Part shown: one piece after another, positions 1 to 64,000 of the stretch
Numbering within the stretch: the first letter of the stretch is position 1
How the letters are laid out: each line of letters begins with the position of its first letter
The notes under the pieces: generated by a model
Seen by the model: only the letters and a program-made list of their open reading frames with translations
The model's database searches: none
Told to the model about the DNA's origin: nothing
Assembly (NCBI RefSeq): GCF_004151485.1
Contig: NZ_SBFF01000014.1
Span: 1 to 64,000 of the forward strand
Source: Sphingosinicella sp. CPCC 101087
Lineage (GTDB): Bacteria > Pseudomonadota > Alphaproteobacteria > Sphingomonadales > Sphingomonadaceae
Direction of reading: 5' to 3'
DNA length: 64,000 nt
Translations under genes and position numbers: made by a program

Positions 1-277
1 GCCGCGCGTCCCAAGATGAACGTCCGAAATCCAGATCGTCCGATAACGACGACGCGGCGTCCCAGAAGGACCAATGCCCCGATCGAGCTTCGAGAGTCGC
101 TTTGATCGGATATGGTCGGCCTCGGCCGCCATAAGTCGGTTCGGTCTCATGCGCGCCTCCGATGGCTCGATGGGCTTGAGGATGGGCCTAAGGTCGCTGC
201 AAATTGTTACAGTTTGAATCGGTGCTCGACGTCAAAATGTGGGGGCCAAAGCAGACATTCCTCAAGCATTCATCGAA
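1..277. other. No gene recognised upstream of the PhoB-type regulator
   Basis: No convincing coding frame is seen. A forward reading frame from 112 runs into the regulator, but its first 97 codons do not resemble a receiver domain and lie upstream of a better start. The segment probably holds upstream regulatory DNA or the end of a neighbour outside the window. Confidence 0.5.
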
Positions 278-295
278 TTGTCACTCACTTGTCAC
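278..295 (+). promoter_or_regulatory. Candidate Pho box before phoB
   Basis: Two identical 7-base direct repeats, TTGTCAC (278-284) and TTGTCAC (289-295), are separated by four bases, giving the 11-base period of the Pho box (consensus CTGTCAT, four A/T-rich bases, CTGTCAY). The site lies 107 bases upstream of a PhoB-family gene, so autoregulation is likely. The spacer TCAC is less A/T-rich than the consensus. Confidence 0.6.
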
Positions 296-402
296 CGAAC
301 CCTGCTGCTCTTGCGACTAGGCCATCAACATGGATGGCGGGTCCAGGAGGCGGAAGTGAGCCGTTCCAGCGCACAGGAAACCCTACCGGCATCGGGGGCG
401 GC

Positions 403-1095
403 ATGAAGCCGCGGCTGCTTCTGGTCGAAGACGATCCGGGACTGATCGAGCTGCTGAGATGGCATCTCGAACGCGAAGCGTTCGAGGTTGCGCAGACTCC
501 CGACGGCGAGGAGGCGCTCATGCTGGCGAAGGAATCGCCGCCCGACGTCATCCTGCTGGACTGGATGATCGAGGGCATTTCGGGAATCGAGGTCTGCCGA
601 CGCCTTCGCCGAACGCCCGGCACTGCCAGCGTCCCAATCATCATGATCACCGGCCGCGACGAGGAGGGCGATCGGATCTGCGGTCTCGATACCGGCGCCG
701 ACGATTATGTCACCAAGCCCTTTTCCCCACGCGAGCTCATCGCCCGGATCGGCGCGGTGATGCGCCGGTCGCGCCCCGTCCAGCCGAGCGAGGAGCTGCG
801 TTTCGCCGATCTCGAGATGGACCTGGCGCGCCACCGGGTTCGCCGGGGCGGCCAGAACGTGCCGCTCGGACCAACCGAGTTCAGGCTGCTGCGCCAGCTG
901 ATGGAAAATCCGCGCCGCGTCTTCTCGCGCGAGCGGCTGCTCGACCTCGTATGGGGCCGCGACAAGGAGATCGAGATACGCACGGTCGACGTCCATGTCC
1001 GTCGTCTGCGTCAGGCCCTCGGCGCTCCCGGCAAGCCGGAGTTGATCCGCACCGTCAGGCAGGCAGGCTATGCTCTCGACGACGAAGCGGCCTGA
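403..1095 (+). CDS. phoB: PhoB-family response regulator
   Basis: OmpR/PhoB-type response regulator of 230 residues, probably the phosphate regulator or a close paralogue. The N-terminal receiver has the acidic pair D10-D11, phosphoacceptor D53 in an LLDWM context as in E. coli PhoB, and a TKPFSP lysine motif. The C-terminal winged helix has GPTEF and RTVDVHVRRLR signatures. The start at 403 follows a GGGGGCGG purine run; the frame is open back to 112, but that extension is not PhoB-like. No phoR, pst or phoU gene is visible. The last 26 bases overlap the next gene, and a Pho-box-like repeat lies upstream. Confidence 0.85.
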   Translation: MKPRLLLVEDDPGLIELLRWHLEREAFEVAQTPDGEEALMLAKESPPDVILLDWMIEGISGIEVCRRLRRTPGTASVPIIMITGRDEEGDRICGLDTGADDYVTKPFSPRELIARIGAVMRRSRPVQPSEELRFADLEMDLARHRVRRGGQNVPLGPTEFRLLRQLMENPRRVFSRERLLDLVWGRDKEIEIRTVDVHVRRLRQALGAPGKPELIRTVRQAGYALDDEAA

Positions 1096-1789
1096 TCTTC
1101 GCCGACGGGCCCTGGCGGGCGCCGGATTGGCTACCGCCGGGCTGCTGGCGTTGCTGATGCTTCGGGAGCCGGGCACGGTGCCGGCGCCGGCTCCTCTCCC
1201 GCCGCTGCCGCCCCCGCCGATCGCGCCGGCCCCGGTGCAAGCTCCGATTCCGGCACCGAATGCGGACGGGTTGCGTCTCTTCGGCCTGCTCGGGCGGGGC
1301 GCCGTCATCGGGCTTGCCGACGGTGGGCAGTCCTTTTTCGCCATCGGCCGCGAGATCCGCCCGGGCCTGAAGGTCGCGCGGATCGAGCAGAACCATGTCG
1401 TCCTGGCTTCGGACGGAGGCGAGGTGCGTCTTGGTTTCGACGGGGCGCGGCCGCCGGAAGCGCCCGCGTCGGCCGCGGAACCGGCGGTCCCCAGCGCCGG
1501 CTCCCGGCGCGACGAAGCCCTGGCCTACCGATTCGGCCTCGCACCGCGCCGTGCGAACGGCCGAATCACGGGCTATGCCGTGCGTCCGGGCGCGAACCTC
1601 CCGCTCCTGCAACGGGCCGGACTTCGGCCCGGAGACGTGATCGTCAGCGTCAACGGGCAGCATTTCGACAGCGACGAAAAGGTGCTCGAGCTGCCGAACG
1701 AGATTGCCGGTTCCTTCACCGCCGAGTTCGAGTTCGAACGAGGCGGCCGGAGAATGCGTGCTTCACTCGACGTAAATCCAAGGACTTAG
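1070..1789 (+). CDS. gspC: GspC-like type II secretion protein C
   Basis: Protein of 239 residues with the layout of GspC/PulC: short basic N-terminus, one membrane segment (about residues 14-33), a Pro-rich linker, a homology-region-like domain (about 68-120) and a C-terminal PDZ-like domain with LLQRAGLRPGDVIVSVNG. GspC links the inner-membrane platform of the type II secretion system to the GspD secretin. The start overlaps phoB by 26 bases, suggesting translational coupling. No other gsp gene lies in the window, so this component is detached from its apparatus. Linkage to phoB recalls the phosphate-controlled secretion of surface lipoproteins known in Caulobacter, which is an analogy only. 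Confidence 0.65.
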   Translation: MLSTTKRPDLRRRALAGAGLATAGLLALLMLREPGTVPAPAPLPPLPPPPIAPAPVQAPIPAPNADGLRLFGLLGRGAVIGLADGGQSFFAIGREIRPGLKVARIEQNHVVLASDGGEVRLGFDGARPPEAPASAAEPAVPSAGSRRDEALAYRFGLAPRRANGRITGYAVRPGANLPLLQRAGLRPGDVIVSVNGQHFDSDEKVLELPNEIAGSFTAEFEFERGGRRMRASLDVNPRT

Positions 1790-1811
1790 TCTAGGTAGAA
1801 TTGCGTCTATT

Positions 1812-1854
1812 ACACTAATGTTTCTGGATAATTACGGATTGTATTCATTAGTGT
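1812..1854. repeat. 9-bp inverted repeat in A/T-rich intergenic DNA
   Basis: ACACTAATG (1812-1820) is the exact reverse complement of CATTAGTGT (1846-1854), with 25 A/T-rich bases between. Each arm continues into a related GTTTC(T/A)G sequence, so there is also an imperfect direct repeat. It lies between the gspC-like stop and the lipoprotein Pho box. It could be a terminator or a second operator. Confidence 0.5.
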
Positions 1855-1876
1855 TTCAGAAATTCGACGAACTGGT

Positions 1877-1894
1877 CTGTAACACAACTATCAC
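1877..1894 (+). promoter_or_regulatory. Candidate Pho box before the surface lipoprotein
   Basis: CTGTAAC (1877-1883) and CTATCAC (1888-1894) are separated by ACAA, matching the 7-4-7 layout of a Pho box; the half-sites match the consensus at 5 and 6 of 7 positions. It is 79 bases upstream of the lipoprotein start and is the second such element in 1.6 kb. Confidence 0.6.
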
Positions 1895-1972
1895 AGAATC
1901 ATCTTAGCCCCCGCTTTCGAAAGCGTCGCATCCAGCGAGTCGCTTCCACTCCGAACCACAAAGGGGGTCAGC

Positions 1973-3481
1973 ATGTCCAAGTTCCGCAAGCTACTTCTGC
2001 TCAGTTGGGCGGTCATTCCGCTGGCGGCCTGCGGGGCCGACGATATCGCCTCGCCGGGCGAAGGCGTCGTCGTCCCGCCGCCAAACAATGGCGGCGGCAA
2101 CCCGCCCGCACCGCCGCCCTCGCCGCCGCCGCCCACGGGTGGACCGGCAGCCTCCTGCCCCACCAATACGACCGATCGCGGCGTGCTCGGCAACCGGCGC
2201 AACTGCGAAATCTCCGGAACGATCACCGGTCAGCGCCTGGTCCAGAACCTCGCCGGCGTAGTCTATTCCCTGTCCGGCCGCGTTCAGGTCGGCACCGATT
2301 GCGGACCGGATCCGGCTGCGCCACTCGCCGGCTGCGAAACCGGCCAGCTCAGCATCGATCCGGGCGTCGTCATCTTCGGCTCGGGCGGTCTCGACTTCCT
2401 GATCGTCAACCGCGGATCACAGCTGATCGCGGAAGGTACGCCGAACAGCCCCATCATCTTCACCAGCCGCTCCAATATCGAAGGCACGGCGACCGACGAT
2501 TCGATCGGCCAATTCGGCGGCATCGTCCTGCTCGGCCGCGCGCCGATCCAGGCCTGCAACCAGCCCAACGTGCCCGGCGGCAGCGTCAATTGCCAGTCGC
2601 AGGTCGAGGGAACGACGGGCTTCTATGGCGGCGCGACGGCGAACGACAATAGCGGCCGCATCCGCTACGTTCAGGTCCGCTATCCCGGCTTCGAAGTCTC
2701 AACCGGCAACGAGCTCAACGGGATCACGCTTGCCGGCGTCGGCAGCGGCACGATGATTGATCACGTGCAGGTGCACAACAGCTCCGACGACGGCATCGAA
2801 TGGTTCGGCGGAACCGTCAATGGGCGCTACATCGTCATCACCGGCGCGGACGACGACAGCCTCGACACCGACTTCGGCTACAAGGGCGCGAACCAGTTCG
2901 TTCTCGTCGTGCAGCGCACCGGGGGCGGCGACAAGGTGATCGAAGGCGACACTTCGGGCAACGGCAACAATACGCCGCGCTCTTTCCCGAAATTCGCCAA
3001 TGCGACCTTCGTCAACCGGCGCTCGAACGACGTCCTGAACCTTCGCGGCGGGATGGATTTCGCCCTGTTCAACAGCGTGGTTACCGGCCAAGGCAATTGC
3101 CTCGACGTCGACGACGGTTCGGTCACCATGCAGCCGGCCGGTGCGGCCGACGACGAAGAGGGTCCGCCCATCTTCCGGTCGACCTTCTTTTCGTGCCCGA
3201 CGCCGTTCCGCGACGAAGCCGACGTGACGGCCGCCCAGATCCAGGCGGTCTTCTCCGGCAACAACAATGTTGCCGACGGCACGTCGACGCTGGGGAACCT
3301 GTTCGTCAACGGCCCGAACGAGAGCGGCGTGGTCGCCACCGATCCGACTTCGATCAGCTCGTTCTTCCAGAATGTCGGCTATATCGGGGCGGTCCGCGAC
3401 AGCTCCGACCTGTGGTTCGTCGGCTGGACCTGCGGGCTCGGCTTCACCACCGGATCGTGCACCGCCAACCCGGCCGCCTGA
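1973..3481 (+). CDS. Surface lipoprotein, beta-helix-like, paired with a TonB receptor
   Basis: Lipoprotein of 502 residues with a signal peptide and LAAC lipobox (lipidated C20 followed by Gly), a Gly/Pro-rich linker (about 24-57) and a long domain of short beta-strand repeats rich in Asn, Gly and Asp, suggesting a right-handed beta-helix. Cysteine pairs in the ectodomain suggest disulphides. Related proteins next to TonB receptors are known to me from Caulobacter and xanthomonads, but their ligand is uncertain. A Pho-box-like repeat precedes it, a GspC-like gene lies upstream and the receptor follows after 71 bases. A phosphate-regulated surface binding or enzymatic role is an inference. 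RBS AAAGGGGG lies before the ATG. Confidence 0.7.
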   Translation: MSKFRKLLLLSWAVIPLAACGADDIASPGEGVVVPPPNNGGGNPPAPPPSPPPPTGGPAASCPTNTTDRGVLGNRRNCEISGTITGQRLVQNLAGVVYSLSGRVQVGTDCGPDPAAPLAGCETGQLSIDPGVVIFGSGGLDFLIVNRGSQLIAEGTPNSPIIFTSRSNIEGTATDDSIGQFGGIVLLGRAPIQACNQPNVPGGSVNCQSQVEGTTGFYGGATANDNSGRIRYVQVRYPGFEVSTGNELNGITLAGVGSGTMIDHVQVHNSSDDGIEWFGGTVNGRYIVITGADDDSLDTDFGYKGANQFVLVVQRTGGGDKVIEGDTSGNGNNTPRSFPKFANATFVNRRSNDVLNLRGGMDFALFNSVVTGQGNCLDVDDGSVTMQPAGAADDEEGPPIFRSTFFSCPTPFRDEADVTAAQIQAVFSGNNNVADGTSTLGNLFVNGPNESGVVATDPTSISSFFQNVGYIGAVRDSSDLWFVGWTCGLGFTTGSCTANPAA

Positions 3482-3498
3482 GCGCGCGCAGCCACGAC

Positions 3499-3524
3499 GG
3501 GGCGGCGGCTGCGGCCGCCGCCCC
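3499..3524 (+). terminator. Strong hairpin between lipoprotein and receptor genes
   Basis: GGGGCGGCGGC (3499-3509) pairs perfectly with GCCGCCGCCCC (3514-3524) around a TGCG loop. No T-run follows, so it may act as a 3' stabiliser or a partial terminator that lowers receptor expression relative to the lipoprotein. Confidence 0.5.
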
Positions 3525-3552
3525 CGTTCACAGCATTATCGGGGGCAGATAA

Positions 3553-6249
3553 ATGAAAGCCGCACCAATCATCCTTCTTCTGTCGACGGCGCTGACGGCG
3601 CCGGCGTTCGCCCAGAGCACCGGCGGCGCGGATCCGGCGACGGCAACGCCGCCGGCGACCGCCGAGCAAGAGCCGGAGCAAGAAGTCGAAATCTCGGGTC
3701 CCGGCGCGGACCTGGGCGAGAGCATCACCATTACCGGCCGGCGGTCACGCAACGAGATCCGCCAGGCGCCGCAGGTCCTTTCAGTCCTCTCCACCGAGGA
3801 TATCGAGCGGACCGGCGAAGGCGACATTGCCGGTGCGCTGCAGCGGGTCACCGGCCTTTCGGTCGTGGGCGGCCGGTTCGTCTTCGTTCGCGGTCTCGGC
3901 GAGCGCTACTCGCTCGCCTTGCTGAACGGTTCGCCCTTGCCCTCGCCCGAGCCGCTTCGCCGTACCATTCCACTCGACCTTTTCCCCACCGGCGTGATCG
4001 CTAGCTCCGTGGTCCAGAAGAGCTATTCGCCGGCCTATCCGGGCGAGTTCGGCGGCGGCGTCATCAACCTGACCACGCGCGCCGTTCCCGACGAGCCGTA
4101 CCTGGACATCGGGGCCAGCATCGGCGCCGACGATGAAACCACCTTCCAGCTCGGCTACACCTATTTCGGCAGCCGCACCGACTGGACCAGTTTCGACAAT
4201 GGCGAGCGCAGCGTACCGGGGCCGCTCCGGGATGCGCTTGACAGCGGAAACCTGCTCGTCGTCGGCCAGAATTTCTCGCTGCGGCAGGTGCAAGACATCA
4301 CCGCCAGCCTCTCCAATTCCCGCACCAGCGTCATTCAGCGCAACGAGGAGATTCCGCCGAACTGGAGCGCCAACATCAATGGCGGCACGTCTTTCGACCT
4401 GGGCGGCGGCGTCGAGCTCGGACTGATCGCCGCGCTCGGCTATTCCAACAGCTGGCAGACGCGAGGCGGCCTGCAGCAGATCGCCGCCGGAATCACCCCG
4501 ATCGACGGGGTCGACACGCTCCAGCCCGACGTCGACTATCGATTCGTCAGCACGGAGAATCGCGTCGTCCTCAACGGCCTCGCGGGGGTCGGTCTCGAAT
4601 TCGGCGAACATCGCCTGAGGTGGACGAATCTCTATATCAGGGACGTGCTCAAGGAAGCGCGCATCCAGGCCGGCACGAACGAGATCAACGTCGGCTCCGA
4701 TCCCGTCAACATCAGCAACACCGCATGGTTCGAGCGGCAGCTCCTTTCGACCCAGGGCGTCGGCGAGTTCCGTTTCGGCGATTTCGGGATCGACCTGCGC
4801 GGTGCCTATGCCAAGTCGCAGCGCGACTCCCCGTATGAGCGCACCTTCAGCTACCGCTACGACCCCGTCGCCGACGACTATGTCAACGACCTGCGCACCA
4901 ACGGCCAGAATGCGCGAATATCGTTCAGCGAGCTCGATGACGAGGTGTGGTCGGCTTCGGGCGACCTGAGCTGGAGGATTCCGAGCCTCGCGAACCTCAC
5001 CTTGTCGGCCGGATATGCCTATTACCTCAACGAGCGCAGCTCGACGCGGCGCGACTTCCGCTTCACCCCGCTCGACGTGCTTCCGTTCGAGGTGGCGCAG
5101 CAGCGGCCAGACTATCTCCTGTCCGACTACAACATCTATACCTACAATATCGTGCTCACCGAGGTCTCGGGAACGGCGGGCGCCGCTGCTTACGATGCCG
5201 ATCTGGAAGTGCACGCTTTCTACGGCCAGGCGCAGATCGAGCCGATCGATGGTCTCCAGATCTCGGCCGGCGCGCGATACGAGGACGGCAGCCAGTCGGT
5301 CACTCCGCTCGACCTGTTCGGCCTCGGCGGTGAATCGATCATCCCCACGGAGATCGAGGAATCCTATATCCTGCCCGCAGCGACCCTAACCTGGTCGATG
5401 ACTCCCGACATGCAGCTGCGGTTGCACGCCTCGAAGACCATTGCCCGGCCTCAGTTCCGCGAACTGGCGCCGCAGCAATATCTCGACACGGAGACGGATC
5501 GAACCTTTTTCGGCAACCAGTTCCTGACGGACAGCGAGCTGCTCAATGCCGAGGCTCGGTTCGAATGGTATTTCGGCCGCGACGAGCGGCTGACGGTGGC
5601 CGGATTTTACAAGGACATCGATCGGCCGATCGAGGCGATCGCGTTCCAGCAGGGTGGCACCTTCTTCACCACCTTCGCCAATGCCCCATCGGCCCAGCTT
5701 TACGGCGTCGAAGTGGAAGCGCAGCGCTACTTCCCGCTAGACTGGGTCTCGGATGCCCCGTTCTTCTCGACGCGCCGGCTGGTCACCATCGCCAACTACA
5801 CCTTCTCGGAGTCCGAGATCAGGGTGCGGGAAGGCGATACGACGATTCCGGTGGGCACGGGTGGCTTGCCGGTCCCGGCAGAAAACGTGTTCGACGATGG
5901 GACGCCGCTGACCGGACAATCGCGCCATCTCGTCAATCTGCAGCTTGGCCTGGAAGGAACCGACCGGCTGTCGCAGCAGACCCTGCTGCTGACCTATTCC
6001 AGCCGCCGGGTTTCGAACCGTGGCCTCGGCCAGCAGCCCGACCTGATCGAGGAGCCGGGCCTTCGCATCGACTTCGTGTGGCGCGAGGGGGTGCGGATCT
6101 TCAACACCGAGGTGGAGCTGAAGTTCGAGGCGCGCAATCTCACGCGCGAGAATTACGAGGAATTCCAGTCCTTGAACGGCTCGCGGATCGATACCAACAC
6201 CTACGATCTCGGCCGGACCTTCAGCTTCGGAGCGACCTTCCGCTTCTGA
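3553..6249 (+). CDS. TonB-dependent outer-membrane receptor (lipoprotein partner)
   Basis: Receptor of 898 residues. A signal peptide ends near AFAQS; a Pro/Glu-rich stretch leads to a TonB-box-like SITITGRR, then a plug domain (about 60-185, with LQRVTGLSVVGGRFVFVRG and EFGGGVINL) and a 22-strand-type barrel ending in the aromatic GATFRF. It would take up a large or scarce substrate using TonB energy. The start has a GGGGGCAGAT ribosome site. It lies 71 bases after the lipoprotein gene, separated by a hairpin, and is probably co-transcribed. Location under Pho-box-like sites points to a phosphorus-containing ligand; this is inferred from context, not from the protein. Confidence 0.85.
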   Translation: MKAAPIILLLSTALTAPAFAQSTGGADPATATPPATAEQEPEQEVEISGPGADLGESITITGRRSRNEIRQAPQVLSVLSTEDIERTGEGDIAGALQRVTGLSVVGGRFVFVRGLGERYSLALLNGSPLPSPEPLRRTIPLDLFPTGVIASSVVQKSYSPAYPGEFGGGVINLTTRAVPDEPYLDIGASIGADDETTFQLGYTYFGSRTDWTSFDNGERSVPGPLRDALDSGNLLVVGQNFSLRQVQDITASLSNSRTSVIQRNEEIPPNWSANINGGTSFDLGGGVELGLIAALGYSNSWQTRGGLQQIAAGITPIDGVDTLQPDVDYRFVSTENRVVLNGLAGVGLEFGEHRLRWTNLYIRDVLKEARIQAGTNEINVGSDPVNISNTAWFERQLLSTQGVGEFRFGDFGIDLRGAYAKSQRDSPYERTFSYRYDPVADDYVNDLRTNGQNARISFSELDDEVWSASGDLSWRIPSLANLTLSAGYAYYLNERSSTRRDFRFTPLDVLPFEVAQQRPDYLLSDYNIYTYNIVLTEVSGTAGAAAYDADLEVHAFYGQAQIEPIDGLQISAGARYEDGSQSVTPLDLFGLGGESIIPTEIEESYILPAATLTWSMTPDMQLRLHASKTIARPQFRELAPQQYLDTETDRTFFGNQFLTDSELLNAEARFEWYFGRDERLTVAGFYKDIDRPIEAIAFQQGGTFFTTFANAPSAQLYGVEVEAQRYFPLDWVSDAPFFSTRRLVTIANYTFSESEIRVREGDTTIPVGTGGLPVPAENVFDDGTPLTGQSRHLVNLQLGLEGTDRLSQQTLLLTYSSRRVSNRGLGQQPDLIEEPGLRIDFVWREGVRIFNTEVELKFEARNLTRENYEEFQSLNGSRIDTNTYDLGRTFSFGATFRF

Positions 6250-6368
6250 TCCGGAGTACGGGGCTTTCAGGGCCGGCCAGCCACGCTTCACCGCGAGGTT
6301 GCGCCGGCCCAACTTTTTGGCCAGCGCCCACGCCTCCATCCTGGTTGCGTCTTATCCTCGATCTCGTT

Positions 6369-6387
6369 ATTGAGAATGAGACGCAAT
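6369..6387 (+). promoter_or_regulatory. Fur-box-like palindrome
   Basis: A 19-base imperfect palindrome begins ATTGAG and ends CGCAAT, with a GAATGAG core resembling Fur-family operators of proteobacteria. It ends 18 bases before the start of the next gene. The larger arms TTGCGTCT (6345-6352) and AGACGCAA (6379-6386) enclose it. Confidence 0.4.
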
Positions 6388-6405
6388 AGCGAACAGGAGA
6401 GCGCG

Positions 6406-6861
6406 ATGCACGTCGGCCGGATGAAGAGCGGGTTGGACTGGAACGCGCTGGTGACGGTGAGGTTGCTTCGCCGCTGGGCCGCGGCGCGGGACGAACTGGC
6501 CAATCCACTGCCAACTCTGGTGGAGTTGGCTCGCCAGATCGATTGTCCGCCGGAGGCGGCCATCGCACTGGGAAGCTTGTTTCAGCTGACGGAAAGCTGC
6601 CTCGGCCGTCCGCTCAAGGCGGAATGCTGCTGCAGCCGAACCCTTAGCGAGGACGAGCGCGCCGTACTGCTGATGATCGCCGCCGCTGCGGGGCCGGGTG
6701 AGCCCTTCGCACTTCCCGAAATTCCGCACGGGCTTCCAGGTGCTCTGGCGTGGGCGGCATCGAGTGTAAGGCGGCTGCTGGGTTCCGGCGTCGGCCCGGC
6801 CGTCATGCTCCGAACCGGCCGATGCCCGTTCCCCGCCCGTCCGCAGACCGCCATCGTCTGA
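6406..6861 (+). CDS. Hypothetical protein with Cys-Cys-Cys motif
   Basis: Protein of 151 residues with no family I can name. The frame is open from 6370, but ATG 6406 has AGGAGA six bases upstream and removes a low-quality N-terminus. It is mostly helical with a basic N-terminus and a notable AECCCSR triple cysteine near residue 75. A Fur-like palindrome lies immediately upstream. The triple cysteine and that site make a metal-linked role possible, but this is only an inference. Confidence 0.6.
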   Translation: MHVGRMKSGLDWNALVTVRLLRRWAAARDELANPLPTLVELARQIDCPPEAAIALGSLFQLTESCLGRPLKAECCCSRTLSEDERAVLLMIAAAAGPGEPFALPEIPHGLPGALAWAASSVRRLLGSGVGPAVMLRTGRCPFPARPQTAIV

Positions 6862-6896
6862 GGCGCCGTTCCGCACCTGGCGGCGCCGCCGCCGAG

Positions 6897-7109
6897 CTAG
6901 AGAAACCGCAAGGGTGCCGCCGCAATCTCCTGCTTCAGGTCGAAGACCGCCCGCTCGCACTGCGACCGGGTCGGATAACCGTCACCGGACGCGACGATCT
7001 GGTCGTCGTCCCGCTTGAGGCGCCAGCGCCAGTCTCCACCGCCCATCAGCCGGCTGCCCCTGAGCGATGCGACAACGCTTCGCTCACGCTCGTAAATCTC
7101 GAAATACAT
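6897..7109 (-). CDS. Small YegP/DUF1508-like protein
   Basis: Seventy-residue protein. The segment WRWRLKRDDDQIVASGDGY followed by TRSQCERAVFDLK fits one DUF1508/YegP repeat (strand-strand-helix), here as a single unit rather than the tandem pair of E. coli YegP. Function of the family is not established. It stands alone between convergent genes; its stop is 35 bases past the end of the forward hypothetical gene. Confidence 0.65.
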   Translation of the reverse strand: MYFEIYERERSVVASLRGSRLMGGGDWRWRLKRDDDQIVASGDGYPTRSQCERAVFDLKQEIAAAPLRFL

Positions 7110-7216
7110 CCGCCAGTCCTCCGTCCGCGGCCGACTCGCGGCCCCGGGATGCCGAGTCCCGGCGGATATAGCCGGTTTTCAACGTCTTGCTATCGGAGAA
7201 GCGGCGCCAGAAACAG

Positions 7217-8455
7217 TCAATGGACGGCCCTCGCCTGGACCGCCTCCTTGGTCTCCAGCGAAAAGCGCGACTCGGCCCGAGCGTGCGTCCCGAGCAACAG
7301 GTCGGCGGCATAACGGCCGACCGCGGGCCCGTGCTTGAAGCCGTGTCCGGACCCGGCACCTACCAGCAAGGTATTGGCCCATTGCGGATGGAAATCGATC
7401 AGGAGGTCGCCGTTCGAGCTGTTCTCATATTGGCAGACTCGAGCTTCGCTGAGCGGACTGCGAACCAGAGCGGGAAAGCGGCGCGCCATGTAGGTACGAA
7501 CATCCGCAAGCGCTCCGGCCGAGGGAGTCCGGTCGCCGACGTCGGGGTCGAGCGGAGGACCATGGGCGTCGTGCGCAATCTTGAAGCCCCGCCCTTCCAG
7601 GTCGGGGAAGCCGTAATAGATGTCGCCGTCATTATAATCCGCCCAAGCCGGGAGACGCGCGGAGGCAAAATCGTCGGCCCCGGGTGGCGGCGCGAAGAAG
7701 AAGACTTCCTGGCGGGTCGGGAAGATGCGGGAGCCGAGCAGGTCCGGGAACAACCGGCCGAGCCAAGGGCCGCAGGCGAAGACGAAATGGTCGGCGCTGA
7801 GCGGCACGCCCTCGGCGGACACGACCTGCTCGAGCGCGTGGGCCGCGGTCGGGGGCCGAACCGCCACCTGCCGATACTCGCCGCCGGCGCGAACGAATTC
7901 GGCGACCAGGCTCTGGACGGCGCGCCGGGCGAGCAAGACGCCAAAGTCGGGCTCGAACAGACCGGCTTCGACGCCGGCGAAGTCGATCTGGGGGAATCGC
8001 CTTCGCATTGTCGCCGCATCGAACAACTCCGTCGGAAGGCCGAGCCGACGGTGCGCCTGAATCGTTTCCTCGAGGAAGGACTCGACGCGCTGAAAGAAGA
8101 ACAGGACCCCCGTCGGTTGGAAGATGGGCAGCCCCGCGGCGTCGGAGAGGCGGCGCCACTCCGGCAGCGATTCGACCGCCATGCGCGTATAGACCGCGTC
8201 GGCGCCATAGGCGCTACGAGTCATCCGGCTCTCTCCGCCCGACGACGCGCGCGCATGTGCCGGGCCCCAGGCGTCGAGCAAGAGGACCCGCCTTCCGGCC
8301 TCGAGCAGCCGCTTCGCCGTCCAGGCGCCGAACACCCCGGCGCCGACGACGATCACGTCCCATCGTTGCCGCCCGACCAGCGGACCCGGCCCGGCCGCCA
8401 CCGCCGGGACAGCGGCCGCAGCCGCCGCGCCGGCGATCAGGCTGCGACGGGTCAC
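7217..8455 (-). CDS. Tat-exported FAD amine oxidase (sarcosine oxidase-like)
   Basis: FAD-dependent oxidoreductase of the DAO/monomeric sarcosine oxidase family, 412 residues from a GTG start. The N-terminus TRRSLIAGA is a twin-arginine signal followed by an Ala-rich core; then comes the Rossmann motif VGAGVFGAWTAKRLLEAG, the family segment GGESRMTRSAYG and the C-terminal GSGHGFKHGPAVG. The Cys in RVCQYENSSNGD is where monomeric sarcosine oxidase attaches FAD covalently. It should oxidise a secondary or N-methyl amine to aldehyde, giving H2O2, in the periplasm. The start lies 25 bases after the receptor stop, so they form an operon. A TTG at 8464 is an alternative start. Confidence 0.7.
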   Translation of the reverse strand: MTRRSLIAGAAAAAAVPAVAAGPGPLVGRQRWDVIVVGAGVFGAWTAKRLLEAGRRVLLLDAWGPAHARASSGGESRMTRSAYGADAVYTRMAVESLPEWRRLSDAAGLPIFQPTGVLFFFQRVESFLEETIQAHRRLGLPTELFDAATMRRRFPQIDFAGVEAGLFEPDFGVLLARRAVQSLVAEFVRAGGEYRQVAVRPPTAAHALEQVVSAEGVPLSADHFVFACGPWLGRLFPDLLGSRIFPTRQEVFFFAPPPGADDFASARLPAWADYNDGDIYYGFPDLEGRGFKIAHDAHGPPLDPDVGDRTPSAGALADVRTYMARRFPALVRSPLSEARVCQYENSSNGDLLIDFHPQWANTLLVGAGSGHGFKHGPAVGRYAADLLLGTHARAESRFSLETKEAVQARAVH

Positions 8456-8480
8456 GCCAGGCAAGAGGGGCCGAGCGCGA

Positions 8481-10886
8481 TCAGGAGCCGAAGCGCTTTC
8501 GCACGGTGATGCCGATGATCCGAGGCTGGCCGACATTGAAGCCGAGCCGAGCCCGGCCGCCGCGCTCGCGATCGAAGGAAAGCAGGGCGTTCTCGTCGAA
8601 CAGGTTGGTGACGTAGACCATGACACCGAGCCCATTCTCCCAATCCACGCCTGCGCTCAGGTTGACATAGTCATAGGCCGGAAGCCGGAGATCCACGATC
8701 GTCGCGGCCGTGGCGGGGGCGCCGCCGAACGGAAGGCCGTGCACGAAGGCGCGCGGACTGTCCTCCTGGTCCCCCGGCTGGGTGTAGCGGCTCCCGACAT
8801 GCTGATAGGAGGCGCCGACAAACGCTTCCGCCCCGGCCGCGATTGGGAAGCTGTAGCTGGCGTCGGCGGAGAATTGGAACTCGGGCACCGACGGCAGGCG
8901 ATTGCCTTCGCGAATGCCGCCGATGACGTTGCCGGCGCCGTCGCGGACGGTGGAATCGAATTCCGCCTCGATCAGACTGGCGGCAAGCGAAAGGGCAAGA
9001 CCGTCCACCGGCTCAGCCGACAGCTCCGCTTCCACCCCCATGGTGTGCGCCTTCTCGGCATTGAAGACGATACGCGACGAACAGGACCCCGCGTCCAGCG
9101 TCACCTGGAGGTTGCTGATGTCGGTATAGAAAGCGGCGGCATGGAAACCGATCGCGCCGCGCTGGCCGCGAACCCCCACCTCATAGTTCCACAAGCTTTC
9201 GTCGTCATAGTCCTGAAAGCCGCCGAAAATGGCTTCGTCTTCCGGCGTGCAGAGCGGTAGGTTGAGCGGATCGTTGACGCCGCCGAGCCGAAAGCCTTTC
9301 GACGCCTGAGCGTTGAAGCGGATGTCCTCCACAGCCTCCCAGCTCAGGATGAAGCGCGGACTGAAGCCATTCGAGGTCGTCCGGTCGGTCCGGTCGTCGC
9401 CGTTCGCGAACAGCCCGCCGGAGGTAAACCGCCTTTCCTCCTCGAAATCGTAATAGCGGCCGCCGGCGGTGGCGGTGAGGCGGTCGGTGATGTCGTAGCT
9501 CGCCTCGCCGAAGAAGGCAGTCTGGCGAATATCGTACGGCAGGTCGGCATTGTAGGGCGAATCCGGGCCGAAGCCGTTCGCTACCGATGCTGCCGTGCCC
9601 GGACCGAGCGTCGCGTCGGTAAAGGCGTCATAGCCGGGGGTGGGGAGGCGCTGGCGATAAAAGCGGTCGGTCTTGGAATAGAAGCCGCCAACCACCCACT
9701 GGAACGGCCCGTCGCCGGTGGAGCTCAGCCGCACTTCCTGCGAGAAGGTTTCGAGATCCGTCCTGTCCACGAGGTTCGACGGCAACAGCACGGCCTCTTC
9801 CGGAAAGCCGAGATCGACCGAGACGCTGCCACTGAGCGAGCTCGCGTCGCGGCTGACGAGGATGTCCCGATTGATGTAGGTCGATACCGAGGTCAGCTCT
9901 ACGCCGCCGAAGCCGAAGCTGGCGGTCAGGTCCGTGAGCAGGGTGTCGTCGGCAAAGCTCTCATCGAGCAGCAGGAATTGCTGGCGCTCGTCGAACGTCA
10001 CGGCAGGACGGGTCGTGGTGAAAGGGTTGGCGAAGAGATTATATACCTCCTGACGATTGAATCCGTCGGCGCGGATCTCCTGATAGAGAATCCGCGGCGT
10101 GATCCTGATCGCGTCGCTCGGCTCGAAGGTGATGGCGACGCGGCCACCCACGCGATGGCCGTCATTGACGTCCTCGTCGATTCCCCCGCCCTCGCGGAGC
10201 GCCTCGATGAAGCCGCCGTAGCGGGTGTAGTAACCGACGGCCCGCACGGCGACGCTCTCGCCGACGGGGAGGTTGACCATGCCCTTGATGTGGCCGCCGA
10301 AATCGTCATCGTCGACCAGGTTGAGATTGCCTTCGACCAAAGCTTCGATCCGGTCGAGGTCCGGCTGGTTGGTGATGTAGCGGATCGTGCCGCCGACCGA
10401 TCCGGACCCGAACAAGGTCCCCTGCGGACCGCGCAGCGTCTCCACCCGGTTGAGGTCGAACAGATCGATGTCGGGCGTGAACAGCGACAGCGAGATGACC
10501 GATTCGTCGAGATAGACGCCGACCTGCTCCTTCACGCCCGGTTGATCGCGCACGATCTGTCCGGCGGAGACGCCGCGCACGGACACCTGGCTCTGACCGG
10601 GACCGAGATTCTGGATCGAGAGACCGGCCACATTGCGCGACAAATCCTCGATCGTGGTGGCGCCGGAGCGCTGAATGTCCGCTTCCGTCTGCGCGTTTAT
10701 CGAGAAGGGAACCTCGAGCAGCGACGTTTCCCGTTTCGTGGCGGTGACGATGATGCTCTGCTCCTCCGCCCCCGCTCGGGGCTGCGGATCCTGGGCCATG
10801 GCCGCATCAGAGGCCGCCAGAGCGAGGATGGAGGCGGCGGGGCCGAAAAGGACGCGACGTTGCGCAAACGGGGCAATGCCGAGCAT
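8481..10886 (-). CDS. TonB-dependent receptor paired with amine oxidase
   Basis: Receptor of 801 residues. The ATG at 10886 follows AAGGAGGGG, far better than the upstream ATG of the open frame. The signal peptide ends near AAMAQD; a TonB-box-like SIIVTATKRE is followed by a plug (about 50-170) with VSVRGVSAGQ and LRGPQGTLFGSGSVGGTIRY, and a barrel ending KRFGS. This is the FecA/catechol-like class abundant in sphingomonads, used for siderophores, plant compounds or sugars. Its downstream partner is an exported amine oxidase, so the imported ligand may be an amine; that is inference from gene order. Confidence 0.85.
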   Translation of the reverse strand: MLGIAPFAQRRVLFGPAASILALAASDAAMAQDPQPRAGAEEQSIIVTATKRETSLLEVPFSINAQTEADIQRSGATTIEDLSRNVAGLSIQNLGPGQSQVSVRGVSAGQIVRDQPGVKEQVGVYLDESVISLSLFTPDIDLFDLNRVETLRGPQGTLFGSGSVGGTIRYITNQPDLDRIEALVEGNLNLVDDDDFGGHIKGMVNLPVGESVAVRAVGYYTRYGGFIEALREGGGIDEDVNDGHRVGGRVAITFEPSDAIRITPRILYQEIRADGFNRQEVYNLFANPFTTTRPAVTFDERQQFLLLDESFADDTLLTDLTASFGFGGVELTSVSTYINRDILVSRDASSLSGSVSVDLGFPEEAVLLPSNLVDRTDLETFSQEVRLSSTGDGPFQWVVGGFYSKTDRFYRQRLPTPGYDAFTDATLGPGTAASVANGFGPDSPYNADLPYDIRQTAFFGEASYDITDRLTATAGGRYYDFEEERRFTSGGLFANGDDRTDRTTSNGFSPRFILSWEAVEDIRFNAQASKGFRLGGVNDPLNLPLCTPEDEAIFGGFQDYDDESLWNYEVGVRGQRGAIGFHAAAFYTDISNLQVTLDAGSCSSRIVFNAEKAHTMGVEAELSAEPVDGLALSLAASLIEAEFDSTVRDGAGNVIGGIREGNRLPSVPEFQFSADASYSFPIAAGAEAFVGASYQHVGSRYTQPGDQEDSPRAFVHGLPFGGAPATAATIVDLRLPAYDYVNLSAGVDWENGLGVMVYVTNLFDENALLSFDRERGGRARLGFNVGQPRIIGITVRKRFGS

Positions 10887-11137
10887 AATATTCCCCTCCT
10901 TTATGTTTCGGCGATGAAATACTCCTTCTTCACGCGACTGGACAGCACGGAGCAGGGACTGACATAAAAACGTCATCAACTGTGGTGGCGAGGCAACACG
11001 CCCCTGGTTCCTCCCCGTCCGCCCTCCGAGCCGAACGCGGAAGTCGACGTGCGGAACGCGTTCAAATTCGCCGAGAGCCTGACTTTGTCCTCCGGCCGCG
11101 CTAGACTGGCCACCAAGCTCCCAACCAGACCGGATCG

Positions 11138-12223
11138 ATGAACATGGCGCACCAGGTCGACGACACCCGAATTCTCGAGATCAAGGAATTGTCGCCGCCG
11201 GCGCACGTGCTGCGAGAATTCCCGATCAGCGAAGCGGCTGGAGAGACCGTCTTCGCGTCGCGAGCGGCGATCCACGCCATACTCCACGGCCTCGACGACA
11301 GGTTGCTGGTCGTCGTCGGGCCCTGCTCGATCCACGACCCGGGCGCGGCGCGCGAATATGCCGGCCGGCTGGTCGAGCAGCGCCGCCGGCTTTCCGACCG
11401 GCTCGAGATCGTCATGCGCGTCTATTTCGAGAAGCCGCGAACGACCGTCGGCTGGAAGGGGCTGATCAACGACCCCGATCTGGACGGCAGCTTCAAGATC
11501 AACAAGGGGCTGCGCACGGCCCGCGAACTGCTGCTCGACATCGCGGAGTTGGGACTTCCCGCGGGGACGGAATATCTCGACATGATCACGCCGCAATATG
11601 TCGCGGACCTGATCGCCTGGGGCGCAATCGGCGCCCGCACGACCGAATCACAGGTGCACCGCGAGCTTGCATCGGGCCTTTCCTGTCCAGTGGGCTTCAA
11701 GAACGGCACCGACGGAAACCTCCGCATCGCTTTGGATGCCGTGAAGGCTGCATCGCAACCGCACCATTTCCTGTCGGTCACCAAAGGGGGGCATTCCGCG
11801 ATCGTCGCGACCAGCGGCAATGAGGATTGCCACGTCATCCTGCGCGGCGGCCAGCAGCCCAATTACGACCGCGACAGCATCGAGTTTGCGAGCCGTGCTG
11901 CCAGCGCCGCCGGCCTGCCCTGCCGGCTGATGGTGGACGCCAGCCATGGCAACAGCCGCAAGCAGCCCGAAAATCAGCGCGCCGTGATCGAGGACATTGC
12001 CGGCCAGGTCGGCCAGGGCGAGCGCCGGATCTTCGGCGTGATGATCGAGAGCCACCTCGTCGGCGGCAGCCAGGATCTCGTCCCCGGCACCGCTCTGCTC
12101 TACGGACAGAGCATCACCGACGGCTGCGTCGGCTGGGACGAGACGGTCGAGTTGCTCGACCGCCTGGCGCAGGGTGTGGCTCTGCGGCGTGCCGCCTCGG
12201 CCACCGCTTTACGCTCGGCCTGA
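11138..12223 (+). CDS. aroG: 3-deoxy-7-phosphoheptulonate (DAHP) synthase, class I
   Basis: Condenses phosphoenolpyruvate and erythrose 4-phosphate, the first step of the shikimate pathway. It is the type I alpha (E. coli AroF/G/H) form, 361 residues. Visible signatures are the metal-ligand Cys in VVVGPCSIHD, the PEP-site MRVYFEKPRTTVGWKGLIND, GARTTESQVHR, the metal His in DASHGNS, the metal Glu in VMIESHLVGG and the Asp in SITDGCVGW. The N-terminal extension present in feedback-regulated forms is kept. It stands alone, divergent from the receptor operon. ATG 11144 is a possible second start. Confidence 0.9.
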   Translation: MNMAHQVDDTRILEIKELSPPAHVLREFPISEAAGETVFASRAAIHAILHGLDDRLLVVVGPCSIHDPGAAREYAGRLVEQRRRLSDRLEIVMRVYFEKPRTTVGWKGLINDPDLDGSFKINKGLRTARELLLDIAELGLPAGTEYLDMITPQYVADLIAWGAIGARTTESQVHRELASGLSCPVGFKNGTDGNLRIALDAVKAASQPHHFLSVTKGGHSAIVATSGNEDCHVILRGGQQPNYDRDSIEFASRAASAAGLPCRLMVDASHGNSRKQPENQRAVIEDIAGQVGQGERRIFGVMIESHLVGGSQDLVPGTALLYGQSITDGCVGWDETVELLDRLAQGVALRRAASATALRSA

Positions 12224-12313
12224 GCTCTCCCACGCGGCACGCACGTCGGTGGAAAAGCGGTTCCCACCTCCGCACTGCCTGTCTAACGTCGCGGAAAATA
12301 ACGGGGGAATGAT

Positions 12314-13645
12314 ATGCGACTGACCAGCTTCCTGGCCCTTTCCATGCTGATTTTCGCCGGCCCCGCGCACACCGCGCAGCCGGCACCGCCGGCACCGCCA
12401 CCAGCCGGCGAGACGATCGTCATCCATGCCGGCACCTTGCTCGATCGGCCGGGCCGCCCACCACGCCGAAATGCCAGCATCATCGTCCGGGGCGGACGGA
12501 TCGAGGCGGTCCAGGACGGCCTGGTCCCGGCCCCTGCCGGAGCGCGGCTGATCGACCTGTCCGACCGCTTCGTACTGCCGGGGCTGATCGATTCCCACGT
12601 CCACCTCACCTCCGATCGCGCCGGGGTCGAAGGACAGCTTGCCGAGATCACCGACAGCGTCCCGCTGCGCGCCTATGAAGCGGCGTGGAATGCGCGCAAG
12701 ACGCTCGACGCTGGCTTCACGACCGTCCGAAATCTCGGCGCCGACAGCGGGGTCACGCTCGGCCTGCGCGACGCAATTTCGCGGGGCTGGGCTATCGGCC
12801 CGCGAATCGTCGACTCAGGCACATCGATATCGACGACGACCGGCCACATGGATCCGACGCTTGGCGTGCGCGAGGAATTTCACGAAGCCTTGTTGAAGTC
12901 GGGAAGCACGTGCGACGGTGCCGACGATTGCCGCCGCGCGGTGAGGCAGCAGATCGCGCGCGGGGCCGACGTGATCAAGATCGCCACGACCGGAGGGGTA
13001 AACAGCCGAATCGGCCTGGGGCTCGGCGCACAGATGCTCGAGGATGAAGCAAGGGCAATCGTCGAGACGGCGCACCTTTACGGCCGCAAGGTAGCGGTTC
13101 ACGCCCATGGCGCGGACGGCATTGTCCTGGCGCTCCGCGCCGGCGCCGACTCGATCGAACACGGCACCATGCTGGACGACGAAGGCATCCGTCTGATGCG
13201 TGAGACCCGCGCTTATTATGTGCCGACCCTCTCGACCGTGAACGGCTATATCGAGCGCCTGCGCAACAATCCGGGCGCCTATACTGGAGAGGTACGCGAG
13301 AAGATCGAATGGCGGATCGGAATCACCGGCCAGTCGCTGCGCCGCGCGGTTCCCGCGGGCGTGCGGATCGCCTTCGGAACCGATGCCGGCGTATCTATGC
13401 ACGGCCGCAACGCGGACGAGTTCCTGCTGATGGTCGAGCACGGCATGGACCCGATGTCGGCGATCGTCGCCGCGACGGTCAATGCCGCCGACCTGCTCGG
13501 CCTGGCCGCCGAGGTCGGCACGATCGAGCCCGGCAAGGTGGCCGATATCGTCGCTGTCGGCGGAGACCCGCTGAGCGACGTCGGCGTGCTCCGCGACATG
13601 GATTTCGTGATGGCACGCGGGCGTGTCCACCGCCTCGACGAATGA
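12314..13645 (+). CDS. Exported metal-dependent amidohydrolase
   Basis: Amidohydrolase-superfamily enzyme of 443 residues with an N-terminal signal peptide (cleavage near AHTAQ). Metal-binding signatures are present: GLIDSHVHL, a Lys in VIKIATTGG, HAHGADG, the SIEHGT His and FGTDAGV with the catalytic Asp. This pattern fits the imidazolonepropionase-like or Xaa-Pro dipeptidase subgroup, which hydrolyses cyclic amides or dipeptides. It is likely periplasmic. The following DUF885 gene starts 43 bases later on the same strand, so both may process peptides together. Confidence 0.8.
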   Translation: MRLTSFLALSMLIFAGPAHTAQPAPPAPPPAGETIVIHAGTLLDRPGRPPRRNASIIVRGGRIEAVQDGLVPAPAGARLIDLSDRFVLPGLIDSHVHLTSDRAGVEGQLAEITDSVPLRAYEAAWNARKTLDAGFTTVRNLGADSGVTLGLRDAISRGWAIGPRIVDSGTSISTTTGHMDPTLGVREEFHEALLKSGSTCDGADDCRRAVRQQIARGADVIKIATTGGVNSRIGLGLGAQMLEDEARAIVETAHLYGRKVAVHAHGADGIVLALRAGADSIEHGTMLDDEGIRLMRETRAYYVPTLSTVNGYIERLRNNPGAYTGEVREKIEWRIGITGQSLRRAVPAGVRIAFGTDAGVSMHGRNADEFLLMVEHGMDPMSAIVAATVNAADLLGLAAEVGTIEPGKVADIVAVGGDPLSDVGVLRDMDFVMARGRVHRLDE

Positions 13646-13688
13646 CCGACCGCTCCGCATCCGTTCGTCCCAGTGGAGAATGACCTTC

Positions 13689-15527
13689 ATGACCTTCACC
13701 CTCGATCGTCGCCGGTTCCTGCTCACCTCCGCCGCGGCGACCGGTGCGTTTGTGCTGCAGGGCTGCGCAGGTCTCGCCCCGCGTTCCGACACCGCCGCGG
13801 CCCGATCCCTGTACGACAGCATCTTCGAGGGCATGCTCCGCGCTTCGCCGGAGATGGCGAGCGGACTTGGGCTCGACACCGGCGAACGCGCCTTTCTGAA
13901 AAGCCGCCTGAGCGACGCTTCGCCGGCCGGCAAGATGGGTCCCTATCGGCCGCTGCTCGATCAGCTGCCCCAGCTTCGGCAGATCGACCGCTCGCTGGTC
14001 GAGGGGCGCGAGCGGGCATGGCTCGATACCGTGCTTTGGCTCGGCGAGCGGATGAGCGAGGCGGCGACGTTCGATTATGGGGGCATCGGCGGCTACAATT
14101 ATCCGATCCCCTATGTGATCTCGCAGCTGTCGGGCGCCTATCAGAACGTTCCCGACTTCCTGGACAGCCAACACAGCATCGACACTCGCGAGGATGCACA
14201 GGCCTATGTTGCGCGCCTTGAGGAATTCGCCCGCGCGGTAAACCAGGAAGTGGATCGTGCGCGCGCCGATGCGGCCCGAGGCGTGGTGCCGCCGGCCTAT
14301 ATCATCGACAAGGCGCTCACGCAGACACGGGCGCTTCGGCGCGAGGAGGGGCACGAATCGGGCCTCGTCCAGTCGCTCGTTCGGCGGGCGCGCGACAAGG
14401 GCGTTGAGGGCGACTGGGCGACCCAGGCGGCCGGGATCGTCGACGGCCGCCTCGCCGCCGCACTCGATCGGCAGATCGCGCTGCTCGGCGAGCTTCGCCG
14501 CGGAGCCGGCCAGGAAGCGGCGGCTAGTCGGCTCCCCGATGGGGAGCGCTTCTACAATCTGTGCCTTCGCTTCCATACGAGCACGGCATTGACGCCAGAC
14601 CAGGCCCATCAAATGGGCCTCGCGCAAGTGGCCGAACTCCAGGCCGCGGTCGATCCGCTGCTGCGACGGGAAGGACTCACCGAGGGAAGTGTCGGCGCGC
14701 GGCTTACCGAGCTCGGTCGGCTCGAGCGCTATCTCTACTCGAATGACGATGCGGGACGTGCGGCGCTGATCGCGGACCTCAACCGGATGCTCGAAGAGAT
14801 ACGCGGGCGCATGCCTGAATATTTCAACACCATTCCGGACGCAGGCATGGCCATTCGGCGCGTACCGCCTGCGATCGAGGCCGGGGCTCCACGCGGTTAC
14901 GCCCAGGGCGGCAGTTTGGACGGATCGCGGCCCGGGACCTTCTACATCAACCTGGTCGATACGAGCATCTGGCCGAAATGGTCGCTGCCGACCTTGACCT
15001 ATCATGAAAGCGTCCCCGGCCATCTCTGGCAGGGCGCAATCGTGTTAGGAAGCGAGGATATCCCGCTTCTCCACCGCAATATCGGCATCCCGGCGTTCGG
15101 CGAAGGGTGGGGCCTCTATGCCGAGCAGCTCGCCGACGAGATCGGCGTCTATGCCGATTTTCCTCAGGGCCGGATCGGCATGCTCCAGAGCTTCCTGTAC
15201 CGCGCCGCCCGCATCGTTCTCGACACCGGACTCCATTCGAGGGGCTGGAGCCGCGAACAGGCCATCGCCTATTTCACAGAACAGGTTGGGCTGGATCCGA
15301 TCTCCGCGACCAGCGAGGTGGAGCGCTATATCGTCTGGCCCGGTCAGGCGTGCAGCTACAAGATCGGACACAATGAGATGGTTCGGCTTCGCGAAGAGGC
15401 GCGCAGCCGGCTCGGTGCACGCTTCGACATCAAGTCGTTTCACGACGCCGTGCTGCTCGGGGGCGACATGCCCCTCGAGGTGCTCGCAACGGTCGTCGCT
15501 GACTGGACCCGGACGCGGCTCGGCTGA
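13689..15527 (+). CDS. DUF885 family peptidase-like lipoprotein
   Basis: DUF885 protein of 612 residues. The N-terminus has a twin-arginine-type LDRRRFLLTSAA and then a lipobox LQGC, so it is probably exported folded and lipidated. The zinc-metallopeptidase-like motif is HESVPGH near residue 440, with a downstream GEGWGLYAE glutamate. The family is thought to contain peptidases; the substrate is unknown. ATG 13689 is preferred because GGAG lies about ten bases upstream; ATG 13680 is too close to that site. It probably forms an operon with the amidohydrolase. Confidence 0.75.
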   Translation: MTFTLDRRRFLLTSAAATGAFVLQGCAGLAPRSDTAAARSLYDSIFEGMLRASPEMASGLGLDTGERAFLKSRLSDASPAGKMGPYRPLLDQLPQLRQIDRSLVEGRERAWLDTVLWLGERMSEAATFDYGGIGGYNYPIPYVISQLSGAYQNVPDFLDSQHSIDTREDAQAYVARLEEFARAVNQEVDRARADAARGVVPPAYIIDKALTQTRALRREEGHESGLVQSLVRRARDKGVEGDWATQAAGIVDGRLAAALDRQIALLGELRRGAGQEAAASRLPDGERFYNLCLRFHTSTALTPDQAHQMGLAQVAELQAAVDPLLRREGLTEGSVGARLTELGRLERYLYSNDDAGRAALIADLNRMLEEIRGRMPEYFNTIPDAGMAIRRVPPAIEAGAPRGYAQGGSLDGSRPGTFYINLVDTSIWPKWSLPTLTYHESVPGHLWQGAIVLGSEDIPLLHRNIGIPAFGEGWGLYAEQLADEIGVYADFPQGRIGMLQSFLYRAARIVLDTGLHSRGWSREQAIAYFTEQVGLDPISATSEVERYIVWPGQACSYKIGHNEMVRLREEARSRLGARFDIKSFHDAVLLGGDMPLEVLATVVADWTRTRLG

Positions 15528-15580
15528 CGACGGGATCGCCGCGCCGACCTGGCCATGTCCATCCGGTCCGGCCACTGGCC

Positions 15581-17149
15581 CTATTCGGTTGAGGCGAACC
15601 GCGCGCTTCCGCGGTCAAGCTGGGCCAGAAGGCTACGGTCACGATTATAGATGTCGTCCCGAAATTCGAGCCCGCCCTCCGACGGGGCAACCGTAAGATA
15701 AGTGATGAAGACCGGCACGAGCCGCCGAAGCTTCACTTCCTCCTCCGGCTCGCCGCTCGTCGGGCCGATGTCCCGGCCAAACAACCATCGAGAGAGGCGC
15801 CAGGCGTCCTCCAGCCTGACGCAGCCCGAGCTGAGCCAGCGGTCGGACCGGTTGAACAGCTCCCGATCGGGCGTGTCGTGCAGGTAGATGCCGAGATGAT
15901 TGGGCATCATCAGCTTGATTTCGCCCATCATGTTTCGAGGGCCGGGCAACTGACGCATTCTCAACTGCTGCCGGCCCGCGGCGACCGCCGCCCAGTCGAC
16001 CTGGCTCGGATGGAGGACCACAGCATTTTCGGACCAGTCCGACAGGACCTCATATTGCTCGCGCTGCAGATAGGACGGACCCTGGCGCTGGACGTTTACG
16101 GCGCGTACGCGGGCCAGATCGGGGGGAATGTTCCAATAGGGATTGAGCGCAGCATAGCGGATCAGGGCCGCCATCATCGGCGTCTGCTCGCTCGATTTCC
16201 CGACGATCACTCGCATGCTGTCGACCGGACGCCCGTTTTCGTACATCCACAGGCGCGCCGCTGCGGCGTCGACGAGAATGAAGCGGCGGCCGGGATTTTC
16301 CGGGAGGGCCCGGGCGCGGGCGAGGTTCGCCTCGAGCAGCCGCTCATAATGAGCCGGCCCGCGATTGAGCGCCGCGATGGTTCCCGTGCCCGCAATGCCA
16401 TCGTCCGGCAGCCCATGGGCACGCTGGAACGACTTGAGGATTTCGGCAACTTGGGGATCGAACGTGCCGGAAGCGGGCAGGCCAAGGCGTCGCCGCAAGG
16501 CCTGAACTCTCGATCCACGTGCGCCGACACGCAGCGCCGGCCCACCGGGGATACGAACCTGCGGCAGGCTGCCCCACCGCTGCCGGTAAGCGGCCAAAGC
16601 GTGGCGTAGTTGGACGTAGACCGGATTGCCACGATCGAGACCCTCGATGAGGTCATCGACGTCGCGAAGGCTCGAAATAGACGTGGGGCCGCGCCGCTCG
16701 GACCGGGGTTCGAGTTCTTCGTCGATATAGTTCATGCCGACGTTCACGTTCGGAACATCGTCGACGAAAGCGAGAAGGGCTTGGGTGAGACGCAACTCGG
16801 CGTCCGCTAGCGCGGCTGGAGCACCGCCCCGCGCAGCGGCGACAGCCGCGTCCAGATTTGCTGCCGCTGGAAATCCGGTGCCGCGAAGGGCGCGGACGAA
16901 GGTGCGCGCCTCCGAGGCCAGCGAGTCCGACTTCACCCACAAGGGCCGATAGCCACGCGCTCGATAGAAAGTCGACAGCCTCGAATCCGTGCCCGAGCCC
17001 TGGCGGATCAACGCCTGGACGGCAGCAGGCTCCGCGTCCGCGGCCGACGCAGCGGCCGGCAGCGACGCGACGCAAAGCAAACCGGCCGCTGCCGCCGCAA
17101 GCAAGCGGCGGGACCGGAACCAATTCGAATATGAGGGAATATCGTTCAT
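15581..17149 (-). CDS. L,D-transpeptidase of the YcbB/LdtD type
   Basis: Cell-wall enzyme of 522 residues that would form 3-3 cross-links in peptidoglycan or attach proteins. It has an N-terminal signal or anchor (about 13-36), a scaffold region, a peptidoglycan-binding domain near 205-260 (LRVGARGSRVQALRRRLGL), and an ErfK/YbiS/YcfS/YnhG catalytic domain with HDTP and SSGCVR, C443 being the nucleophile. A substrate-capping loop is present between the conserved blocks, as in YcbB. It is convergent with the DUF885 gene. The start at 17149 has only a weak ribosome site. Confidence 0.85.
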   Translation of the reverse strand: MNDIPSYSNWFRSRRLLAAAAAGLLCVASLPAAASAADAEPAAVQALIRQGSGTDSRLSTFYRARGYRPLWVKSDSLASEARTFVRALRGTGFPAAANLDAAVAAARGGAPAALADAELRLTQALLAFVDDVPNVNVGMNYIDEELEPRSERRGPTSISSLRDVDDLIEGLDRGNPVYVQLRHALAAYRQRWGSLPQVRIPGGPALRVGARGSRVQALRRRLGLPASGTFDPQVAEILKSFQRAHGLPDDGIAGTGTIAALNRGPAHYERLLEANLARARALPENPGRRFILVDAAAARLWMYENGRPVDSMRVIVGKSSEQTPMMAALIRYAALNPYWNIPPDLARVRAVNVQRQGPSYLQREQYEVLSDWSENAVVLHPSQVDWAAVAAGRQQLRMRQLPGPRNMMGEIKLMMPNHLGIYLHDTPDRELFNRSDRWLSSGCVRLEDAWRLSRWLFGRDIGPTSGEPEEEVKLRRLVPVFITYLTVAPSEGGLEFRDDIYNRDRSLLAQLDRGSARFASTE

Positions 17150-17322
17150 TCAGGACCGTCCCGCGACCGATCCTCGCTACGCATCACCAACTTCTTCCCC
17201 TTGGTTGCACCGAAAGCCGAACCTCTCGCATGAGATCCGACCATCCGAACGGGGGGCACCGCCCTTTCGTTCCCAAGGTCGCACAAGGCCGGGGCGAGGC
17301 AGGACCCGAACGCCATACCGGA

Positions 17323-17350
17323 GACGCCGGCCGGTTTCCCGGCCGGCGTC
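17323..17350 (-). terminator. Perfect 12-bp GC-rich hairpin
   Basis: GACGCCGGCCGG (17323-17334) pairs with CCGGCCGGCGTC (17339-17350) around a TTTC loop. It lies 25 bases beyond the stop of the glycine-zipper lipoprotein on the reverse strand. There is no clear U-run, so it may terminate or protect the transcript end. Confidence 0.6.
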
Positions 17351-17375
17351 TAAACCTTCATTCGTCGACGGGAAC

Positions 17376-17738
17376 TCAGCCCCGCTCGCCCGAATAGACC
17401 GGAGCCGGCGGCGGCGGCGGCGGAGCCGCAGGCTGCTGCAGATGCGGCGGCGGCGATCCCTGATAGTAGGTGCCGTTATACATATAGCCATCGGCATAGC
17501 CGTCATTATCCTGATCGGCCCAGACGGCGCCGGCGATGCCGCCGATGGCGGCGCCAACCACGGCACCGGTAATCGGGCTGAGCCCGCCTATAAGCGCACC
17601 GGCGCCAGCACCGGCAGCGGCACCCACTGCAGCACCCGTACCGGCGCTCGCAAGCGTGTCGCGATCACCGTCAGCGGTGGTGCAGGCGGCAAGGGACATG
17701 GATCCTGCCAGCAGGACCGTAGCAATCATCTTCGTCAT
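17376..17738 (-). CDS. Glycine-zipper lipoprotein
   Basis: Small lipoprotein of 120 residues. The start at 17738 follows a GGAGGAATAT ribosome site; the longer open frame upstream is rejected. The lipobox is LAAC. The central part (about 33-75) is a run of AAAGAGAGALIGG-type glycine zippers, like the envelope proteins of the OmpA-like/YMGG group, followed by a DNDGYADGY segment and a Pro-rich tail. Such proteins usually insert in or contact the outer membrane; no precise role is known. Confidence 0.75.
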   Translation of the reverse strand: MTKMIATVLLAGSMSLAACTTADGDRDTLASAGTGAAVGAAAGAGAGALIGGLSPITGAVVGAAIGGIAGAVWADQDNDGYADGYMYNGTYYQGSPPPHLQQPAAPPPPPPAPVYSGERG

Positions 17739-18137
17739 ATATTCCTCCCTGATGCGGGCGGGGAAACAGAGGCCGACAGAAGTCCGCGGCAAGGTGTTGC
17801 CCGCAACGGCAGCCAAGAAACGACGAACGTGGGGCATCGTTCCGCCGACGAAATCGGGTCCGTTCCAAATTCGGACTCCTCCGTTCAACGGTGCCTTAAA
17901 TACGTTAAGCCGTTCCCGGACCGGGCGCCTACGTCGCAGATGCGAGAATTTCTCCTTGCCGTAACGGCCACGATCGGGGCAAGTTGACGCTGCCGTCCTG
18001 AACGATGGCGAGTTATCGGATTACGTCGATCGGCCGGGATGCGGCTCGCGATAGCGTTCGCAGCCGATGGTCGATCGTGGATGGATCAGGATTGCGGTGG
18101 GGGGTATGCGCCCGCGCATCTTCTAGGGAGGTCGAGA

Positions 18138-18389
18138 ATGCGTTCATCTTTGCTTGCGGCGGTCGCCGCAGCGTCCCTCATAAGCGCCAGCAGTGCCGCC
18201 GTCGCACAGACCGCAGCGCCGGCTGCCCCAGCCGCCTCTGTCGAGCGCACCGGCGCCAGCGTAGAGGGTGGCAGCGAATTGCAGGGTACCACATTGTGGG
18301 TGGCTGCAGCGGTTGCCCTGGCGCTGCTGGTCTGGGGGCTGATCGAGCTGCTGGGCGACGACGAAGAGGAAGCGCCGGTCAGCCCGTAA
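18138..18389 (+). CDS. Small secreted or membrane protein
   Basis: Protein of 83 residues: signal peptide (cleavage near AVAQT), Ala/Pro-rich linker, one hydrophobic segment (about 51-70, LWVAAAVALALLVWGLIELL) and an acidic tail DDEEEAPVSP. The start has AGGGAGGT nine bases upstream. The layout matches small inner-membrane proteins common in sphingomonads, function unknown. It ends 17 bases before the arginine operator and is not part of that operon. Confidence 0.7.
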   Translation: MRSSLLAAVAAASLISASSAAVAQTAAPAAPAASVERTGASVEGGSELQGTTLWVAAAVALALLVWGLIELLGDDEEEAPVSP

Positions 18390-18406
18390 GGGCAGAATTT
18401 GGTCGC

Positions 18407-18442
18407 ATGCATGCTCTTGCATAAATATTCATGAGCATGCAT
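18407..18442. promoter_or_regulatory. ArgR-type operator, 36-bp palindrome before argC
   Basis: The arms ATGCATGCTC (18407-18416) and GAGCATGCAT (18433-18442) are exact reverse complements. Between them lies TGCATAAATATTCA (18418-18431), which fits the ARG-box pattern TGMAT-WWWW-ATKCA without mismatch. The site ends 10 bases before the argC start, where a bound ArgR would block transcription, and argR is the fifth gene of the same operon. Autoregulation by arginine is therefore expected. Confidence 0.8.
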
Positions 18443-18452
18443 ATGGCGGCCA

Positions 18453-19463
18453 ATGATCGACATTGCCATTCTTGGAGCTTCCGGATTCGTTGGGGCGGAG
18501 TTGCTGCGGCTCTCCGCCCTGCATCCCGTGCTGCGCCCCGTCCGGCTGTTCGGTGACAGCCAGGCCGGGCAGCAGCTTGCGCAAGTCCATCCACATCTCG
18601 GGCTCGCTTATCCGGATCTGACTGTCGAGACGTTCTCGCCGTCGGCGCTCGACGGCGTCGGCATGGTCTTCGCGGCGCTTCCTCACGGCAAGTCCCAAGA
18701 GGTCGCTCCCGCGATCATCGAGCGCGGCATTCCCTTCGTCGATCTGGGCGCCGACTTCCGCCTTGACGACGCCGCCACCTATGAACGCTGGTACAAGGAG
18801 CCTCACCGCGCGCCGGAGCTCATGGGCCGCTTCGTCTACGGCATCCCCGAAGTGAACCGTGCTCGGATAGCCGCCTCGAAAACCGTTGCGGCGGCGGGAT
18901 GCTATCCAACCTCGGCCATCCTCGCGCTGAGGCCGTTGCTCGACCTCATTCAACCGGGAACGATCGTCGTCGACGCCGCGTCCGGCGTCTCGGGCGCCGG
19001 CAAGGCGCTCAAGGAAGAGACTCATTTCAACACGGTCGACGAGAATCTGACTGCTTATGGCCTGCTCGGTCACCGCCATACTGCCGAGATGGAGATGCTG
19101 CTGGGTGCCGGCTTGCTGTTCACGCCGCACCTTGCCCCGGTGAATCGCGGCATTCTCGCCACGTGTCACGGGGTCGCGGCACGTCCTCTGGAGCCCGACG
19201 AGCCGCTCAGGGCCCTCGAGGCCGCTTATGCCGGCGAACCCTTCATCCAGGTGTCTGAGAGGCCGCCCTCGACCAAATGGACCTGTGGATCCAACGCCGT
19301 CCATCTCACCGCGCGCTACGACGAACGCACCGGCCGCGTCCTTGCTATCGCCGCGCTCGACAATCTCGTGAAAGGGGCCGCCGGCCAGATGATCCAATGC
19401 GCCAACCTCATGCTCGGCCTCGACGAGGCGGCGGGCCTTCCCAAAGCTGGAATGTGGCCGTGA
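18453..19463 (+). CDS. argC: N-acetyl-gamma-glutamyl-phosphate reductase
   Basis: Third step of arginine synthesis: NADPH reduction of N-acetylglutamyl phosphate to the semialdehyde. The 336-residue protein starts with MIDIAILGASGFVGAELLRL (NADP-binding loop) and carries the nucleophile C150 in AAGCYPTSAILAL, with the family segments GASGVSGAGK and APVNRGI. It is the long ArgC form. It opens the arg operon; the start codon of argJ overlaps its stop in GTGA. No good Shine-Dalgarno is visible because the ArgR operator ends only 10 bases upstream. Confidence 0.92.
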   Translation: MIDIAILGASGFVGAELLRLSALHPVLRPVRLFGDSQAGQQLAQVHPHLGLAYPDLTVETFSPSALDGVGMVFAALPHGKSQEVAPAIIERGIPFVDLGADFRLDDAATYERWYKEPHRAPELMGRFVYGIPEVNRARIAASKTVAAAGCYPTSAILALRPLLDLIQPGTIVVDAASGVSGAGKALKEETHFNTVDENLTAYGLLGHRHTAEMEMLLGAGLLFTPHLAPVNRGILATCHGVAARPLEPDEPLRALEAAYAGEPFIQVSERPPSTKWTCGSNAVHLTARYDERTGRVLAIAALDNLVKGAAGQMIQCANLMLGLDEAAGLPKAGMWP

Positions 19464-20620
19464 GCGTGACCGCCGCCGAAGGCTTCGTCGCGGCCGGCTG
19501 CCATGCCGGAATCAAGCGGCGCCGGCACGACATGGCGCTGCTCGCGACCGCCGATCTGCAACCGGTCACGACCGTTGCCGTCTTCACCCAGAACAAATTC
19601 GTCGCGCCGCCGGTCACGCTGTCGCGCGCTCGGCTCGCCGGCAATGGCGGCAAGGCAGCCGCGATCATCGTCAACAGCGGCAATGCCAATGCGGGCACCG
19701 GCGCCCGCGGCCTGGCCGACGCCACGGCGATGGGGCAGTCCGCCGCCGAAGCGCTCGGCATAGCGGAGCAGGACGTCCTGGTCTGCTCGACCGGTATCAT
19801 CGGCACGCCGCTGCCGATGGACGTCATCGTGGCTGCGGCGCCGAAACTGGCGAAGAAGCTATCGATCGAAGGCGCCGCAGACGCCGCGAAGGGAATCCTC
19901 ACGACCGATCACCTGCCGAAGGAGGCGGTCGTTCGCGGCTCCACCTTCACCGTCGGAGGAATGGCAAAGGGCTGCGGGATGATCGCCCCGAACATGGCGA
20001 CGATGCTCGCTTTCCTGACCACCGACGCACAGGTCGATCGCGAAGTGCTTCAAGCGGTGCTCAAGGACGCGGCAGACCGCACCTTCAACACTCTCAACGT
20101 GGATGGCGCAACTTCCACCAACGATACGGCCGTGCTGATGGCGAGCGGCCGGCGCGGCGCCCCCGATCGCGCCGAATTCGCCGATGCCGTGCACCGCGTC
20201 TGCGAAGACCTGACGCTGCAGATGGCACGTGATGCCGAAGGCATGACCAAGATGGTCAAGCTCCTCGTCAGCGGTGCCGCCAGCGATGAGGAGGCGCGTG
20301 TCGCGGCCAAGAATATCGCGGAAAACAATCTGGTGAAGTGCAGTTGGCACGGGGGCGACCCTTATTGGGGCCGATTGCTCGCCGCGGCCGGATCGGCGGG
20401 GGTCGCCTTCGAGGTCGAGCGGTGCACCGTCGCCTATGGCGGCATCGTCGTCGCGCGCGGGGGTGCGCCGATCGCGCATGACGAGGCAGAAGTCGCCACG
20501 CACATGAAGAACGAGCAGATCGACATCGAGGTCGCTTTGGGCGTCGGCGAGGGCCGGGCACAAGTGATCGGGATCGACCTCGGCCCCGGCTACATCAAGG
20601 AAAATGTGAAGACGTCATGA
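19460..20620 (+). CDS. argJ: Glutamate N-acetyltransferase/ornithine acetyltransferase
   Basis: Transfers acetyl from N-acetylornithine to glutamate, recycling the acetyl group. The 386-residue proenzyme has the self-cleavage site AKGCGMIAPNMA-TMLAFLT, T181 becoming the N-terminal nucleophile of the beta chain; NVDGATSTNDT and GGDPYWGR also fit the family. GTG 19460 overlaps the argC stop (GTGA), and ATGA couples it to argB; a second GTG at 19466 is possible. The frame is open upstream of 19460 inside argC, but that part is not ArgJ. Whether it also uses acetyl-CoA cannot be told from sequence. Confidence 0.92.
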   Translation: MSVTAAEGFVAAGCHAGIKRRRHDMALLATADLQPVTTVAVFTQNKFVAPPVTLSRARLAGNGGKAAAIIVNSGNANAGTGARGLADATAMGQSAAEALGIAEQDVLVCSTGIIGTPLPMDVIVAAAPKLAKKLSIEGAADAAKGILTTDHLPKEAVVRGSTFTVGGMAKGCGMIAPNMATMLAFLTTDAQVDREVLQAVLKDAADRTFNTLNVDGATSTNDTAVLMASGRRGAPDRAEFADAVHRVCEDLTLQMARDAEGMTKMVKLLVSGAASDEEARVAAKNIAENNLVKCSWHGGDPYWGRLLAAAGSAGVAFEVERCTVAYGGIVVARGGAPIAHDEAEVATHMKNEQIDIEVALGVGEGRAQVIGIDLGPGYIKENVKTS

Positions 20621-21486
20621 TGAGTGCCGGAGAAACTGCGCGCGTGCTCGTCCAGGCGCTGCCCTATGTCTACCGATTCGCCGGCAAGGTCGTCGTGGTG
20701 AAGTTGGGCGGCGCCGCCATCGACGCGGAGCTCGACCGGGCGCTTGCCCAGGACGTCCTGCTGCTGCGCAGCGTCGGGGTGCGCTGCGTCCTCGTGCATG
20801 GCGGCGGTCCCCAGGTCGATGCCATGATGCGGCGTGTCGGCAAAGAGCCGGAATTTCGCAACGGCCTTCGCGTCACCGACGCGGAAACCCTCGAGCTGGT
20901 TCGCATGGTGCTGGTCGGCAAGATCAATCGCGACCTGGTCGCCACGATCAATCGCGAGACGCGCGAAGAGCCGGTCGCGGTTGGCGTTTCCGGCGAGGAC
21001 GCCGGTATGCTGACCGTCGCGCCGCGGGAGGCGTCGCTGGGCTTCGTCGGCGACGTCAGCAAAGTGCGCGCCTCGGTTCTGCACCGGCTGCTGGACGAAG
21101 GACTGACCCCGGTCGTCTCGACGATCGGCGCGGACGAGAGCGGCCAGGCCTACAACGTCAACGCCGACGAGGCGGCGCGCGCTATTGCCGTCGCTATGGC
21201 GGCCGAGAAGATCGTGTATCTGACCGCGGCCCCCGGCCTGCTGGCGGACGTCAAGGACGAAAGCAGCCTCGTGCGCCGGATCGGCGCCTCCGCGCTTCGC
21301 GAACGGATCGAGCATGAGAGCGTGAGTGCCGGCATGATCCCCAAGCTGCGGGCCTGTGCCGACGCGGTCGACGGAGGCGTGGGCACTGCGCACATCATCG
21401 ACGGTCGGGTGCCCCATGCCTTGCTGATCGAGCTCCTCACCGATGAGGGAATCGGGACGATGGTGAAGAGGGAGATGGAGGGGTGA
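20617..21486 (+). CDS. argB: Acetylglutamate kinase
   Basis: Phosphorylates N-acetylglutamate, the committed and often arginine-inhibited step. The 289-residue amino-acid kinase shows VVVVKLGGAAID, the LVHGGGPQVDAMMRR nucleotide loop, FRNGLRVTD and AVGVSGEDAGML. It begins with ATGATG overlapping the argJ stop and ends in a GTGA overlap with argF. The N-terminal helix ARVLVQALPYVYRFAGK is the kind used in arginine-sensitive hexamers, so feedback inhibition is likely. Confidence 0.92.
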   Translation: MMSAGETARVLVQALPYVYRFAGKVVVVKLGGAAIDAELDRALAQDVLLLRSVGVRCVLVHGGGPQVDAMMRRVGKEPEFRNGLRVTDAETLELVRMVLVGKINRDLVATINRETREEPVAVGVSGEDAGMLTVAPREASLGFVGDVSKVRASVLHRLLDEGLTPVVSTIGADESGQAYNVNADEAARAIAVAMAAEKIVYLTAAPGLLADVKDESSLVRRIGASALRERIEHESVSAGMIPKLRACADAVDGGVGTAHIIDGRVPHALLIELLTDEGIGTMVKREMEG

Positions 21487-22355
21487 AGGACCTGCTGAAG
21501 ATCTGCGACCTCGGCCGTCAGGACCTGGCGGAAATACTGGCCCTGTCGGAACGCGGCGATCTCGGACGTCCGCTGGCCGGCAAGGGCGTTGCCCTGGTCT
21601 TCCAAAAACCTTCGGCTCGGACTCGCAATTCGATGGAGCTGGCGGTCGTCCAGCTTGGCGGACATCCTGTGTACATCCAGAAGGACGAGGTCGGGCTGGG
21701 AGAACGGGAAAGTGCCGAGGACGTGGCCCGCACCCTGTCCTGCTACCATGAGATCATCGCCGCCCGGGTCATGGACCATAGCGATCTGGTCACCATGGCA
21801 GGCGCCACCGAAACGCCCCTGCTCAACCTCCTGTCCGACACCGATCATCCGCTTCAGGCGTTGGCAGACCTTCTGACCATCAGGCAACTCGTCGGTCGCC
21901 TGGACGGCGTCCGCATCGCCTATATCGGCGACGCCAACAACGTCTGTCGCTCACTGGCCGAGGCATGCGCGCTCTCCGGAGCGGAGCTCACCGTCGCGAG
22001 CCCCCAAGGCTACGGGCTCGAGACCGTCATGGACACGCTCCCCGACGGCGTCCGGCAGGTGGCCGATCCCGCGGAAGCCGTGGAGGGCGCGCAGATAGTC
22101 TATACCGACGTCTGGGTCTCGATGGGCCAGGACGGCGAGGCGGAGGAACGGAGGCGCGCCTTCGCGGCCTATCAGGTCGATGCGGCGCTGATGGCGCGCA
22201 GCGCCGATGCCTGGTTCCTCCATTGCCTGCCGGCCCGGCGCGGCGAGGAAGTCTCGTCCGAGGTAATGGACGGCCCCCGCTCGGCGGTCTGGCGTCAGGC
22301 GGAGAACCGCATGCACACGGCGCGCGGCGCGATGGCCTGGATGATGACGCGGTGA
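21483..22355 (+). CDS. argF: Ornithine carbamoyltransferase
   Basis: Makes citrulline from ornithine and carbamoyl phosphate. The 290-residue protein has a GTG start overlapping the argB stop. The carbamoyl-phosphate motif reads PSARTRNS (SxRT form), then LGERESAEDVARTLSCY, DHPLQALADL, and for ornithine the VWVSMGQ loop and HCLPARRGEEV near the C-terminus. The SMG loop favours ornithine rather than N-acetylornithine as substrate. Ala in the carbamoyl-phosphate motif replaces the common Thr of STRT. Its sequence style recalls actinobacterial enzymes more than alphaproteobacterial ones, judged from memory. Confidence 0.9.
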   Translation: MKDLLKICDLGRQDLAEILALSERGDLGRPLAGKGVALVFQKPSARTRNSMELAVVQLGGHPVYIQKDEVGLGERESAEDVARTLSCYHEIIAARVMDHSDLVTMAGATETPLLNLLSDTDHPLQALADLLTIRQLVGRLDGVRIAYIGDANNVCRSLAEACALSGAELTVASPQGYGLETVMDTLPDGVRQVADPAEAVEGAQIVYTDVWVSMGQDGEAEERRRAFAAYQVDAALMARSADAWFLHCLPARRGEEVSSEVMDGPRSAVWRQAENRMHTARGAMAWMMTR

Positions 22356-22368
22356 GCCGGGATCGGTC

Positions 22369-22851
22369 ATGACCGATACTCGCTCCCGACGATTGCGCAC
22401 CCTTGCCGACCTTCTTCGGAGCGGCACCCTGGCGAGCCAGGAGGAAGCGACCGAGCGGCTGCGCGCGCTCGGCTTCGCCGTTACCCAGGCGACGGTATCC
22501 CGCGATCTCGAGCAGCTCGGCGCGATCAAGGTGAAGCGGGGCGGCGTGCTCACCTATGCGCTCCCCGACCAGATGGCCGAGACCGACTGGACCGCCGGCC
22601 GGCTCGAGCGGATCCTCGGCGAATGGGTGCTGTCGATCGAGGCGGCGGGGCAGCTCCTCATCGTCAAGACGCCACCCGGCTCCGCCCATTTGGTCGCCTC
22701 GGCTATCGACCATGCCCAGCTGCCGGAGATTGCCGGCACCGTCTCGGGCGACGACACCCTCTTCCTTGCCGTCCGCGACGGCGTGGCCATTCCCACCCTC
22801 CTCTGCCGCTTCGAGCGGCTGATGGGCAAAGCGAAAGAAGTGTACGCATGA
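22369..22851 (+). CDS. argR: Arginine repressor
   Basis: Regulator of 160 residues with the two ArgR domains: an N-terminal winged helix (recognition segment [20 protein letters not shown]) and a C-terminal hexamerisation and arginine-binding domain with the [11 protein letters not shown] motif. It binds ARG boxes when arginine is present; one such palindrome lies before argC at 18407-18442. It starts 13 bases after argF and its ATGA overlaps argG. ArgR-family repressors are common in actinobacteria, firmicutes and gammaproteobacteria and to my knowledge unusual in sphingomonads. Confidence 0.92.
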
Positions 22852-24092
22852 GTGACAAGCGCCGGGCCGAAGGCCCGAAGAAGGTGGTGCTCGCTTATTC
22901 CGGCGGCCTCGACACCTCCATCATCCTCAAATGGCTTCAGACCGAATATGGCGCGGAGGTCGTCACCTTCACCGCCGATCTGGGCCAGGGCGAGGAGGTC
23001 GAGCCGGCGCGGCGCAAGGCCGAGCTGCTCGGCATCAAGCCGGCCAACATCTTCATCGAGGACCTGCGCGAGGAATTCGTCCGCGACTATGTCTTCCCGA
23101 TGTTTCGGGCGAACACCGTCTACGAGGGACAGTATCTGCTCGGCACGTCGATCGCGCGGCCGCTCATCGCCAAGCGGCAGATCGAGATTGCCCGCGCAGT
23201 CGGCGCCGATGCCGTCTGTCACGGCGCGACGGGCAAGGGCAACGACCAGGTCCGTTTCGAGCTCGGCTATTATGCGCTCGAGCCCGACATCAGGGTGATC
23301 GCGCCGTGGCGGGAGTGGACCTTCGCCAGCCGCGAGCAGCTGATCGACTTCGCCGAGAAGCACCAGATCCCGATCGCCAAGGACAAGAAGGGCGAGGCCC
23401 CCTTCTCCATCGACGCCAACCTCCTCCACTCCTCGTCGGAAGGAAAGGTGCTCGAGGATCCTTCGGTCGAGGCGCCGGAATATGTCCATCAGCGGACGAT
23501 CTCTCCTGAGGAGGCGCCTGATCGGCCGACGGTGATCGAGATCGCCTTCGAGCAGGGCGATCCGGTCGCGATCGACGGCGAGCGCCTCTCGCCGGCGGAC
23601 CTGCTCGCCCGCCTGAACCAGCTCGGCCACGATAACGGCATCGGCCGCCTCGATCTCGTCGAGAACCGCTTCGTCGGCATGAAGTCGCGCGGCGTCTACG
23701 AGACGCCCGGCGGGGCGATCCTGCTCGCCGCCCATCGCGGCATCGAGTCGATCACGCTGGACGGCGGCGCCATGCATCTCAAGGACGAGATCATGCCGCG
23801 CTACGCCAAGCTCATCTATAACGGCTTCTGGTTCTCTCCGGAGCGCGAGATGCTGCAGGCGCTGATCGACAGGAGCCAGGAATTCGTCACCGGCACGGTG
23901 CGGGTGAAGCTCTACAAGGGCAATGCCACGGTGATCGGCCGCGACAGCCCGTTCGCGCTCTACGACCAGGATCTGGTCACGTTCGAGGAGGGCAGCGGCA
24001 GCTACGACCAGCGCGACGCCGCCGGCTTTATCCGCCTGAACGCCCTCAGGCTGCGCATCGCGGCGACGCGGGCGCGAAGGGCGCAGGGCTGA
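22848..24092 (+). CDS. argG: Argininosuccinate synthase
   Basis: Joins citrulline and aspartate using ATP. The 414-residue protein shows the PP-loop [15 protein letters not shown], the citrulline and aspartate site [27 protein letters not shown] and SPYFSI-like APFSIDANL. It reads like the alphaproteobacterial type ([18 protein letters not shown]). The ATG overlaps the argR stop (ATGA). Joined to foreign-looking argCJBFR, it looks like the resident gene to which the cluster was attached. argD and argH are not in the window. Confidence 0.93.
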
Positions 24093-24454
24093 GCGGCGAG
24101 ACCGATCTCGACCGGCTTCTCGCCGGGCTCGAGCCGCGGCTCGACCGGGTCGAATATGGCTTCGAGCCGGTGGCGGAGCCGCCGTCGCTGGGCGGCGTCT
24201 TTGCCTTGATTCGGGAGGAGGAAGGGCTGACCGCGATCCGCCCCGGCTCCGGCTGGGCGCGGATCACGCTCGGCGTCCATTCCAGCCTTGAGGCGGTGGG
24301 GCTTACGGCGCGAATCGCGGGCGCCCTGGCCGAATCCGGGATCGCCGCGAACATCGTCGCCGGCTTGCGGCACGACCATCTGTTCGTGCCGTGGGGCCGA
24401 CGGGAGGAGGCGCTGGCGGTGCTGGCTGGCCTTTCCCGCGCCGGCGCGCGATGA
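24089..24454 (+). CDS. ACT-domain protein, apparent CTG start
   Basis: Small ACT-fold protein of about 121 residues, COG3602-like: [17 protein letters not shown] at the N-terminus and [39 protein letters not shown] downstream. ACT domains usually bind amino acids. The family N-terminus begins directly at a CTG (24089) that overlaps the argG stop in CTGA; no ATG, GTG or TTG occurs in frame upstream of it, while the first canonical start, GTG 24170, would remove 27 family residues. AAGGGCGCAGGG gives a ribosome site. The coupling and amino-acid fold suggest a link to arginine metabolism, which is inference. Confidence 0.7.
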
Positions 24455-24465
24455 GGAAAAGCCTC

Positions 24466-25149
24466 ATGAAGCTCGCCATCCTCGAGACCGGAACCCCGCC
24501 GGAGCCGCTCATCGCCCGCTTCGGCCGCTATCCGGCCATGTTCCAGCGCCTGCTCGGTGACGGCTTCAACTATGAGAGCTACGACGTGCCGGCCGGCGAG
24601 CTGCCGCCGGTGCCGCGCGGTCACGACGCCTATCTGATCACCGGCTCCCCTGCCGGCGTGTATGACGGCCTGCCCTGGATCGGCGAGCTCGCGGCCTTCC
24701 TGCGCGCGACGGACCGGCATGTGAAGGTGGTGGGCATTTGCTTCGGCCACCAGATCATGGCCGAGGCCTTTGGCGGCCATGTCGAGAAATCGGAGAAGGG
24801 CTGGGGCGTCGGCCTCCACACCTATCCGGTGGTCCGCCGAGAGCCGTGGATGGACGACGTGCCTGCGGTCGCGATCCCGGCCTCGCACCAGGACCAGGTG
24901 GTGATCCAGCCGCCGAAGACGCACGTCATCGCGTCATCCCTGTTCACGCCTTATGCCGGCCTGGCCTGGATCGACCGTCCGGCGATTTCCTTCCAGTTCC
25001 ACCCGGAATTCTCGCCCGATTATGCGCGGGCGCTGATCGACGGCCGCCGCGACCGGATCGCCGACGCGGACCGGGCGATCGCCTCGCTCGACGGGCCGAA
25101 CGACAATGCGCGCGTCGGCGAATGGATCGGGCGCTTCCTTGCCCGCTGA
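24466..25149 (+). CDS. Class I glutamine amidotransferase-like protein
   Basis: Protein of 227 residues with the GATase1 triad: nucleophile C92 in GICFGHQ and the His-Glu pair in FQFHPE. It belongs to the stand-alone group related to the GMP synthase amidotransferase domain, whose members hydrolyse gamma-glutamyl bonds or are of unknown use. The start at 24466 has GAGGAAA eight bases upstream; ATG 24451 overlaps the ACT stop and is a possible alternative. It follows the arginine genes on the same strand and may be transcribed with them. Confidence 0.8.
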   Translation: MKLAILETGTPPEPLIARFGRYPAMFQRLLGDGFNYESYDVPAGELPPVPRGHDAYLITGSPAGVYDGLPWIGELAAFLRATDRHVKVVGICFGHQIMAEAFGGHVEKSEKGWGVGLHTYPVVRREPWMDDVPAVAIPASHQDQVVIQPPKTHVIASSLFTPYAGLAWIDRPAISFQFHPEFSPDYARALIDGRRDRIADADRAIASLDGPNDNARVGEWIGRFLAR

Positions 25150-25203
25150 ACCCTTGCCTCGCCGAAGGCGCGGACCTAGTCGGACCGGAACGGAGGAGAT
25201 GCC

Positions 25204-26316
25204 ATGAAGACGAGAGCCGCGATCGCCGTCGCCCCCAACCAGCCGCTGGAGATTCACGAGGTCGACCTCGACGGGCCGAAGGCGGGCGAGGTCCTGGTCG
25301 AGATCATGGCGACCGGTGTCTGCCACACCGACGCCTATACGCTCGAGGGCAAGGACAGCGAGGGCATCTTTCCCTCGATCCTCGGCCATGAGGGCGCCGG
25401 CATCGTCCGCGAGGTCGGCCCCGGCGTCACCTCGGTGGCGGTCGGCGACCATGTCATCCCGCTCTACACGCCGGAATGCCGGCAGTGCAAAAGCTGCCTG
25501 TCGCGCAAGACCAACCTGTGCACCCAGATCCGCGCGACCCAGGGCAAGGGCGTCATGCCAGACGGCACCAGCCGCTTCCGGCTCGGCGGCGAGACCATCT
25601 ACCACTATATGGGCTGCTCGACCTTCTCCAACTTCACCGTCATGCCAGAGATCGCCGTCGCGAAGGTCCGCTCCGACGCGCCGTTCGACAAGATCTGCTA
25701 TATCGGCTGCGGGGTCACGACCGGCGTCGGCGCGGTGATCTGGACGGCCGGCGTCGAGCCTGGCTCGAACGTCGTCGTCTTCGGCCTTGGCGGCATCGGG
25801 CTCAACGTCATCCAGGGCGCGAAGATGGTCGGGGCCGACAGGATCGTCGGCATCGACGTCAATCCCGGGAAGAGAGCGATGGCCGAGCAATTCGGCATGA
25901 CCCACTTCATCAATCCGAACGAGGTGGGCCAGGACAAGCTCGTCCAGGCGATCCTCGACGTGACCGACGGCGGCGCCGACTACAGCTTCGACTGCACCGG
26001 CAATACCGACGTGATGCGCGCGGCGCTCGAATGCTGCCATCGCGGCTGGGGCGTCTCGACCATCATCGGCGTCGCCGAAGCGGGCCGCGAAATCTCGACC
26101 CGTCCGTTCCAGCTCGTCACCGGCCGGGTCTGGAAGGGTTCAGCCTTCGGCGGCGCGCGTGGCCGCACCGACGTGCCGCGGATCGTCGACTGGTACATGG
26201 ATGGCAAGATCGAGATCGATCCACTGATCACGCATACGATGCCGCTGGAAGACATCAACAAGGCCTTCGACCTGATGCATGCAGGCGAAAGCATCAGGAG
26301 CGTCGTGGTCTATTGA
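25204..26316 (+). CDS. adhC: S-(hydroxymethyl)glutathione dehydrogenase (class III ADH)
   Basis: Oxidises the adduct of formaldehyde and glutathione to S-formylglutathione with NAD; also reduces S-nitrosoglutathione. The 370-residue medium-chain dehydrogenase has catalytic-zinc ligands C40 and H62 ([17 protein letters not shown]), the four structural-zinc cysteines C92, C95, C98 and C106 and the Rossmann [14 protein letters not shown]. The start has GGAGGAGATGCC upstream. With the next gene it forms the usual formaldehyde detoxification pair. Confidence 0.93.
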
Positions 26317-26318
26317 GC

Positions 26319-27164
26319 ATGAATCTCGATACGGTCTCCGTCACCCGCGCCCATGGCGGGACGCAGCATGTCGTGCGCCACGACAGTCGCGAGACCGGCA
26401 CGCCGATGACCTTTTCGATCTACCTGCCGCCACAGGCGCAGGGCGGCACGAACTGTCCGGTCGTCTGGTACCTGTCCGGCCTTACCTGCACCCATGCCAA
26501 CGTCACAGAGAAAGGCGAGTTTCGGCGCGCCTGCGCCGAGCTCGGCCTGATCTTCGTGGCACCGGACACGTCGCCGCGCGGGCCGGACGTGCCGGACGAC
26601 GAAGCCTATGATTTCGGTCAGGGCGCGGGCTTCTATGTCGACGCGACGGAGCCGCCCTTCGCCGCGAACTTCCGGATGGAAAGCTATATCATCGCCGAAC
26701 TGCCGGAGATCGTCGCTGCCGAGTTCCCGGCCGACATGGCGCGCCAGGCAATCACCGGGCATTCGATGGGCGGCCATGGCGCGCTCACCCTCGCACTCCG
26801 GCATCCCGGCCGCTACCGCAGCATCTCCGCCTTCGCGCCGATCGTCGCGCCGAGCCAGGTACCTTGGGGGGAGAAGGCGCTCGGCCGCTATCTCGGCTCC
26901 GATCGCGCGAAGTGGCGCAGCCATGATGCGGTCGCCTTGATCGAAGACGGCGCGCGCGTGCCCGAGCTGCTCGTGGACCAGGGCGAAGCCGACAACTTTC
27001 TCGCGCAGCAGCTGCAGCCGGAGCGGCTGGAGCGTGCCTGCATGCAGGCGGGCATAGAGCTCAGGCTGCGGATGCATCCCGGCTATGATCACAGTTACTA
27101 TTTCATTTCGACGTTCATGGCCGACCATCTTCGCTGGCACGCCGAGCGGCTGGCGGCGGACTGA
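26319..27164 (+). CDS. fghA: S-formylglutathione hydrolase
   Basis: Hydrolyses S-formylglutathione to formate and glutathione, finishing formaldehyde detoxification. The 281-residue esterase-D-type alpha/beta hydrolase has the nucleophile S149 in TGHSMGGHGAL, an Asp in LVDQGEADNF and the His in YDHSYYFIST; YLSGLTCTHANVTEKGEF is the family signature near residues 51-68. It starts two bases after the adhC stop, so both are co-translated. Confidence 0.92.
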   Translation: MNLDTVSVTRAHGGTQHVVRHDSRETGTPMTFSIYLPPQAQGGTNCPVVWYLSGLTCTHANVTEKGEFRRACAELGLIFVAPDTSPRGPDVPDDEAYDFGQGAGFYVDATEPPFAANFRMESYIIAELPEIVAAEFPADMARQAITGHSMGGHGALTLALRHPGRYRSISAFAPIVAPSQVPWGEKALGRYLGSDRAKWRSHDAVALIEDGARVPELLVDQGEADNFLAQQLQPERLERACMQAGIELRLRMHPGYDHSYYFISTFMADHLRWHAERLAAD

Positions 27165-27210
27165 AGCGCCATGATGTCGGTGCCGACCGACGCGACAGGA
27201 CGGCCGGAGG

Positions 27211-27609
27211 TCAGGGCTCCTGATATCCGGTGACACGCACCTCAAGCGGGAAAGTCGCCGGGTCGCGCGTGAACAGCAGGCCGATTTTCCGATCGCCGCG
27301 GCCGGGTATATAATCGATCGTCGCCCGGCTCGTCTCGACGGCCACATCTCCCTGCTTCAGTGCGCCTTCCACCTGAACGGCCGCCGCGGTGCTGTCGGAG
27401 AGGTTTCTCACGCCCACTTCCGCGACAAACCCGTCACCCGCCGGCACAAGCCGCTCCGTCTGGGCGACGAGGACGGACGGGCCCTCGTTCGCGCCAGTTG
27501 CCGCTTCCCAGCCGATGAAGCCGAGCAGGCCCAGCGCGACAAGGGCGCCGACGGCCGCCATCAGCCATTCGAGCAAAGACGTTGCCGCGGGGCGCTTTCT
27601 GTCGGCCAT
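27211..27609 (-). CDS. TIGR02588-family membrane-anchored protein
   Basis: Protein of 132 residues: a membrane segment (about 16-35, LMAAVGALVALGLLGFIGW) and a soluble immunoglobulin-like part with NLSDSTAAAVQVEGAL. This looks like the TIGR02588 family, which is encoded beside the multi-spanning TIGR02587 protein, as here (seven bases apart). Function is unknown; the two may form a membrane complex. The start at 27609 is chosen over an upstream ATG because it gives the family length. Confidence 0.7.
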   Translation of the reverse strand: MADRKRPAATSLLEWLMAAVGALVALGLLGFIGWEAATGANEGPSVLVAQTERLVPAGDGFVAEVGVRNLSDSTAAAVQVEGALKQGDVAVETSRATIDYIPGRGDRKIGLLFTRDPATFPLEVRVTGYQEP

Positions 27610-27616
27610 GTCCGTC

Positions 27617-28456
27617 CTACACGACCAGCCGGGCGATGGCTGCGCCGATCGATCCGGGAAAGGCAAGCACTGCTACCATCATCGCTATCTGCGGCAACCC
27701 GGCTCCCTGGGTGCGTCCGAACGTCCACAGAACGAAAAGGCTGACCGCGACCACGATCGCGTAGCCCGCCAGCGTGTAGTGCATCAGGACCGCCACGAAG
27801 CCCCCGGCTCCGCGTTCTTTCTGGCCCGAGAAGCCGACCGCATAGACCAGGAGGTCGAGCAGCAGGATCGACAGCAGGACCATGGCGACCCCATGCCAAG
27901 GCGTCATGCGATAGGCGATCAGCACCATCTCCTCGGTCGGCGCGACATTGAAGGACAGGAACAGGGCGCCGGCGAGCATGAGAAAAAGCTGGCCTCGATA
28001 GGTGCCGCGCCACCTTTCCGTCCCCTTCTCCTCCTCCGCCTGGCCCAGCGTCTTGTTGGCGATCATGGCCCCGAAGCTGGCCGGAACGGCCTGGACTGCA
28101 ATTTTCCCGGTGACCTCGCTCGCAGGCATGCCGAACTCGACCACGCCGATCAGGAGGAGCACCGCGGCCGATGCGACCACGGCGACGGCATAAGCGGCAA
28201 AGGCATCGAGCACGTCCTCGAGCCGGCTATGGGTCTCCTGGAAACCGGCGACGCGCGACAGGCCGACCAGGACGACGAAATTGGCGAGCGCGAAGACCAG
28301 CAGTCGGATCCGGTCGAGATAGAATCCGAACCACCACATTTCCATCGTCATCAGCAACGGCAAGCTGAAGATCACCGCGCCCGCAAAGGCCCGCGCCAGC
28401 CCGACGGCATAGAGCCTGTCCTCACGTCCGATCCCCCGGACCGTGGAAGTGGACAC
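27617..28456 (-). CDS. TIGR02587-family integral membrane protein
   Basis: Protein of 279 residues with six to eight predicted membrane segments and short loops; it fits TIGR02587, usually next to TIGR02588. The GTG start at 28456 has GGAG about nine bases upstream and begins VSTSTVRGIGRED. The open frame continues to 28570, but those residues are Arg/Pro-rich and not family-like. No catalytic motif is evident. It is divergent from a CPA-type antiporter, with 133 bases between the two starts. Confidence 0.7.
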   Translation of the reverse strand: MSTSTVRGIGREDRLYAVGLARAFAGAVIFSLPLLMTMEMWWFGFYLDRIRLLVFALANFVVLVGLSRVAGFQETHSRLEDVLDAFAAYAVAVVASAAVLLLIGVVEFGMPASEVTGKIAVQAVPASFGAMIANKTLGQAEEEKGTERWRGTYRGQLFLMLAGALFLSFNVAPTEEMVLIAYRMTPWHGVAMVLLSILLLDLLVYAVGFSGQKERGAGGFVAVLMHYTLAGYAIVVAVSLFVLWTFGRTQGAGLPQIAMMVAVLAFPGSIGAAIARLVV

Positions 28457-28589
28457 CGGCCATACTCCTTCGTCGACGTTACGGCCTGGAAACGGTCGCC
28501 ATCGAACGCAGGTTCCCCGCGAATAGCCGCCGGGCGGTCGAGGCACGCCGCGGCTGGAAAAGCGGGCCACCCGCCGCTAGCGCCGAATC

Positions 28590-30371
28590 GTGGATTTCAT
28601 CGACTCCCTGATGGTGAAGATCGCGCTGATCGGCCTTCTCGGCATCGGCGCTCAATGGATCGCCTGGCGGACGGGAAAGCCGGCTATTGCGCTGATGATG
28701 ATCGCGGGCCTGATCGCCGGGCCGGTCACGGGAATCATCGTCCCGGAGCGTGACTTCGGCGCGCTTATGGAGCCGATCGTCAAGCTGGCGGTCGCCGTCA
28801 TCCTGTTCGACGGCGGCCTCAGCCTCAACTTCCGCGAACTGAAGCACAGCGGCGTCGCCGTCCTGATGCTCGTACTGGTGGGCGTTCCGGTCGGGTGGGC
28901 GCTCGGCACCGCGGCCGCTTATTACGGCGCGGGACTGCCGCTGCCGCTCGCCGCCTTGTTCGGCGGAATCATGGTCGTCACCGGTCCTACAGTGATCGGC
29001 CCGATGCTGCGCAGCCTCAATATCGGTCGACGTCCCGCACAGATCCTCAAATGGGAAGGTATCGTCAACGACCCAATCGGCGCTCTGCTCGCCGTCTTCA
29101 TCTTCGCATGGATCACCTATACCGGTGAGAGCGTCAGCATGGCCGACATCGCGATCGAAGTCGTGCTCGCGACGGCCGCCGCCGCTTTGTTGGGCGCCGG
29201 TCTCGCTTTCCTCGTAACTTGGCTGTTTCCGCGCGGCTACGTGCCGGAATTCCTGAAGGCGCCCGTCCTGCTCGTCACCGTGATCGGCGGCTTCGTGGCG
29301 GCTGACATCATGTATCACGAAACCGGCCTGGTGACGGTCACGGTGATGGGCATCGTCGTCGCAAACCGACAGGTCTATGCGTTCGCCTCGCTGCGCCGGT
29401 TCAAGGAGGATCTCGGCGTCCTGCTCGTCTCCGGCGTATTCATCCTGCTCCCGGCGACCCTGGATTGGGAGACGATGCGCGCCTTCGAGCTTCGTTTCCT
29501 TCTCTTCCTGGCCCTGCTCCTGTTCGTCGTCCGACCCGTCACCGTCATGGTCAGTCTGCTCTTCACGCGGCTGCCCTGGAACGAGCGGCTGTTCATCGCC
29601 TGGATCGCGCCGCGGGGTGTCGTGGCGGTCGCGATTACGGGCCTGTTCGCTTTCCGGCTGTTCGAGCTCGGGGTCGAGGGCACCGAAGCGCTGGTGCCGC
29701 TGTCGTTCGCCGTCGTGATCGCCACTATCGTCGCGCACGGCTTCACGGCGCAGACCCTCGCGCGCCGGCTCGGATTGGACAGGGGTCCGGGGCTTGGCGT
29801 GCTGCTGGTCGGCGCTAACGGTTGGACGGTCGCGCTGGGCACCTTCCTGAAGGAGCTTGGAGTCCCAGTCACCGTTGCCGATACCAGCCGGCTGGCGCTT
29901 CGTCCGGCGGCCCGTGCGGGTCTCGAAACCTATCAGGGCGACATATTGAACGAAGTCACCCAGGACCATCTTGAGCTGTCGGATTACCAGCATCTGATCG
30001 CGGCCACCGAAAGCCCCACCCGAAACGCCCTCATCTGTACCGACCTGGGTCCGGAAATGGGCTATCATGCGGTTGCGCAGATCGGCGTCGACAGGGACCA
30101 TCCGCCGCTACACGATCGCGGCCGGGTCCTGTTCGGCGAAGACGGCTCGATCGATGCCCTCCTCGCGCGGCAGGACGAAGGCTGGCAATTCCGCCGCACG
30201 CCTATCACCGAACAGTTCAGTCTCGCCGACAAGCGAGAGCGCATGCCGGCCGGGACGATGATGGCCGCGATATACAAGCCCGACGGCCGGCTGCGCTTTT
30301 TCGCAGCCGATTCCAGTCCGTCCGCGGAAGCGGGGGACGTGCTGATCACCTACGGCCCTCCGGAACGCTGA
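28590..30371 (+). CDS. CPA1-type cation:proton antiporter with C-terminal nucleotide-binding-like domain
   Basis: Protein of 593 residues. About twelve membrane segments (1-390) contain the antiporter signatures LFDGGLSLNFREL and WEGIVNDPIGALLAV with the ND pair used for ion exchange. The C-terminal part (about 402-593) has LLVGANGWTVALGTFLKE, an RCK/TrkA-N-like fold followed by a TrkA-C-like end, suggesting gating by a nucleotide or ion. It would expel Na+ or K+ in exchange for protons across the inner membrane. The start is GTG 28590. Downstream DUF421 and DUF1622 genes suggest a stress locus. Confidence 0.8.
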   Translation: MDFIDSLMVKIALIGLLGIGAQWIAWRTGKPAIALMMIAGLIAGPVTGIIVPERDFGALMEPIVKLAVAVILFDGGLSLNFRELKHSGVAVLMLVLVGVPVGWALGTAAAYYGAGLPLPLAALFGGIMVVTGPTVIGPMLRSLNIGRRPAQILKWEGIVNDPIGALLAVFIFAWITYTGESVSMADIAIEVVLATAAAALLGAGLAFLVTWLFPRGYVPEFLKAPVLLVTVIGGFVAADIMYHETGLVTVTVMGIVVANRQVYAFASLRRFKEDLGVLLVSGVFILLPATLDWETMRAFELRFLLFLALLLFVVRPVTVMVSLLFTRLPWNERLFIAWIAPRGVVAVAITGLFAFRLFELGVEGTEALVPLSFAVVIATIVAHGFTAQTLARRLGLDRGPGLGVLLVGANGWTVALGTFLKELGVPVTVADTSRLALRPAARAGLETYQGDILNEVTQDHLELSDYQHLIAATESPTRNALICTDLGPEMGYHAVAQIGVDRDHPPLHDRGRVLFGEDGSIDALLARQDEGWQFRRTPITEQFSLADKRERMPAGTMMAAIYKPDGRLRFFAADSSPSAEAGDVLITYGPPER

Positions 30372-30438
30372 TCGTCCCCCGGCCCGGTGCAGATTGGGCG
30401 CGCGGGGAACCGCGGGGCGCCCCGCGGTTTGCCCCGTC

Positions 30439-30945
30439 ATGCTGTTCGAGAGCCTGGAATCCGTCGCTCGGGTCGTCGTCATGGCCCTGCTGGCTTATAC
30501 CGCGCTGATCATCGTGCTGCGTCTCGCCGGCAAACGATCATTGGCAAAGCTCAATGCCTTCGATCTCGCCGTGACGGTGGCATTCGGCTCCGCGCTTTCG
30601 AGCATCATCCTCACGTCCGACATCCCCCTCGCGGACGGGCTGGCTGCCCTCATCTCCCTCGCTTTGCTTCAATTCTTCGTCGCCAAGGCCTCGGTGCGTT
30701 CCGCCCGCTTCGGCAGGATCATCCGCTCGACGCCCCGGCTGCTGGTGCGCGAGGGCCGCTGCCTGACGGAGGCCATGGCGCGCGAGCGAATCACCCGAGG
30801 CGAGCTCGAGGCCGCCATCCGCAATAGCGGGATCGGGCGGATCGAAGACGTCGCCGCCGTCGTGCTCGAGACGGACGGCAGCCTCAGCGTCATCCCGGCT
30901 GGGGGCGAAGGCGAGCTTACCGCCCTGCGCTCTGTGGCGTCGTGA
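30439..30945 (+). CDS. DUF421 (YetF-like) membrane protein
   Basis: Protein of 168 residues with three N-terminal membrane segments and a cytoplasmic domain holding the DUF421 signatures RLAGKRSLAKLNAFDLAVTV, RLLVREG and GIGRIEDVAAVVLETDGSLSV. Function is unknown, though family members occur in stress and sporulation contexts. ATG 30439 gives the family N-terminus. It sits 67 bases after the antiporter and 19 before the DUF1622 gene. Confidence 0.8.
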   Translation: MLFESLESVARVVVMALLAYTALIIVLRLAGKRSLAKLNAFDLAVTVAFGSALSSIILTSDIPLADGLAALISLALLQFFVAKASVRSARFGRIIRSTPRLLVREGRCLTEAMARERITRGELEAAIRNSGIGRIEDVAAVVLETDGSLSVIPAGGEGELTALRSVAS

Positions 30946-30964
30946 AAAAGCAGAAAGGAAGGCG

Positions 30965-31324
30965 ATGAGCGAAACGGGCATGGCTGGAATCATCGATGCC
31001 ATCACCGTGGCGGTGGAGTTGGCCGGAATTCTCGTCATCATCGGCGGGGCGCTCGTCTCCGCGGGCCTGTTCGTCCAGGCGGCCCTACGAAATCCGCCGG
31101 GCGACGCCTATCGCTCCCTGAGATCCAATCTCGGCCGATCCATTCTCCTCGGACTCGAACTGCTGGTTGCGGCGGACATCATCAACACGGTGGCGATCGA
31201 GCCAAGCCTGGAGAGCGTCGTCGTGCTGGCCGTCATCGTGCTGATCCGCACCTTCCTCAGTTTCTCGCTCGAAGTGGAGATAGAGGGACGCTGGCCATGG
31301 GAGCGCAATGCGCGTGGGGCTTAG
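30965..31324 (+). CDS. DUF1622 membrane protein
   Basis: Protein of 119 residues with three membrane segments and the DUF1622 pattern: LAGILVIIGGALVSAG, RSNLGRSILLGLELLVAADII and LIRTFLSFSLEVEIEGRWPW. Function is unknown. AAAGGAAGGCG precedes the start. It is the last gene of the antiporter-DUF421-DUF1622 group and is convergent with the GGDEF-EAL gene. Confidence 0.8.
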   Translation: MSETGMAGIIDAITVAVELAGILVIIGGALVSAGLFVQAALRNPPGDAYRSLRSNLGRSILLGLELLVAADIINTVAIEPSLESVVVLAVIVLIRTFLSFSLEVEIEGRWPWERNARGA

Positions 31325-31345
31325 CGCCCGCCTTCTCGCGCCGGC

Positions 31346-34300
31346 TCAGAGCGAAGCGGCCCGCGCCGCCGGTGTCTCGAGCAAGGCGGATACCTCCTCC
31401 GCCGGCATCGCCTTTCCGAACAGGAATCCCTGGCCGGTGTTGCAGCCGTTGGCGCGCAGGAAGTCCGCCTGCCGAACTGTCTCCACGCCTTCGGCCACGA
31501 CCTCGATATTCAGGCTTCGCCCGAGATTGAGAACGGCCAGGACGATTGCCGTGTCATCCGAATCCGGGGTCGCGCCGAGCCCGCGGATGAACGACTGATC
31601 GATCTTCAGCGCGTCGACCGCGAACTCCTTCAGGTGCGACAGCGAGGAGAAGCCGGTCCCGAAGTCGTCGAGCGCGACGCGCACCCGGCTGGCGCGCAGC
31701 ACGCGTAGCGCGCGCGCCACATATTCCGAATTCTTGCCCTGGAAGATGGTCTTTTCGGTGATCTCGACCTCGACATGCTCGTGCGGGATTCGCGCCTTCG
31801 TCAGCCGGGCGAGCAATGACTCGGCGAAGTCGTCATTCCTGAATTCCGCAGCCGACGTGTTGATCGATACCCGTCCGAACGGCTTGCCGCCGTCGAGCCA
31901 GCGCCGCATGTCCGCAAAGACCTGCTCCTGCATCCGCTCGCCGACCTGGCGCGCGAGCGCGACGTCGCCGAAGGCCTCGGCAATCGTGGCCGGCATCTGA
32001 ATTCCGCGCGCGGGGTGGCGCCACCGCAGCAGCGCCTCGAACCCGGAGACCGCGCCGGTGCGCAGGTCGACCTGGGGCTGGTAGAAGGGAAGGATCAGGT
32101 CTTCCCGGAGAGCGTCTCGCGCCAGGTTCAGCATCGACAGCCGGTCCTGCAGCTCGGAACGCATCGCCGGCGCGAACATGGTGATGCCGCCGCGGCGCGA
32201 CAGCTTCGCGGAATAAAGCGCCAGATCGGCATTCTTCATCAACTCGTCCGGCGAACCGCCTTGATCGGGGAAGAGCGCCGCGCCGACGCTGGCCCGGCAA
32301 TCGAGCGAATGGCCGAGATAGTTGAACGGCTCCTGCAGCGCCTGCAGGATCGGCGTCAGCACCGCCGCCGGCGCATCGGCCCCGTCGATCTGACGAAGGA
32401 TGACCGCGAACTCGTCGCCGCCCAGCCGGGCGACCGTGTCGGCCGGGTTGACAGCCTTGCGCAGCCGCTCGGCGAAGACGCGCAGCAAGGCGTCGCCGGC
32501 ATCGTGGCCGCGCTCGTCATTCACTTCCTTGAAGTGATCGATATCGAGGATCAGCAGCCCGACGCGCTCACCATCGGCGCGCGCCTGCCGAAGCGCCTCC
32601 TGAAGCTGCTCCTGAAAGAAGCGGCGATTTGGCAACCCGGTCATCGCGTCGTGGCCGGCGGCCCAGCGGGCGCGCTCGGCGCTGCGCCGCTGCTCGGTCA
32701 CGTCGCGCGAGATGGCGAGCAGAGCGGTCGGCGCTCCCGAATCGCCGCGCACCGGCGTCACCGCGACGTCCCACCACTTTTCGCTGCCGTCGGTCGCCCG
32801 GTTGCAGCCGGTGAATCGGCCGACGCCGCCTTCCTGGGCCTGGGCAACCGCGGCCTTCAGCGATGCCTGCACCTGCACCGGCCAGCAATCCGCCCAAGGC
32901 CGGCCTTCGAGGCTGGCAAAGTCTTCCACGCCGGCCGCGGCGAGGCCGTGGCGGTTCATGAAGGTCGTCCGACCGTTCGCGTCGAGCAGCGTGATTCCGT
33001 CGGCGCTCGCTTCGATGATGCTGAGATTGAGCGCCTCGCCGGCGCGCGCCGCTTCCTCGGCCTGCCGCCGCTCGGTGATGTCCATGTGGGCGCCGAGCGC
33101 ACCCACCATGCGCCCGGAGCCGTCGCGCAGGTAGCGGGTGCGATTCAGCATCCACCGGACCTCGCCGTCGCTCGCCCGAATGACCCGGAACTCCATCTCC
33201 AGCGATTCGTCGCACGAGCTCGTGGCGGCTCGGCTCTCGGCGGCAACCCGTTGGCGATCCTCGGGGTGAATCAGCGCGAGATAGGCCTCCTCGGGGAGCT
33301 CCCGCGTCTCCTCGGACAGGCCGAGATTGCGGTAATATTGGCGGGAGCCGATCGTCACCAGGTCCGGCCCGACATGGTAGCTGCCGATATGCGCGGCCTC
33401 CTGCACCAGGCGCAAATGGGCTTCGCTGGCCTGGAGCTTCTGCTCGGCTTCCTTGCGCTCGGTGTCGTCGAAGACGAGGCCGACGACGCGCGGCGACTCA
33501 CCCGAATCCGCCGGGACGGGGTGGCTGAGCGTCCGCAGCCAGCGAACCGTTCCATTCTGCTCGCGCAGCCGGAACTCGAACGCGCGCGGTGCCGGCGCCG
33601 ATCCCGCGTCCGCAAACAATAGCGGCGGCCTGGCCGCGTCCTCCGGATTGACCAGCTCGAGCCAGTCGCGGTGCGTCAGCTTGCCGTCATGGCTGTCGGG
33701 CAGGCCGTAGATCCGCACGGCCTCGGGCGACAGCCGCACCGAATAATCCTCGAGGCTGAGCTCGAACGTCCCGGCTTCGGCGCCCTGCAGCGCCATGCGA
33801 AGCATGTCGAGCGCGCGGATGCGCTGCTCGTCCACCTGGCGGCGGCGCGTCGTGTCCACCACGACAACGATCGAGGAATCGATCTCGCCGTCGTCCCCCC
33901 GGACGAACGAGACCTGGATGTCGCACCAGACCACCGAACCGTCGGGGCGCAGGTAACGCCGTTCGGTGGAATAAGGCGTCCCATATTTGGCATGCTGATC
34001 ATGCATGCGCGCCGCCTTCTCGGCGTCGTCGGGATGCCAGAGCTGAGAGATTGGCAGTCGCACCAGTTCCTGCGCGCTGCGCCCCAGAATGCTGCACAGG
34101 CCGCGATTGACCTGGATAGTCCGGCCGCTTCGGTCGCGATGGAGGATACCGACCAGCGCCTGGTCGAAGACGGTGGAAAGCCGAGCCTTGCCGGTGCGCA
34201 ACGCGCTTTCGATAAGGCGGGCCTCGGTCCTGTCCTGGATGAAGCCTTCCAGCACCATCCCTTCCGGTCCTCGCTCGACGACGACGCCCTGCTCGGCGAC

Positions 34301-34693
34301 CCAGCGTGTCCCGCCGTCGCGATGCCGGATCCGGTAGTCGAGCGAGAATCGCTCGCCCGCCGCCGTGTCGGCACCCAGCTTGTCGGCAATGCCGGAGAGA
34401 TCGTCCGGATGGACGAGGTCCGCCCAGAACAGCCGCTGCGCGAGGAAGTCTTCCGGCGGATAGCCGGTGATCGCCTCGACCGCGTCGCTGATATAGCACA
34501 TCCTCCAGGGAAGCTTGGCCTCGCAGCGATAGACGATGCCAGGCAGCTGGCTGACAAGGGCGGACAGCCCCGCCGGCCCCTCCGCCGTCCCGGTGGCGCT
34601 GGGTTCGTCGATTCCGCTGCTTCCTCGCGCGCGATCGACCTTCGGGCCGGCGACGGCACGATTCGGCAGGGCCTGTTTTTCGCTCTCTTGCAC
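31346..34693 (-). CDS. Multi-PAS GGDEF-EAL cyclic-di-GMP enzyme
   Basis: About 1115 residues with four to five PAS/PAC sensor repeats (from about 50 to 680), then GGDEF and EAL domains. The cyclase signature is intact (RLGGDEFAVIL), but the inhibitory RxxD is replaced by NPAD. The phosphodiesterase part keeps FEALLRW, EVEITE, DDFGTGFSSL, KIDQSF and VAEGVET, so it should be active. No membrane segment is seen, so it is probably a cytoplasmic sensor. The open frame reaches ATG 34807, but that N-terminus is Gly/Ser/Arg-rich; GTG 34693 is chosen as a better guess. Confidence 0.8.
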   Translation of the reverse strand: MQESEKQALPNRAVAGPKVDRARGSSGIDEPSATGTAEGPAGLSALVSQLPGIVYRCEAKLPWRMCYISDAVEAITGYPPEDFLAQRLFWADLVHPDDLSGIADKLGADTAAGERFSLDYRIRHRDGGTRWVAEQGVVVERGPEGMVLEGFIQDRTEARLIESALRTGKARLSTVFDQALVGILHRDRSGRTIQVNRGLCSILGRSAQELVRLPISQLWHPDDAEKAARMHDQHAKYGTPYSTERRYLRPDGSVVWCDIQVSFVRGDDGEIDSSIVVVVDTTRRRQVDEQRIRALDMLRMALQGAEAGTFELSLEDYSVRLSPEAVRIYGLPDSHDGKLTHRDWLELVNPEDAARPPLLFADAGSAPAPRAFEFRLREQNGTVRWLRTLSHPVPADSGESPRVVGLVFDDTERKEAEQKLQASEAHLRLVQEAAHIGSYHVGPDLVTIGSRQYYRNLGLSEETRELPEEAYLALIHPEDRQRVAAESRAATSSCDESLEMEFRVIRASDGEVRWMLNRTRYLRDGSGRMVGALGAHMDITERRQAEEAARAGEALNLSIIEASADGITLLDANGRTTFMNRHGLAAAGVEDFASLEGRPWADCWPVQVQASLKAAVAQAQEGGVGRFTGCNRATDGSEKWWDVAVTPVRGDSGAPTALLAISRDVTEQRRSAERARWAAGHDAMTGLPNRRFFQEQLQEALRQARADGERVGLLILDIDHFKEVNDERGHDAGDALLRVFAERLRKAVNPADTVARLGGDEFAVILRQIDGADAPAAVLTPILQALQEPFNYLGHSLDCRASVGAALFPDQGGSPDELMKNADLALYSAKLSRRGGITMFAPAMRSELQDRLSMLNLARDALREDLILPFYQPQVDLRTGAVSGFEALLRWRHPARGIQMPATIAEAFGDVALARQVGERMQEQVFADMRRWLDGGKPFGRVSINTSAAEFRNDDFAESLLARLTKARIPHEHVEVEITEKTIFQGKNSEYVARALRVLRASRVRVALDDFGTGFSSLSHLKEFAVDALKIDQSFIRGLGATPDSDDTAIVLAVLNLGRSLNIEVVAEGVETVRQADFLRANGCNTGQGFLFGKAMPAEEVSALLETPAARAASL

Positions 34694-34879
34694 CGATGCG
34701 TACCGTGAAGCCGATGAACCGCTTTGTCGCCCCGCGCCGGTTACGGCCGCGTTAAGAAGGGGTTGCGCTCTCCCTGGACTGGAGGGCCCGGCAATCCGGA
34801 TATGCACCGGAACGGCGCCGGGCCCGGCACGTTTTTCGGGCGAGGGCGCACGCCATGCGCTTCCAAGCAGGAGGTGCTC

Positions 34880-35449
34880 ATGGACAGAATCGAAAACTCC
34901 CTTCGCCGGCCCGCTTTCGCGGCCGCGCTCGCCACGGTCCTGCTCGCCGCCGCCTGCGCCACACCCACCCCCTATCAGCCGATCGGCTCAGGCCACGGCG
35001 CCGGCGGCTACGCCGAGCAGCGCATCGAGGCAAATCGCTTCCGCGTCTCGTTCACCGGCAATTCGCTGACGTCGCGCGAGCGGGTCGAGAACTATCTGCT
35101 CTTTCGCGCGGCGGAGCTGACGGTGGAGCAGGGTTATGACGGCTTCACCGTTGTCCAGCGCGAGACCGAGCGCGACGTCGATACGCGGGTGGTTCCGGTC
35201 GGCCCGAGCCCTTACCATTTCTGGCGGCCCTATTGGCGCTGGTACGGCCGTCCGTTCGGCTGGCGATCCTGGGATCCGTGGCTGAACGATCCGTTCTGGG
35301 CCAACGACGTGGATGTCCGGCAGGTCGAGCGCTACGAGGCTTTTGCCGAGATCGTCATGTTCCGCGGGTCCCGCCCGGGCGATCCGAACAGTTTTGACGC
35401 CCGCCGAGTGATGGCCAATCTCGGCCCGACGATCGAGGTCCCGCGCTGA
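34880..35449 (+). CDS. CC0125/CC1285-like lipoprotein
   Basis: Lipoprotein of 189 residues with signal peptide and lipobox LAAAC (Cys near 25), then a domain RFRVSFTGNSLTSRERVENY and a Trp/Arg/Tyr-rich segment FWRPYWRWYGRPFGWRSW. It resembles a family conserved in caulobacters and sphingomonads (CC0125/CC1285), of unknown role in the cell envelope. ATG 34880 follows AGGAGGT. It is divergent from the GGDEF-EAL gene. Confidence 0.75.
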   Translation: MDRIENSLRRPAFAAALATVLLAAACATPTPYQPIGSGHGAGGYAEQRIEANRFRVSFTGNSLTSRERVENYLLFRAAELTVEQGYDGFTVVQRETERDVDTRVVPVGPSPYHFWRPYWRWYGRPFGWRSWDPWLNDPFWANDVDVRQVERYEAFAEIVMFRGSRPGDPNSFDARRVMANLGPTIEVPR

Positions 35450-35652
35450 TCGCCGGGATGCTTAAGCGGCGCAGCTCGGCGACGATTGCCGCCGGAGGTG
35501 CCGGGTTCCTGGGCTGCATGAAATCGGGGTCCGCCATCGCCGTCGATGCCTCGCCTCGCGACGACATGCGAGTCGGTAGCGCTTCTCGCCCGCTCCACCA
35601 CCACCTCCTCCTCCGCACGTCGCTGATGATAATCCCGGTCATCGGCCGACAT
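35332..35652 (-). CDS. Doubtful small reading frame overlapping the lipoprotein end
   Basis: The first 30 residues (MSADDRDYHQRRAEEEVVVE) resemble the start of small helical sphingomonad proteins of the form MSxDDRxYYRRRAEAE, but the rest is Arg/Gly/Pro-rich and runs antisense into the end of the lipoprotein gene. It is either a decayed copy whose frame has shifted or chance. Apart from this frame, the stretch 35450-35765 shows nothing. Confidence 0.25.
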   Translation of the reverse strand: MSADDRDYHQRRAEEEVVVERARSATDSHVVARRGIDGDGGPRFHAAQEPGTSGGNRRRAAPLKHPGDQRGTSIVGPRLAITRRASKLFGSPGRDPRNMTISAKAS

Positions 35653-35765
35653 GAACTTCCTCCCCGTCCTCCAGAAGACAGCCGGTCAGTTCCTCCCCCG
35701 CTCCCGGTGCCGGTACCGGCCATTCGGCACGCGGATTTTCCGACGTCTTGCGGTCGGCCGCCGAA

Positions 35766-36011
35766 TCAGGCCGCCCACTCCAGTGACGTCTTGCCGCGAA
35801 GAAGCCCCAGCGCGTCCGCCACCGTGGCGCAGCCGATCGCTTCTTCCTCAGATATGGTGATATCGAACGCTTCCTCGAACCGCATGGTGAGCTCGACTAG
35901 GTCGAGGGAATCGGCGCCGAGATCGTCCTGGAACGCCGCCGCATCGACGACGCGCTCGACCCCGACGGCCAACTCCTCGGGGATCAGTGCGCGGGCGTCG
36001 GCCTCCTCCAT
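35766..36011 (-). CDS. Orphan acyl carrier protein
   Basis: Acyl carrier protein of 81 residues with the phosphopantetheine-attachment Ser S35 in LGADSLDLVELTMRFEEAF, the normal distance from the N-terminus. The acidic helix II recognised by partner enzymes is present, and ITISEEEAIGCATVADAL continues the fold. No ketosynthase, phosphopantetheinyl transferase or other lipid gene is near, so its partner is not identified. The start at 36011 gives the usual family length; a 19-residue extension to 36068 looks non-homologous. Confidence 0.75.
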   Translation of the reverse strand: MEEADARALIPEELAVGVERVVDAAAFQDDLGADSLDLVELTMRFEEAFDITISEEEAIGCATVADALGLLRGKTSLEWAA

Positions 36012-36513
36012 ACACAATCCCAATGCTGCGTTGCAGCATAGGCAACGCCACCGCCGCGCCGGCGTCAAGCCGATTCGGCGCGAGGTGAAGATTTCGCCCG
36101 CCGCCCGTGGCTCGACCGCATGGCCGCGTTTGCGCGGTTCAGCGACGCGCTCCCTGCTAGCGCCGGATCCAGCGCTGGAGCTCCGAGGATTACGGCAGTG
36201 ATGAAGCAGGCTGGTCGAATGTTGGGCGCGAATGGGATGAAGACTTCCCTGATAACGATGGCGACCCGTTCTGACAGACGCGCTCTCGAGCGTGGATCAA
36301 CCAAGAAGGAGTTCATCGAGCCTCTTTCGGCCGAATGTTGTGAAGTGCCCTAAGCGCAGCGTGCGGATTGCGGAGCCCACGACTTATTATAGAATTTCGG
36401 CACCTGAACTGCATGCTGACGGTCAGTTTTGCAACAACGGTGCCGAGTGACTGTTTCTCAAATCCGGATCCGCCCGCCCCAGCCGACGTTGTCGCGCGGC
36501 GACCGCAGAGCAG
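36012..36513. other. 502-base intergenic region, no gene supported
   Basis: Overlapping frames on both strands (36120-36353 forward, 36065-36316 reverse) have no recognised family and mirror each other. The right part (36380-36440) is less GC-rich than its surroundings. Nothing else is recognised. Confidence 0.4.
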
Positions 36514-37440
36514 TCAGGCAGCCGCCTTCTCCAGCAGCTCGATCCGCTCCGAACATACAGCGTGAATGACGCGCCCAAGCTCCTCGACCCGCTCACCGAG
36601 CCAGGCTAGCTCCTCCTCGCTGATCCGGTAGTGCTTCGAATAGCGCGCCTTGACGTAGGCTTCCTTCAGCTTTTCGAACATGGCGCGCTCGCGGCGGCCG
36701 TCGTTCGGCCAGACGTAGACCAGCCGCCGGTCGATCCGCTCAGCCTGCGTCCGTAAGAATGCGAGGTTATGCACGTGCGGCGTGTAGAAGGTGCAGACGA
36801 GAAGAACGCAGTGGTAGAGGCGCTCAGCTGCCTGGTGGAGGTTGAACGCTGCCTCGGCATGGTTGCCACGCTCGATCAGGAACTGCGCTGAGGCGTGGAA
36901 TGCGTCCGCACTTGGAAACCACTTTGCCCAGTACTCCTTAGCCATAGCGAGCGCCTGCTCCGCCGTCTTCGGCTTGGGCGTATGCAGCCCGCTATCGTCG
37001 CTCTGGTAAAGCGGGATCCCCTCGCGGGCGACGTCCATGAAGAAATAGCGCCCGTGCGCCAGCCCGTCATTCACCTCCTGCAGCGTGTGCACGATGAAGT
37101 TGACCGGGGTGCGCAGTGTCTTCGTGATCGCCAGCTCTCGGATCAGCCGGTCCTCGGCTTTCGCCCAATACTGCACCCGGTCGACCAGCCGCCGGTCGTT
37201 GACGATGATTAGCAGGTCGAAATCCGATTGGTAGCCCTTGGCGGTGTGCGGTTCGTCGACCCAGCCGCCACGTGCATAGGAGCCGTAGAGTATGACCTTG
37301 AGGATACGGCCCTTCTTCTTCCAGTCCTGAGTAGCGAGCCCGATCGCGTCCTCAAACTCCTCGAACAGGATCTGGACCACGCGCTCAAGCTCGCGCTGCT
37401 TGGCCGGGGGTAGATGGTCGAGGTTAGTTCGCATCGGCAT
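36514..37440 (-). CDS. Fused MNT nucleotidyltransferase-HEPN protein
   Basis: Protein of 308 residues joining an N-terminal minimal nucleotidyltransferase and a C-terminal HEPN domain in one chain. The first has LYGSYARGGWV near 51 and the metal-binding SDFDLLIIV near 72; the second has the helical AFNLHQAAERLYHCVLLV near 205-222. In two-gene MNT/HEPN toxin-antitoxin pairs the MNT part modifies and silences the HEPN RNase; here both are fused, so a self-regulated RNase or a nucleotide transferase is possible. It sits beside decayed phage-like genes. ATG 37434 is an alternative start. Confidence 0.7.
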   Translation of the reverse strand: MPMRTNLDHLPPAKQRELERVVQILFEEFEDAIGLATQDWKKKGRILKVILYGSYARGGWVDEPHTAKGYQSDFDLLIIVNDRRLVDRVQYWAKAEDRLIRELAITKTLRTPVNFIVHTLQEVNDGLAHGRYFFMDVAREGIPLYQSDDSGLHTPKPKTAEQALAMAKEYWAKWFPSADAFHASAQFLIERGNHAEAAFNLHQAAERLYHCVLLVCTFYTPHVHNLAFLRTQAERIDRRLVYVWPNDGRRERAMFEKLKEAYVKARYSKHYRISEEELAWLGERVEELGRVIHAVCSERIELLEKAAA

Positions 37441-37509
37441 CGATCCTAGCTTCCATGACAAACAAAGCCAGCCTCGCTGGCGATCCTCGGCGAGGCCAGT
37501 ACTGAGGTT

Positions 37510-37737
37510 CACCAGGGCCGCAGCCCGCCGTGCGGCCGCGGGCCAAATAGAGGACCGGCGGGCGATGTGGCGCTAGACCTCTTTGGAGGTGAGGCGGGTG
37601 CGGCGGGCGATCTCGGCATAGTGCATGTCGTCCAGCCGGTGGCCCATGGAGATTTCGCGGGTGAGCCGGAGCATGCGGCGCATGATAGCCCCCGTGCGCT
37701 CGAGCAGCTCCTGCTGGTCGTAATCGGGAGTGCTCAT
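37510..37737 (-). pseudogene. Broken small helix-turn-helix (sigma region 4-like) gene
   Basis: From ATG 37737 the frame reads MSTPDYDQQELLERTGAIMR, then HRLDDMHYAEIARRTRLTSKEV and a TAG at 37573-37575. Reading past the TAG gives RHIARR, and a one-base shift then gives VLYLARG, which together look like the missing end KEV-E-RHIAR-LYLARG. One nonsense change (GAG to TAG) and one frameshift would explain this. The intact form would resemble a sigma-70 region 4 or terminase-small-subunit-like helix-turn-helix. Its ATGA overlaps the upstream broken gene. Confidence 0.55.
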
Positions 37738-38370
37738 CTCGTGGCTTCCCTCTCGGCCGCCGCGAAGGGGAGCAGATAGTCTGCCGCCTTGCTGGCGAGA
37801 CTAGCGGCCCGAAAGATCGCCTTCTCATCCTCGCGCGACACCTGAAGCCACGCACCCTCACAATTGGCATGGCGCACGGTCGGCTGGCCGCTTCCATGAA
37901 CTTGGCGTTGACTGCGCTTTTCTGCTCGGCGTCCCGCTGGCGGATATAGGCCGGGCGTCCGGATCGAGCGATTGCCACAGCTGCGCTTTGTCCGTGGGCC
38001 AGGAGTCGGAAAGGCCGGCTCCGGCGGGCTGGTCCGCTTCGTCCTCGGCCTCGGCGGACTCGTCCGCCGAAGCGTCGGCGAAGGCGGATGCCTCGTGGCC
38101 TTCCTCATCCTCGTCCCGGCTCTCCGCGCCGGGCTGCACCCCTTCATCCTCCGGGGCGCTCTCCGATGCGTAGTTCTGTACCGGACCGCGATCCGGCATC
38201 CCTTGTGCGGCGTCACCCGCGAAGCGCCCGCTTCCATCGCGGCGGCGCGTGGGCGGCGCCTCCTGGCCGAGCTCGACCTTGAAGGCCAAGGCGGCCGCCG
38301 AGAGCGCCTCGCCGGTGGACGCGAATCCACCTTTTGCTGGGCTCGCGCCCTGGGCAGTGTCGGTCATCAT
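37734..38370 (-). pseudogene. Frameshifted Ala/Glu-rich phage-like gene
   Basis: The start MMTDTAQGASPAKGG has GGAAG upstream. Frame A runs to LWQSLDPDAR, then the sense continues in frame B (PAYIRQRDAEQKSAVNAKF) and later in frame C (REDEKAIFRAASLASKAADYLLP), ending at the ATGA of the next gene. Two frameshifts are needed. The acidic, Ala-rich middle is like scaffolding or accessory structural proteins of phage-like elements in sphingomonads, recognised only by style. Confidence 0.5.
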
Positions 38371-38453
38371 GTCTTCCTTTCGGGAATTCCTCCCCGGCCT
38401 TTTCCGGGGAGGGGTAAACTTCATTGGGGGGGTCGCCTCGGCCCCCATCGCCG

Positions 38454-38473
38454 CCCCAGCGAAGGCTGGGGCC
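38454..38473. repeat. REP-like palindrome
   Basis: GCCCCAG, six bases, CTGGGGC: a short palindrome of a kind scattered between genes in sphingomonads. Nearby stretches (about 38500-38515 and 39440-39480) look like pieces of similar intergenic repeats. Its copy number cannot be judged in this window. Confidence 0.35.
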
Positions 38474-38574
38474 CAAGCGGACTCCACACGAATGCAGGCT
38501 GTAGGTCATCCTGAACGACGCCAGGGCGGCACCGAAGGGCCAAAGTGGTGTCGGGACGCCGCCGGCGTCGAACC

Positions 38575-38664
38575 TCAGTTCACCAGGCGGATGCCCAGGA
38601 ACACCGCCAGCGCATAGAGCGGCGCGATCATCCCGATCAGTCTCAAGACCCTGGCTTCGCACAT
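38575..38664 (-). CDS. Candidate 29-residue membrane peptide
   Basis: The short frame begins MCEARVLRLIGMIAPLYALA and ends LGIRLVN; GGGAG lies about nine bases before the ATG. It encodes one strongly hydrophobic segment, as in small inner-membrane proteins. No family is recognised, so translation is only suggested by the ribosome site and hydrophobicity. Confidence 0.35.
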   Translation of the reverse strand: MCEARVLRLIGMIAPLYALAVFLGIRLVN

Positions 38665-38890
38665 GGGGCACGTCTCCCGAAGGACGACCGATTATCCCCT
38701 CGTCCCGCTTACGGGAGGCTTAACGCGGGCGACGCAGACTCCGCCTTTTTCGGCATTCCGGCACCTTTCATTCGCCTCCCGTCGGACTTCCGGACGAAAT
38801 CGGAGACAAGCATCCCCGGGCGGCGGAACTGTTTCGGCGTCGAAAGAGTCTTCTCCGCGGCTGGAACGGCCGAAGCGGAGGAGGAGAATA

Positions 38891-39142
38891 ATGGGTATCA
38901 TCATCATCCTGATCGTCGGCGCATTGGTTGGCTGGGTCGCCGGCATGATCATGCGCACCGGTGGGGGAATCTTGTTCGACATCGTGATCGGAATCGTGGG
39001 AGCGCTGATCGCGGGATTCCTGTTCGGCGGCGGCGCGTCGATCCTGAACGCCCCGCTCAACCTCACGTCGATCCTCTATTCCTTGATCGGAGCGATCATC
39101 CTGCTCGCCCTCTACAAGTTGGTCATGCGCGGCCGGGTCTAG
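38891..39142 (+). CDS. GlsB/YeaQ/YmgE-family stress membrane protein
   Basis: Protein of 83 residues with three Gly-rich membrane segments: IIILIVGALVGWVAGMIM, ILFDIVIGIVGALIAGF and a third near the C-terminus. This is the transglycosylase-associated/YeaQ family, induced by stress in many bacteria but without a proven activity. ATG 38891 follows GGAGGAGAATA. The frame is open much further upstream, but that part is not conserved in style. Confidence 0.8.
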   Translation: MGIIIILIVGALVGWVAGMIMRTGGGILFDIVIGIVGALIAGFLFGGGASILNAPLNLTSILYSLIGAIILLALYKLVMRGRV

Positions 39143-39172
39143 GATCTGTCCGCCTGCACCATCGCGTCATAT

Positions 39173-39246
39173 GGCGAAGGCCGGTATCCAGGATCAGGGG
39201 GACCTTAAGCGGTCTATCCCTGCAAGCGCAGGATCCCGCCTTCGCC
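39173..39246. repeat. 74-base inverted-repeat element
   Basis: GGCGAAGGC (39173-39181) is the exact reverse complement of GCCTTCGCC (39238-39246), and GGATC sequences occur inside both arms. It has the look of a REP/BIME or small MITE-like unit downstream of the glsB-like gene. The remaining sequence up to 39497 holds no gene that I can support. Confidence 0.45.
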
Positions 39247-39497
39247 AGCATGAGAAGCGATTCGATCAAATCAGGTCCAACTCCACGGCCTGCTCGGAGC
39301 CTGGCCACGGTGCTGGTTTGACGCTTGCTTCAGCAAAGCGACCTGGCGTGGCACCCCTTGAACGGGACCGCCTGATACTTGCGGCGGTGCTGCGCTCGAA
39401 CATCCCACGGGAGCAAATCGTCCCCTTCAGTTGGCCCTCACTTCCCGCTCATCCTGAGTAGCGGCTGAGTTCATCGAAGCCGCGCATCGAAAAGCCC

Positions 39498-39560
39498 GCC
39501 TTACCGCCGCCGGATCATGGCTCGCGCCGCTGTGCAGCCATGTTGCCAGCGCTCCTTGTC
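39498..39560 (-). pseudogene. Fragment of phage-like gene 3' end
   Basis: The reverse strand reads LATWLHSGASHDPAAVRR, closely matching TWLHSAASHDLTAVRR in the broken gene 700 bases away (40195-40536). Only about 60 bases are shared. It is taken as a partial duplicate of the same gene end. Confidence 0.45.
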
Positions 39561-39609
39561 CTCTTGCGGCCTGTTGCCGATTCTGAAAGGGTAGGCCGAC
39601 GCACGGGAT

Positions 39610-40071
39610 TCAGTTGTTCCGCATCTCTGGTAGAACGAGCGCCTTGCACTTGTCGGCAAATTCCTCCCGCAGAGCCGGTGGAGCAACCGGAAAGCTGCTC
39701 GTTTGCTCTTCATAAGTTGCGGTGATTGCAGACCCATCTTTGAACGCGTCTAGAAAGCTATCGCTGATAGGGAATGCGAATGAGAAAGCCGTTTGATCTC
39801 CGATCATCCGCAAATCGGGGTCATCCGCTCGCTCGACCGTACCAAGTCTCACCGACAGAGTTGGCTGCGGCCACTGCTGAGCAGCATCAAATCCCCTGAT
39901 CTGAATATTGGTTTGTGTGCCTTCGCAAGTCATCACCAAACGAGGGCGGCCCTGCTCATGATAAGAGATAGCAGGCCGGCTTTCCGTCATTCCGGCGGTC
40001 CCCCACCGGGCTGATGCTCCATCCTCAGCACTCATCGAGGCGAAGAATCCAACGACAAGAACAATGCTCAT
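39610..40071 (-). CDS. Hypothetical secreted protein
   Basis: Protein of 153 residues. ATG 40071 follows GGAGGG with good spacing; a second ATG at 40083 encodes part of that ribosome site and is less likely. The N-terminus is a short hydrophobic signal (MSIVLVVGFFASMSA), then a soluble domain with ISYHEQGRPRLVMTCEGTQT and FSFAFPISDSFLDAF, like small periplasmic proteins of unknown role. It lies between two copies of a phage-like gene end, so it may be an inserted cargo gene. Base composition is lower in GC than the neighbours. Confidence 0.6.
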   Translation of the reverse strand: MSIVLVVGFFASMSAEDGASARWGTAGMTESRPAISYHEQGRPRLVMTCEGTQTNIQIRGFDAAQQWPQPTLSVRLGTVERADDPDLRMIGDQTAFSFAFPISDSFLDAFKDGSAITATYEEQTSSFPVAPPALREEFADKCKALVLPEMRNN

Positions 40072-40194
40072 GTTGCCCTCCATGAGGAGCGAAGGTTCGC
40101 GTCTGCTCTCATCGTAGCTACTGCCAAAGGTGACGGGCCGCTAGCCACCCCGAGCGAACATTCGGCAGGCGGGATCCTCCCATTCGCGCGCCCC

Positions 40195-40536
40195 TCACCT
40201 TCCCCGCCTCACCGCCGTGAGATCATGGCTCGCCGCTGAGTGCAGCCAAGTCTTCAGCCGCTCCATCGCGTCGACCGCGCGCCACAGATTCTCGCGCTCT
40301 TCGGGGCTGCGCGCGCGCTTCCACGCCTGCATGAGGTCCGCCTCGACCGAGGCGAAGACTTAGCGAACGCTGTGATCGACCACGGCCGAGCAGCCGTCGA
40401 GCACCGGCAGATCGTCCATCCGCCCGTAATAATAGTTGATCGCCTTGGTCTACTCGTCGGCGATCTCGCTGTTGAAATTGCCGATCGCCCGGCTCTCCTG
40501 CGCCGCCAGCAGCGCGGCCAGTTCGCTGTCGTCCAT
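40195..40536 (-). pseudogene. Decayed phage portal-like gene
   Basis: A single frame from ATG 40536 reads MDDSELAALLAAQESRAIGN, then IADE-TAG-TKAINYYYGRMDDLPV and VDHSVR-TAA-VFASVEADLM, ending RLKTWLHSAASHDLTAVRR and TGA. The start resembles phage portal proteins (SEIADE..AINYYYG), and the rest resembles a small downstream phage protein, so an internal deletion probably joined the two. Two in-frame stops make it non-functional. Identification is by memory of the family, not by alignment. Confidence 0.45.
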
Positions 40537-40808
40537 GAACATCCCCGAAATGATCCTCTCTTCCCTGCGGGAGAGGGTGAAAGAGAAGGGCGGGCCGGAG
40601 GGCGGCGCCACTGGCCCGACTGTCGCCAGCGCAGGTGCGCAGTCGCCGGGGCGCAAGGTCGTCCGCGCCATACCCGGTCGTGCCGGCGGAACTCGCCTGA
40701 ATCGTTTTCGTACGGGCGGCCTAGCTCCGCCTGCTCATCGGGCCGCCTCCCGCACAGGCAGCGCCTCAGCGCCGGGCGACGCAGGGAGCGTCACCACGCC
40801 GTGCGAGA

Positions 40809-41096
40809 TCAATGCTTCTCGAGGTTCGGCGCCCCTGTCAGACCGCGCCTCCGTACGGTCGGCCGCGTCGCGGTGGATAAACGGGAAACCACAAGATCCT
40901 CCCATTCGGCCTTCTCGTCCGAGACTCTGAACGCCCGGTTGAGGAGAAAGCGCGCGCGCTCCTTCGGGCGGAACGCAAATTTCCCCCGCGTGAGCTCGCG
41001 GGTCGCGGCGATCCGGTCGCGCCGCATATGAAACGCCGTCCGCCAGAACATGTAGGCGAGCATCGCGATCGTCGAGAATGCCATAAAATAGATCAT
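40809..41096 (-). CDS. Small membrane protein, hypothetical
   Basis: Protein of 95 residues: membrane segment MIYFMAFSTIAMLAYMFW at the N-terminus, then a basic cytoplasmic part with RRDRIAATRELTRGKFAFRP and DEKAEWEDLVVSRL. No family is recognised. It is separated from the broken portal-like gene by about 270 bases in which I see no gene. Confidence 0.5.
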   Translation of the reverse strand: MIYFMAFSTIAMLAYMFWRTAFHMRRDRIAATRELTRGKFAFRPKERARFLLNRAFRVSDEKAEWEDLVVSRLSTATRPTVRRRGLTGAPNLEKH

Positions 41097-41702
41097 GGTC
41101 GGGCCAACGTATCAGCCGCAGGTAATTTCCGGCCAGCGCAGCTTTTTTCGCTCGCCCCTTGATCAGCCACCCACTGCACTTCCCGCTTCGGCTTTCGCAT
41201 TACCGGCGGCCGCCGATACTCACCGCCACATCGCAGCGCGCCTCCTCCTCGCCCGATCGGACAGGCGAGCTCATCGGAACCACATTGCTCATATTGGGCC
41301 TTTCTTGACTCGGGCGAGGACGCCCGGTCGCGTCGAACGGAACCGCGGAAATCGCGGCTGATCGAGATCATGCCCGCCCGGCGCGCAGCGCCGACCGCCT
41401 GCGGCCAAGGGACCGATGCGTGCTGCGGTCGGATGCGGTCCGGGCGGGCACCGCGCGCGAGAGGGGACCGCGCGCGGCAAGTGGAAGTGGAGTGGGATTC
41501 AGCGGCCATGAAAAAGCCCGCAGCCGGGGCGGCGGGCGCAATTCACACCTTTACTATTTCGGTAGGACTAGAACATATCATGAACATCGCCAAGCGGAAT
41601 TAGCTTTGCCAATGCGACGCTCACGCGCCAACACGGTGCAATTTCGCGCGGGGTGATCGGGAGAACGGCTCTCGCCCCCGGGGAGTCGGTCGGGGAGCTT
41701 GC
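41097..41702. other. 606-base region without a supported gene
   Basis: Short frames are not convincing. The middle (41545-41610) is A/T-rich against the surroundings. A terminator-like hairpin on the reverse strand (41511-41537) has no protein gene before it. Confidence 0.4.
41511..41537 (-). terminator. Rho-independent-like terminator with no visible gene
   Basis: Read on the reverse strand, GCCCGC (41537-41532) pairs with GCGGGC (41521-41516) around a C/G-rich loop and is followed at once by TTTTT (41515-41511). The A/T-rich sequence before it could be a small RNA. Confidence 0.4.
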
Positions 41703-42080
41703 ATGGATCGCCTCATCGTCGCGGCAGGTGCCCTGCTGGGAGGTTCGGCCGTGACCCTCGGCGCCTTCGGCGCCCATGCGCTGGAGGGCGCCTTCACGCC
41801 TGAGCAGGCCGGTTGGTGGGAAATGGCGGTGCACTACCAGATGTGGCACGCTCTAGGCCTGCTTTTCGTGGGCGCGCTGCCGCTCGCCCGTATGCGGCTT
41901 CCCGCCTGGTGCCTCGGCTTGGGCGCCGCCATCTTCTCCGGCACGCTCTATTTGATGGCCCTAGGACTACCGCGCTGGCTCGGCGCGGTGACGCCGCTGG
42001 GCGGTGCGCTGATGATTGCCGGTTGGATGATCCTCGCATGGTCCGCGCTTCGACGTCGAGATCCCGACAGCCGCCGCTAG
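41703..42080 (+). CDS. DUF423 family membrane protein
   Basis: Protein of 125 residues with four membrane segments. The DUF423 signatures are present: LGAFGAHALEGAFTPEQ, YQMWHALGLL, FSGTLYLMALG and TPLGGALMIAGW. The family is widespread and its function unknown. The start at 41703 is the first ATG before the family N-terminus. No operon partner is evident. Confidence 0.85.
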   Translation: MDRLIVAAGALLGGSAVTLGAFGAHALEGAFTPEQAGWWEMAVHYQMWHALGLLFVGALPLARMRLPAWCLGLGAAIFSGTLYLMALGLPRWLGAVTPLGGALMIAGWMILAWSALRRRDPDSRR

Positions 42081-42581
42081 CCATCGGCGGTCACCTGCAA
42101 GAAGTCTTTCTCGGGCGGCTGAATGCCCCGTATTCTGGCGAGACCGGCTCGGGTGACGCCTGTGCGACGATCGGTCGGTTGCTGCTCGGCGCAGCCTCGT
42201 CTCGCGTCGGCGGAAGAGGCAGGCAAGCCGGAAAAGAAGAGACCCCGGGAAAGGGTTCCGGGGCCCAGGTTGCTTGCCAGCTGCGGGAGTTCAATTGGCC
42301 CGACTCCCTTCAACGGACGATATCAGCCGCGAGCGGGGCTGTACAGCGCGAGCGGCTCTTCGCGATCGCTTCGCGCCGGCTGGTCCGGAGCGGGACGTTT
42401 TCGACCGGGCGCTGCCTCGGCAACGGCTCGTCTGTGCCGCTCCGCCTTATTAGAAGGATTCAGGAAATTGCCTGACGCATGGCGAACAGCGGCAGGTAGT
42501 TATCGCGCCGTTCATCCTCGGTGCGAACGCTTTGTAGGTTGGTCCGGCGCCAAAACGCGCGGACCGCGTGGAGCATCGAAC
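42081..42581. other. 501-base region without a supported gene
   Basis: Forward and reverse frames overlap each other, are Arg/Pro-rich and match no family. A GC-rich hairpin (CCCCGG ... CCGGGG, near 42242-42262) could end transcription of the DUF423 gene. Confidence 0.4.
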
Positions 42582-43196
42582 ATGACCGGACATCATCACG
42601 AATCGTCGGAAGCGCGGCCGGGAGCGGCGACGGCCGGGATGGACGAGTGCCTGGCGGCGCGACCCGGTTCGGCGGTCCTGCGCGTGGGCGTGCTCGTTCG
42701 CCACGGCGCACGTCAGCTCTGCCTCATCCGCAGGCTCTCTCGCCGCGGCCTGATGGTACGCCTCTTCTCTGACGTAGAGCTCGGCGAGACGGTCGTGATC
42801 GAGCTGAGCGAGCAACGGCGACTCACCGGCCGGATCGCTTCCTGCACCGACGGCAATGCGGTCATCCGCTTCGACCTGCCCGCTGATCTCGACGGGATCT
42901 CGATGCCGAGGACTCCAGCGCCGGGGGCGCGCAAGAGCGTCATTCGCGAGGTCGATCGCCTCGCGATGATCCGCGCCGGCTCGGATATTTCCTTCGCCTC
43001 GACGCGCCATATCTCGCAGGGCGGCGTTCGGGTCGTCTGCGAACGGCCCCTCGCGAACGGCACGCCGGTCGTCCTGACGCTGGAGGGCTTTCGCCCGCTC
43101 CAGGGCATGGTGCGCTGGAATCGCGGCGACTGCTGCACGATCAGCTTCGACCGGATGATTCCGCCAGGCGAACTCGACCGCTGGCTCGCTTCCTGA
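42582..43196 (+). CDS. Double PilZ-domain protein
   Basis: Protein of 204 residues with two PilZ-like barrels. The second (about 110-200) has the cyclic-di-GMP pattern REVDR (RxxxR) followed by RHISQGGVRVV (SxxG). The first has RHGAR and IRRLSRRGLMV, a short variant. It may bind cyclic-di-GMP through one or both domains and act on motility or envelope. It lies in the same region as a GGDEF-EAL protein, though not adjacent. ATG 42582 has GTGGAG upstream. Confidence 0.7.
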   Translation: MTGHHHESSEARPGAATAGMDECLAARPGSAVLRVGVLVRHGARQLCLIRRLSRRGLMVRLFSDVELGETVVIELSEQRRLTGRIASCTDGNAVIRFDLPADLDGISMPRTPAPGARKSVIREVDRLAMIRAGSDISFASTRHISQGGVRVVCERPLANGTPVVLTLEGFRPLQGMVRWNRGDCCTISFDRMIPPGELDRWLAS

Positions 43197-43683
43197 TTCG
43201 CGCAAATTACCGGGCGGTCGCCGACAGGCCTTCTTGAGCCTTCCTCGATAGCCTTTCGGCCGGACTAGCGATTTCCGGCCCATATAGAATCGCTCGGCTC
43301 GGAAATGGCGGCCGACCGGAGACTTTGAAACGATTGATCCGAGGCCATCGCTTCAGCCCGTCGGGCCTGGCTGACGTGGGATATTCTCGAACGCTCGGTC
43401 CACCCGTCGTTGCGGCGGCCGGGGCCACGCCTTGACCAGCTTTGCGATCTTCCCGACGTCCGCCGTCGCCGCCATTCTCGTTATGTCGACCCTGTAACGG
43501 GCGCTCCTCGAGATGGTGGAGGAGTTCGGACCGCGCGAACTGGCTGCACGGCATCAGTCGCCGCGCGATCGGCTCACCAGCGGCGTCGACCCCGTTTGCC
43601 CAGAGCGGCGCGTTAACTTTTCGTTAACGGTTTCCCATCAGGAGTTGAGGCTACCGAGCGGGGGCATGGTCCGCGAGGTCCAG
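43197..43683. other. 487-base region upstream of the hybrid kinase
   Basis: No gene recognised. The part nearest the kinase holds a full CtrA-type site (43613-43628), described separately. Confidence 0.4.
43613..43628 (+). promoter_or_regulatory. CtrA-type site TTAA-N7-TTAAC
   Basis: TTAA (43613-43616), seven bases CTTTTCG, then TTAAC (43624-43628) is a perfect match to the consensus of the alphaproteobacterial cell-cycle regulator CtrA. It lies 56 bases upstream of the chosen kinase start. Such A/T tetrads are rare in this GC-rich sequence. Confidence 0.55.
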
Positions 43684-45387
43684 ATGAGCATTGAACAGCC
43701 TTGCGAGGCAACCGATCCGGCCGTGGGGGACGCGCGGTCGAAAGCAGGGCGCTTTCCTGTCGCAACGGGGCGAGCCACGTCCGTCCGCGATTATGAGGAG
43801 GAGCTGCGCCGACAGGAAGACCTGCATCGGCTCGCCTGCGAAGCGGGCCGGACCGGATCCTGGTATGTCTCCCTCGAAAGCATGGAATGCACGCTTTCCC
43901 CGATGGCGGCGGCTTTGCTTGGGCTGCCGGCGCAGGCATTCACTCTCCCGGCCGAAACCTGGCGCGCCCGGATCGGCTCGGCACACCTTGCCGGCCTCGA
44001 AGAGGCGGTCCGCGCCAGCGCAGCCGACGGCAGGCCGTTCGAGTTCGAGTTCATGGTCACCCGTAGCGACTCGCGCGAGTTGTGGCTTCACCTCCGCGGG
44101 GAGGTCGTCACGGACGTTTCGGGCCGTCCGTCGCGCGTCCATGGAGCACTCGTCGACCTTACCGAGCAGAAGCGCGCCAAGGACGAGCTGGAGCGGCTGA
44201 ACGAAACCCTGGAGCTCCGCGTCGCGGAGCGAACCGCCGCCTTGCTCGAGACTCAGGAGGCATTGCGTCAGGCTCAGAAGGTGGAAGCGATGGGCCAGTT
44301 GACCGGCGGCATCGCCCATGACTTCAACAACCTCTTGACCCCGATCCTCGCCAACCTGGACCTGCTCCGCCACAGCGCTACCAGCGAGCGGGACCGGCGA
44401 CTCATCGAGGGGGCGCTTCGCTCCGCTGGAAGCGCCCAGGCCTTGGTGCAGCGCCTGCTGGCTTTTGCGCGACGCCAGGCGCTGGAGCCTACCCGAGTAG
44501 AGCTTCCCGCATTGATCGAAGACTTGGCCGAGCTGGTCTCGCGCACCCTGGGGCCGAGGATCCAAATCGCTCTCGATCTGGCGCCCGGGCTCCAGCCCGC
44601 CCTCGCCGATCGAAACCAGCTCGAGATGGCCATCCTCAACCTCAGCGTTAACGCGCGCGATGCCATGCCCGAAGGCGGCACTCTGACCATAAGTGCCGCC
44701 AATGAAATTGCGGGACCGGGCCATGAGGCGCGGCTGCCCCCCGGCGGCTATGTTCGCCTGTCGATCGTCGACACGGGCTTCGGCATGGACGAGAAGGTCC
44801 TGCGGCGCGCTGTCGAGCCCTTCTTTTCGACCAAGGGAGTCGGCAAGGGTACCGGTCTTGGCCTGTCGATGGTGGACGGGCTCGCCTCGCAGATGGGCGG
44901 TGCCTTCTCGCTGAGGAGCGAACCGGGAAGCGGCACCGCTGCCACCTTGTGGCTGCCGATCTGGGTCGGCCCTGCCCGTACCGACGCCTCGCCGCGGCCG
45001 GCTGCCCCGGCGTTCGCACACGAAGGCGTCGCTTTGCTCGTCGACGATCACGATCTCGTCCGCGCAAGCACCGCCGAAATGCTGGGCGATCTCGGCTATC
45101 GGGTCGTCGAGGCGGGCTCGGGCGAGGAAGCCATCCAGCTTATCGACGGCGGTCTGCACGCTGACCTGATGGTCACGGATCATCTCATGCCGGGAATTAG
45201 CGGCGCCCAACTCGCGGATTTGGCACGATCGCGCCTTCCCGGGCTCCCGGTGCTCCTCGTGACGGGTTTTACAAGGCCTGACGGCGTTCCGGCCGATCTG
45301 CCCTGTCTGACCAAGCCCTTCCGAAAGGCCGTGCTGGCCGAGCGCATAGCGAGGTTGCGCAGGCCGGCGATCCAGCCCGCCCACTGA
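43684..45387 (+). CDS. PAS hybrid histidine kinase with receiver
   Basis: Protein of 567 residues: PAS domain (about 35-165), coiled coil, HisKA with GGIAHDFNNLL near 218 (phosphorylated His), HATPase with NLSVNARDAMPEGG, DTGFGMDE and GKGTGLGLSMV, and a C-terminal receiver (about 447-560) with DDHDLVRAS and VTDHLMPGISG. There is no membrane segment, so it senses inside the cell. Output may pass by its own receiver to a phosphotransferase. ATG 43684 follows GAGG; ATG 43666 is an alternative. A CtrA-type site upstream suggests cell-cycle control. Confidence 0.8.
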   Translation: MSIEQPCEATDPAVGDARSKAGRFPVATGRATSVRDYEEELRRQEDLHRLACEAGRTGSWYVSLESMECTLSPMAAALLGLPAQAFTLPAETWRARIGSAHLAGLEEAVRASAADGRPFEFEFMVTRSDSRELWLHLRGEVVTDVSGRPSRVHGALVDLTEQKRAKDELERLNETLELRVAERTAALLETQEALRQAQKVEAMGQLTGGIAHDFNNLLTPILANLDLLRHSATSERDRRLIEGALRSAGSAQALVQRLLAFARRQALEPTRVELPALIEDLAELVSRTLGPRIQIALDLAPGLQPALADRNQLEMAILNLSVNARDAMPEGGTLTISAANEIAGPGHEARLPPGGYVRLSIVDTGFGMDEKVLRRAVEPFFSTKGVGKGTGLGLSMVDGLASQMGGAFSLRSEPGSGTAATLWLPIWVGPARTDASPRPAAPAFAHEGVALLVDDHDLVRASTAEMLGDLGYRVVEAGSGEEAIQLIDGGLHADLMVTDHLMPGISGAQLADLARSRLPGLPVLLVTGFTRPDGVPADLPCLTKPFRKAVLAERIARLRRPAIQPAH

Positions 45388-45532
45388 CGACGAGGTAGAC
45401 GCTCGCAGGGGAAGTTCACGGCCGCGCACAGGATGCTTTTTCGGGCGCGATAGCGGTCGCTTGGCGGATCGGAGGAACCAAGCCGTCGCCGCTTCTGTTC
45501 ACCGAAAAGCCCGCCGGTAGAAGGTTTCTCGC

Positions 45533-46579
45533 ATGAATACTCCATCGTCCCGCAGACAAATTGTCGTCGTCACCGGCGGAAGCGCCGGAATCGGGCGGGC
45601 CACGGTGCGCGAATACGCCCGCCACGGCGCGGACGTGGCGATTATCGCTCGCGGCCGCGAGCGGATCGACGCCGCGTGCCGCGAGGTGGAGGAAGCCGGC
45701 GGCCGGGCGCTCGGGATCTCGGCAGACGTGGCCGACACCGCCGCGGTGGAGGACGCTGCAGAGCGGATCGAGCGCGAGCTCGGCCCGGTCGACATCTGGA
45801 TCAACAACGCCTTCGCCGGGATCTTCTCCACCTTCATGGACATGACCCCCGAGGAATATCGGCGGATCACCGATGTGACCTACTTCGGACAGGTCAACGG
45901 CACGCGTGCAGCTTTGAAGCATATGCTTCCCCGCGACCGCGGTACGATCGTCCTGGTCGGATCGGCGCTGGCCTATCGCGGCATCCCGCTCCAGAGCGCC
46001 TATTGCGGCGCCAAGCATGCGACCCAGGGGTTCCTCGATTCGGTCCGCCCGGAGCTCATTCACCGCGCCAGCAGGGTCCGCCTGTGCATGGTGCAGCTTC
46101 CGGCCGTGAACACGCCTCAGTTCGATTGGGCGCGCGTCCATATCGCGAACCGCCCCCGCCCGGCCGGCAAGATCTATCAGCCCGAAGTCGCGGCGCGAGC
46201 GATCCGTTTCGCCGCCGGCTCCGGACGAAAGGAAGTCTGGGTCGGCCGCACGACCGTGGAAGCGATCGTGGGCGATCGGCTCGCGTCGCCGCTGCTCGAC
46301 CTGTATCTCGCGCGGAGCGGGATTTCTGGGCAGAGCACGCAGGAGTCCGTCGACCCCGATCGCCGTGACAACCTGTTCGATCCCGTGCCGGGCGATCCCG
46401 GCGCACACGGCCGGTTCGACGAGGTGGCGGCGGCGTCCAGCCTTCAGATGACGCTCAACCGGAACCGGAACCTGGTTGCGGCCGCCGCGGCCGCAACGGC
46501 AGCTGGCGCCGCCTGGCTGGTTCGCCGGAGACGCGCCCGGACCCGATTGGCGATGGACGGGCCGCCTCCGGGCCGCTGA
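45533..46579 (+). CDS. Short-chain dehydrogenase with C-terminal membrane anchor
   Basis: SDR of 348 residues. TGGSAGIG at 14-21 is the nucleotide-binding motif, NN near 95 and YCGAK with catalytic Tyr and Lys near 160 complete the site. After the SDR core an extension (about 255-348) ends in a hydrophobic Ala-rich helix and RRRRAR, a likely tail anchor. Related proteins are called SDR-type oxidoreductases of unknown substrate. The start at 45533 has a weak ribosome site. Confidence 0.8.
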   Translation: MNTPSSRRQIVVVTGGSAGIGRATVREYARHGADVAIIARGRERIDAACREVEEAGGRALGISADVADTAAVEDAAERIERELGPVDIWINNAFAGIFSTFMDMTPEEYRRITDVTYFGQVNGTRAALKHMLPRDRGTIVLVGSALAYRGIPLQSAYCGAKHATQGFLDSVRPELIHRASRVRLCMVQLPAVNTPQFDWARVHIANRPRPAGKIYQPEVAARAIRFAAGSGRKEVWVGRTTVEAIVGDRLASPLLDLYLARSGISGQSTQESVDPDRRDNLFDPVPGDPGAHGRFDEVAAASSLQMTLNRNRNLVAAAAAATAAGAAWLVRRRRARTRLAMDGPPPGR

Positions 46580-46588
46580 AGACGCGCT

Positions 46589-47005
46589 TCAGGCTGGAGT
46601 GCAGGGGCGTCGCCGCTGGAGGCGCGCTCGAAGGTCGGTAAGCGTGACCTGGTCGACCGCCAGATCCTTCTGTTCGGCGGCGATGATCCGGGCGAGGTGA
46701 CCAAGCAACTGATGGATCCGGTCGATCGACTGCAACTCCTTGGCGTGACGCTCGAGCAGTGCGGGGTCGCAGACCAAGGTCCCGCCGAGCAGGTCCAGGT
46801 CAACCCGGATGCTCTCAATCTCCTCGGCGATGCGATGGTCGAGCGCATCTGTCGAACAGTCGGGCCGGGGTGGCTTCGGCGGGAAGGCGCTCGCCCGGGC
46901 GCAGCCTTCCTCGTCGCGGACCTGGGCCTGGATCTCGTCGACCCGGCGCTGATGCTCCGGCACGACCCCGTCGGTCCGCGGCGACGCCGCGGTTGTATTG
47001 AGCAT
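46589..47005 (-). CDS. Hypothetical helical protein
   Basis: Protein of 138 residues, mostly charged helices: HRIAEEIESIRVDLDLLGGT and KELQSIDRIHQLLGHLARII are likely coiled-coil segments, with a basic tail. No family is recognised. ATG 47005 has GAGGGAGA upstream. It is convergent with the SDR gene. Confidence 0.55.
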   Translation of the reverse strand: MLNTTAASPRTDGVVPEHQRRVDEIQAQVRDEEGCARASAFPPKPPRPDCSTDALDHRIAEEIESIRVDLDLLGGTLVCDPALLERHAKELQSIDRIHQLLGHLARIIAAEQKDLAVDQVTLTDLRARLQRRRPCTPA

Positions 47006-47066
47006 TGCGGTCTCCCTCTCGCGGCCGGGACTTTAGCGCCAGGCTGGTAAATGCGGCGCTAATGCC

Positions 47067-47669
47067 TCATCCCGCCAATCGGCGACGGCTTCCCTCGACG
47101 ATCGCCAGCAATGCCGATTTCAGCACGTCGAGCCGGTCCGAGTCGCCGCGCACGGGAAGATAGCGACCCGCGTAGAGCGGCGGCCGCTGTCTCGCCTTCC
47201 ATGCATTGATCAGCCGCTCGAGGAAGGGAGGAAGGTTCCAGCCGTCGCCATATTCGACGCACACCAGGTTGAGGCATTCCCTCTCGCGGGCGGTGAGGCC
47301 GGCGACGATTGCCGCCCAGTTGCGGTAGCGCAGGTCGGTGGGGGTCGTCACGGTGCTTGGCTCCGATCGGCCGATTCGTTCCAGATTGCGGGTCTGTACG
47401 CCGCCGCCGAACGTGGCCCGGTAGAGCCGGTGCCATTCCTTGCCATGCTCCAGGAGAACGCGGCCATCTACCCGTGTGCCCTCCAGCAGCCCCGCCGCGT
47501 GCGCCTGTCCGAGCGCGCAGTCGAGGTCGTCCGTCGCCTTGATCCCGCTGTGGCGGAGGTACAATTCGCGATGCGCCCGCACCCGATCGTTGCCGAGGTC
47601 GCGCACCGGCCGCAGCTTGCCAGAAGGAAAGCGCTCGCCCGATTTCCTGTTCCGTCCCTTTCTCGCCAT
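47067..47669 (-). CDS. Hypothetical basic protein divergent from XRE regulator
   Basis: Protein of 200 residues beginning MARKGRNRKSGERFPSGKLR, with ARERECLNLVCVEYGDGWNLPP in the centre. Basic proteins of this form occur near mobile or phage-like regions of sphingomonads, with no assigned role. The start at 47669 is the family-like ATG; the frame is open further upstream. It is transcribed away from the XRE gene, and their shared 186-base region holds the palindrome at 47817-47833. Confidence 0.55.
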   Translation of the reverse strand: MARKGRNRKSGERFPSGKLRPVRDLGNDRVRAHRELYLRHSGIKATDDLDCALGQAHAAGLLEGTRVDGRVLLEHGKEWHRLYRATFGGGVQTRNLERIGRSEPSTVTTPTDLRYRNWAAIVAGLTARERECLNLVCVEYGDGWNLPPFLERLINAWKARQRPPLYAGRYLPVRGDSDRLDVLKSALLAIVEGSRRRLAG

Positions 47670-47816
47670 GCTTATGCCTTTCCCTGACGCTGCCGGCCTG
47701 CAGGCGTGGGTCTGCCGGGCCGCATGGGCTCCGACGGGACGGCGGCCTGGCGGATCGATCCGCATGCGACTCGGCTGATGCCATTTGAGTACAAAAAAAG
47801 CGTAGACAATGCAACA

Positions 47817-47833
47817 ATTATCTTGTAGATAAT
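47817..47833. promoter_or_regulatory. Perfect 17-bp palindrome before the XRE gene
   Basis: ATTATCT (47817-47823), TGT, AGATAAT (47827-47833). It lies 22 bases before the regulator start, a position fit for autorepression, and contains CTTGTAG, which is repeated downstream of the gene. Confidence 0.6.
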
Positions 47834-47855
47834 GCCCAGAACGGAGGGTGATGCG

Positions 47856-48224
47856 ATGGATCAGCGCAAAGCGGACGTGATTGAGGCGGGCCGTTGGCTG
47901 TTGGAGCGGCGTGCCGAGCTCGGCGCATCGTCGATGCTCGTGGCCCGGATGGCCACCCTGCTCGCCAATCGGCAGGGCGATCCGGTAAAAATCCACCAGC
48001 AGCAGATTTCGGACATAGAGAATGCGCGGCCAGACAAGGGCCCTCGGTCGTTGCGCCCTTGGTTTCGCTACGTGAGGGCGGCATTCGATTCCGGCCTCAT
48101 CGCCGACGCCCTCGGCAAGGCGACAGGCGAAGGCGAAGGTCCGGGGGAGGAGACCTACTACATCCATTCGGCGTCTGGAGAGGTTGTCGGCCGGCTCACA
48201 TGGTTCGCAAGAGCCTTGAAATAG
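47856..48224 (+). CDS. XRE-family helix-turn-helix regulator
   Basis: Protein of 122 residues. The helix-turn-helix is seen in IHQQQISDIENARPDKGP near 45-62, preceded by MATLLANRQGDPVK; the C-terminus YYIHSASGEVVGRLTWFARA is of unknown role. ATG 47856 follows GGAGGG at eight bases; an upstream ATG (47832) overlaps the palindromic operator. It probably represses its own promoter and that of the next gene, since related palindromes are found at both. Confidence 0.7.
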   Translation: MDQRKADVIEAGRWLLERRAELGASSMLVARMATLLANRQGDPVKIHQQQISDIENARPDKGPRSLRPWFRYVRAAFDSGLIADALGKATGEGEGPGEETYYIHSASGEVVGRLTWFARALK

Positions 48225-48265
48225 ATTCGGCCCGGCTTACCGCCCGCACGAGCTTGTAGCGCCTC

Positions 48266-48293
48266 TTGACAATCTACAAGTTTCTTGTATACA
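48266..48293 (+). promoter_or_regulatory. Sigma-70-like promoter with embedded operator
   Basis: TTGACA (48266-48271) and TATACA (48288-48293) are spaced by 16 bases. Exactly between them the palindrome TACAAG-TTT-CTTGTA (48275-48289) sits, sharing ATCTACAAG with the reverse complement of the operator before the XRE gene. Another CTTGTAG half-site lies at 48253-48259. Confidence 0.6.
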
Positions 48294-48342
48294 CGGGACA
48301 TCGGCTCCGCTTTCGGCAGCTGCGAAGGAGGCTCGATGGAAG

Positions 48343-48672
48343 GTGGCACCTTGGACTCGATCGCCCGAGGCGGCTCGGATTCTCGCTTCCTGCGCCGCGG
48401 CCCCGCCACCGCGGCGGTGCATGGTCTTTCGCTTCCAGGAGACGCAGACTCGCTTCGTCGGGTGGCGGGTGAAGCGCCTGCGTCGCCTCTACCGGCTGGC
48501 GGAGCCGGCGATCGACACGCCGGAATGGCGGACATGGCTGGCGTGGGATCCCTACCGCGCGATTACGGAACAGATTCGCCTCGCCCGGCGCGGACCCGCG
48601 CGCGCGGCGGCGGCGATCCGCTGCAGGAACACGGCGCTTGCTCCGACGCTCTCGACGGCCACCGCCGGCTGA
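48343..48672 (+). CDS. Hypothetical basic protein under the palindromic promoter
   Basis: Protein of 109 residues from a GTG, with RFVGWRVKRLRRLYRLAEPA, TPEWRTWLAWDPYRAITEQI and a basic Ala/Arg-rich end. Codon third positions in this frame are strongly G/C, supporting it as coding. A second frame from ATG 48336 (MEGGTLDSIARGG) has a better AAGGAGG ribosome site but lower coding quality, so either the start of this protein or a frameshift is unsettled; ATG 48421 is another possible start. Function unknown. Confidence 0.45.
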   Translation: MAPWTRSPEAARILASCAAAPPPRRCMVFRFQETQTRFVGWRVKRLRRLYRLAEPAIDTPEWRTWLAWDPYRAITEQIRLARRGPARAAAAIRCRNTALAPTLSTATAG

Positions 48673-48865
48673 TCGCGGCCTGGTGCGAAGATCTCTCCAG
48701 CAGCGAATTCCGGCTCACGGGGCGGACACCTCGCGCAGATGCTGTCATCAGATCGACACCAGACGAGGCGGATCAATAGGCCCCAGGCTTTTGAGATTGT
48801 CGAATTCGAGCTTGTCTGCTTTGTTGTCTGGCGCGCGGGGGCGCGCACGAGGGGAGGACGGCGAT

Positions 48866-48913
48866 ATGTCCAACGCCATGAAGATGTTCGCTTTCGGCGA
48901 GGCTCGGCCATGA
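48866..48913 (+). CDS. 15-codon leader frame coupled to mgtE
   Basis: MSNAMKMFAFGEARP with stop TGA that overlaps the mgtE start in ATGA. GGAGG lies eight bases before its ATG, a stronger site than the one before mgtE itself. Its translation probably delivers ribosomes to mgtE or senses a condition such as magnesium. Confidence 0.4.
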   Translation: MSNAMKMFAFGEARP

Positions 48914-49983
48914 CCGTCGAGGGCGTGGCAACGCTGCCGCCCGTAGGCGGCGGCCCCGCTGGAGCCGGAATGAGGATGCCGCCGGCGGCGAGCCCTCCGG
49001 CCGATGCGGATTCGCCAACGACCGTCTCCGACTTGATGTCGCCGCCGATCGGCGTCTTCCGCCGCGAAATGACCGTTGCCGAGACCGTCGACGAGTTGCG
49101 CGAACAAACCCGGGCGGGGCTCATCACCTATTGCTACATCACCGACGAAGCTGGGAAGCTCGAAGGCTTGGTCGTGATGCGCGACATGCTGCTCGCCGAC
49201 CCGGAGACCCGGCTCGAGTCGATCATGCTTCGCAATCCGTTCTGGCTGGACGTGGGCATGCCGCTCGAGGAGGCGCTCAAGGCGGCGCTGTCCAAGCATT
49301 TTCCGGTCTATCCTGTGTGCGACGCCGACGGGAACCTCAAGGGCCTCGTGCGCGGCGACGAACTGTTCGCCGAGCAAGCGATCGAGATCAGCGCCCAGGC
49401 CGGTAAGATGGTCGGCGTCGAGAAGGAGGAACGGCTTTCGACGCCTCTGAAGCGCAGCCTGCTGCTGCGGCACCCGTGGCTTCAAATCAATCTTGTCACG
49501 GCCTTCATCGCTGCGGGGGTCGTCGGCATGTTCGAAGACACGCTGGCGCAGCTCGTCATCCTGGCGGTGTTCCTTCCCGTTCTCGCCGGCCAGTCCGGGA
49601 ATACCGGCTGCCAGGCACTCGCGGTCACCTTGCGTGGCATGACGCTCGGCGATCTCCAGCCGGGCTCCGAGCGCAGCCTGGTGGTGAAGGAAGGCTTTCT
49701 GGGGCTGTGCAACGGCCTTCTCGTCGGCATCACATCCGGGCTCGGCATGTTCGTCTATGCGACGATGCAGAACCAGGCTCAGCCGCTTCTGCTCGGCGGC
49801 GTCGTCATGTTCGCGATGACGGTGAGCTGCATCAGCGCCGGTTTGGCCGGCGCCCTGATCCCGTTGACGCTGAAGCGCCTCGGCGCGGACCCCGCGACGG
49901 CCTCGAGTATCTTTCTCACCACCGCCAGCGACGTCGTCAGCATGGGGGTCTTCCTCTCGGTCGCTACTCTCCTGCTGCTTTAG
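48910..49983 (+). CDS. mgtE: MgtE-type magnesium transporter with CBS pair
   Basis: Protein of 357 residues: Ala/Pro-rich N-terminus, two CBS repeats (about 40-150, with VSDLMSPPIGVF and LESIMLRNPFWLDVGM), then five membrane segments with the MgtE signatures PVLAGQSGNTGCQALAVTLRG, and CISAGLAGALIPLTLKRLGADP. It lacks the N-terminal helical domain typical of Thermus MgtE, so it is a short form. It would import Mg2+ (perhaps Co2+) with gating by the CBS domains. The start overlaps a short leader frame. Confidence 0.8.
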   Translation: MTVEGVATLPPVGGGPAGAGMRMPPAASPPADADSPTTVSDLMSPPIGVFRREMTVAETVDELREQTRAGLITYCYITDEAGKLEGLVVMRDMLLADPETRLESIMLRNPFWLDVGMPLEEALKAALSKHFPVYPVCDADGNLKGLVRGDELFAEQAIEISAQAGKMVGVEKEERLSTPLKRSLLLRHPWLQINLVTAFIAAGVVGMFEDTLAQLVILAVFLPVLAGQSGNTGCQALAVTLRGMTLGDLQPGSERSLVVKEGFLGLCNGLLVGITSGLGMFVYATMQNQAQPLLLGGVVMFAMTVSCISAGLAGALIPLTLKRLGADPATASSIFLTTASDVVSMGVFLSVATLLLL

Positions 49984-50034
49984 GGACCGGACTCATTCAC
50001 CTCGCGGTCAGCCTCGATGTGGAATGATCGCGGC

Positions 50035-50721
50035 ATGTCGCGCCTCGCCCGATGGACCGTGCTCTGCGCGGCGAGCTTCGCCGCAGCCGTCCCGATCGCC
50101 TTGCCCGCCGCCCAGACGCCGGATGAGCCGCTCGGCGATCTGCTGAACGTCATTCCCCTCCCCGAAGGCCCGCCGGCCGAGGCAGACGCACCGGCCTCAT
50201 CTCCTTCCCCTCCGCGGTTCGTGCCCGCTCCTGCGCCGAGCGTTCCGGCCGGCAACGTCCTTCCGGTCGATCTCCCCCCCTCGGCGGCCACCGGCGAGCC
50301 GGTTCTGCCCGACGAAGCGGCATCGGAGGCCGATCTGGCCGCCCAGGACGGGCTCGCCGGCGAGGCCGACCTGACGGAAGAGGAAGCTGCGGCTGCGGCA
50401 GCCGATGCCGCGGCCGAAGCCGCGTGGGCTGCGATTCAGGAGCAGCGGCGGGCGCAGGTCAATGCTGTCGAGGCGCCGATCGTTGCCGGGCTTAACGCGG
50501 AGATGGCGGCAAGGGCGGAGGCCGAAGGACGGCGCATGGCCGAGGAGCGGGCCGCCTACGAGCAAAGCCTCATCGAGCTCGAGGAACAAGCGAGACGCCG
50601 CGAGGCCGAGCATGCTGCGGCCATGGAGGCGCACGCGAGAAGGATTGCGCGCGAGCAGGCGGAATATCGCGCCCGGGTCGAAGCCTGCCTCGCAGGCGAT
50701 CGCCGCGCCTGCGAACAATGA
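50035..50721 (+). CDS. Hypothetical secreted coiled-coil protein
   Basis: Protein of 228 residues with a signal peptide (cleavage near AAQTP), a Pro/Ala-rich middle and a long charged helix rich in EEA, RRAQ and AARAEAEGRRMAEERAAYEQ, followed by a Cys-containing tail CLAGDRRACEQ. It looks like a periplasmic coiled coil; no family is recognised. ATG 50017 is an alternative start. Confidence 0.55.
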   Translation: MSRLARWTVLCAASFAAAVPIALPAAQTPDEPLGDLLNVIPLPEGPPAEADAPASSPSPPRFVPAPAPSVPAGNVLPVDLPPSAATGEPVLPDEAASEADLAAQDGLAGEADLTEEEAAAAAADAAAEAAWAAIQEQRRAQVNAVEAPIVAGLNAEMAARAEAEGRRMAEERAAYEQSLIELEEQARRREAEHAAAMEAHARRIAREQAEYRARVEACLAGDRRACEQ

Positions 50722-50793
50722 CGGCGTTCCCTCCTCGAAAGCGACGGAATTCCCTCGCGTCAGCAATTCGGCCCCTGATCCGGAAGGCGTGAC

Positions 50794-51180
50794 TTGCAGC
50801 AGGATGGCGGCCTGATCCCGGCCAAGGCGCTCCGCCTGATCGCCTTGTACCTGCTGCTTCTCGTGGGGCTGGCGGCAAGGCCGCTCGACGGCTTCGGCTC
50901 GGAAGCCGGTCGCTGGCTTCAGGCTGGAGCCGCTGCGCATCAGCAGGTCGCAACCAGTACGCCGGCCCAAGGCCTGCTCGCCCGCCCCTCTGCACAGCTT
51001 TTCCTGGTTTCCTCCATCGATCCGGACGGGCCCGGCAGCGACGATCTCACGCGCGGCTTCGCGGTCATGCCGGCGCACGGCCCGGCTTCCGCACCGACGC
51101 AACTCGTTCCGCGGGTCCCGCGCATCGCCGGCCTTTCGGCGGGCCACGCCTACAGCCCACGGGCGCCCCCGCCGGCCTGA
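50794..51180 (+). CDS. Hypothetical protein with signal-like N-terminus
   Basis: Frame of 128 residues from a TTG (50794); a hydrophobic segment ALRLIALYLLLLVGLAARP is followed by an Ala/Pro-rich soluble part. No family is seen. A GGAAGG lies just upstream. It might be a small secreted protein, but low complexity leaves doubt. Confidence 0.35.
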   Translation: MQQDGGLIPAKALRLIALYLLLLVGLAARPLDGFGSEAGRWLQAGAAAHQQVATSTPAQGLLARPSAQLFLVSSIDPDGPGSDDLTRGFAVMPAHGPASAPTQLVPRVPRIAGLSAGHAYSPRAPPPA

Positions 51181-51281
51181 GTCGACGCGGGCGGCTGCGG
51201 CCGCCTCCTGATCCTCATTTCCGGCCGGCCTGGTCCGCGGCGAAGCCGCGGGCTGCGCCTGCCGCTGCGAAAGACGAACAA

Positions 51282-51617
51282 ATGACAACGAACCCTGTGC
51301 GGGCGGACGGCCCGCAGATAACGACCGATACGGCCGGACTGGAGTTTGACGAGGCACGGGTAGAGCAGATGGCCGGTCTGTTGCGTCGCTATCCGAGCCT
51401 GGACGAAGCGGACAAGGCCACGCTCCTCCACTTCCTGCGTAAGGGCAGGCAGATCGAGATCGGCATGGTGAGCGCCCGCGACGGCGTGGCTGAGCGGCTG
51501 GCTGCGTTCCGCATGGACCATCGCGAGCATTTCCGTCTCGGCCTCACCCAGATTCTCGGGTTCGTCGCCTTGATCATCGGCCCTCTGGCCGTGCTCGCCT
51601 GGGCCTGCCTCGGCTGA
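51282..51617 (+). CDS. Hypothetical tail-anchored protein
   Basis: Protein of 111 residues: a helical soluble part (RRYPSLDEADKATLLHFLRK) and a C-terminal membrane segment ILGFVALIIGPLAVLAWACL. Homologues of this form are common in sphingomonads, without a known role. The start has no perfect ribosome site. Confidence 0.65.
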   Translation: MTTNPVRADGPQITTDTAGLEFDEARVEQMAGLLRRYPSLDEADKATLLHFLRKGRQIEIGMVSARDGVAERLAAFRMDHREHFRLGLTQILGFVALIIGPLAVLAWACLG

Positions 51618-51783
51618 CCCATGGGGACCGGGAGGTCGGCCGAACCTCCCGGACCCTGTCTGGCCATTTCGCTCCGCGGAACAAAGTTGCCACGGTTCCG
51701 GAACCGTTCCGAGGTCATGGAAGTTTCTGATTCAGTGGAATTATGGCTGCCGGCGGACCTGCCGGTGCCATCCGCCGGGGAAA

Positions 51784-51993
51784 ATGAGAATGTCTTACTA
51801 CAATCTCTACTTCATCAACGGGAGAATGGGCTATTTCGATCGCGCCGATTCTTTCGATGCGATGAATGACGAAGAGGCGGTCGGAATTGCCGCCCGCCAG
51901 GCCGGCGCCCAGCCGCTCGAACTTTGGTGCGGCGGAAGGCTGGTCCAGCGCTTCGCCTCGGAGCCTGTCGCAAGGCCCGAAGTCGCCGCCTGA
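51784..51993 (+). CDS. Hypothetical small protein
   Basis: Protein of 69 residues: MRMSYYNLYFINGRMGYFDR followed by a helical DEEAVGIAARQAGAQPLELW and RLVQRFAS. GGGGAAA precedes the ATG; ATG 51790 would also do. The YF/GG pattern recalls small proteins with a beta-alpha-beta fold found in sphingomonads; function unknown. Confidence 0.55.
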   Translation: MRMSYYNLYFINGRMGYFDRADSFDAMNDEEAVGIAARQAGAQPLELWCGGRLVQRFASEPVARPEVAA

Positions 51994-52052
51994 GCGGCGG
52001 CCTGCCCGAACGGCCGTATCTGCGGCCAGCGGGTCGCCCACCGTCCGACAAA

Positions 52053-52078
52053 AAAAGGGGCCCCGCGGGGCCCCTTTT
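52053..52078. terminator. Bidirectional Rho-independent terminator
   Basis: AAAAGGGGCCCC (52053-52064) pairs perfectly with GGGGCCCCTTTT (52067-52078) around GC, giving A- and T-runs on both sides. It ends the forward small gene and the reverse-strand pnp transcript. Confidence 0.85.
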
Positions 52079-52121
52079 CATTGAGTATGGCTGACCGGCT
52101 GTCATCCGGTCATGAACCGCT

Positions 52122-54446
52122 TCATCCGTCCTCGCGGGTGAGGAAAGCTGGGGCGAATTCGGGCTCGCCTTGCTCGCCGCCGCCTTCGCCCTCGGGACGG
52201 GCCGGACGCTCGGCCCGATCTCCGCGCTCGCGGCCGCGACCGCGGCCTCGGTCGCGGCGACCCTCACCGCCTTCGCGGCGCGGACCCCGATCCCCCCGAT
52301 CGCTGCGCTCACCGCGCTCACGCGACTCGCGGGGCGGACGCGTGTCCTCCAGCTCAGCACCGGTCTCCTGGTCGACGACCCGCATCGACAGGCGAACCTT
52401 GCCGCGTGGATCCACTTCCAGCACCTTGACCTTCACTTCCTGGCCTTCGGACAGCGCGTCGCGAACATTCTCGACCCGTTCGGCCCGGATTTCCGAGACG
52501 TGGACCAGTCCGTCCTTGCCGCCCATGAAGTTCACGAAGGCGCCGAAATCGACGATGTTGACCACTTTGCCGTTGTAGATCTTGCCGACCTCCGGCTCCT
52601 CGACGATCCCGGAGATCCACTGGCGGGCCGCCTCGATCTGCGACACGTCGGACGAGCTGATCTTGATCACGCCTTCGTCGTCGATGTCCACCTTGGCGCC
52701 GGTGGTGGCCACGATCTCGCGGATCACCTTGCCGCCGGTGCCGATCACGTCGCGGATTTTGTCCTTCGGGATCTGCATCGTCTCTATACGCGGCGCATGC
52801 GCGGACAGCTCGGTCCGCGTGTGGTCGAGCGCCTTGGCCATCTCGCCGAGGATGTGCTCGCGGCCGTCTCTCGCCTGGGCGAGGGCGATGCGCATGATCT
52901 CCTCGGTGATGCCGGCGATCTTGATGTCCATCTGCAGGCTGGTGATGCCTTCGGACGTCCCGGCCACCTTGAAGTCCATGTCGCCGAGATGATCCTCATC
53001 GCCGAGTATGTCGGAGATGACGGCGAACTCGTCGCCTTCCTTGATCAGGCCCATGGCGATGCCGGCGACCGGCCGCTTCAGCGGAACGCCCGCATCCATC
53101 AGCGCAAGGGAAGCGCCGCATACCGTCGCCATGGACGACGATCCGTTGGACTCGGTGATGTCGGAAAGGACCCGGATCGTATAGGGGAACTCTTCGTGGC
53201 TCGGCAGCATCGGGTGGATGGCCCGCCAGGCGAGCTTGCCATGGCCGACCTCGCGCCGCCCCGGCGCGCCGAAACGCCCTACTTCGCCCACCGAATAAGG
53301 CGGGAAGTTGTAGTGGAGCATGAACCGCTCGTAGGACAGGCCGGTCAGGCCGTCGATCATCTGCTCGCTGTCCTTGGTGCCGAGCGTCGTCGTGACGATC
53401 GCCTGGGTCTCACCGCGTGTGAACAGCGCCGATCCGTGGGCGCGGGGCAGGAAGCCGACCATCGCCTCGATCGGGCGGACCGTCTTGGTGTCGCGGCCGT
53501 CGATGCGACGGCCTTCCTTCAGGATGGCGGTGCGGACGATCTCCGCCTCGAGCTTCTTGCCGAGCTTCGAGGCCTTGAGCTTGGTAGCCGGATCGGCTTC
53601 CTCATAGGCCTGCTTGAGCGGGGTCTTGGCGGCCGCGATCGCGGCGACGCGCTCGGCCTTCCCGACCAGCTTGTAGGCCTGCTCGAGGCCGGTGCCGGCG
53701 AGTTCGCGCAACTTGGCGAGGATGTCGCTCTGCCCCTCGTCGGAGGCGAGTTCCCACGGCTCCTTCGCCGCCTGCTCGGCGAGGCGGATAATCGCGTCGA
53801 CCACCTTCTTCGATTCCTCGTGCGCGTACATGACGGCGCCGAGCATGGCCTCCTCCGACAGCTCCTTGGCTTCAGATTCCACCATCAGCACCGCGTCGCG
53901 CGTGCCCGCGACGACCAGGTCGAGATCACCTTCGGCGATCTGCTCGAGCGTCGGGTTGAGGATATATTCGCCGTCCACCTGGCCGATGCGGGCGGCGCCG
54001 ATCGGGCCCATGAAGGGGACGCCCGAGAGGGTCAGAGCCGCCGAGGCGGCGATCATTGCGACGATATCCGGCTCGTTCTCGCCGTCATAGGAGAGGACCT
54101 GGGCGATAACGAGGATCTCGTTGTAGAAGCCCTCTGGGAAGAGCGGCCGGATCGGGCGGTCGATGAGGCGGGAGGTCAGCGTCTCCTTCTCGGTGGCGCC
54201 GCGCTCGCGCTTGAAGAAGCCGCCCGGGATGCGCCCGGCGGCCGAGAATTTCTCCTGATAGTGGACGGTGAGCGGGAAGAAGTCCTGCCCTTCCTTCACC
54301 GACTTGGCCGCGGTTACGGCGCAAAGGACGACGGTGTCGCCCAGGCGGGCTATCACGGCGCCGTCGGCTTGACGGGCGACGCGGCCGGTTTCGAGGGACA
54401 GCGTCCTGCCGCCCCACTCGATTTCTACTTTCTTCGTGTCGAACAT
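52122..54446 (-). CDS. pnp: Polyribonucleotide nucleotidyltransferase (PNPase)
   Basis: Phosphorolytic 3'-5' exoribonuclease of the degradosome. The 774-residue protein shows two RNase PH cores ([36 protein letters not shown]), KH domain ([20 protein letters not shown]) and S1 domain ([20 protein letters not shown]), then an Arg/Gly/Glu-rich tail (about 700-774) that may bind RNase E. The start at 54446 gives the family N-terminus [14 protein letters not shown]. It follows rpsO by 149 bases with hairpins that may be RNase III sites. It is terminated at 52053-52078. Confidence 0.95.
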
Positions 54447-54492
54447 GGATGTTTCCTTGCGTCCGGCCGCCCTATGCGGCCGGGGCCTCTGT

Positions 54493-54510
54493 GCGGGCAA
54501 TGTTGCCCGC
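54493..54510 (-). promoter_or_regulatory. pnp leader hairpin
   Basis: GCGGGCAA (54493-54500) pairs with TTGCCCGC (54503-54510). It lies in the 5' leader of pnp. In E. coli a leader stem-loop is cut by RNase III for PNPase autocontrol; this is a candidate equivalent. Confidence 0.45.
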
Positions 54511-54568
54511 TTGGTCGGGCCCGAATGGCCCAATCGGGCGGCCGCCGAATTGCGGTGGCCCGATACAC

Positions 54569-54592
54569 GAAACGGCCCCGAAGGGCCGTTTC
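54569..54592 (-). terminator. Hairpin after rpsO
   Basis: GAAACGGCCC (54569-54578) and GGGCCGTTTC (54583-54592) form a perfect 10-bp stem with a tetraloop (TTCG when read on the reverse strand), directly after the rpsO stop. It may end most rpsO transcripts or serve as processing site. Confidence 0.65.
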
Positions 54593-54595
54593 TGA

Positions 54596-54865
54596 TTACT
54601 TGCGAAGGCCGAGCTTCGCGATCAATGCGGTGTAACGCGCCTCGTCCTTGCCCTTGAGATAGTCGAGCAGCGAACGGCGCTTGTTGACGAGCATCAACAG
54701 GCCGCGCCGGCTGTGATTGTCCTTGGCGTGGGTCTTGAAATGCTCGGTGAGATTGGTGATCCGTTCGGTGAGGATTGCGACCTGCACCTCCGGCGAACCG
54801 GTGTCGCCCGATCCGCGGGCATTCTCTTCGATCAGCTTCTGCTTGCGCTCGGCGGTAACCGACAT
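54596..54865 (-). CDS. rpsO: Ribosomal protein S15
   Basis: Small-subunit protein of 89 residues that binds 16S rRNA helix 22 and bridges to the large subunit. It is full length, with the signature [17 protein letters not shown] and [20 protein letters not shown]. It sits between truB and pnp as in most proteobacteria and is followed by a terminator-like hairpin. Confidence 0.97.
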
Positions 54866-54884
54866 CGTCCATTCCTTTCGAAAA

Positions 54885-55793
54885 CTAGAGGTTGAAGCCG
54901 CGCACCACCCGGAGCCCTTCTCCGATATCGGCTTCGACCAATGCGACCGGAACAGACTGGTCGGTCGCGAGGTGAAGCCCTGGCGTTGCGGCGATCCCGA
55001 TCACTCTGCGCCCCTCGCGGAGCGCCCTTGCCTGATCGGGTGTGACGGGAAGAGCCGGGATGTCGTCCAGCCCTGCCGCCAGCGGCAAGAGTGCCTGTTC
55101 AAGGTCGCGGGCCTTAGCGAGTTCCTCCAAATTGTCCAGAGAAATCGCCTGTTCGAGGGTGAACGGACCGGCCTTGGTTCGCCTCAACATGGTGACGTGA
55201 CCGACGCTATCAAGGGCCCGCGCAAGGTCGCGGGCGAGAGAACGGATGTAGGTGCCTTTGGATACGATGGCAGAAAGTGTGACCTCTTCGATCCGGGTCT
55301 CGCTAGCCCGGCTCTCGCCGGGATGATGGGCCGACAAGCTCCGTATGATCACGTCGCGGCTTGCAAGCACCACGTCGGCTCCGGCGCGGGCAAGGTCGTA
55401 AGCCCGCTTACCTTCAACCTTCAGCGCCGAGAATATGGGAGGCACCTGCGAGATCGCGCCCGTGAACCTTGGCAGCCCCGCCTCCACCTCGCGAATCGTC
55501 GGCCGCCGGTCCGAGGTCGTCATGACCTTGCCTTCCGCATCCAGCGTATCCGTTTCCTCGCCGAACCGGACCGTGAAATCGTAGCTCTTGTCGGCATCGA
55601 GCATCCGCCCCGAGAGCTTGGTCGCCTCACCGAGCGCCACCGGAAGAACTCCGCTTGCCAAGGGGTCGAGCGTGCCGCCATGGCCGACCTTGACCTTGGG
55701 ATAGCCGCCTTCGCGCAGAGCCCTTTTGACGGCCCCTACAATCTGGGTCGAGCCGGGACCCACGGGTTTGTCGATGATCAGCCAACCGTGCAT
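54885..55793 (-). CDS. truB: tRNA pseudouridine-55 synthase
   Basis: Converts U55 of tRNA T-arm to pseudouridine. The 302-residue protein has [20 protein letters not shown], the catalytic Asp in [23 protein letters not shown] and SGTYIR-like [12 protein letters not shown]. It precedes rpsO by 19 bases on the same strand. The C-terminal end has a short PUA-like extension. Confidence 0.95.
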
Positions 55794-55856
55794 GCCGCGG
55801 CTTAGAGCATTTTCAAGTCAGGCGGCTACGCCCGAAGACTCCGACAATATAGCAGT

Positions 55857-56495
55857 TCAAGATATCCGAGCAGTGCTGCTCCCCGGCGCGAGCACCAGCC
55901 TCAGCTGGCTCGCCTCCGCCTCGCGCAGCCGTTCCATGAAATGCCGCCGGCACAATGCGAGATAACGGTCGTTGCCGCCTATTTCCGTCTGCGCCCCGGC
56001 ACGCACCGCAAGTCCGTCTTCGTCCACGCGCAGGTTCATCGTCGCCTTACGGCCGCATTCGCAGATCGCCTTCAACTCGACCATCGTGTCCGCCAAGGCC
56101 AGCAGTGCGCCGCTGCCCTCGAACAGCTCGCCCTGAAAATCGGTCCTGAGGCCGTAGGCGAGGACCGGAATGTCCAGTTCGTCGCAGATCGACGCCAGAC
56201 CGAGCACCTGGCGACGGGTCATGAACTGCGCCTCGTCGACTAGGATGCAGTCGACCTTCCGCCGCTTGATTTCCGCCTCGACCTCGGCGCGTATGTCGGT
56301 CGAGCGATCATAGACGTTCGCCTTGGCGCGGAGGCCGATCCGCGAGTCGATCAAGCCGAAGCCGGAGCGGTCATGAACGGCTGCAGTGTAGAGCATCGTC
56401 CCCATGCCCCGCTCCCGATAGTTGAAATCGGCCTGGAGCAGGGTGGTCGACTTGCCCGCATTCATCGACGCATAATAGAAATAGAGCTTTGCCAT
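55857..56495 (-). CDS. tdk: Thymidine kinase
   Basis: Phosphorylates thymidine in the salvage pathway. The 212-residue type II enzyme has Walker A in YASMNAGKSTTLLQ, a DEAQFM motif with the catalytic Glu and AYGLRTDFQGELF as the lasso region. One of the four usual zinc cysteines pairs is seen in CECGRK; the other side is CRRHF-like, so the zinc site is partly altered. It sits between truB and an acetyltransferase, an insertion in the translation block. Confidence 0.92.
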   Translation of the reverse strand: MAKLYFYYASMNAGKSTTLLQADFNYRERGMGTMLYTAAVHDRSGFGLIDSRIGLRAKANVYDRSTDIRAEVEAEIKRRKVDCILVDEAQFMTRRQVLGLASICDELDIPVLAYGLRTDFQGELFEGSGALLALADTMVELKAICECGRKATMNLRVDEDGLAVRAGAQTEIGGNDRYLALCRRHFMERLREAEASQLRLVLAPGSSTARIS

Positions 56496-56536
56496 CCGGC
56501 CATTCTAACGGCCGGCGCGAGCGCCGCCAGTGTCGA

Positions 56537-57091
56537 TCAGGTCGTGCTCGCCGGCCACTCGTCGGCAAGAATCGAGAACAGCACGGTGTCCCGCACGTGC
56601 CCCGTCCAGGTGATGCGCTCGGCGCGGATCACGCCCTCGCGAAGTGCGCCGAGCTTCGCCATCGCCGCCTGGCTGCGTCCATTGCGGCTGTCCACCCGAA
56701 ACTCGATCCGTCGGAAGCCGCAGGCGATCGCCCGGACGATCATGAGATCCTTGACCCGATGATTGAAGCCGGTCCCGCGCAGCGCCGGGACGTAATAGGT
56801 GTTGCCGATCTCCAGCACACCGCGGTCGGGCTCGATTCCGAGATAGGCACTCATGCCGGCCATCCTGCTGGCCTTGAATATCGCAAAGGCAAGCACGTCC
56901 GGCCGCGCCCGCAGCCTGTCGAAGCTCGCGTCGAAGTGATCGGGATCGTAGGAGACGGCGTAAATCGGCCAGATTTTGCGATCCTCGGCGCACGCGGCCC
57001 TGAGGCGCTCCCGATGGCGTTCCGCCAGCGGTTCGAGCCGGATCTCCCCGTCGGACATCGGTGAGCCGAGGTCGTCGAAAGACAATGTCAT
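56537..57091 (-). CDS. GNAT acetyltransferase (RimJ/RimL type)
   Basis: Protein of 184 residues of the GNAT_3 type: LEPLAERHRERLRAACAEDR at the start, LEIGNTYYVPALRGTGFN with the acetyl-CoA site and FRRIEFRVDSRNGRSQAAMAKLGALREGV. Members acetylate amino groups of proteins, antibiotics or small molecules; the substrate is unknown. The ATG overlaps the stop of the upstream gene (ATGA), so they are coupled. Confidence 0.8.
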   Translation of the reverse strand: MTLSFDDLGSPMSDGEIRLEPLAERHRERLRAACAEDRKIWPIYAVSYDPDHFDASFDRLRARPDVLAFAIFKASRMAGMSAYLGIEPDRGVLEIGNTYYVPALRGTGFNHRVKDLMIVRAIACGFRRIEFRVDSRNGRSQAAMAKLGALREGVIRAERITWTGHVRDTVLFSILADEWPASTT

Positions 57092-57834
57092 GGCAGGGCG
57101 GAAAGCAGTCCTTGCGGATCGAAGGCAAGGCCGTCGCCGATCTCGCCGATCGCCAACAGCGGGCGCCGGGCGATCCGCGTCCAGCGCACATGCTCATCGT
57201 CCTGCTCGATATTACCGATCGCGGTGCGTGCGCGATGAGTGAGGAAGTTGATGCTGACCTCCACCGTCTTGCCCGTGCTGCGGCCGACGTCGCTATAATC
57301 ATAGCCAATCAGTCGCAACGCATCGTCCTGCCAGCGGAAGGTGAAGGTCGTATGCCCGGCGTTCCAGCCTCCGGCGCTCATGAACCGATAGAGCGACAGG
57401 CGCAGGGCGCGGCGCTCGATGTCGAAATCCGTGTCCTCGGAGTGAAAAGGGTCTTCGATGGTCGGGTTCTCCCGTCGAGGGATCAAGGCGTGATTCTGAA
57501 CGGCCAGCCGATACCCCCCGGCGCGGTTTGCGAGAGCGACGGCAAGGATCCGAGGATTGGTGTCGAAAGGACGGGCGCCGAATCGGTCGTGGTCGAGGAT
57601 GTTGCGCCGATCCTGCATCCTGATCACGAAAGCGAGATCCTCCGCCCCGTCCTCGTTCAGGTCACCGCGCGCGATCCGTTCGACACGCCAGCCGGGCGGC
57701 ACGAATCCGTCGACATCATCGGCGACGGCCGGAAGCGCCGGATAGCGCACTGCGGGGATTTCCAGCTCCCGGGCCGAAGCTTGCCCGAACCAGGCGAGGA
57801 GCAGGAACGGAAGCAAGCGCAAGGCTGCCGACAT
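57088..57834 (-). CDS. Hypothetical secreted protein
   Basis: Protein of 248 residues with signal peptide (cleavage near ASARE), then an FG-GAP/VCBS-like calcium-motif stretch RGDLNEDGAEDLAFVIRMQD and a beta-rich domain with FTFRWQDDALRLIGYDYSDV. It is probably periplasmic and of unknown function; a calcium site is only suggested. It is coupled to the GNAT gene (ATGA) and follows rbfA on the same strand by about 130 bases. Confidence 0.7.
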   Translation of the reverse strand: MSAALRLLPFLLLAWFGQASARELEIPAVRYPALPAVADDVDGFVPPGWRVERIARGDLNEDGAEDLAFVIRMQDRRNILDHDRFGARPFDTNPRILAVALANRAGGYRLAVQNHALIPRRENPTIEDPFHSEDTDFDIERRALRLSLYRFMSAGGWNAGHTTFTFRWQDDALRLIGYDYSDVGRSTGKTVEVSINFLTHRARTAIGNIEQDDEHVRWTRIARRPLLAIGEIGDGLAFDPQGLLSALP

Positions 57835-57963
57835 GTCGCCTTTCCCCCGGTGATCTTCCGGCCGGGCTTAGCCCATATTCAACCCTGGCGGCTATGCGCG
57901 ACGTGTCCGCAAATGCCGCATTTCAAGGCTCATCAAGGACTCTTCGCAAACCCCAGGTCGTGA

Positions 57964-58365
57964 TCAGTCCTCATCGCCACGATCGAGGTCCCGCGCCACG
58001 ACCGGCGACCGGAGGAGCTGGTCGATGCGGCTGCCCTCGTCGAAGCTCTCGTCGGGCAGGAACTTGAGGTCGGCGGCATATTTGGTGTTCACCCGCCGGG
58101 CCACCTCGCCCTTGAGATAGCGGACGTTGCGCTTCAGCGCCTTCAGAACCTCGGTCTCGTCGGCGCCGAGCAAAGGCTTCACGAACACGGTCGCATGGCG
58201 CAGGTCGGGCGACATGCGTACCTCCGTGATCGAAACGCTGTGGCTGGCGAGCGTCTCGTCATGGACGTCGCCGCGCATCAGCACTTCGGACAAAGCGTGT
58301 CGCACCTGTTCGCCCACGCGAAGCAGGCGCACCGAGCGGCCTTCGGAAGTCTCGGTGCGACGCAT
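57964..58365 (-). CDS. rbfA: Ribosome-binding factor A
   Basis: Helps the final maturation of the 30S subunit by binding 16S rRNA. The 133-residue protein has [34 protein letters not shown] and [17 protein letters not shown], all RbfA signatures. The ATG at 58365 overlaps the stop of the upstream thioesterase gene (ATGA). Confidence 0.93.
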
Positions 58366-58790
58366 CAGCTCTCTCCCAACACGCGGCCGCTGCGCATCAC
58401 GCGATTGCTGAACGTGCCGCGGGCGACCAGTTCTCCCGCTTCGTCGAACAGCTCCGCCTCCGTGAACGCAATGGTCCTGCCGAGATTGACGACGCGCCCC
58501 TTGCCGATGAAGCGCCCCGGCCATGCCGGCTTGATGAAGGCAATGTTGAAGTCGATGGTGGGCGCGTAGGTTTCGCCGCCGGTCTTGGCGAACAGGGTCG
58601 GTCCCTGCGTATCGTCGAGCATCGCGGCGAGGAAGCCGCCCTGTACGGTGCCGGCAGGATTGAGGAAGCGGTCGTCGGCGGAGAAGCCGACCTCGATCGT
58701 CCCCGCCTCCGGGTCGACCGCCCGCAAGGTCCAGCCGAGGAGGCGGGCCGAGGGCGGCATCGGCAGGTTCTCGAAGATCGAAGGCGACAT
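58365..58790 (-). CDS. PaaI-type hotdog thioesterase
   Basis: Protein of 141 residues with the hotdog fold of PaaI-like thioesterases: [20 protein letters not shown] holds the Gly-rich catalytic turn and Asp, and [15 protein letters not shown] follows. It would hydrolyse an acyl-CoA of unknown identity. ATG 58790 gives the family start; the open frame goes to 58871. It lies between infB and rbfA, coupled to rbfA; a hairpin (58902-58909 with 58923-58930) separates it from infB. Confidence 0.85.
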
Positions 58791-58936
58791 GGCTTTATCC
58801 ACGGCAGGACTCCCGCTTCCGCGAGGGGAAGGGTCGGAAGATGGAGCGCGAAGAATATCCCGCTCCGTCACCCCTCCCTATCCCGTCGCCGCTGGCGCGG
58901 CTCCCTCTCTCCCCGGAAGGAAGAGAGGGATGGAGA

Positions 58937-61456
58937 TCAAAGCGTCCGTTCGCGCTCCTCGACCTCGAAGGTTTCGACGAAATCGCCGGGCTTGAGGTCG
59001 GTCGTGTTCTCGAAAGTTACGCCGCATTCGAGACCGGCGCGCACCTCCGGGACGTCGTCCTTGAAGCGCCGCAGCGACGCGATCGAGCCATTGTAGATGA
59101 TGACGTCGTCGCGCATGATCCGCGCCTTGAGGGCCTTTCGGATATAGCCTTCGGTGACGAGCAGGCCCGCAGCCTTGCCATGCTTGCCCGCCGAGAAGAC
59201 CTCGCGGACCTCCGCGCGGCCGACGACATTCTCGATCATCAACGGGCCGAGTTCGCCGGCCATTGCCGCTTTCACCGCGTCGGTGAGATCGTAGATGACG
59301 TCGTAATATTGCATCGCGACGCCGTCGCGCTCGGCAATTTCGCGTGCCTTGGCATTGGCCCGGACGTTGAAGCCGATGATCGGCGCGCCCGAAGCCTTGG
59401 CCAGAACGACGTCGCTCTCCGTGATCCCGCCGACCCCGGCATGGAGGACCCGCGCGCGAATATCCTCGTTCGAGATCTTGTTGACGGCGTTGACGATCGC
59501 TTCGACCGAGCCCTGCACGTCGCCCTTGATGACCAGCGGGAACTCGATCGCCTGCTTCTCCTTCAGGGCGGAGAACATCGTATCGAAGCTGGCCGGGGCG
59601 GACGTCGTGCGCTTTCGGTCGAGCACGCCCTGGCGGTAAGCTGCAACCTCGCGGGCCCGTGCCTCGTTCTCGACGACGGTGAGCACGTCACCCGCCGAAG
59701 GTACGCCGGACAGGCCGAGCACCTCCACCGGAACGCTCGGGCCAGCCTCTTTCACCTGGCGGCCCTTGTCGTCGATCATCGCGCGCACCTTGCCCGAAAT
59801 CGGGCCGACGACGAAGATGTCGCCGACGCGCAGGGTACCGCGCTGCACTAGCACGGTGGCGAGCGGACCACGGCCCTTGTCGAGCTTGGCCTCGACCACC
59901 GCGCCCTCGGCGGCACGGTCGGGATTGGCCTTCAGCTCGAGCAGTTCGGCCTGAAGCTGGATCGCTTCGAGCAGCTTGTCGAGATTCGTCTTCTTCAGCG
60001 CAGAGACCTGGACGTCCTGGACGTCGCCGCCCATGTCCTCGACGACGATCTCGTGCTGGAGCAGTTCCTCGCGAACTTTCTGGGCATTGGCGCCCGGCCG
60101 GTCGATCTTGTTGATCGCCACGATCATCGGCACGCCGGCCGCTTTGGTGTGGTTGATCGCCTCCACAGTCTGCGGGCGAATGCCGTCATCGGCGGCCACC
60201 ACCAGCACGACGATATCGGTGACATTGGCGCCGCGCGCGCGCATTTCGGTAAAGGCCTCGTGGCCCGGCGTGTCGAGGAAGGTGATCTTCGACTTGTCTG
60301 GCAGGTTCACCTGATAGGCGCCGATATGCTGGGTGATGCCGCCGGCCTCGCCCGAAACCACGTCTGCGCCACGGATCGCGTCGAGCAGCGACGTCTTGCC
60401 GTGGTCGACATGGCCCATGATCGTGACCACCGCGGGACGCGGCTGCAGCGTCTCCTCGGCGTCGGTCTCGCCGCCGATCCCGATCTCGACGTCCGCCTCG
60501 CTGACGCGCTTGATGTTGTGGCCGAACTCGGTGACGAGCAGCTCGGCCGTGTCCTGGTCGATCGTCTGGTTGACGGTGACGACCACGCCCATCTTGAACA
60601 AAGCTTTGACGAGATCGGCGCCGCGCTCTGCCATGCGGTTGGCGAGCTCCTGCACCGTAATCGCCTCGGGAACGACAACGTCGCGGATCTGCTTGGCCTG
60701 GGGGCCCGCCTGCTGGTGCGCCCGGCGCTCCTTCTCGCGCGAACGGCGCAGGGCGGCGAGCGAACGAGCGCGCGCATCACCATCGTCCAGCGCCCGGGTT
60801 ACGGTGAGCTTGCCGCGCTCGCGCCGATGTTCGTCGCGGCCGCGAGCCGGCCGTGCGGGTTCCGGACGCTTGGCAGGAATATGCGCCTGCTTGGGCCGGG
60901 CGTGGCCGGGGCGACGCTCTTCCTCATCCGCGGCAACGGCCGGGGCCGCAGGTTCGGGCGCGGCGGCCTGGCGGGCTTCTTCCTCCGCCTTGCGCTTGGC
61001 TTCTTCTTCGGCCTGGCGCTTGGCTTCTTCCTCGGCGCGGCGATTCTCTTCGGCGCGGCGACGCTCGTCCTCCGTCGCCTCCTGCGCCTGGCGGTCTTCG
61101 CGACGCCGGGCCTCTTCCAGCGCGGAGAGACGAGCTTCTTCCGCCTCGCGGAGCAGCTTTTCCTGCAGCTCGCGGCGAGTGAGCGGATCGTCCGCCACCC
61201 GCGGCGCAGGCTTCGGCGGCGGCGGCGCCTGCGGGGCGCGCGCCTCCGGCGCCGGCGCCGGCGCGGGCGTCGGCTCGGGCTTCGGCGCCTCGGCCTCTCC
61301 GGGGCGGCCGAGGATGCGCCGCTTCTTGACCTCCACCACGACGGTGTTCGATCGGCCATGGCTGAAGCTCTGCTTCACCTTGCCCGTCTCGACCGTGCGC
61401 TTCAGGCCCAGCGGCGCGCGCGCTCCGAGTTTCGGCTTGTCAGTCGTCTCGCTCAT
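58937..61456 (-). CDS. infB: Translation initiation factor IF-2
   Basis: GTPase that loads initiator tRNA on the ribosome. The 839-residue protein starts with the alphaproteobacterial [19 protein letters not shown], has a long Ala/Glu/Arg-rich charged linker (about 80-240) and the G domain with [20 protein letters not shown] and NKIDRPGAN, then the C-terminal beta-barrel domains and [19 protein letters not shown]. It lies 10 bases after ylxR. Confidence 0.96.
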
Positions 61457-61465
61457 TCGAATCCT

Positions 61466-62188
61466 TCACACATTCACATCGCGCGCGTTCGTGGCCTCCG
61501 CCGGAGCGGCTCCTAGCCCAGCCTCACGTCCGAGAAAAGCGCGCCACCGGTCGATAGCGTGGCCAACGCGCGCTGCCGCGGCCCCGTTCACGATGGCGAC
61601 ATGTACCACATTCTCGCGGCCCAGCGCCAACGACAATATGGTCCTTCCCAACGGAAAAACCAGCCCCTGCCGGCCGCTGCCCTCCTCGTCCGATCCGATC
61701 CGCCAGGCCTGGTCGAGCCTGCGGCGACCTTCCTCGGCGGCGTCGGCCGCATGGATCAGCAGGCGAACCTGGCCGCGGCGCGCCGCCACCTCGATCTTGT
61801 CGCTGCCGCTGATCAGGTTGCCGGATTTGGCCTCCAGTCCCAGCCGGTCGAGCACGGTCTGGCGCAGGGCCGCCTCGATCCGCTCTCCGAGGTCGTCGGG
61901 AACGAGCAGGTCTCCGGTCTTGAAGGCTCGCGTGAGAGCGCCGCGCAGCTTGCCCTTGGCCTGCGCCGCCTCGAGCGTCGGTCGATCGACGCCGATCCAG
62001 GCGCCGCGACCGGGCGCCCGCGCCCGCACGTCCGGCGCCACCTGCCCGTCCGGTCCGAGCGCGAGTCGGATCAGCGCGTCCCGCCCGGCCGTCCGACGAG
62101 TCAGGATGCAGGTGCGTTCCGGACCGTCGGCGGGGTCGCCATCGACCTCTGACTGATTCGTCAGTTGCTCATTGGGGAGTTTCCGCAA
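61466..62188 (-). CDS. ylxR: YlxR (DUF448) with ribosomal L7Ae-like domain
   Basis: RNA-binding protein of 240 residues between nusA and infB. The DUF448 part has RTCILTRRTAGRDALIRLAL and PGRGAWIGVDRPTLEAA, the C-terminal half is L7Ae-like (LLIHAADAAEEGRRRLDQA). In this family the pair probably helps RNA folding in transcription-translation coupling. The TTG at 62188 is chosen: GGGGAGG lies six bases upstream, inside nusA, and the upstream frame is not homologous. It overlaps the nusA end by 20 bases. Confidence 0.8.
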   Translation of the reverse strand: MRKLPNEQLTNQSEVDGDPADGPERTCILTRRTAGRDALIRLALGPDGQVAPDVRARAPGRGAWIGVDRPTLEAAQAKGKLRGALTRAFKTGDLLVPDDLGERIEAALRQTVLDRLGLEAKSGNLISGSDKIEVAARRGQVRLLIHAADAAEEGRRRLDQAWRIGSDEEGSGRQGLVFPLGRTILSLALGRENVVHVAIVNGAAAARVGHAIDRWRAFLGREAGLGAAPAEATNARDVNV

Positions 62189-63773
62189 CCGCGTCCTCCC
62201 CTTCTTCCTCGAACCAGTGGGCCCGGGCTGCCATGATGATCTCGTTGCCCTGCTCCTCGCTGAGACCATATTCGGCGAGAATCCCGCCCTTGTCCTCGGA
62301 ACGATTGCTCTCCGCGCGCCGGCGCGGCTCGACCCGGCGGCGGGCGATCAGCTCGTCCGTGGCAAGATCGGCGAGGTCGTCGAGCGTCTTGATGCCCGCT
62401 TTGCCGAGCGTGACCAGCATCTGCTCGGTGAGGTACGGTATTTCCGCAAGATCGTCCTGAACGCCCAGCGCGCGCCGTTCCTCGCGGGCCGCGGCCTCGC
62501 GCCGTTCGAGCGCTTCGGTAGCGCGGTTCTGCAGTTCGGCCGCCAGCTCCTCGTCGAAGCCCTCGATCGAGGAGAGTTCCTCCGCCTCCACATAGGCGAC
62601 TTCCTCCAGCGCGCCGAAGCCTTCCGCCACCAGGAGCTGGGCCAGCGTTTCGTCCACGTCGAGTTCGTTCATGAACATCTCGGACCGCTCGACGAATTCC
62701 CGCTGTCTCTTCTCGCTGGCATCCGCTTCGGTCATGATGTCGATCGCGGAACTGGTGAGCTGGCTCGCCAATCGGACGTTCTGCCCGCGACGGCCGATCG
62801 CCAGGCTCAGCTGGTCGTCGGGCACCACCACCTCGATCCGCGATTCTTCCTCGTCGATCACGACGCGGCTGACCGTTGCCGGCTGGAGCGCGTTGACGAC
62901 GAAGGTGGCGAGGTCGGGCGACCAGGGAATGATGTCGATCTTCTCGCCCTGCAGCTCCTGGACCACCGCCTGAACGCGGCTGCCCTTCATGCCGACGCAG
63001 GCGCCGACCGGGTCGATCGAGCTGTCATGCGAAAGGACGCCGATCTTGGCGCGGCTGCCGGGATCCCGCGCGGCCGCCTTGATCTCGATGATGCCGTCGT
63101 AGATTTCCGGCACTTCCTGCGCGAACAGCTTCTTCATGAAGTCGGGGTGGGCGCGCGACAGGAAGATCTGCGGCCCCCTGTTTTCGCGGCGGACGTTGAG
63201 GATCAGGCTACGGGTACGGTCGCCGACTCGAAGAACCTCGCGCGGGATCTGCTGGTCGCGACGGATGACGCCCTCGGCGCGGCCGAGGTCGACGACGACA
63301 TGTCCGAACTCGACGCGCTTGACGACGCCGGTGATGATCTCGCCGATCCGATCCTTGAATTCCTCGTGCTGGCGCTCGCGCTCCGCGTCGCGGACCTTCT
63401 GGAAGATGACCTGCTTGGCGGCTTGCGCGGCGATACGGCCGAACTCGATCGGCGGCAGCGGGTCGACGATGAAGTCGCCCAGATCGGCGTCTGCCTGGAG
63501 CTTCTTCGCATCCTCCAGGCTGACCTGCTTGAAATAATCCTCGACCTCCTCGACCACCTCGACGACGCGCCACAGGCGCAGGTCGCCGCTGGTCGGATCG
63601 AGCTTGGCGCGGATGTCGTTTTCAGCGCCGTACCGGGCACGGGCGGCACGCTGGATTGCATCCTCCATCGCCTCGATCACGATCATCCGATCGATCAGCT
63701 TCTCGCGCGCAACCGCATCGGCGATCGCGATCAACTCGGCCTTGTTGGCGGAAACGGCGCTGGCGGTGGCCAT
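62169..63773 (-). CDS. nusA: Transcription termination/antitermination factor NusA
   Basis: Binds RNA polymerase and controls pausing, termination and antitermination. The 534-residue protein has the N-terminal RNAP-binding domain, S1 (RIGEIITGVVKRVEFGHVVV), two KH domains (GACVGMKGSRVQAVVQELQG) and helix-hairpin-helix acidic repeats near 350-450 in the style of alphaproteobacterial NusA. It follows rimP by 3 bases. The overlap with ylxR suggests translational coupling. Confidence 0.95.
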   Translation of the reverse strand: MATASAVSANKAELIAIADAVAREKLIDRMIVIEAMEDAIQRAARARYGAENDIRAKLDPTSGDLRLWRVVEVVEEVEDYFKQVSLEDAKKLQADADLGDFIVDPLPPIEFGRIAAQAAKQVIFQKVRDAERERQHEEFKDRIGEIITGVVKRVEFGHVVVDLGRAEGVIRRDQQIPREVLRVGDRTRSLILNVRRENRGPQIFLSRAHPDFMKKLFAQEVPEIYDGIIEIKAAARDPGSRAKIGVLSHDSSIDPVGACVGMKGSRVQAVVQELQGEKIDIIPWSPDLATFVVNALQPATVSRVVIDEEESRIEVVVPDDQLSLAIGRRGQNVRLASQLTSSAIDIMTEADASEKRQREFVERSEMFMNELDVDETLAQLLVAEGFGALEEVAYVEAEELSSIEGFDEELAAELQNRATEALERREAAAREERRALGVQDDLAEIPYLTEQMLVTLGKAGIKTLDDLADLATDELIARRRVEPRRRAESNRSEDKGGILAEYGLSEEQGNEIIMAARAHWFEEEGEDAVAETPQ

Positions 63774-63776
63774 GGT

Positions 63777-64000
63777 TCAGTCCTGTCCTTCCATCTGGAT
63801 ATTCGCGTCTGTCTCGATCTCGTCGGCGCCCTCCGCGGAAAGCGGCGCGGTCGCCTCGATCAGCTTGTCGGTCAAAAGCAGCTTGGCGGCATGCACGCCG
63901 GCGAACGGGAGACGGGTCTCGCCCTGTCCCGGAACGTCGATCAATATCTCGTCGCCCTCGATCCCGAGCAAGGCGCCCTTGAACTCGCGGCGACCGCCGA
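63777..64000 (-). CDS. rimP: Ribosome maturation factor RimP, C-terminal part
   Basis: The reverse strand ends ALLGIEGDEILIDVPGQGET and GVHAAKLLLTDKLI, then an acidic tail and TGA. This is the C-terminal SH3-like part of RimP, which acts in 30S assembly and always lies before nusA. The N-terminal part is outside the window. Confidence 0.85.
   Translation of the reverse strand, partial: GGRREFKGALLGIEGDEILIDVPGQGETRLPFAGVHAAKLLLTDKLIEATAPLSAEGADEIETDANIQMEGQD

Follow-up and report, generated by a model that had tools for sequence, protein, structure and literature searches.

The window, as we call the whole 64,000-nt stretch of DNA that was analysed, carries six intact open reading frames (ORFs) on one strand at 18453–24092, in the order argC-argJ-argB-argF-argR-argG. 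Order, strand and span, taken from the ORF listing of the window, are as an earlier note on this DNA had described them. The features of the locus are as follows.

18416..18433, + strand: putative ARG-box-like operator before argC, CTTGCATAAATATTCATG (degenerate pattern, inverted arms, relatives)
18453..19463, + strand: argC, N-acetyl-gamma-glutamyl-phosphate reductase, TIGR01850 type (ORF, family model)
19460..20620, + strand: argJ, ornithine acetyltransferase / N-acetylglutamate synthase (ORF, family model, genome search, tree)
20617..21486, + strand: argB, acetylglutamate kinase (ORF, family model, genome search, trees)
21483..22355, + strand: argF, ornithine carbamoyltransferase, 290 aa (family model, genome search, trees)
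22369..22851, + strand: argR, arginine repressor, 160 aa (family model, Pfam domains, tree)
22848..24092, + strand: argG, argininosuccinate synthase, alphaproteobacterial type (family model, tree)
24092..24454, + strand: small ACT-domain (ACT_7) protein frame directly behind argG (ORF listing, domain match)

The six genes meet at five junctions, so that the earlier count of 'five of six' junctions does not hold, although the kinds of junction given there do. Four are 4-nt overlaps (GTGA at argC/argJ and argB/argF, ATGA at argJ/argB and argR/argG), and argF and argR are separated by a gap of 13 nt (22356–22368). Because of the overlaps, we infer that the genes share one transcript. The ACT_7 frame is perhaps part of the same transcript as argG; its start codon is uncertain, being either a CTG at 24089 that overlaps the argG stop or a GTG at 24170. 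The G+C content of the cluster is level with that of its surroundings (0.63–0.70 over 10000–32000), and composition over this range gives no signal of foreign origin.

The enzymes scored above the cut-offs of their NCBIfam models: ArgC with 362.9 bits (TIGR01850, cut-off 233.6), ArgJ with 420.9 (NF003802, 351), ArgB with 236.9 (TIGR00761, 151.3), ArgF with 308.1 (TIGR00658, 280.85) and ArgG with 622.1 (NF001770, 334). ArgJ is named bifunctional by its own family model. Both the DNA-binding N-terminal domain and the C-terminal domain of ArgR exceed their Pfam cut-offs (PF01316, 58.6 bits; PF02863, 75.9 bits), and the GDDT stretch of the C-terminal domain is kept. The protein stays below the NCBIfam whole-protein cut-off (TIGR01529, 123.6 against 130.45 bits), which is a score threshold and not a structural feature. 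As predicted from its sequence, the repressor would bind DNA in an arginine-dependent manner.

A whole-genome search found one argC, argJ, argB and argF each in the genome of the window, all within the cluster, and none of the second copies for which the earlier note had advised looking; the cluster argF is the only ornithine carbamoyltransferase above the cut-off in this genome. Cluster-type ArgF occurs in 25 of 26 genomes of the genus. ArgR of the cluster type was found in 20 of the 396 genomes of the order, across three genera, in line with the view that ArgR is unusual in sphingomonads. The ArgF identities split into two classes, 59–82% for the cluster type and 38–48% for the canonical type. 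Among the matches listed from the other 384 genomes of the class sample, no ArgF exceeded 48%, and among those from the other 397 genomes of the phylum sample (E 1e-70), no ArgJ exceeded 47%.

The canonical sphingomonad arginine genes are unlinked and come without ArgR: argC, argJ, argB and argF lie apart in ArgR-negative relatives, the canonical argF sits behind argD in 17 of 17 loci, mostly with hslO, and the canonical ArgC is of the TIGR01851 type in both of the two tested, as against TIGR01850 for the cluster. The window thus differs from them in C, J, B, F and their control; it resembles them in the alphaproteobacterial-type argG and presumably in ArgD and ArgH. A canonical argF is kept in 6 of the 20 genomes with cluster-type ArgR, and one genome (G176) has this ArgR but lacks argC, argJ, argB and argF. 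Three arrangements exist among sphingomonads, namely C-J-B-F-R-G, a divergent argR before C-J-B-F-G, and C-J-B-R without argF. Since the genus and genomes of two further genera share the cluster, the simplest reading is a single old import that was then passed on by descent, and import as a local event of the window's genome has to be given up.

Phylogenetic placement came from quick trees, whose support values carry a star in the tree output unless we call them unstarred. The 30 cluster ArgC sequences grouped with 14 Actinomycetota at 97, in a tree that took in no canonical sphingomonad row, the 30 cluster ArgJ with 6 Actinomycetota at 96 (91, unstarred, in a smaller set), and the 23 cluster-type ArgF, themselves one clade at 100, with 14 Actinomycetota at 96. 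In the ArgF set of the AU test, cluster ArgF and syntenic Actinomycetota formed a clade at 99, and a grouping with canonical Proteobacteria was rejected (p 2.9e-4). For ArgJ, the AU test rejected the grouping with canonical Proteobacteria (p 1.1e-8) and also that with the syntenic Actinomycetota (p 5.5e-11), a set which includes locus L362, whose ArgJ is proteobacterial. On these sequence comparisons, argC, argJ and argF are assigned actinobacterial descent. The earlier note had called ArgF, ArgB and ArgR actinobacterial-like, and this stands for ArgF. ArgB leans to Actinomycetota without firm support (81–86 in two trees, unstarred), where AU tests rejected neither the canonical sphingomonad ArgB (p 0.605) nor the syntenic Actinomycetota (p 0.396), and cluster ArgR is one clade (95) without a firm sister. 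The two outcomes that the note had named as contrary to its reading, all six genes grouping with sphingomonads or a cluster ancestral across Sphingomonadales, were not found.

The closest known system is the actinobacterial argCJBDFRGH operon (L355, L357, L359, L361), which shares the order of C, J, B, F, R and G, has ArgR in the same place, and has an ARG-box-like site before argC, with a looser match in the actinobacterial loci. The order C-J-B-D-F-R-G was present in 7 of the 20 actinobacterial loci fetched (L355–L357, L359–L362); among the other 13, seven lack argJ, five have argC, argR and argG turned round, and one shows only argF. The named actinobacterial loci from the ArgR search have no argF between argB and argR. 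Identities to the syntenic actinobacterial ArgC, ArgJ, ArgB and ArgF are 49–59%. The window differs in its alphaproteobacterial argG, in lacking argH behind argG, where most syntenic actinobacterial loci have it, and in lacking argD between argB and argF, which overlap by 4 nt instead. All 19 fetched actinobacterial loci with both argB and argF hold argD between them, as opposed to none of the 45 sphingomonad cluster loci in which both genes are visible; there the gap never exceeds 229 nt, and some of the genomes enter the count twice. Hence the incoming set, which the earlier note had given as C-J-B-F-R, would also have held an argD, since dropped. A tblastn search with one query each, that for argH being the confirmed argH frame behind argG of L355, found neither argD nor argH in the 64-kb window.

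Other sources of the cluster were also considered. The best ArgF among 150 genomes of Gemmatimonadota reached 49%, and this phylum was rejected as donor; plasmids provided no close carrier (best-ranked ArgF 42%, ArgR 43%). The ranking of PDB chains was discarded as a guide to the origin of ArgF, because its top chain was 2ef0, which we take to be from Thermus, and 2i6u, presumably from M. tuberculosis, came seventh, yet the genome search gives 60% in Actinomycetota.

The ARG-box-like site lies inside 17-nt inverted arms (18407–18423 and 18426–18442) that are 88% complementary. It is the sole match in the window at up to 2 mismatches to a degenerate pattern that was shaped after the site had been seen (0.13 expected; at least one match in 11 of 100 shuffles). 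Similar sites precede argC in the cluster relatives. The box pattern of the relatives derives from the very cluster sequences it describes, so published consensuses are the fair test. The window's site has 3 mismatches to each of three published consensuses, which was reached by 1, 0 and 0 of 100 upstream-region shuffles (first-order Markov resamples), and matches the Streptomyces consensus no better than those of E. coli and B. subtilis. A Streptomyces-type box is present in 27 of 30 sphingomonad cluster upstream regions versus 1 of 9 canonical argC upstream regions, which were set from real N-termini (the single match, L220, has 5 mismatches; L225 was not placed). The box, as a predicted control switch, therefore goes with the cluster. 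The spacing had suggested a leaderless or a -35/-10 argC promoter, but this stays no more than an idea, as a promoter scan found no sigma-70 consensus before argC.

We consider it very likely that an ancestor of the genus and its relatives acquired an arginine operon with its own repressor from an actinobacterium in a single event, that the native copies were lost, and that an alphaproteobacterial argG came to stand last. The recipient was probably the ancestor of the Allosphingosinicella/Sphingomicrobium group. Transfer yielding a mosaic operon is well supported, in that neighbours of different phyletic origin (ArgF, ArgJ and ArgC versus ArgG) stand side by side, and the regulation probably moved along. 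The incoming set would have been of the type operator-argC-J-B-D-F-R-G(-H). After the import, the unlinked argC (of a different family), argJ and argB of the recipient would have been lost, as would, in most lineages seen, the native argF of the argD-argF locus; the incoming argD would have been dropped and the last place taken by argG. With arginine bound, ArgR on the ARG box before argC would turn off the transcript for ArgC, ArgJ, ArgB, ArgF, ArgR and ArgG. When arginine is lacking, the cell would make the enzymes together, coupled via the overlapping start and stop codons, while ArgD and ArgH would be supplied from elsewhere in the genome. With less assurance, we lean towards a wider reading in which a whole feedback-controlled cassette of operator, repressor and enzymes crossed from Actinomycetota and displaced the unlinked native genes, the operator being kept since the ancestor of several genera, and in which later lineages lost argF, turned argR, or joined argG and argH.

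An origin of the cluster in the ancestor of Sphingomonadales or of Alphaproteobacteria, with loss or scattering in every other lineage, would fit the near genus-wide presence of the cluster, its occurrence in two more genera and the link to canonical sphingomonad ArgB left by the AU test. However, this is rejected by the AU tests of ArgF and ArgJ, and it has against it the different family of the canonical ArgC and the lack of cluster-type ArgF among the matches listed from the rest of the class sample; we regard it as the least probable explanation. Hardly more probable are several separate imports into different sphingomonad lineages, for which the three arrangements could speak, but the sphingomonad cluster sequences form one clade in each of the ArgC (98), ArgJ (100), ArgB (100), ArgF (100) and ArgR (95) trees.

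An alternative that we consider unlikely, yet less so than these two, is that the whole set came from one donor that already had an alphaproteobacterial-like argG, nothing resident being joined. An Actinomycetota locus of the order C-J-B-D-F-R-G (L362) has an ArgG at 65%, which pairs with the ArgG of L029 at 96, and argG of the cluster is still in its old place behind argR. Moreover, the sole canonical sphingomonad ArgG compared, that of S. parapaucimobilis, is not the closest (74.6%, as against 81% for Methylobacterium). Yet the ArgG tree does not place argG in actinobacterial descent: the 28 cluster ArgG group with five alphaproteobacterial ArgGs at 99, with L362 outside, which agrees with the earlier view of ArgG as alphaproteobacterial. 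All 8 of the g13 loci whose cluster includes argG have argH next to it, convergent in 6 of them; the donor operon is not arranged in this way. The one ArgH tested there is of alphaproteobacterial type. Of the transfer of argCJBFR and its joining to a resident argG, as first proposed, the trees thus bear out ArgC, ArgJ and ArgF; that argG was resident before joining is the weaker part, with a single canonical ArgG compared and this not the closest. A scan of viral_contigs with the S. parapaucimobilis ArgG gave one contig, at 64%.

Omelchenko et al. are said to have described in 2003 how mosaic operons arise via transfer and gene displacement in situ. The present case is alike in that one operon combines genes of foreign and of own type, and differs in that repressor and box would have travelled with the set and that the native genes lost would have been unlinked. 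The kind of event is already known, and the arginine cluster is a clear new case of it. Among open-licence PMC papers, as judged by title and the start of the abstract, none was found that describes a sphingomonad argCJBFRG cluster.

One would not expect a core amino-acid pathway to have its genes displaced as a set, but here four native, dispersed genes appear to have been replaced by one imported operon carrying its own control. In a survey that covered 196 proteobacterial reference genomes, ArgR was reported absent outside gammaproteobacteria (PMC5343134). If our reading is true, the cluster would represent a natural transplant of a whole regulon, cis and trans components included, into a class in which ArgR is generally missing. 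The order of the steps is testable, because living relatives differ in their states: some keep the canonical argF, in others argR is divergent, and argG occurs with or without argH.

The six arginine genes of the window lie close together on the forward strand, behind a site that resembles an ARG box:

18416-18433, ARG-box-like site CTTGCATAAATATTCATG before argC, inside 17-nt inverted arms
18453-19463, forward strand, argC, intact, named by a curated model
19460-20620, forward strand, argJ, intact, named by a curated model
20617-21486, forward strand, argB, intact, named by a curated model
21483-22355, forward strand, argF, intact, named by a curated model
22369-22851, forward strand, argR, intact, above both Pfam cut-offs and below the NCBIfam whole-protein cut-off
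22848-24092, forward strand, argG, intact, named by a curated model
24092-24454, forward strand, ACT_7-domain protein directly 3' of argG, its start possibly a CTG overlapping the argG stop

The earlier note counted six junctions; six genes leave only five, but the overlaps (four, of 4 nt each) and the 13-nt gap it described are present. A composition scan of the window found no departure of the cluster from its surroundings. Of the fetched loci that extend far enough 3' of argG, L027 and L028 also have the ACT_7 gene there, and a 44% relative of its product is encoded upstream of argC in the actinobacterial locus L358.

Our results point to Actinomycetota as the relatives of part of this cluster. 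The best ArgF identity was 60% in Actinomycetota (296 genomes) and 49% in Gemmatimonadota (150 genomes). The full order C-J-B-D-F-R-G was found in seven of the 20 actinobacterial neighbourhoods fetched, with identities to the window of 48–55% for ArgC, 48–52% for ArgJ (40% in L362), 52–57% for ArgB and 54–59% for ArgF. The others lacked argJ (seven), had argC, argR and argG inverted (five) or showed argF only (one). In L355, argH lies 3' of argG. All 19 fetched actinobacterial loci with both argB and argF carry argD between them, whereas none of the 45 sphingomonad cluster loci has space for it there. In the named actinobacterial loci that ArgR similarity brought up, argF is absent between argB and argR.

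In quick trees, the sphingomonad cluster sequences used formed one clade for each protein (starred supports of 100 for ArgF, ArgJ and ArgB, 98 for ArgC and 95 for ArgR), which grouped with syntenic Actinomycetota for ArgF, ArgJ and ArgC (starred 96, 96 and 97). AU tests rejected a joint clade with canonical Proteobacteria for ArgJ (p = 1.1e-8) and ArgF (p = 2.9e-4). Of the proteins that had been read as actinobacterial-like, ArgF is well placed as such, while ArgB and ArgR have no firm placement. ArgB joined Actinomycetota with support of 81 in the quick tree and 82/86 in a careful one, and the data are compatible both with grouping it with canonical sphingomonads (p = 0.605) and with syntenic Actinomycetota (p = 0.396). 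The ArgR tree gave no firmly supported sister to the cluster clade. Grouping cluster ArgJ with Actinomycetota including L362 was rejected (p = 5.5e-11), because the L362 ArgJ is proteobacterial; leaving L362 out gives a clade with an unstarred support of 91. The L362 operon (C-J-B-D-F-R-G-H, Actinomycetota G1100) has an ArgJ that groups with Alphaproteobacteria and an ArgG that adjoins them, and seems to be a mosaic in the opposite direction.

The earlier note's view of ArgG as alphaproteobacterial is borne out. The window ArgG is 81% identical to that of Methylobacterium, 79% to Sinorhizobium and 75% to S. parapaucimobilis, versus 42–65% (median 45%) to 17 actinobacterial rows, and 28 cluster ArgGs form a clade with five alphaproteobacterial ones (starred 99, quick tree). 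Judged by these identities and this clade, it is of the type of the recipient's class. The ArgGs of L362 (65%) and L029 pair outside that clade (starred 96). L029, a contig labelled as a Massilia MAG, carries at 1-3188 argB, argF and argR like those of the sphingomonad clusters (its ArgF is 80% identical to that of L243) and a different kind of ArgG (72% to L362), which would mean either a mis-binned contig or another exchange of ArgG. In L034 a second, partial argG (11955-12257; residues 306-406, 86%) lies ~2.3 kb behind the intact copy.

The ArgR model matched in 24 of 396 sampled genomes of the order. Two matches (E = 4e-4 and 7e-4) were discounted, being weak hits to parts of long reading frames, and the ArgRs of genomes G053 and G033 (38% and 36%) were set aside as other ArgRs. 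An ArgR at least 51% identical to the window's occurs in 20 genomes: four of the window's genus, 15 of a second genus (g13) and one of a third (g26). Cluster-type ArgF is present in 25 of 26 genomes of the window's genus, the exception being an 82%-complete assembly. Identical coordinates mark three genomes of this genus as Sphingosinicella terrae (placed by NCBI in Sphingosinicellaceae), Sphingomonas parva and Sphingomonas deserti. In a 2025 revision of the order, clade 3, Sphingomicrobiaceae, comprises Allosphingosinicella (including S. deserti), Sphingomicrobium and Pseudosphingomonas (PMC12210278); we infer that the window's genus and g13 fall within it. Across 196 reference genomes of Proteobacteria, a published survey reported no ArgR outside gammaproteobacteria (PMC5343134).

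Thirteen of the 20 genomes with this ArgR have cluster-type ArgF (59–100%), six combine a C-J-B-R cluster with canonical ArgF (44–48%), and one, G176, has no argC, argJ, argB or argF match. ArgF was canonical (38–48%) in all 20 ArgR-negative family members compared. In each of the 17 loci examined, argD precedes canonical argF; 12 of these loci belong to ArgR-negative genomes, and 16 show hslO inside the 1.5 kb retrieved. Canonical ArgC scored above the cut-off of TIGR01851 and below that of TIGR01850 (two of two tested), the reverse of the window ArgC. Outside cluster carriers, no ArgF above 48% was among the best matches by E-value listed for 385 genomes sampled evenly across the class; ArgJ matches at E 1e-70 occurred in 57 of 398 sampled genomes of the phylum, no other exceeding 47%. 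The window forms the first 64 kb of contig 6. The genome-wide search for second copies proposed in the earlier note (4.70 Mb, 99.96% complete; window proteins as queries) gave a single match each for ArgF, ArgB, ArgJ and ArgC, the cluster copy. A family model search found one ornithine carbamoyltransferase above the cut-off; a second match below it, on contig 16, is probably aspartate carbamoyltransferase.

The simplest account would be a single import of operator-argC-J-B-D-F-R, perhaps with argG-argH, into an ancestor of this sphingomonad clade. Subsequently argD would have been dropped, native argC, argJ and argB lost, and either native or imported argF lost, differing by lineage, with an alphaproteobacterial argG occupying the last place of the operon. 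Mosaic operons are a known kind of event. Eight g13 loci (L404-L411) include argG in the cluster, and in all of them argH lies at most 54 nt from it (convergent in six, tandem in two). The ArgH of L406, the single one compared, shares 64% identity with Sinorhizobium and 45% with L355. These findings fit either replacement in place or an import that landed next to resident argG and argH.

Thirty distinct sphingomonad cluster upstreams were scored against published ARG-box consensuses (PMC4865122), a pass meaning a better match than in at least 99 of 100 shuffles. The Streptomyces box (AWTGCATRWWYATGCAWT; PMC4865122) passed in 27 (mean 2.1 mismatches), the E. coli box in 12 (3.5) and the B. subtilis box in 22 (4.1). 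The window site has three mismatches to each and therefore cannot by itself separate box types. The Streptomyces box passed in one of nine canonical sphingomonad argC upstreams (mean 7.3 mismatches) and in nine of 18 fetched actinobacterial upstreams (4.3); on sequence grounds, the latter match is real but looser than in the sphingomonad cluster. The site lies 35–39 nt upstream of argC in 26 of the 30 upstreams, and inverted argR has a 54–59-nt spacer in common with argC. The window ArgR retains the GDDT stretch, known for its role in arginine binding, and would bind the predicted box and repress.

G053 (L423, contig 23), with its different ArgR (38%), argC adjoining argB and no ArgJ match, perhaps acquired another set of arginine genes by a separate import. 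G176 (L418), listed as 99% complete, is perhaps an arginine auxotroph that retained the repressor. Between the window and L027 (Sphingosinicella terrae, 3990-9721), divergence declines along the operon: third-codon identity is 0.54 in argC, 0.61 in argJ, 0.71 in argB and 0.61 in argF, then 0.86 in argR, 0.91 in argG and 0.80 in frmA, a pattern that an exchange of the argR-argG end between relatives might leave.
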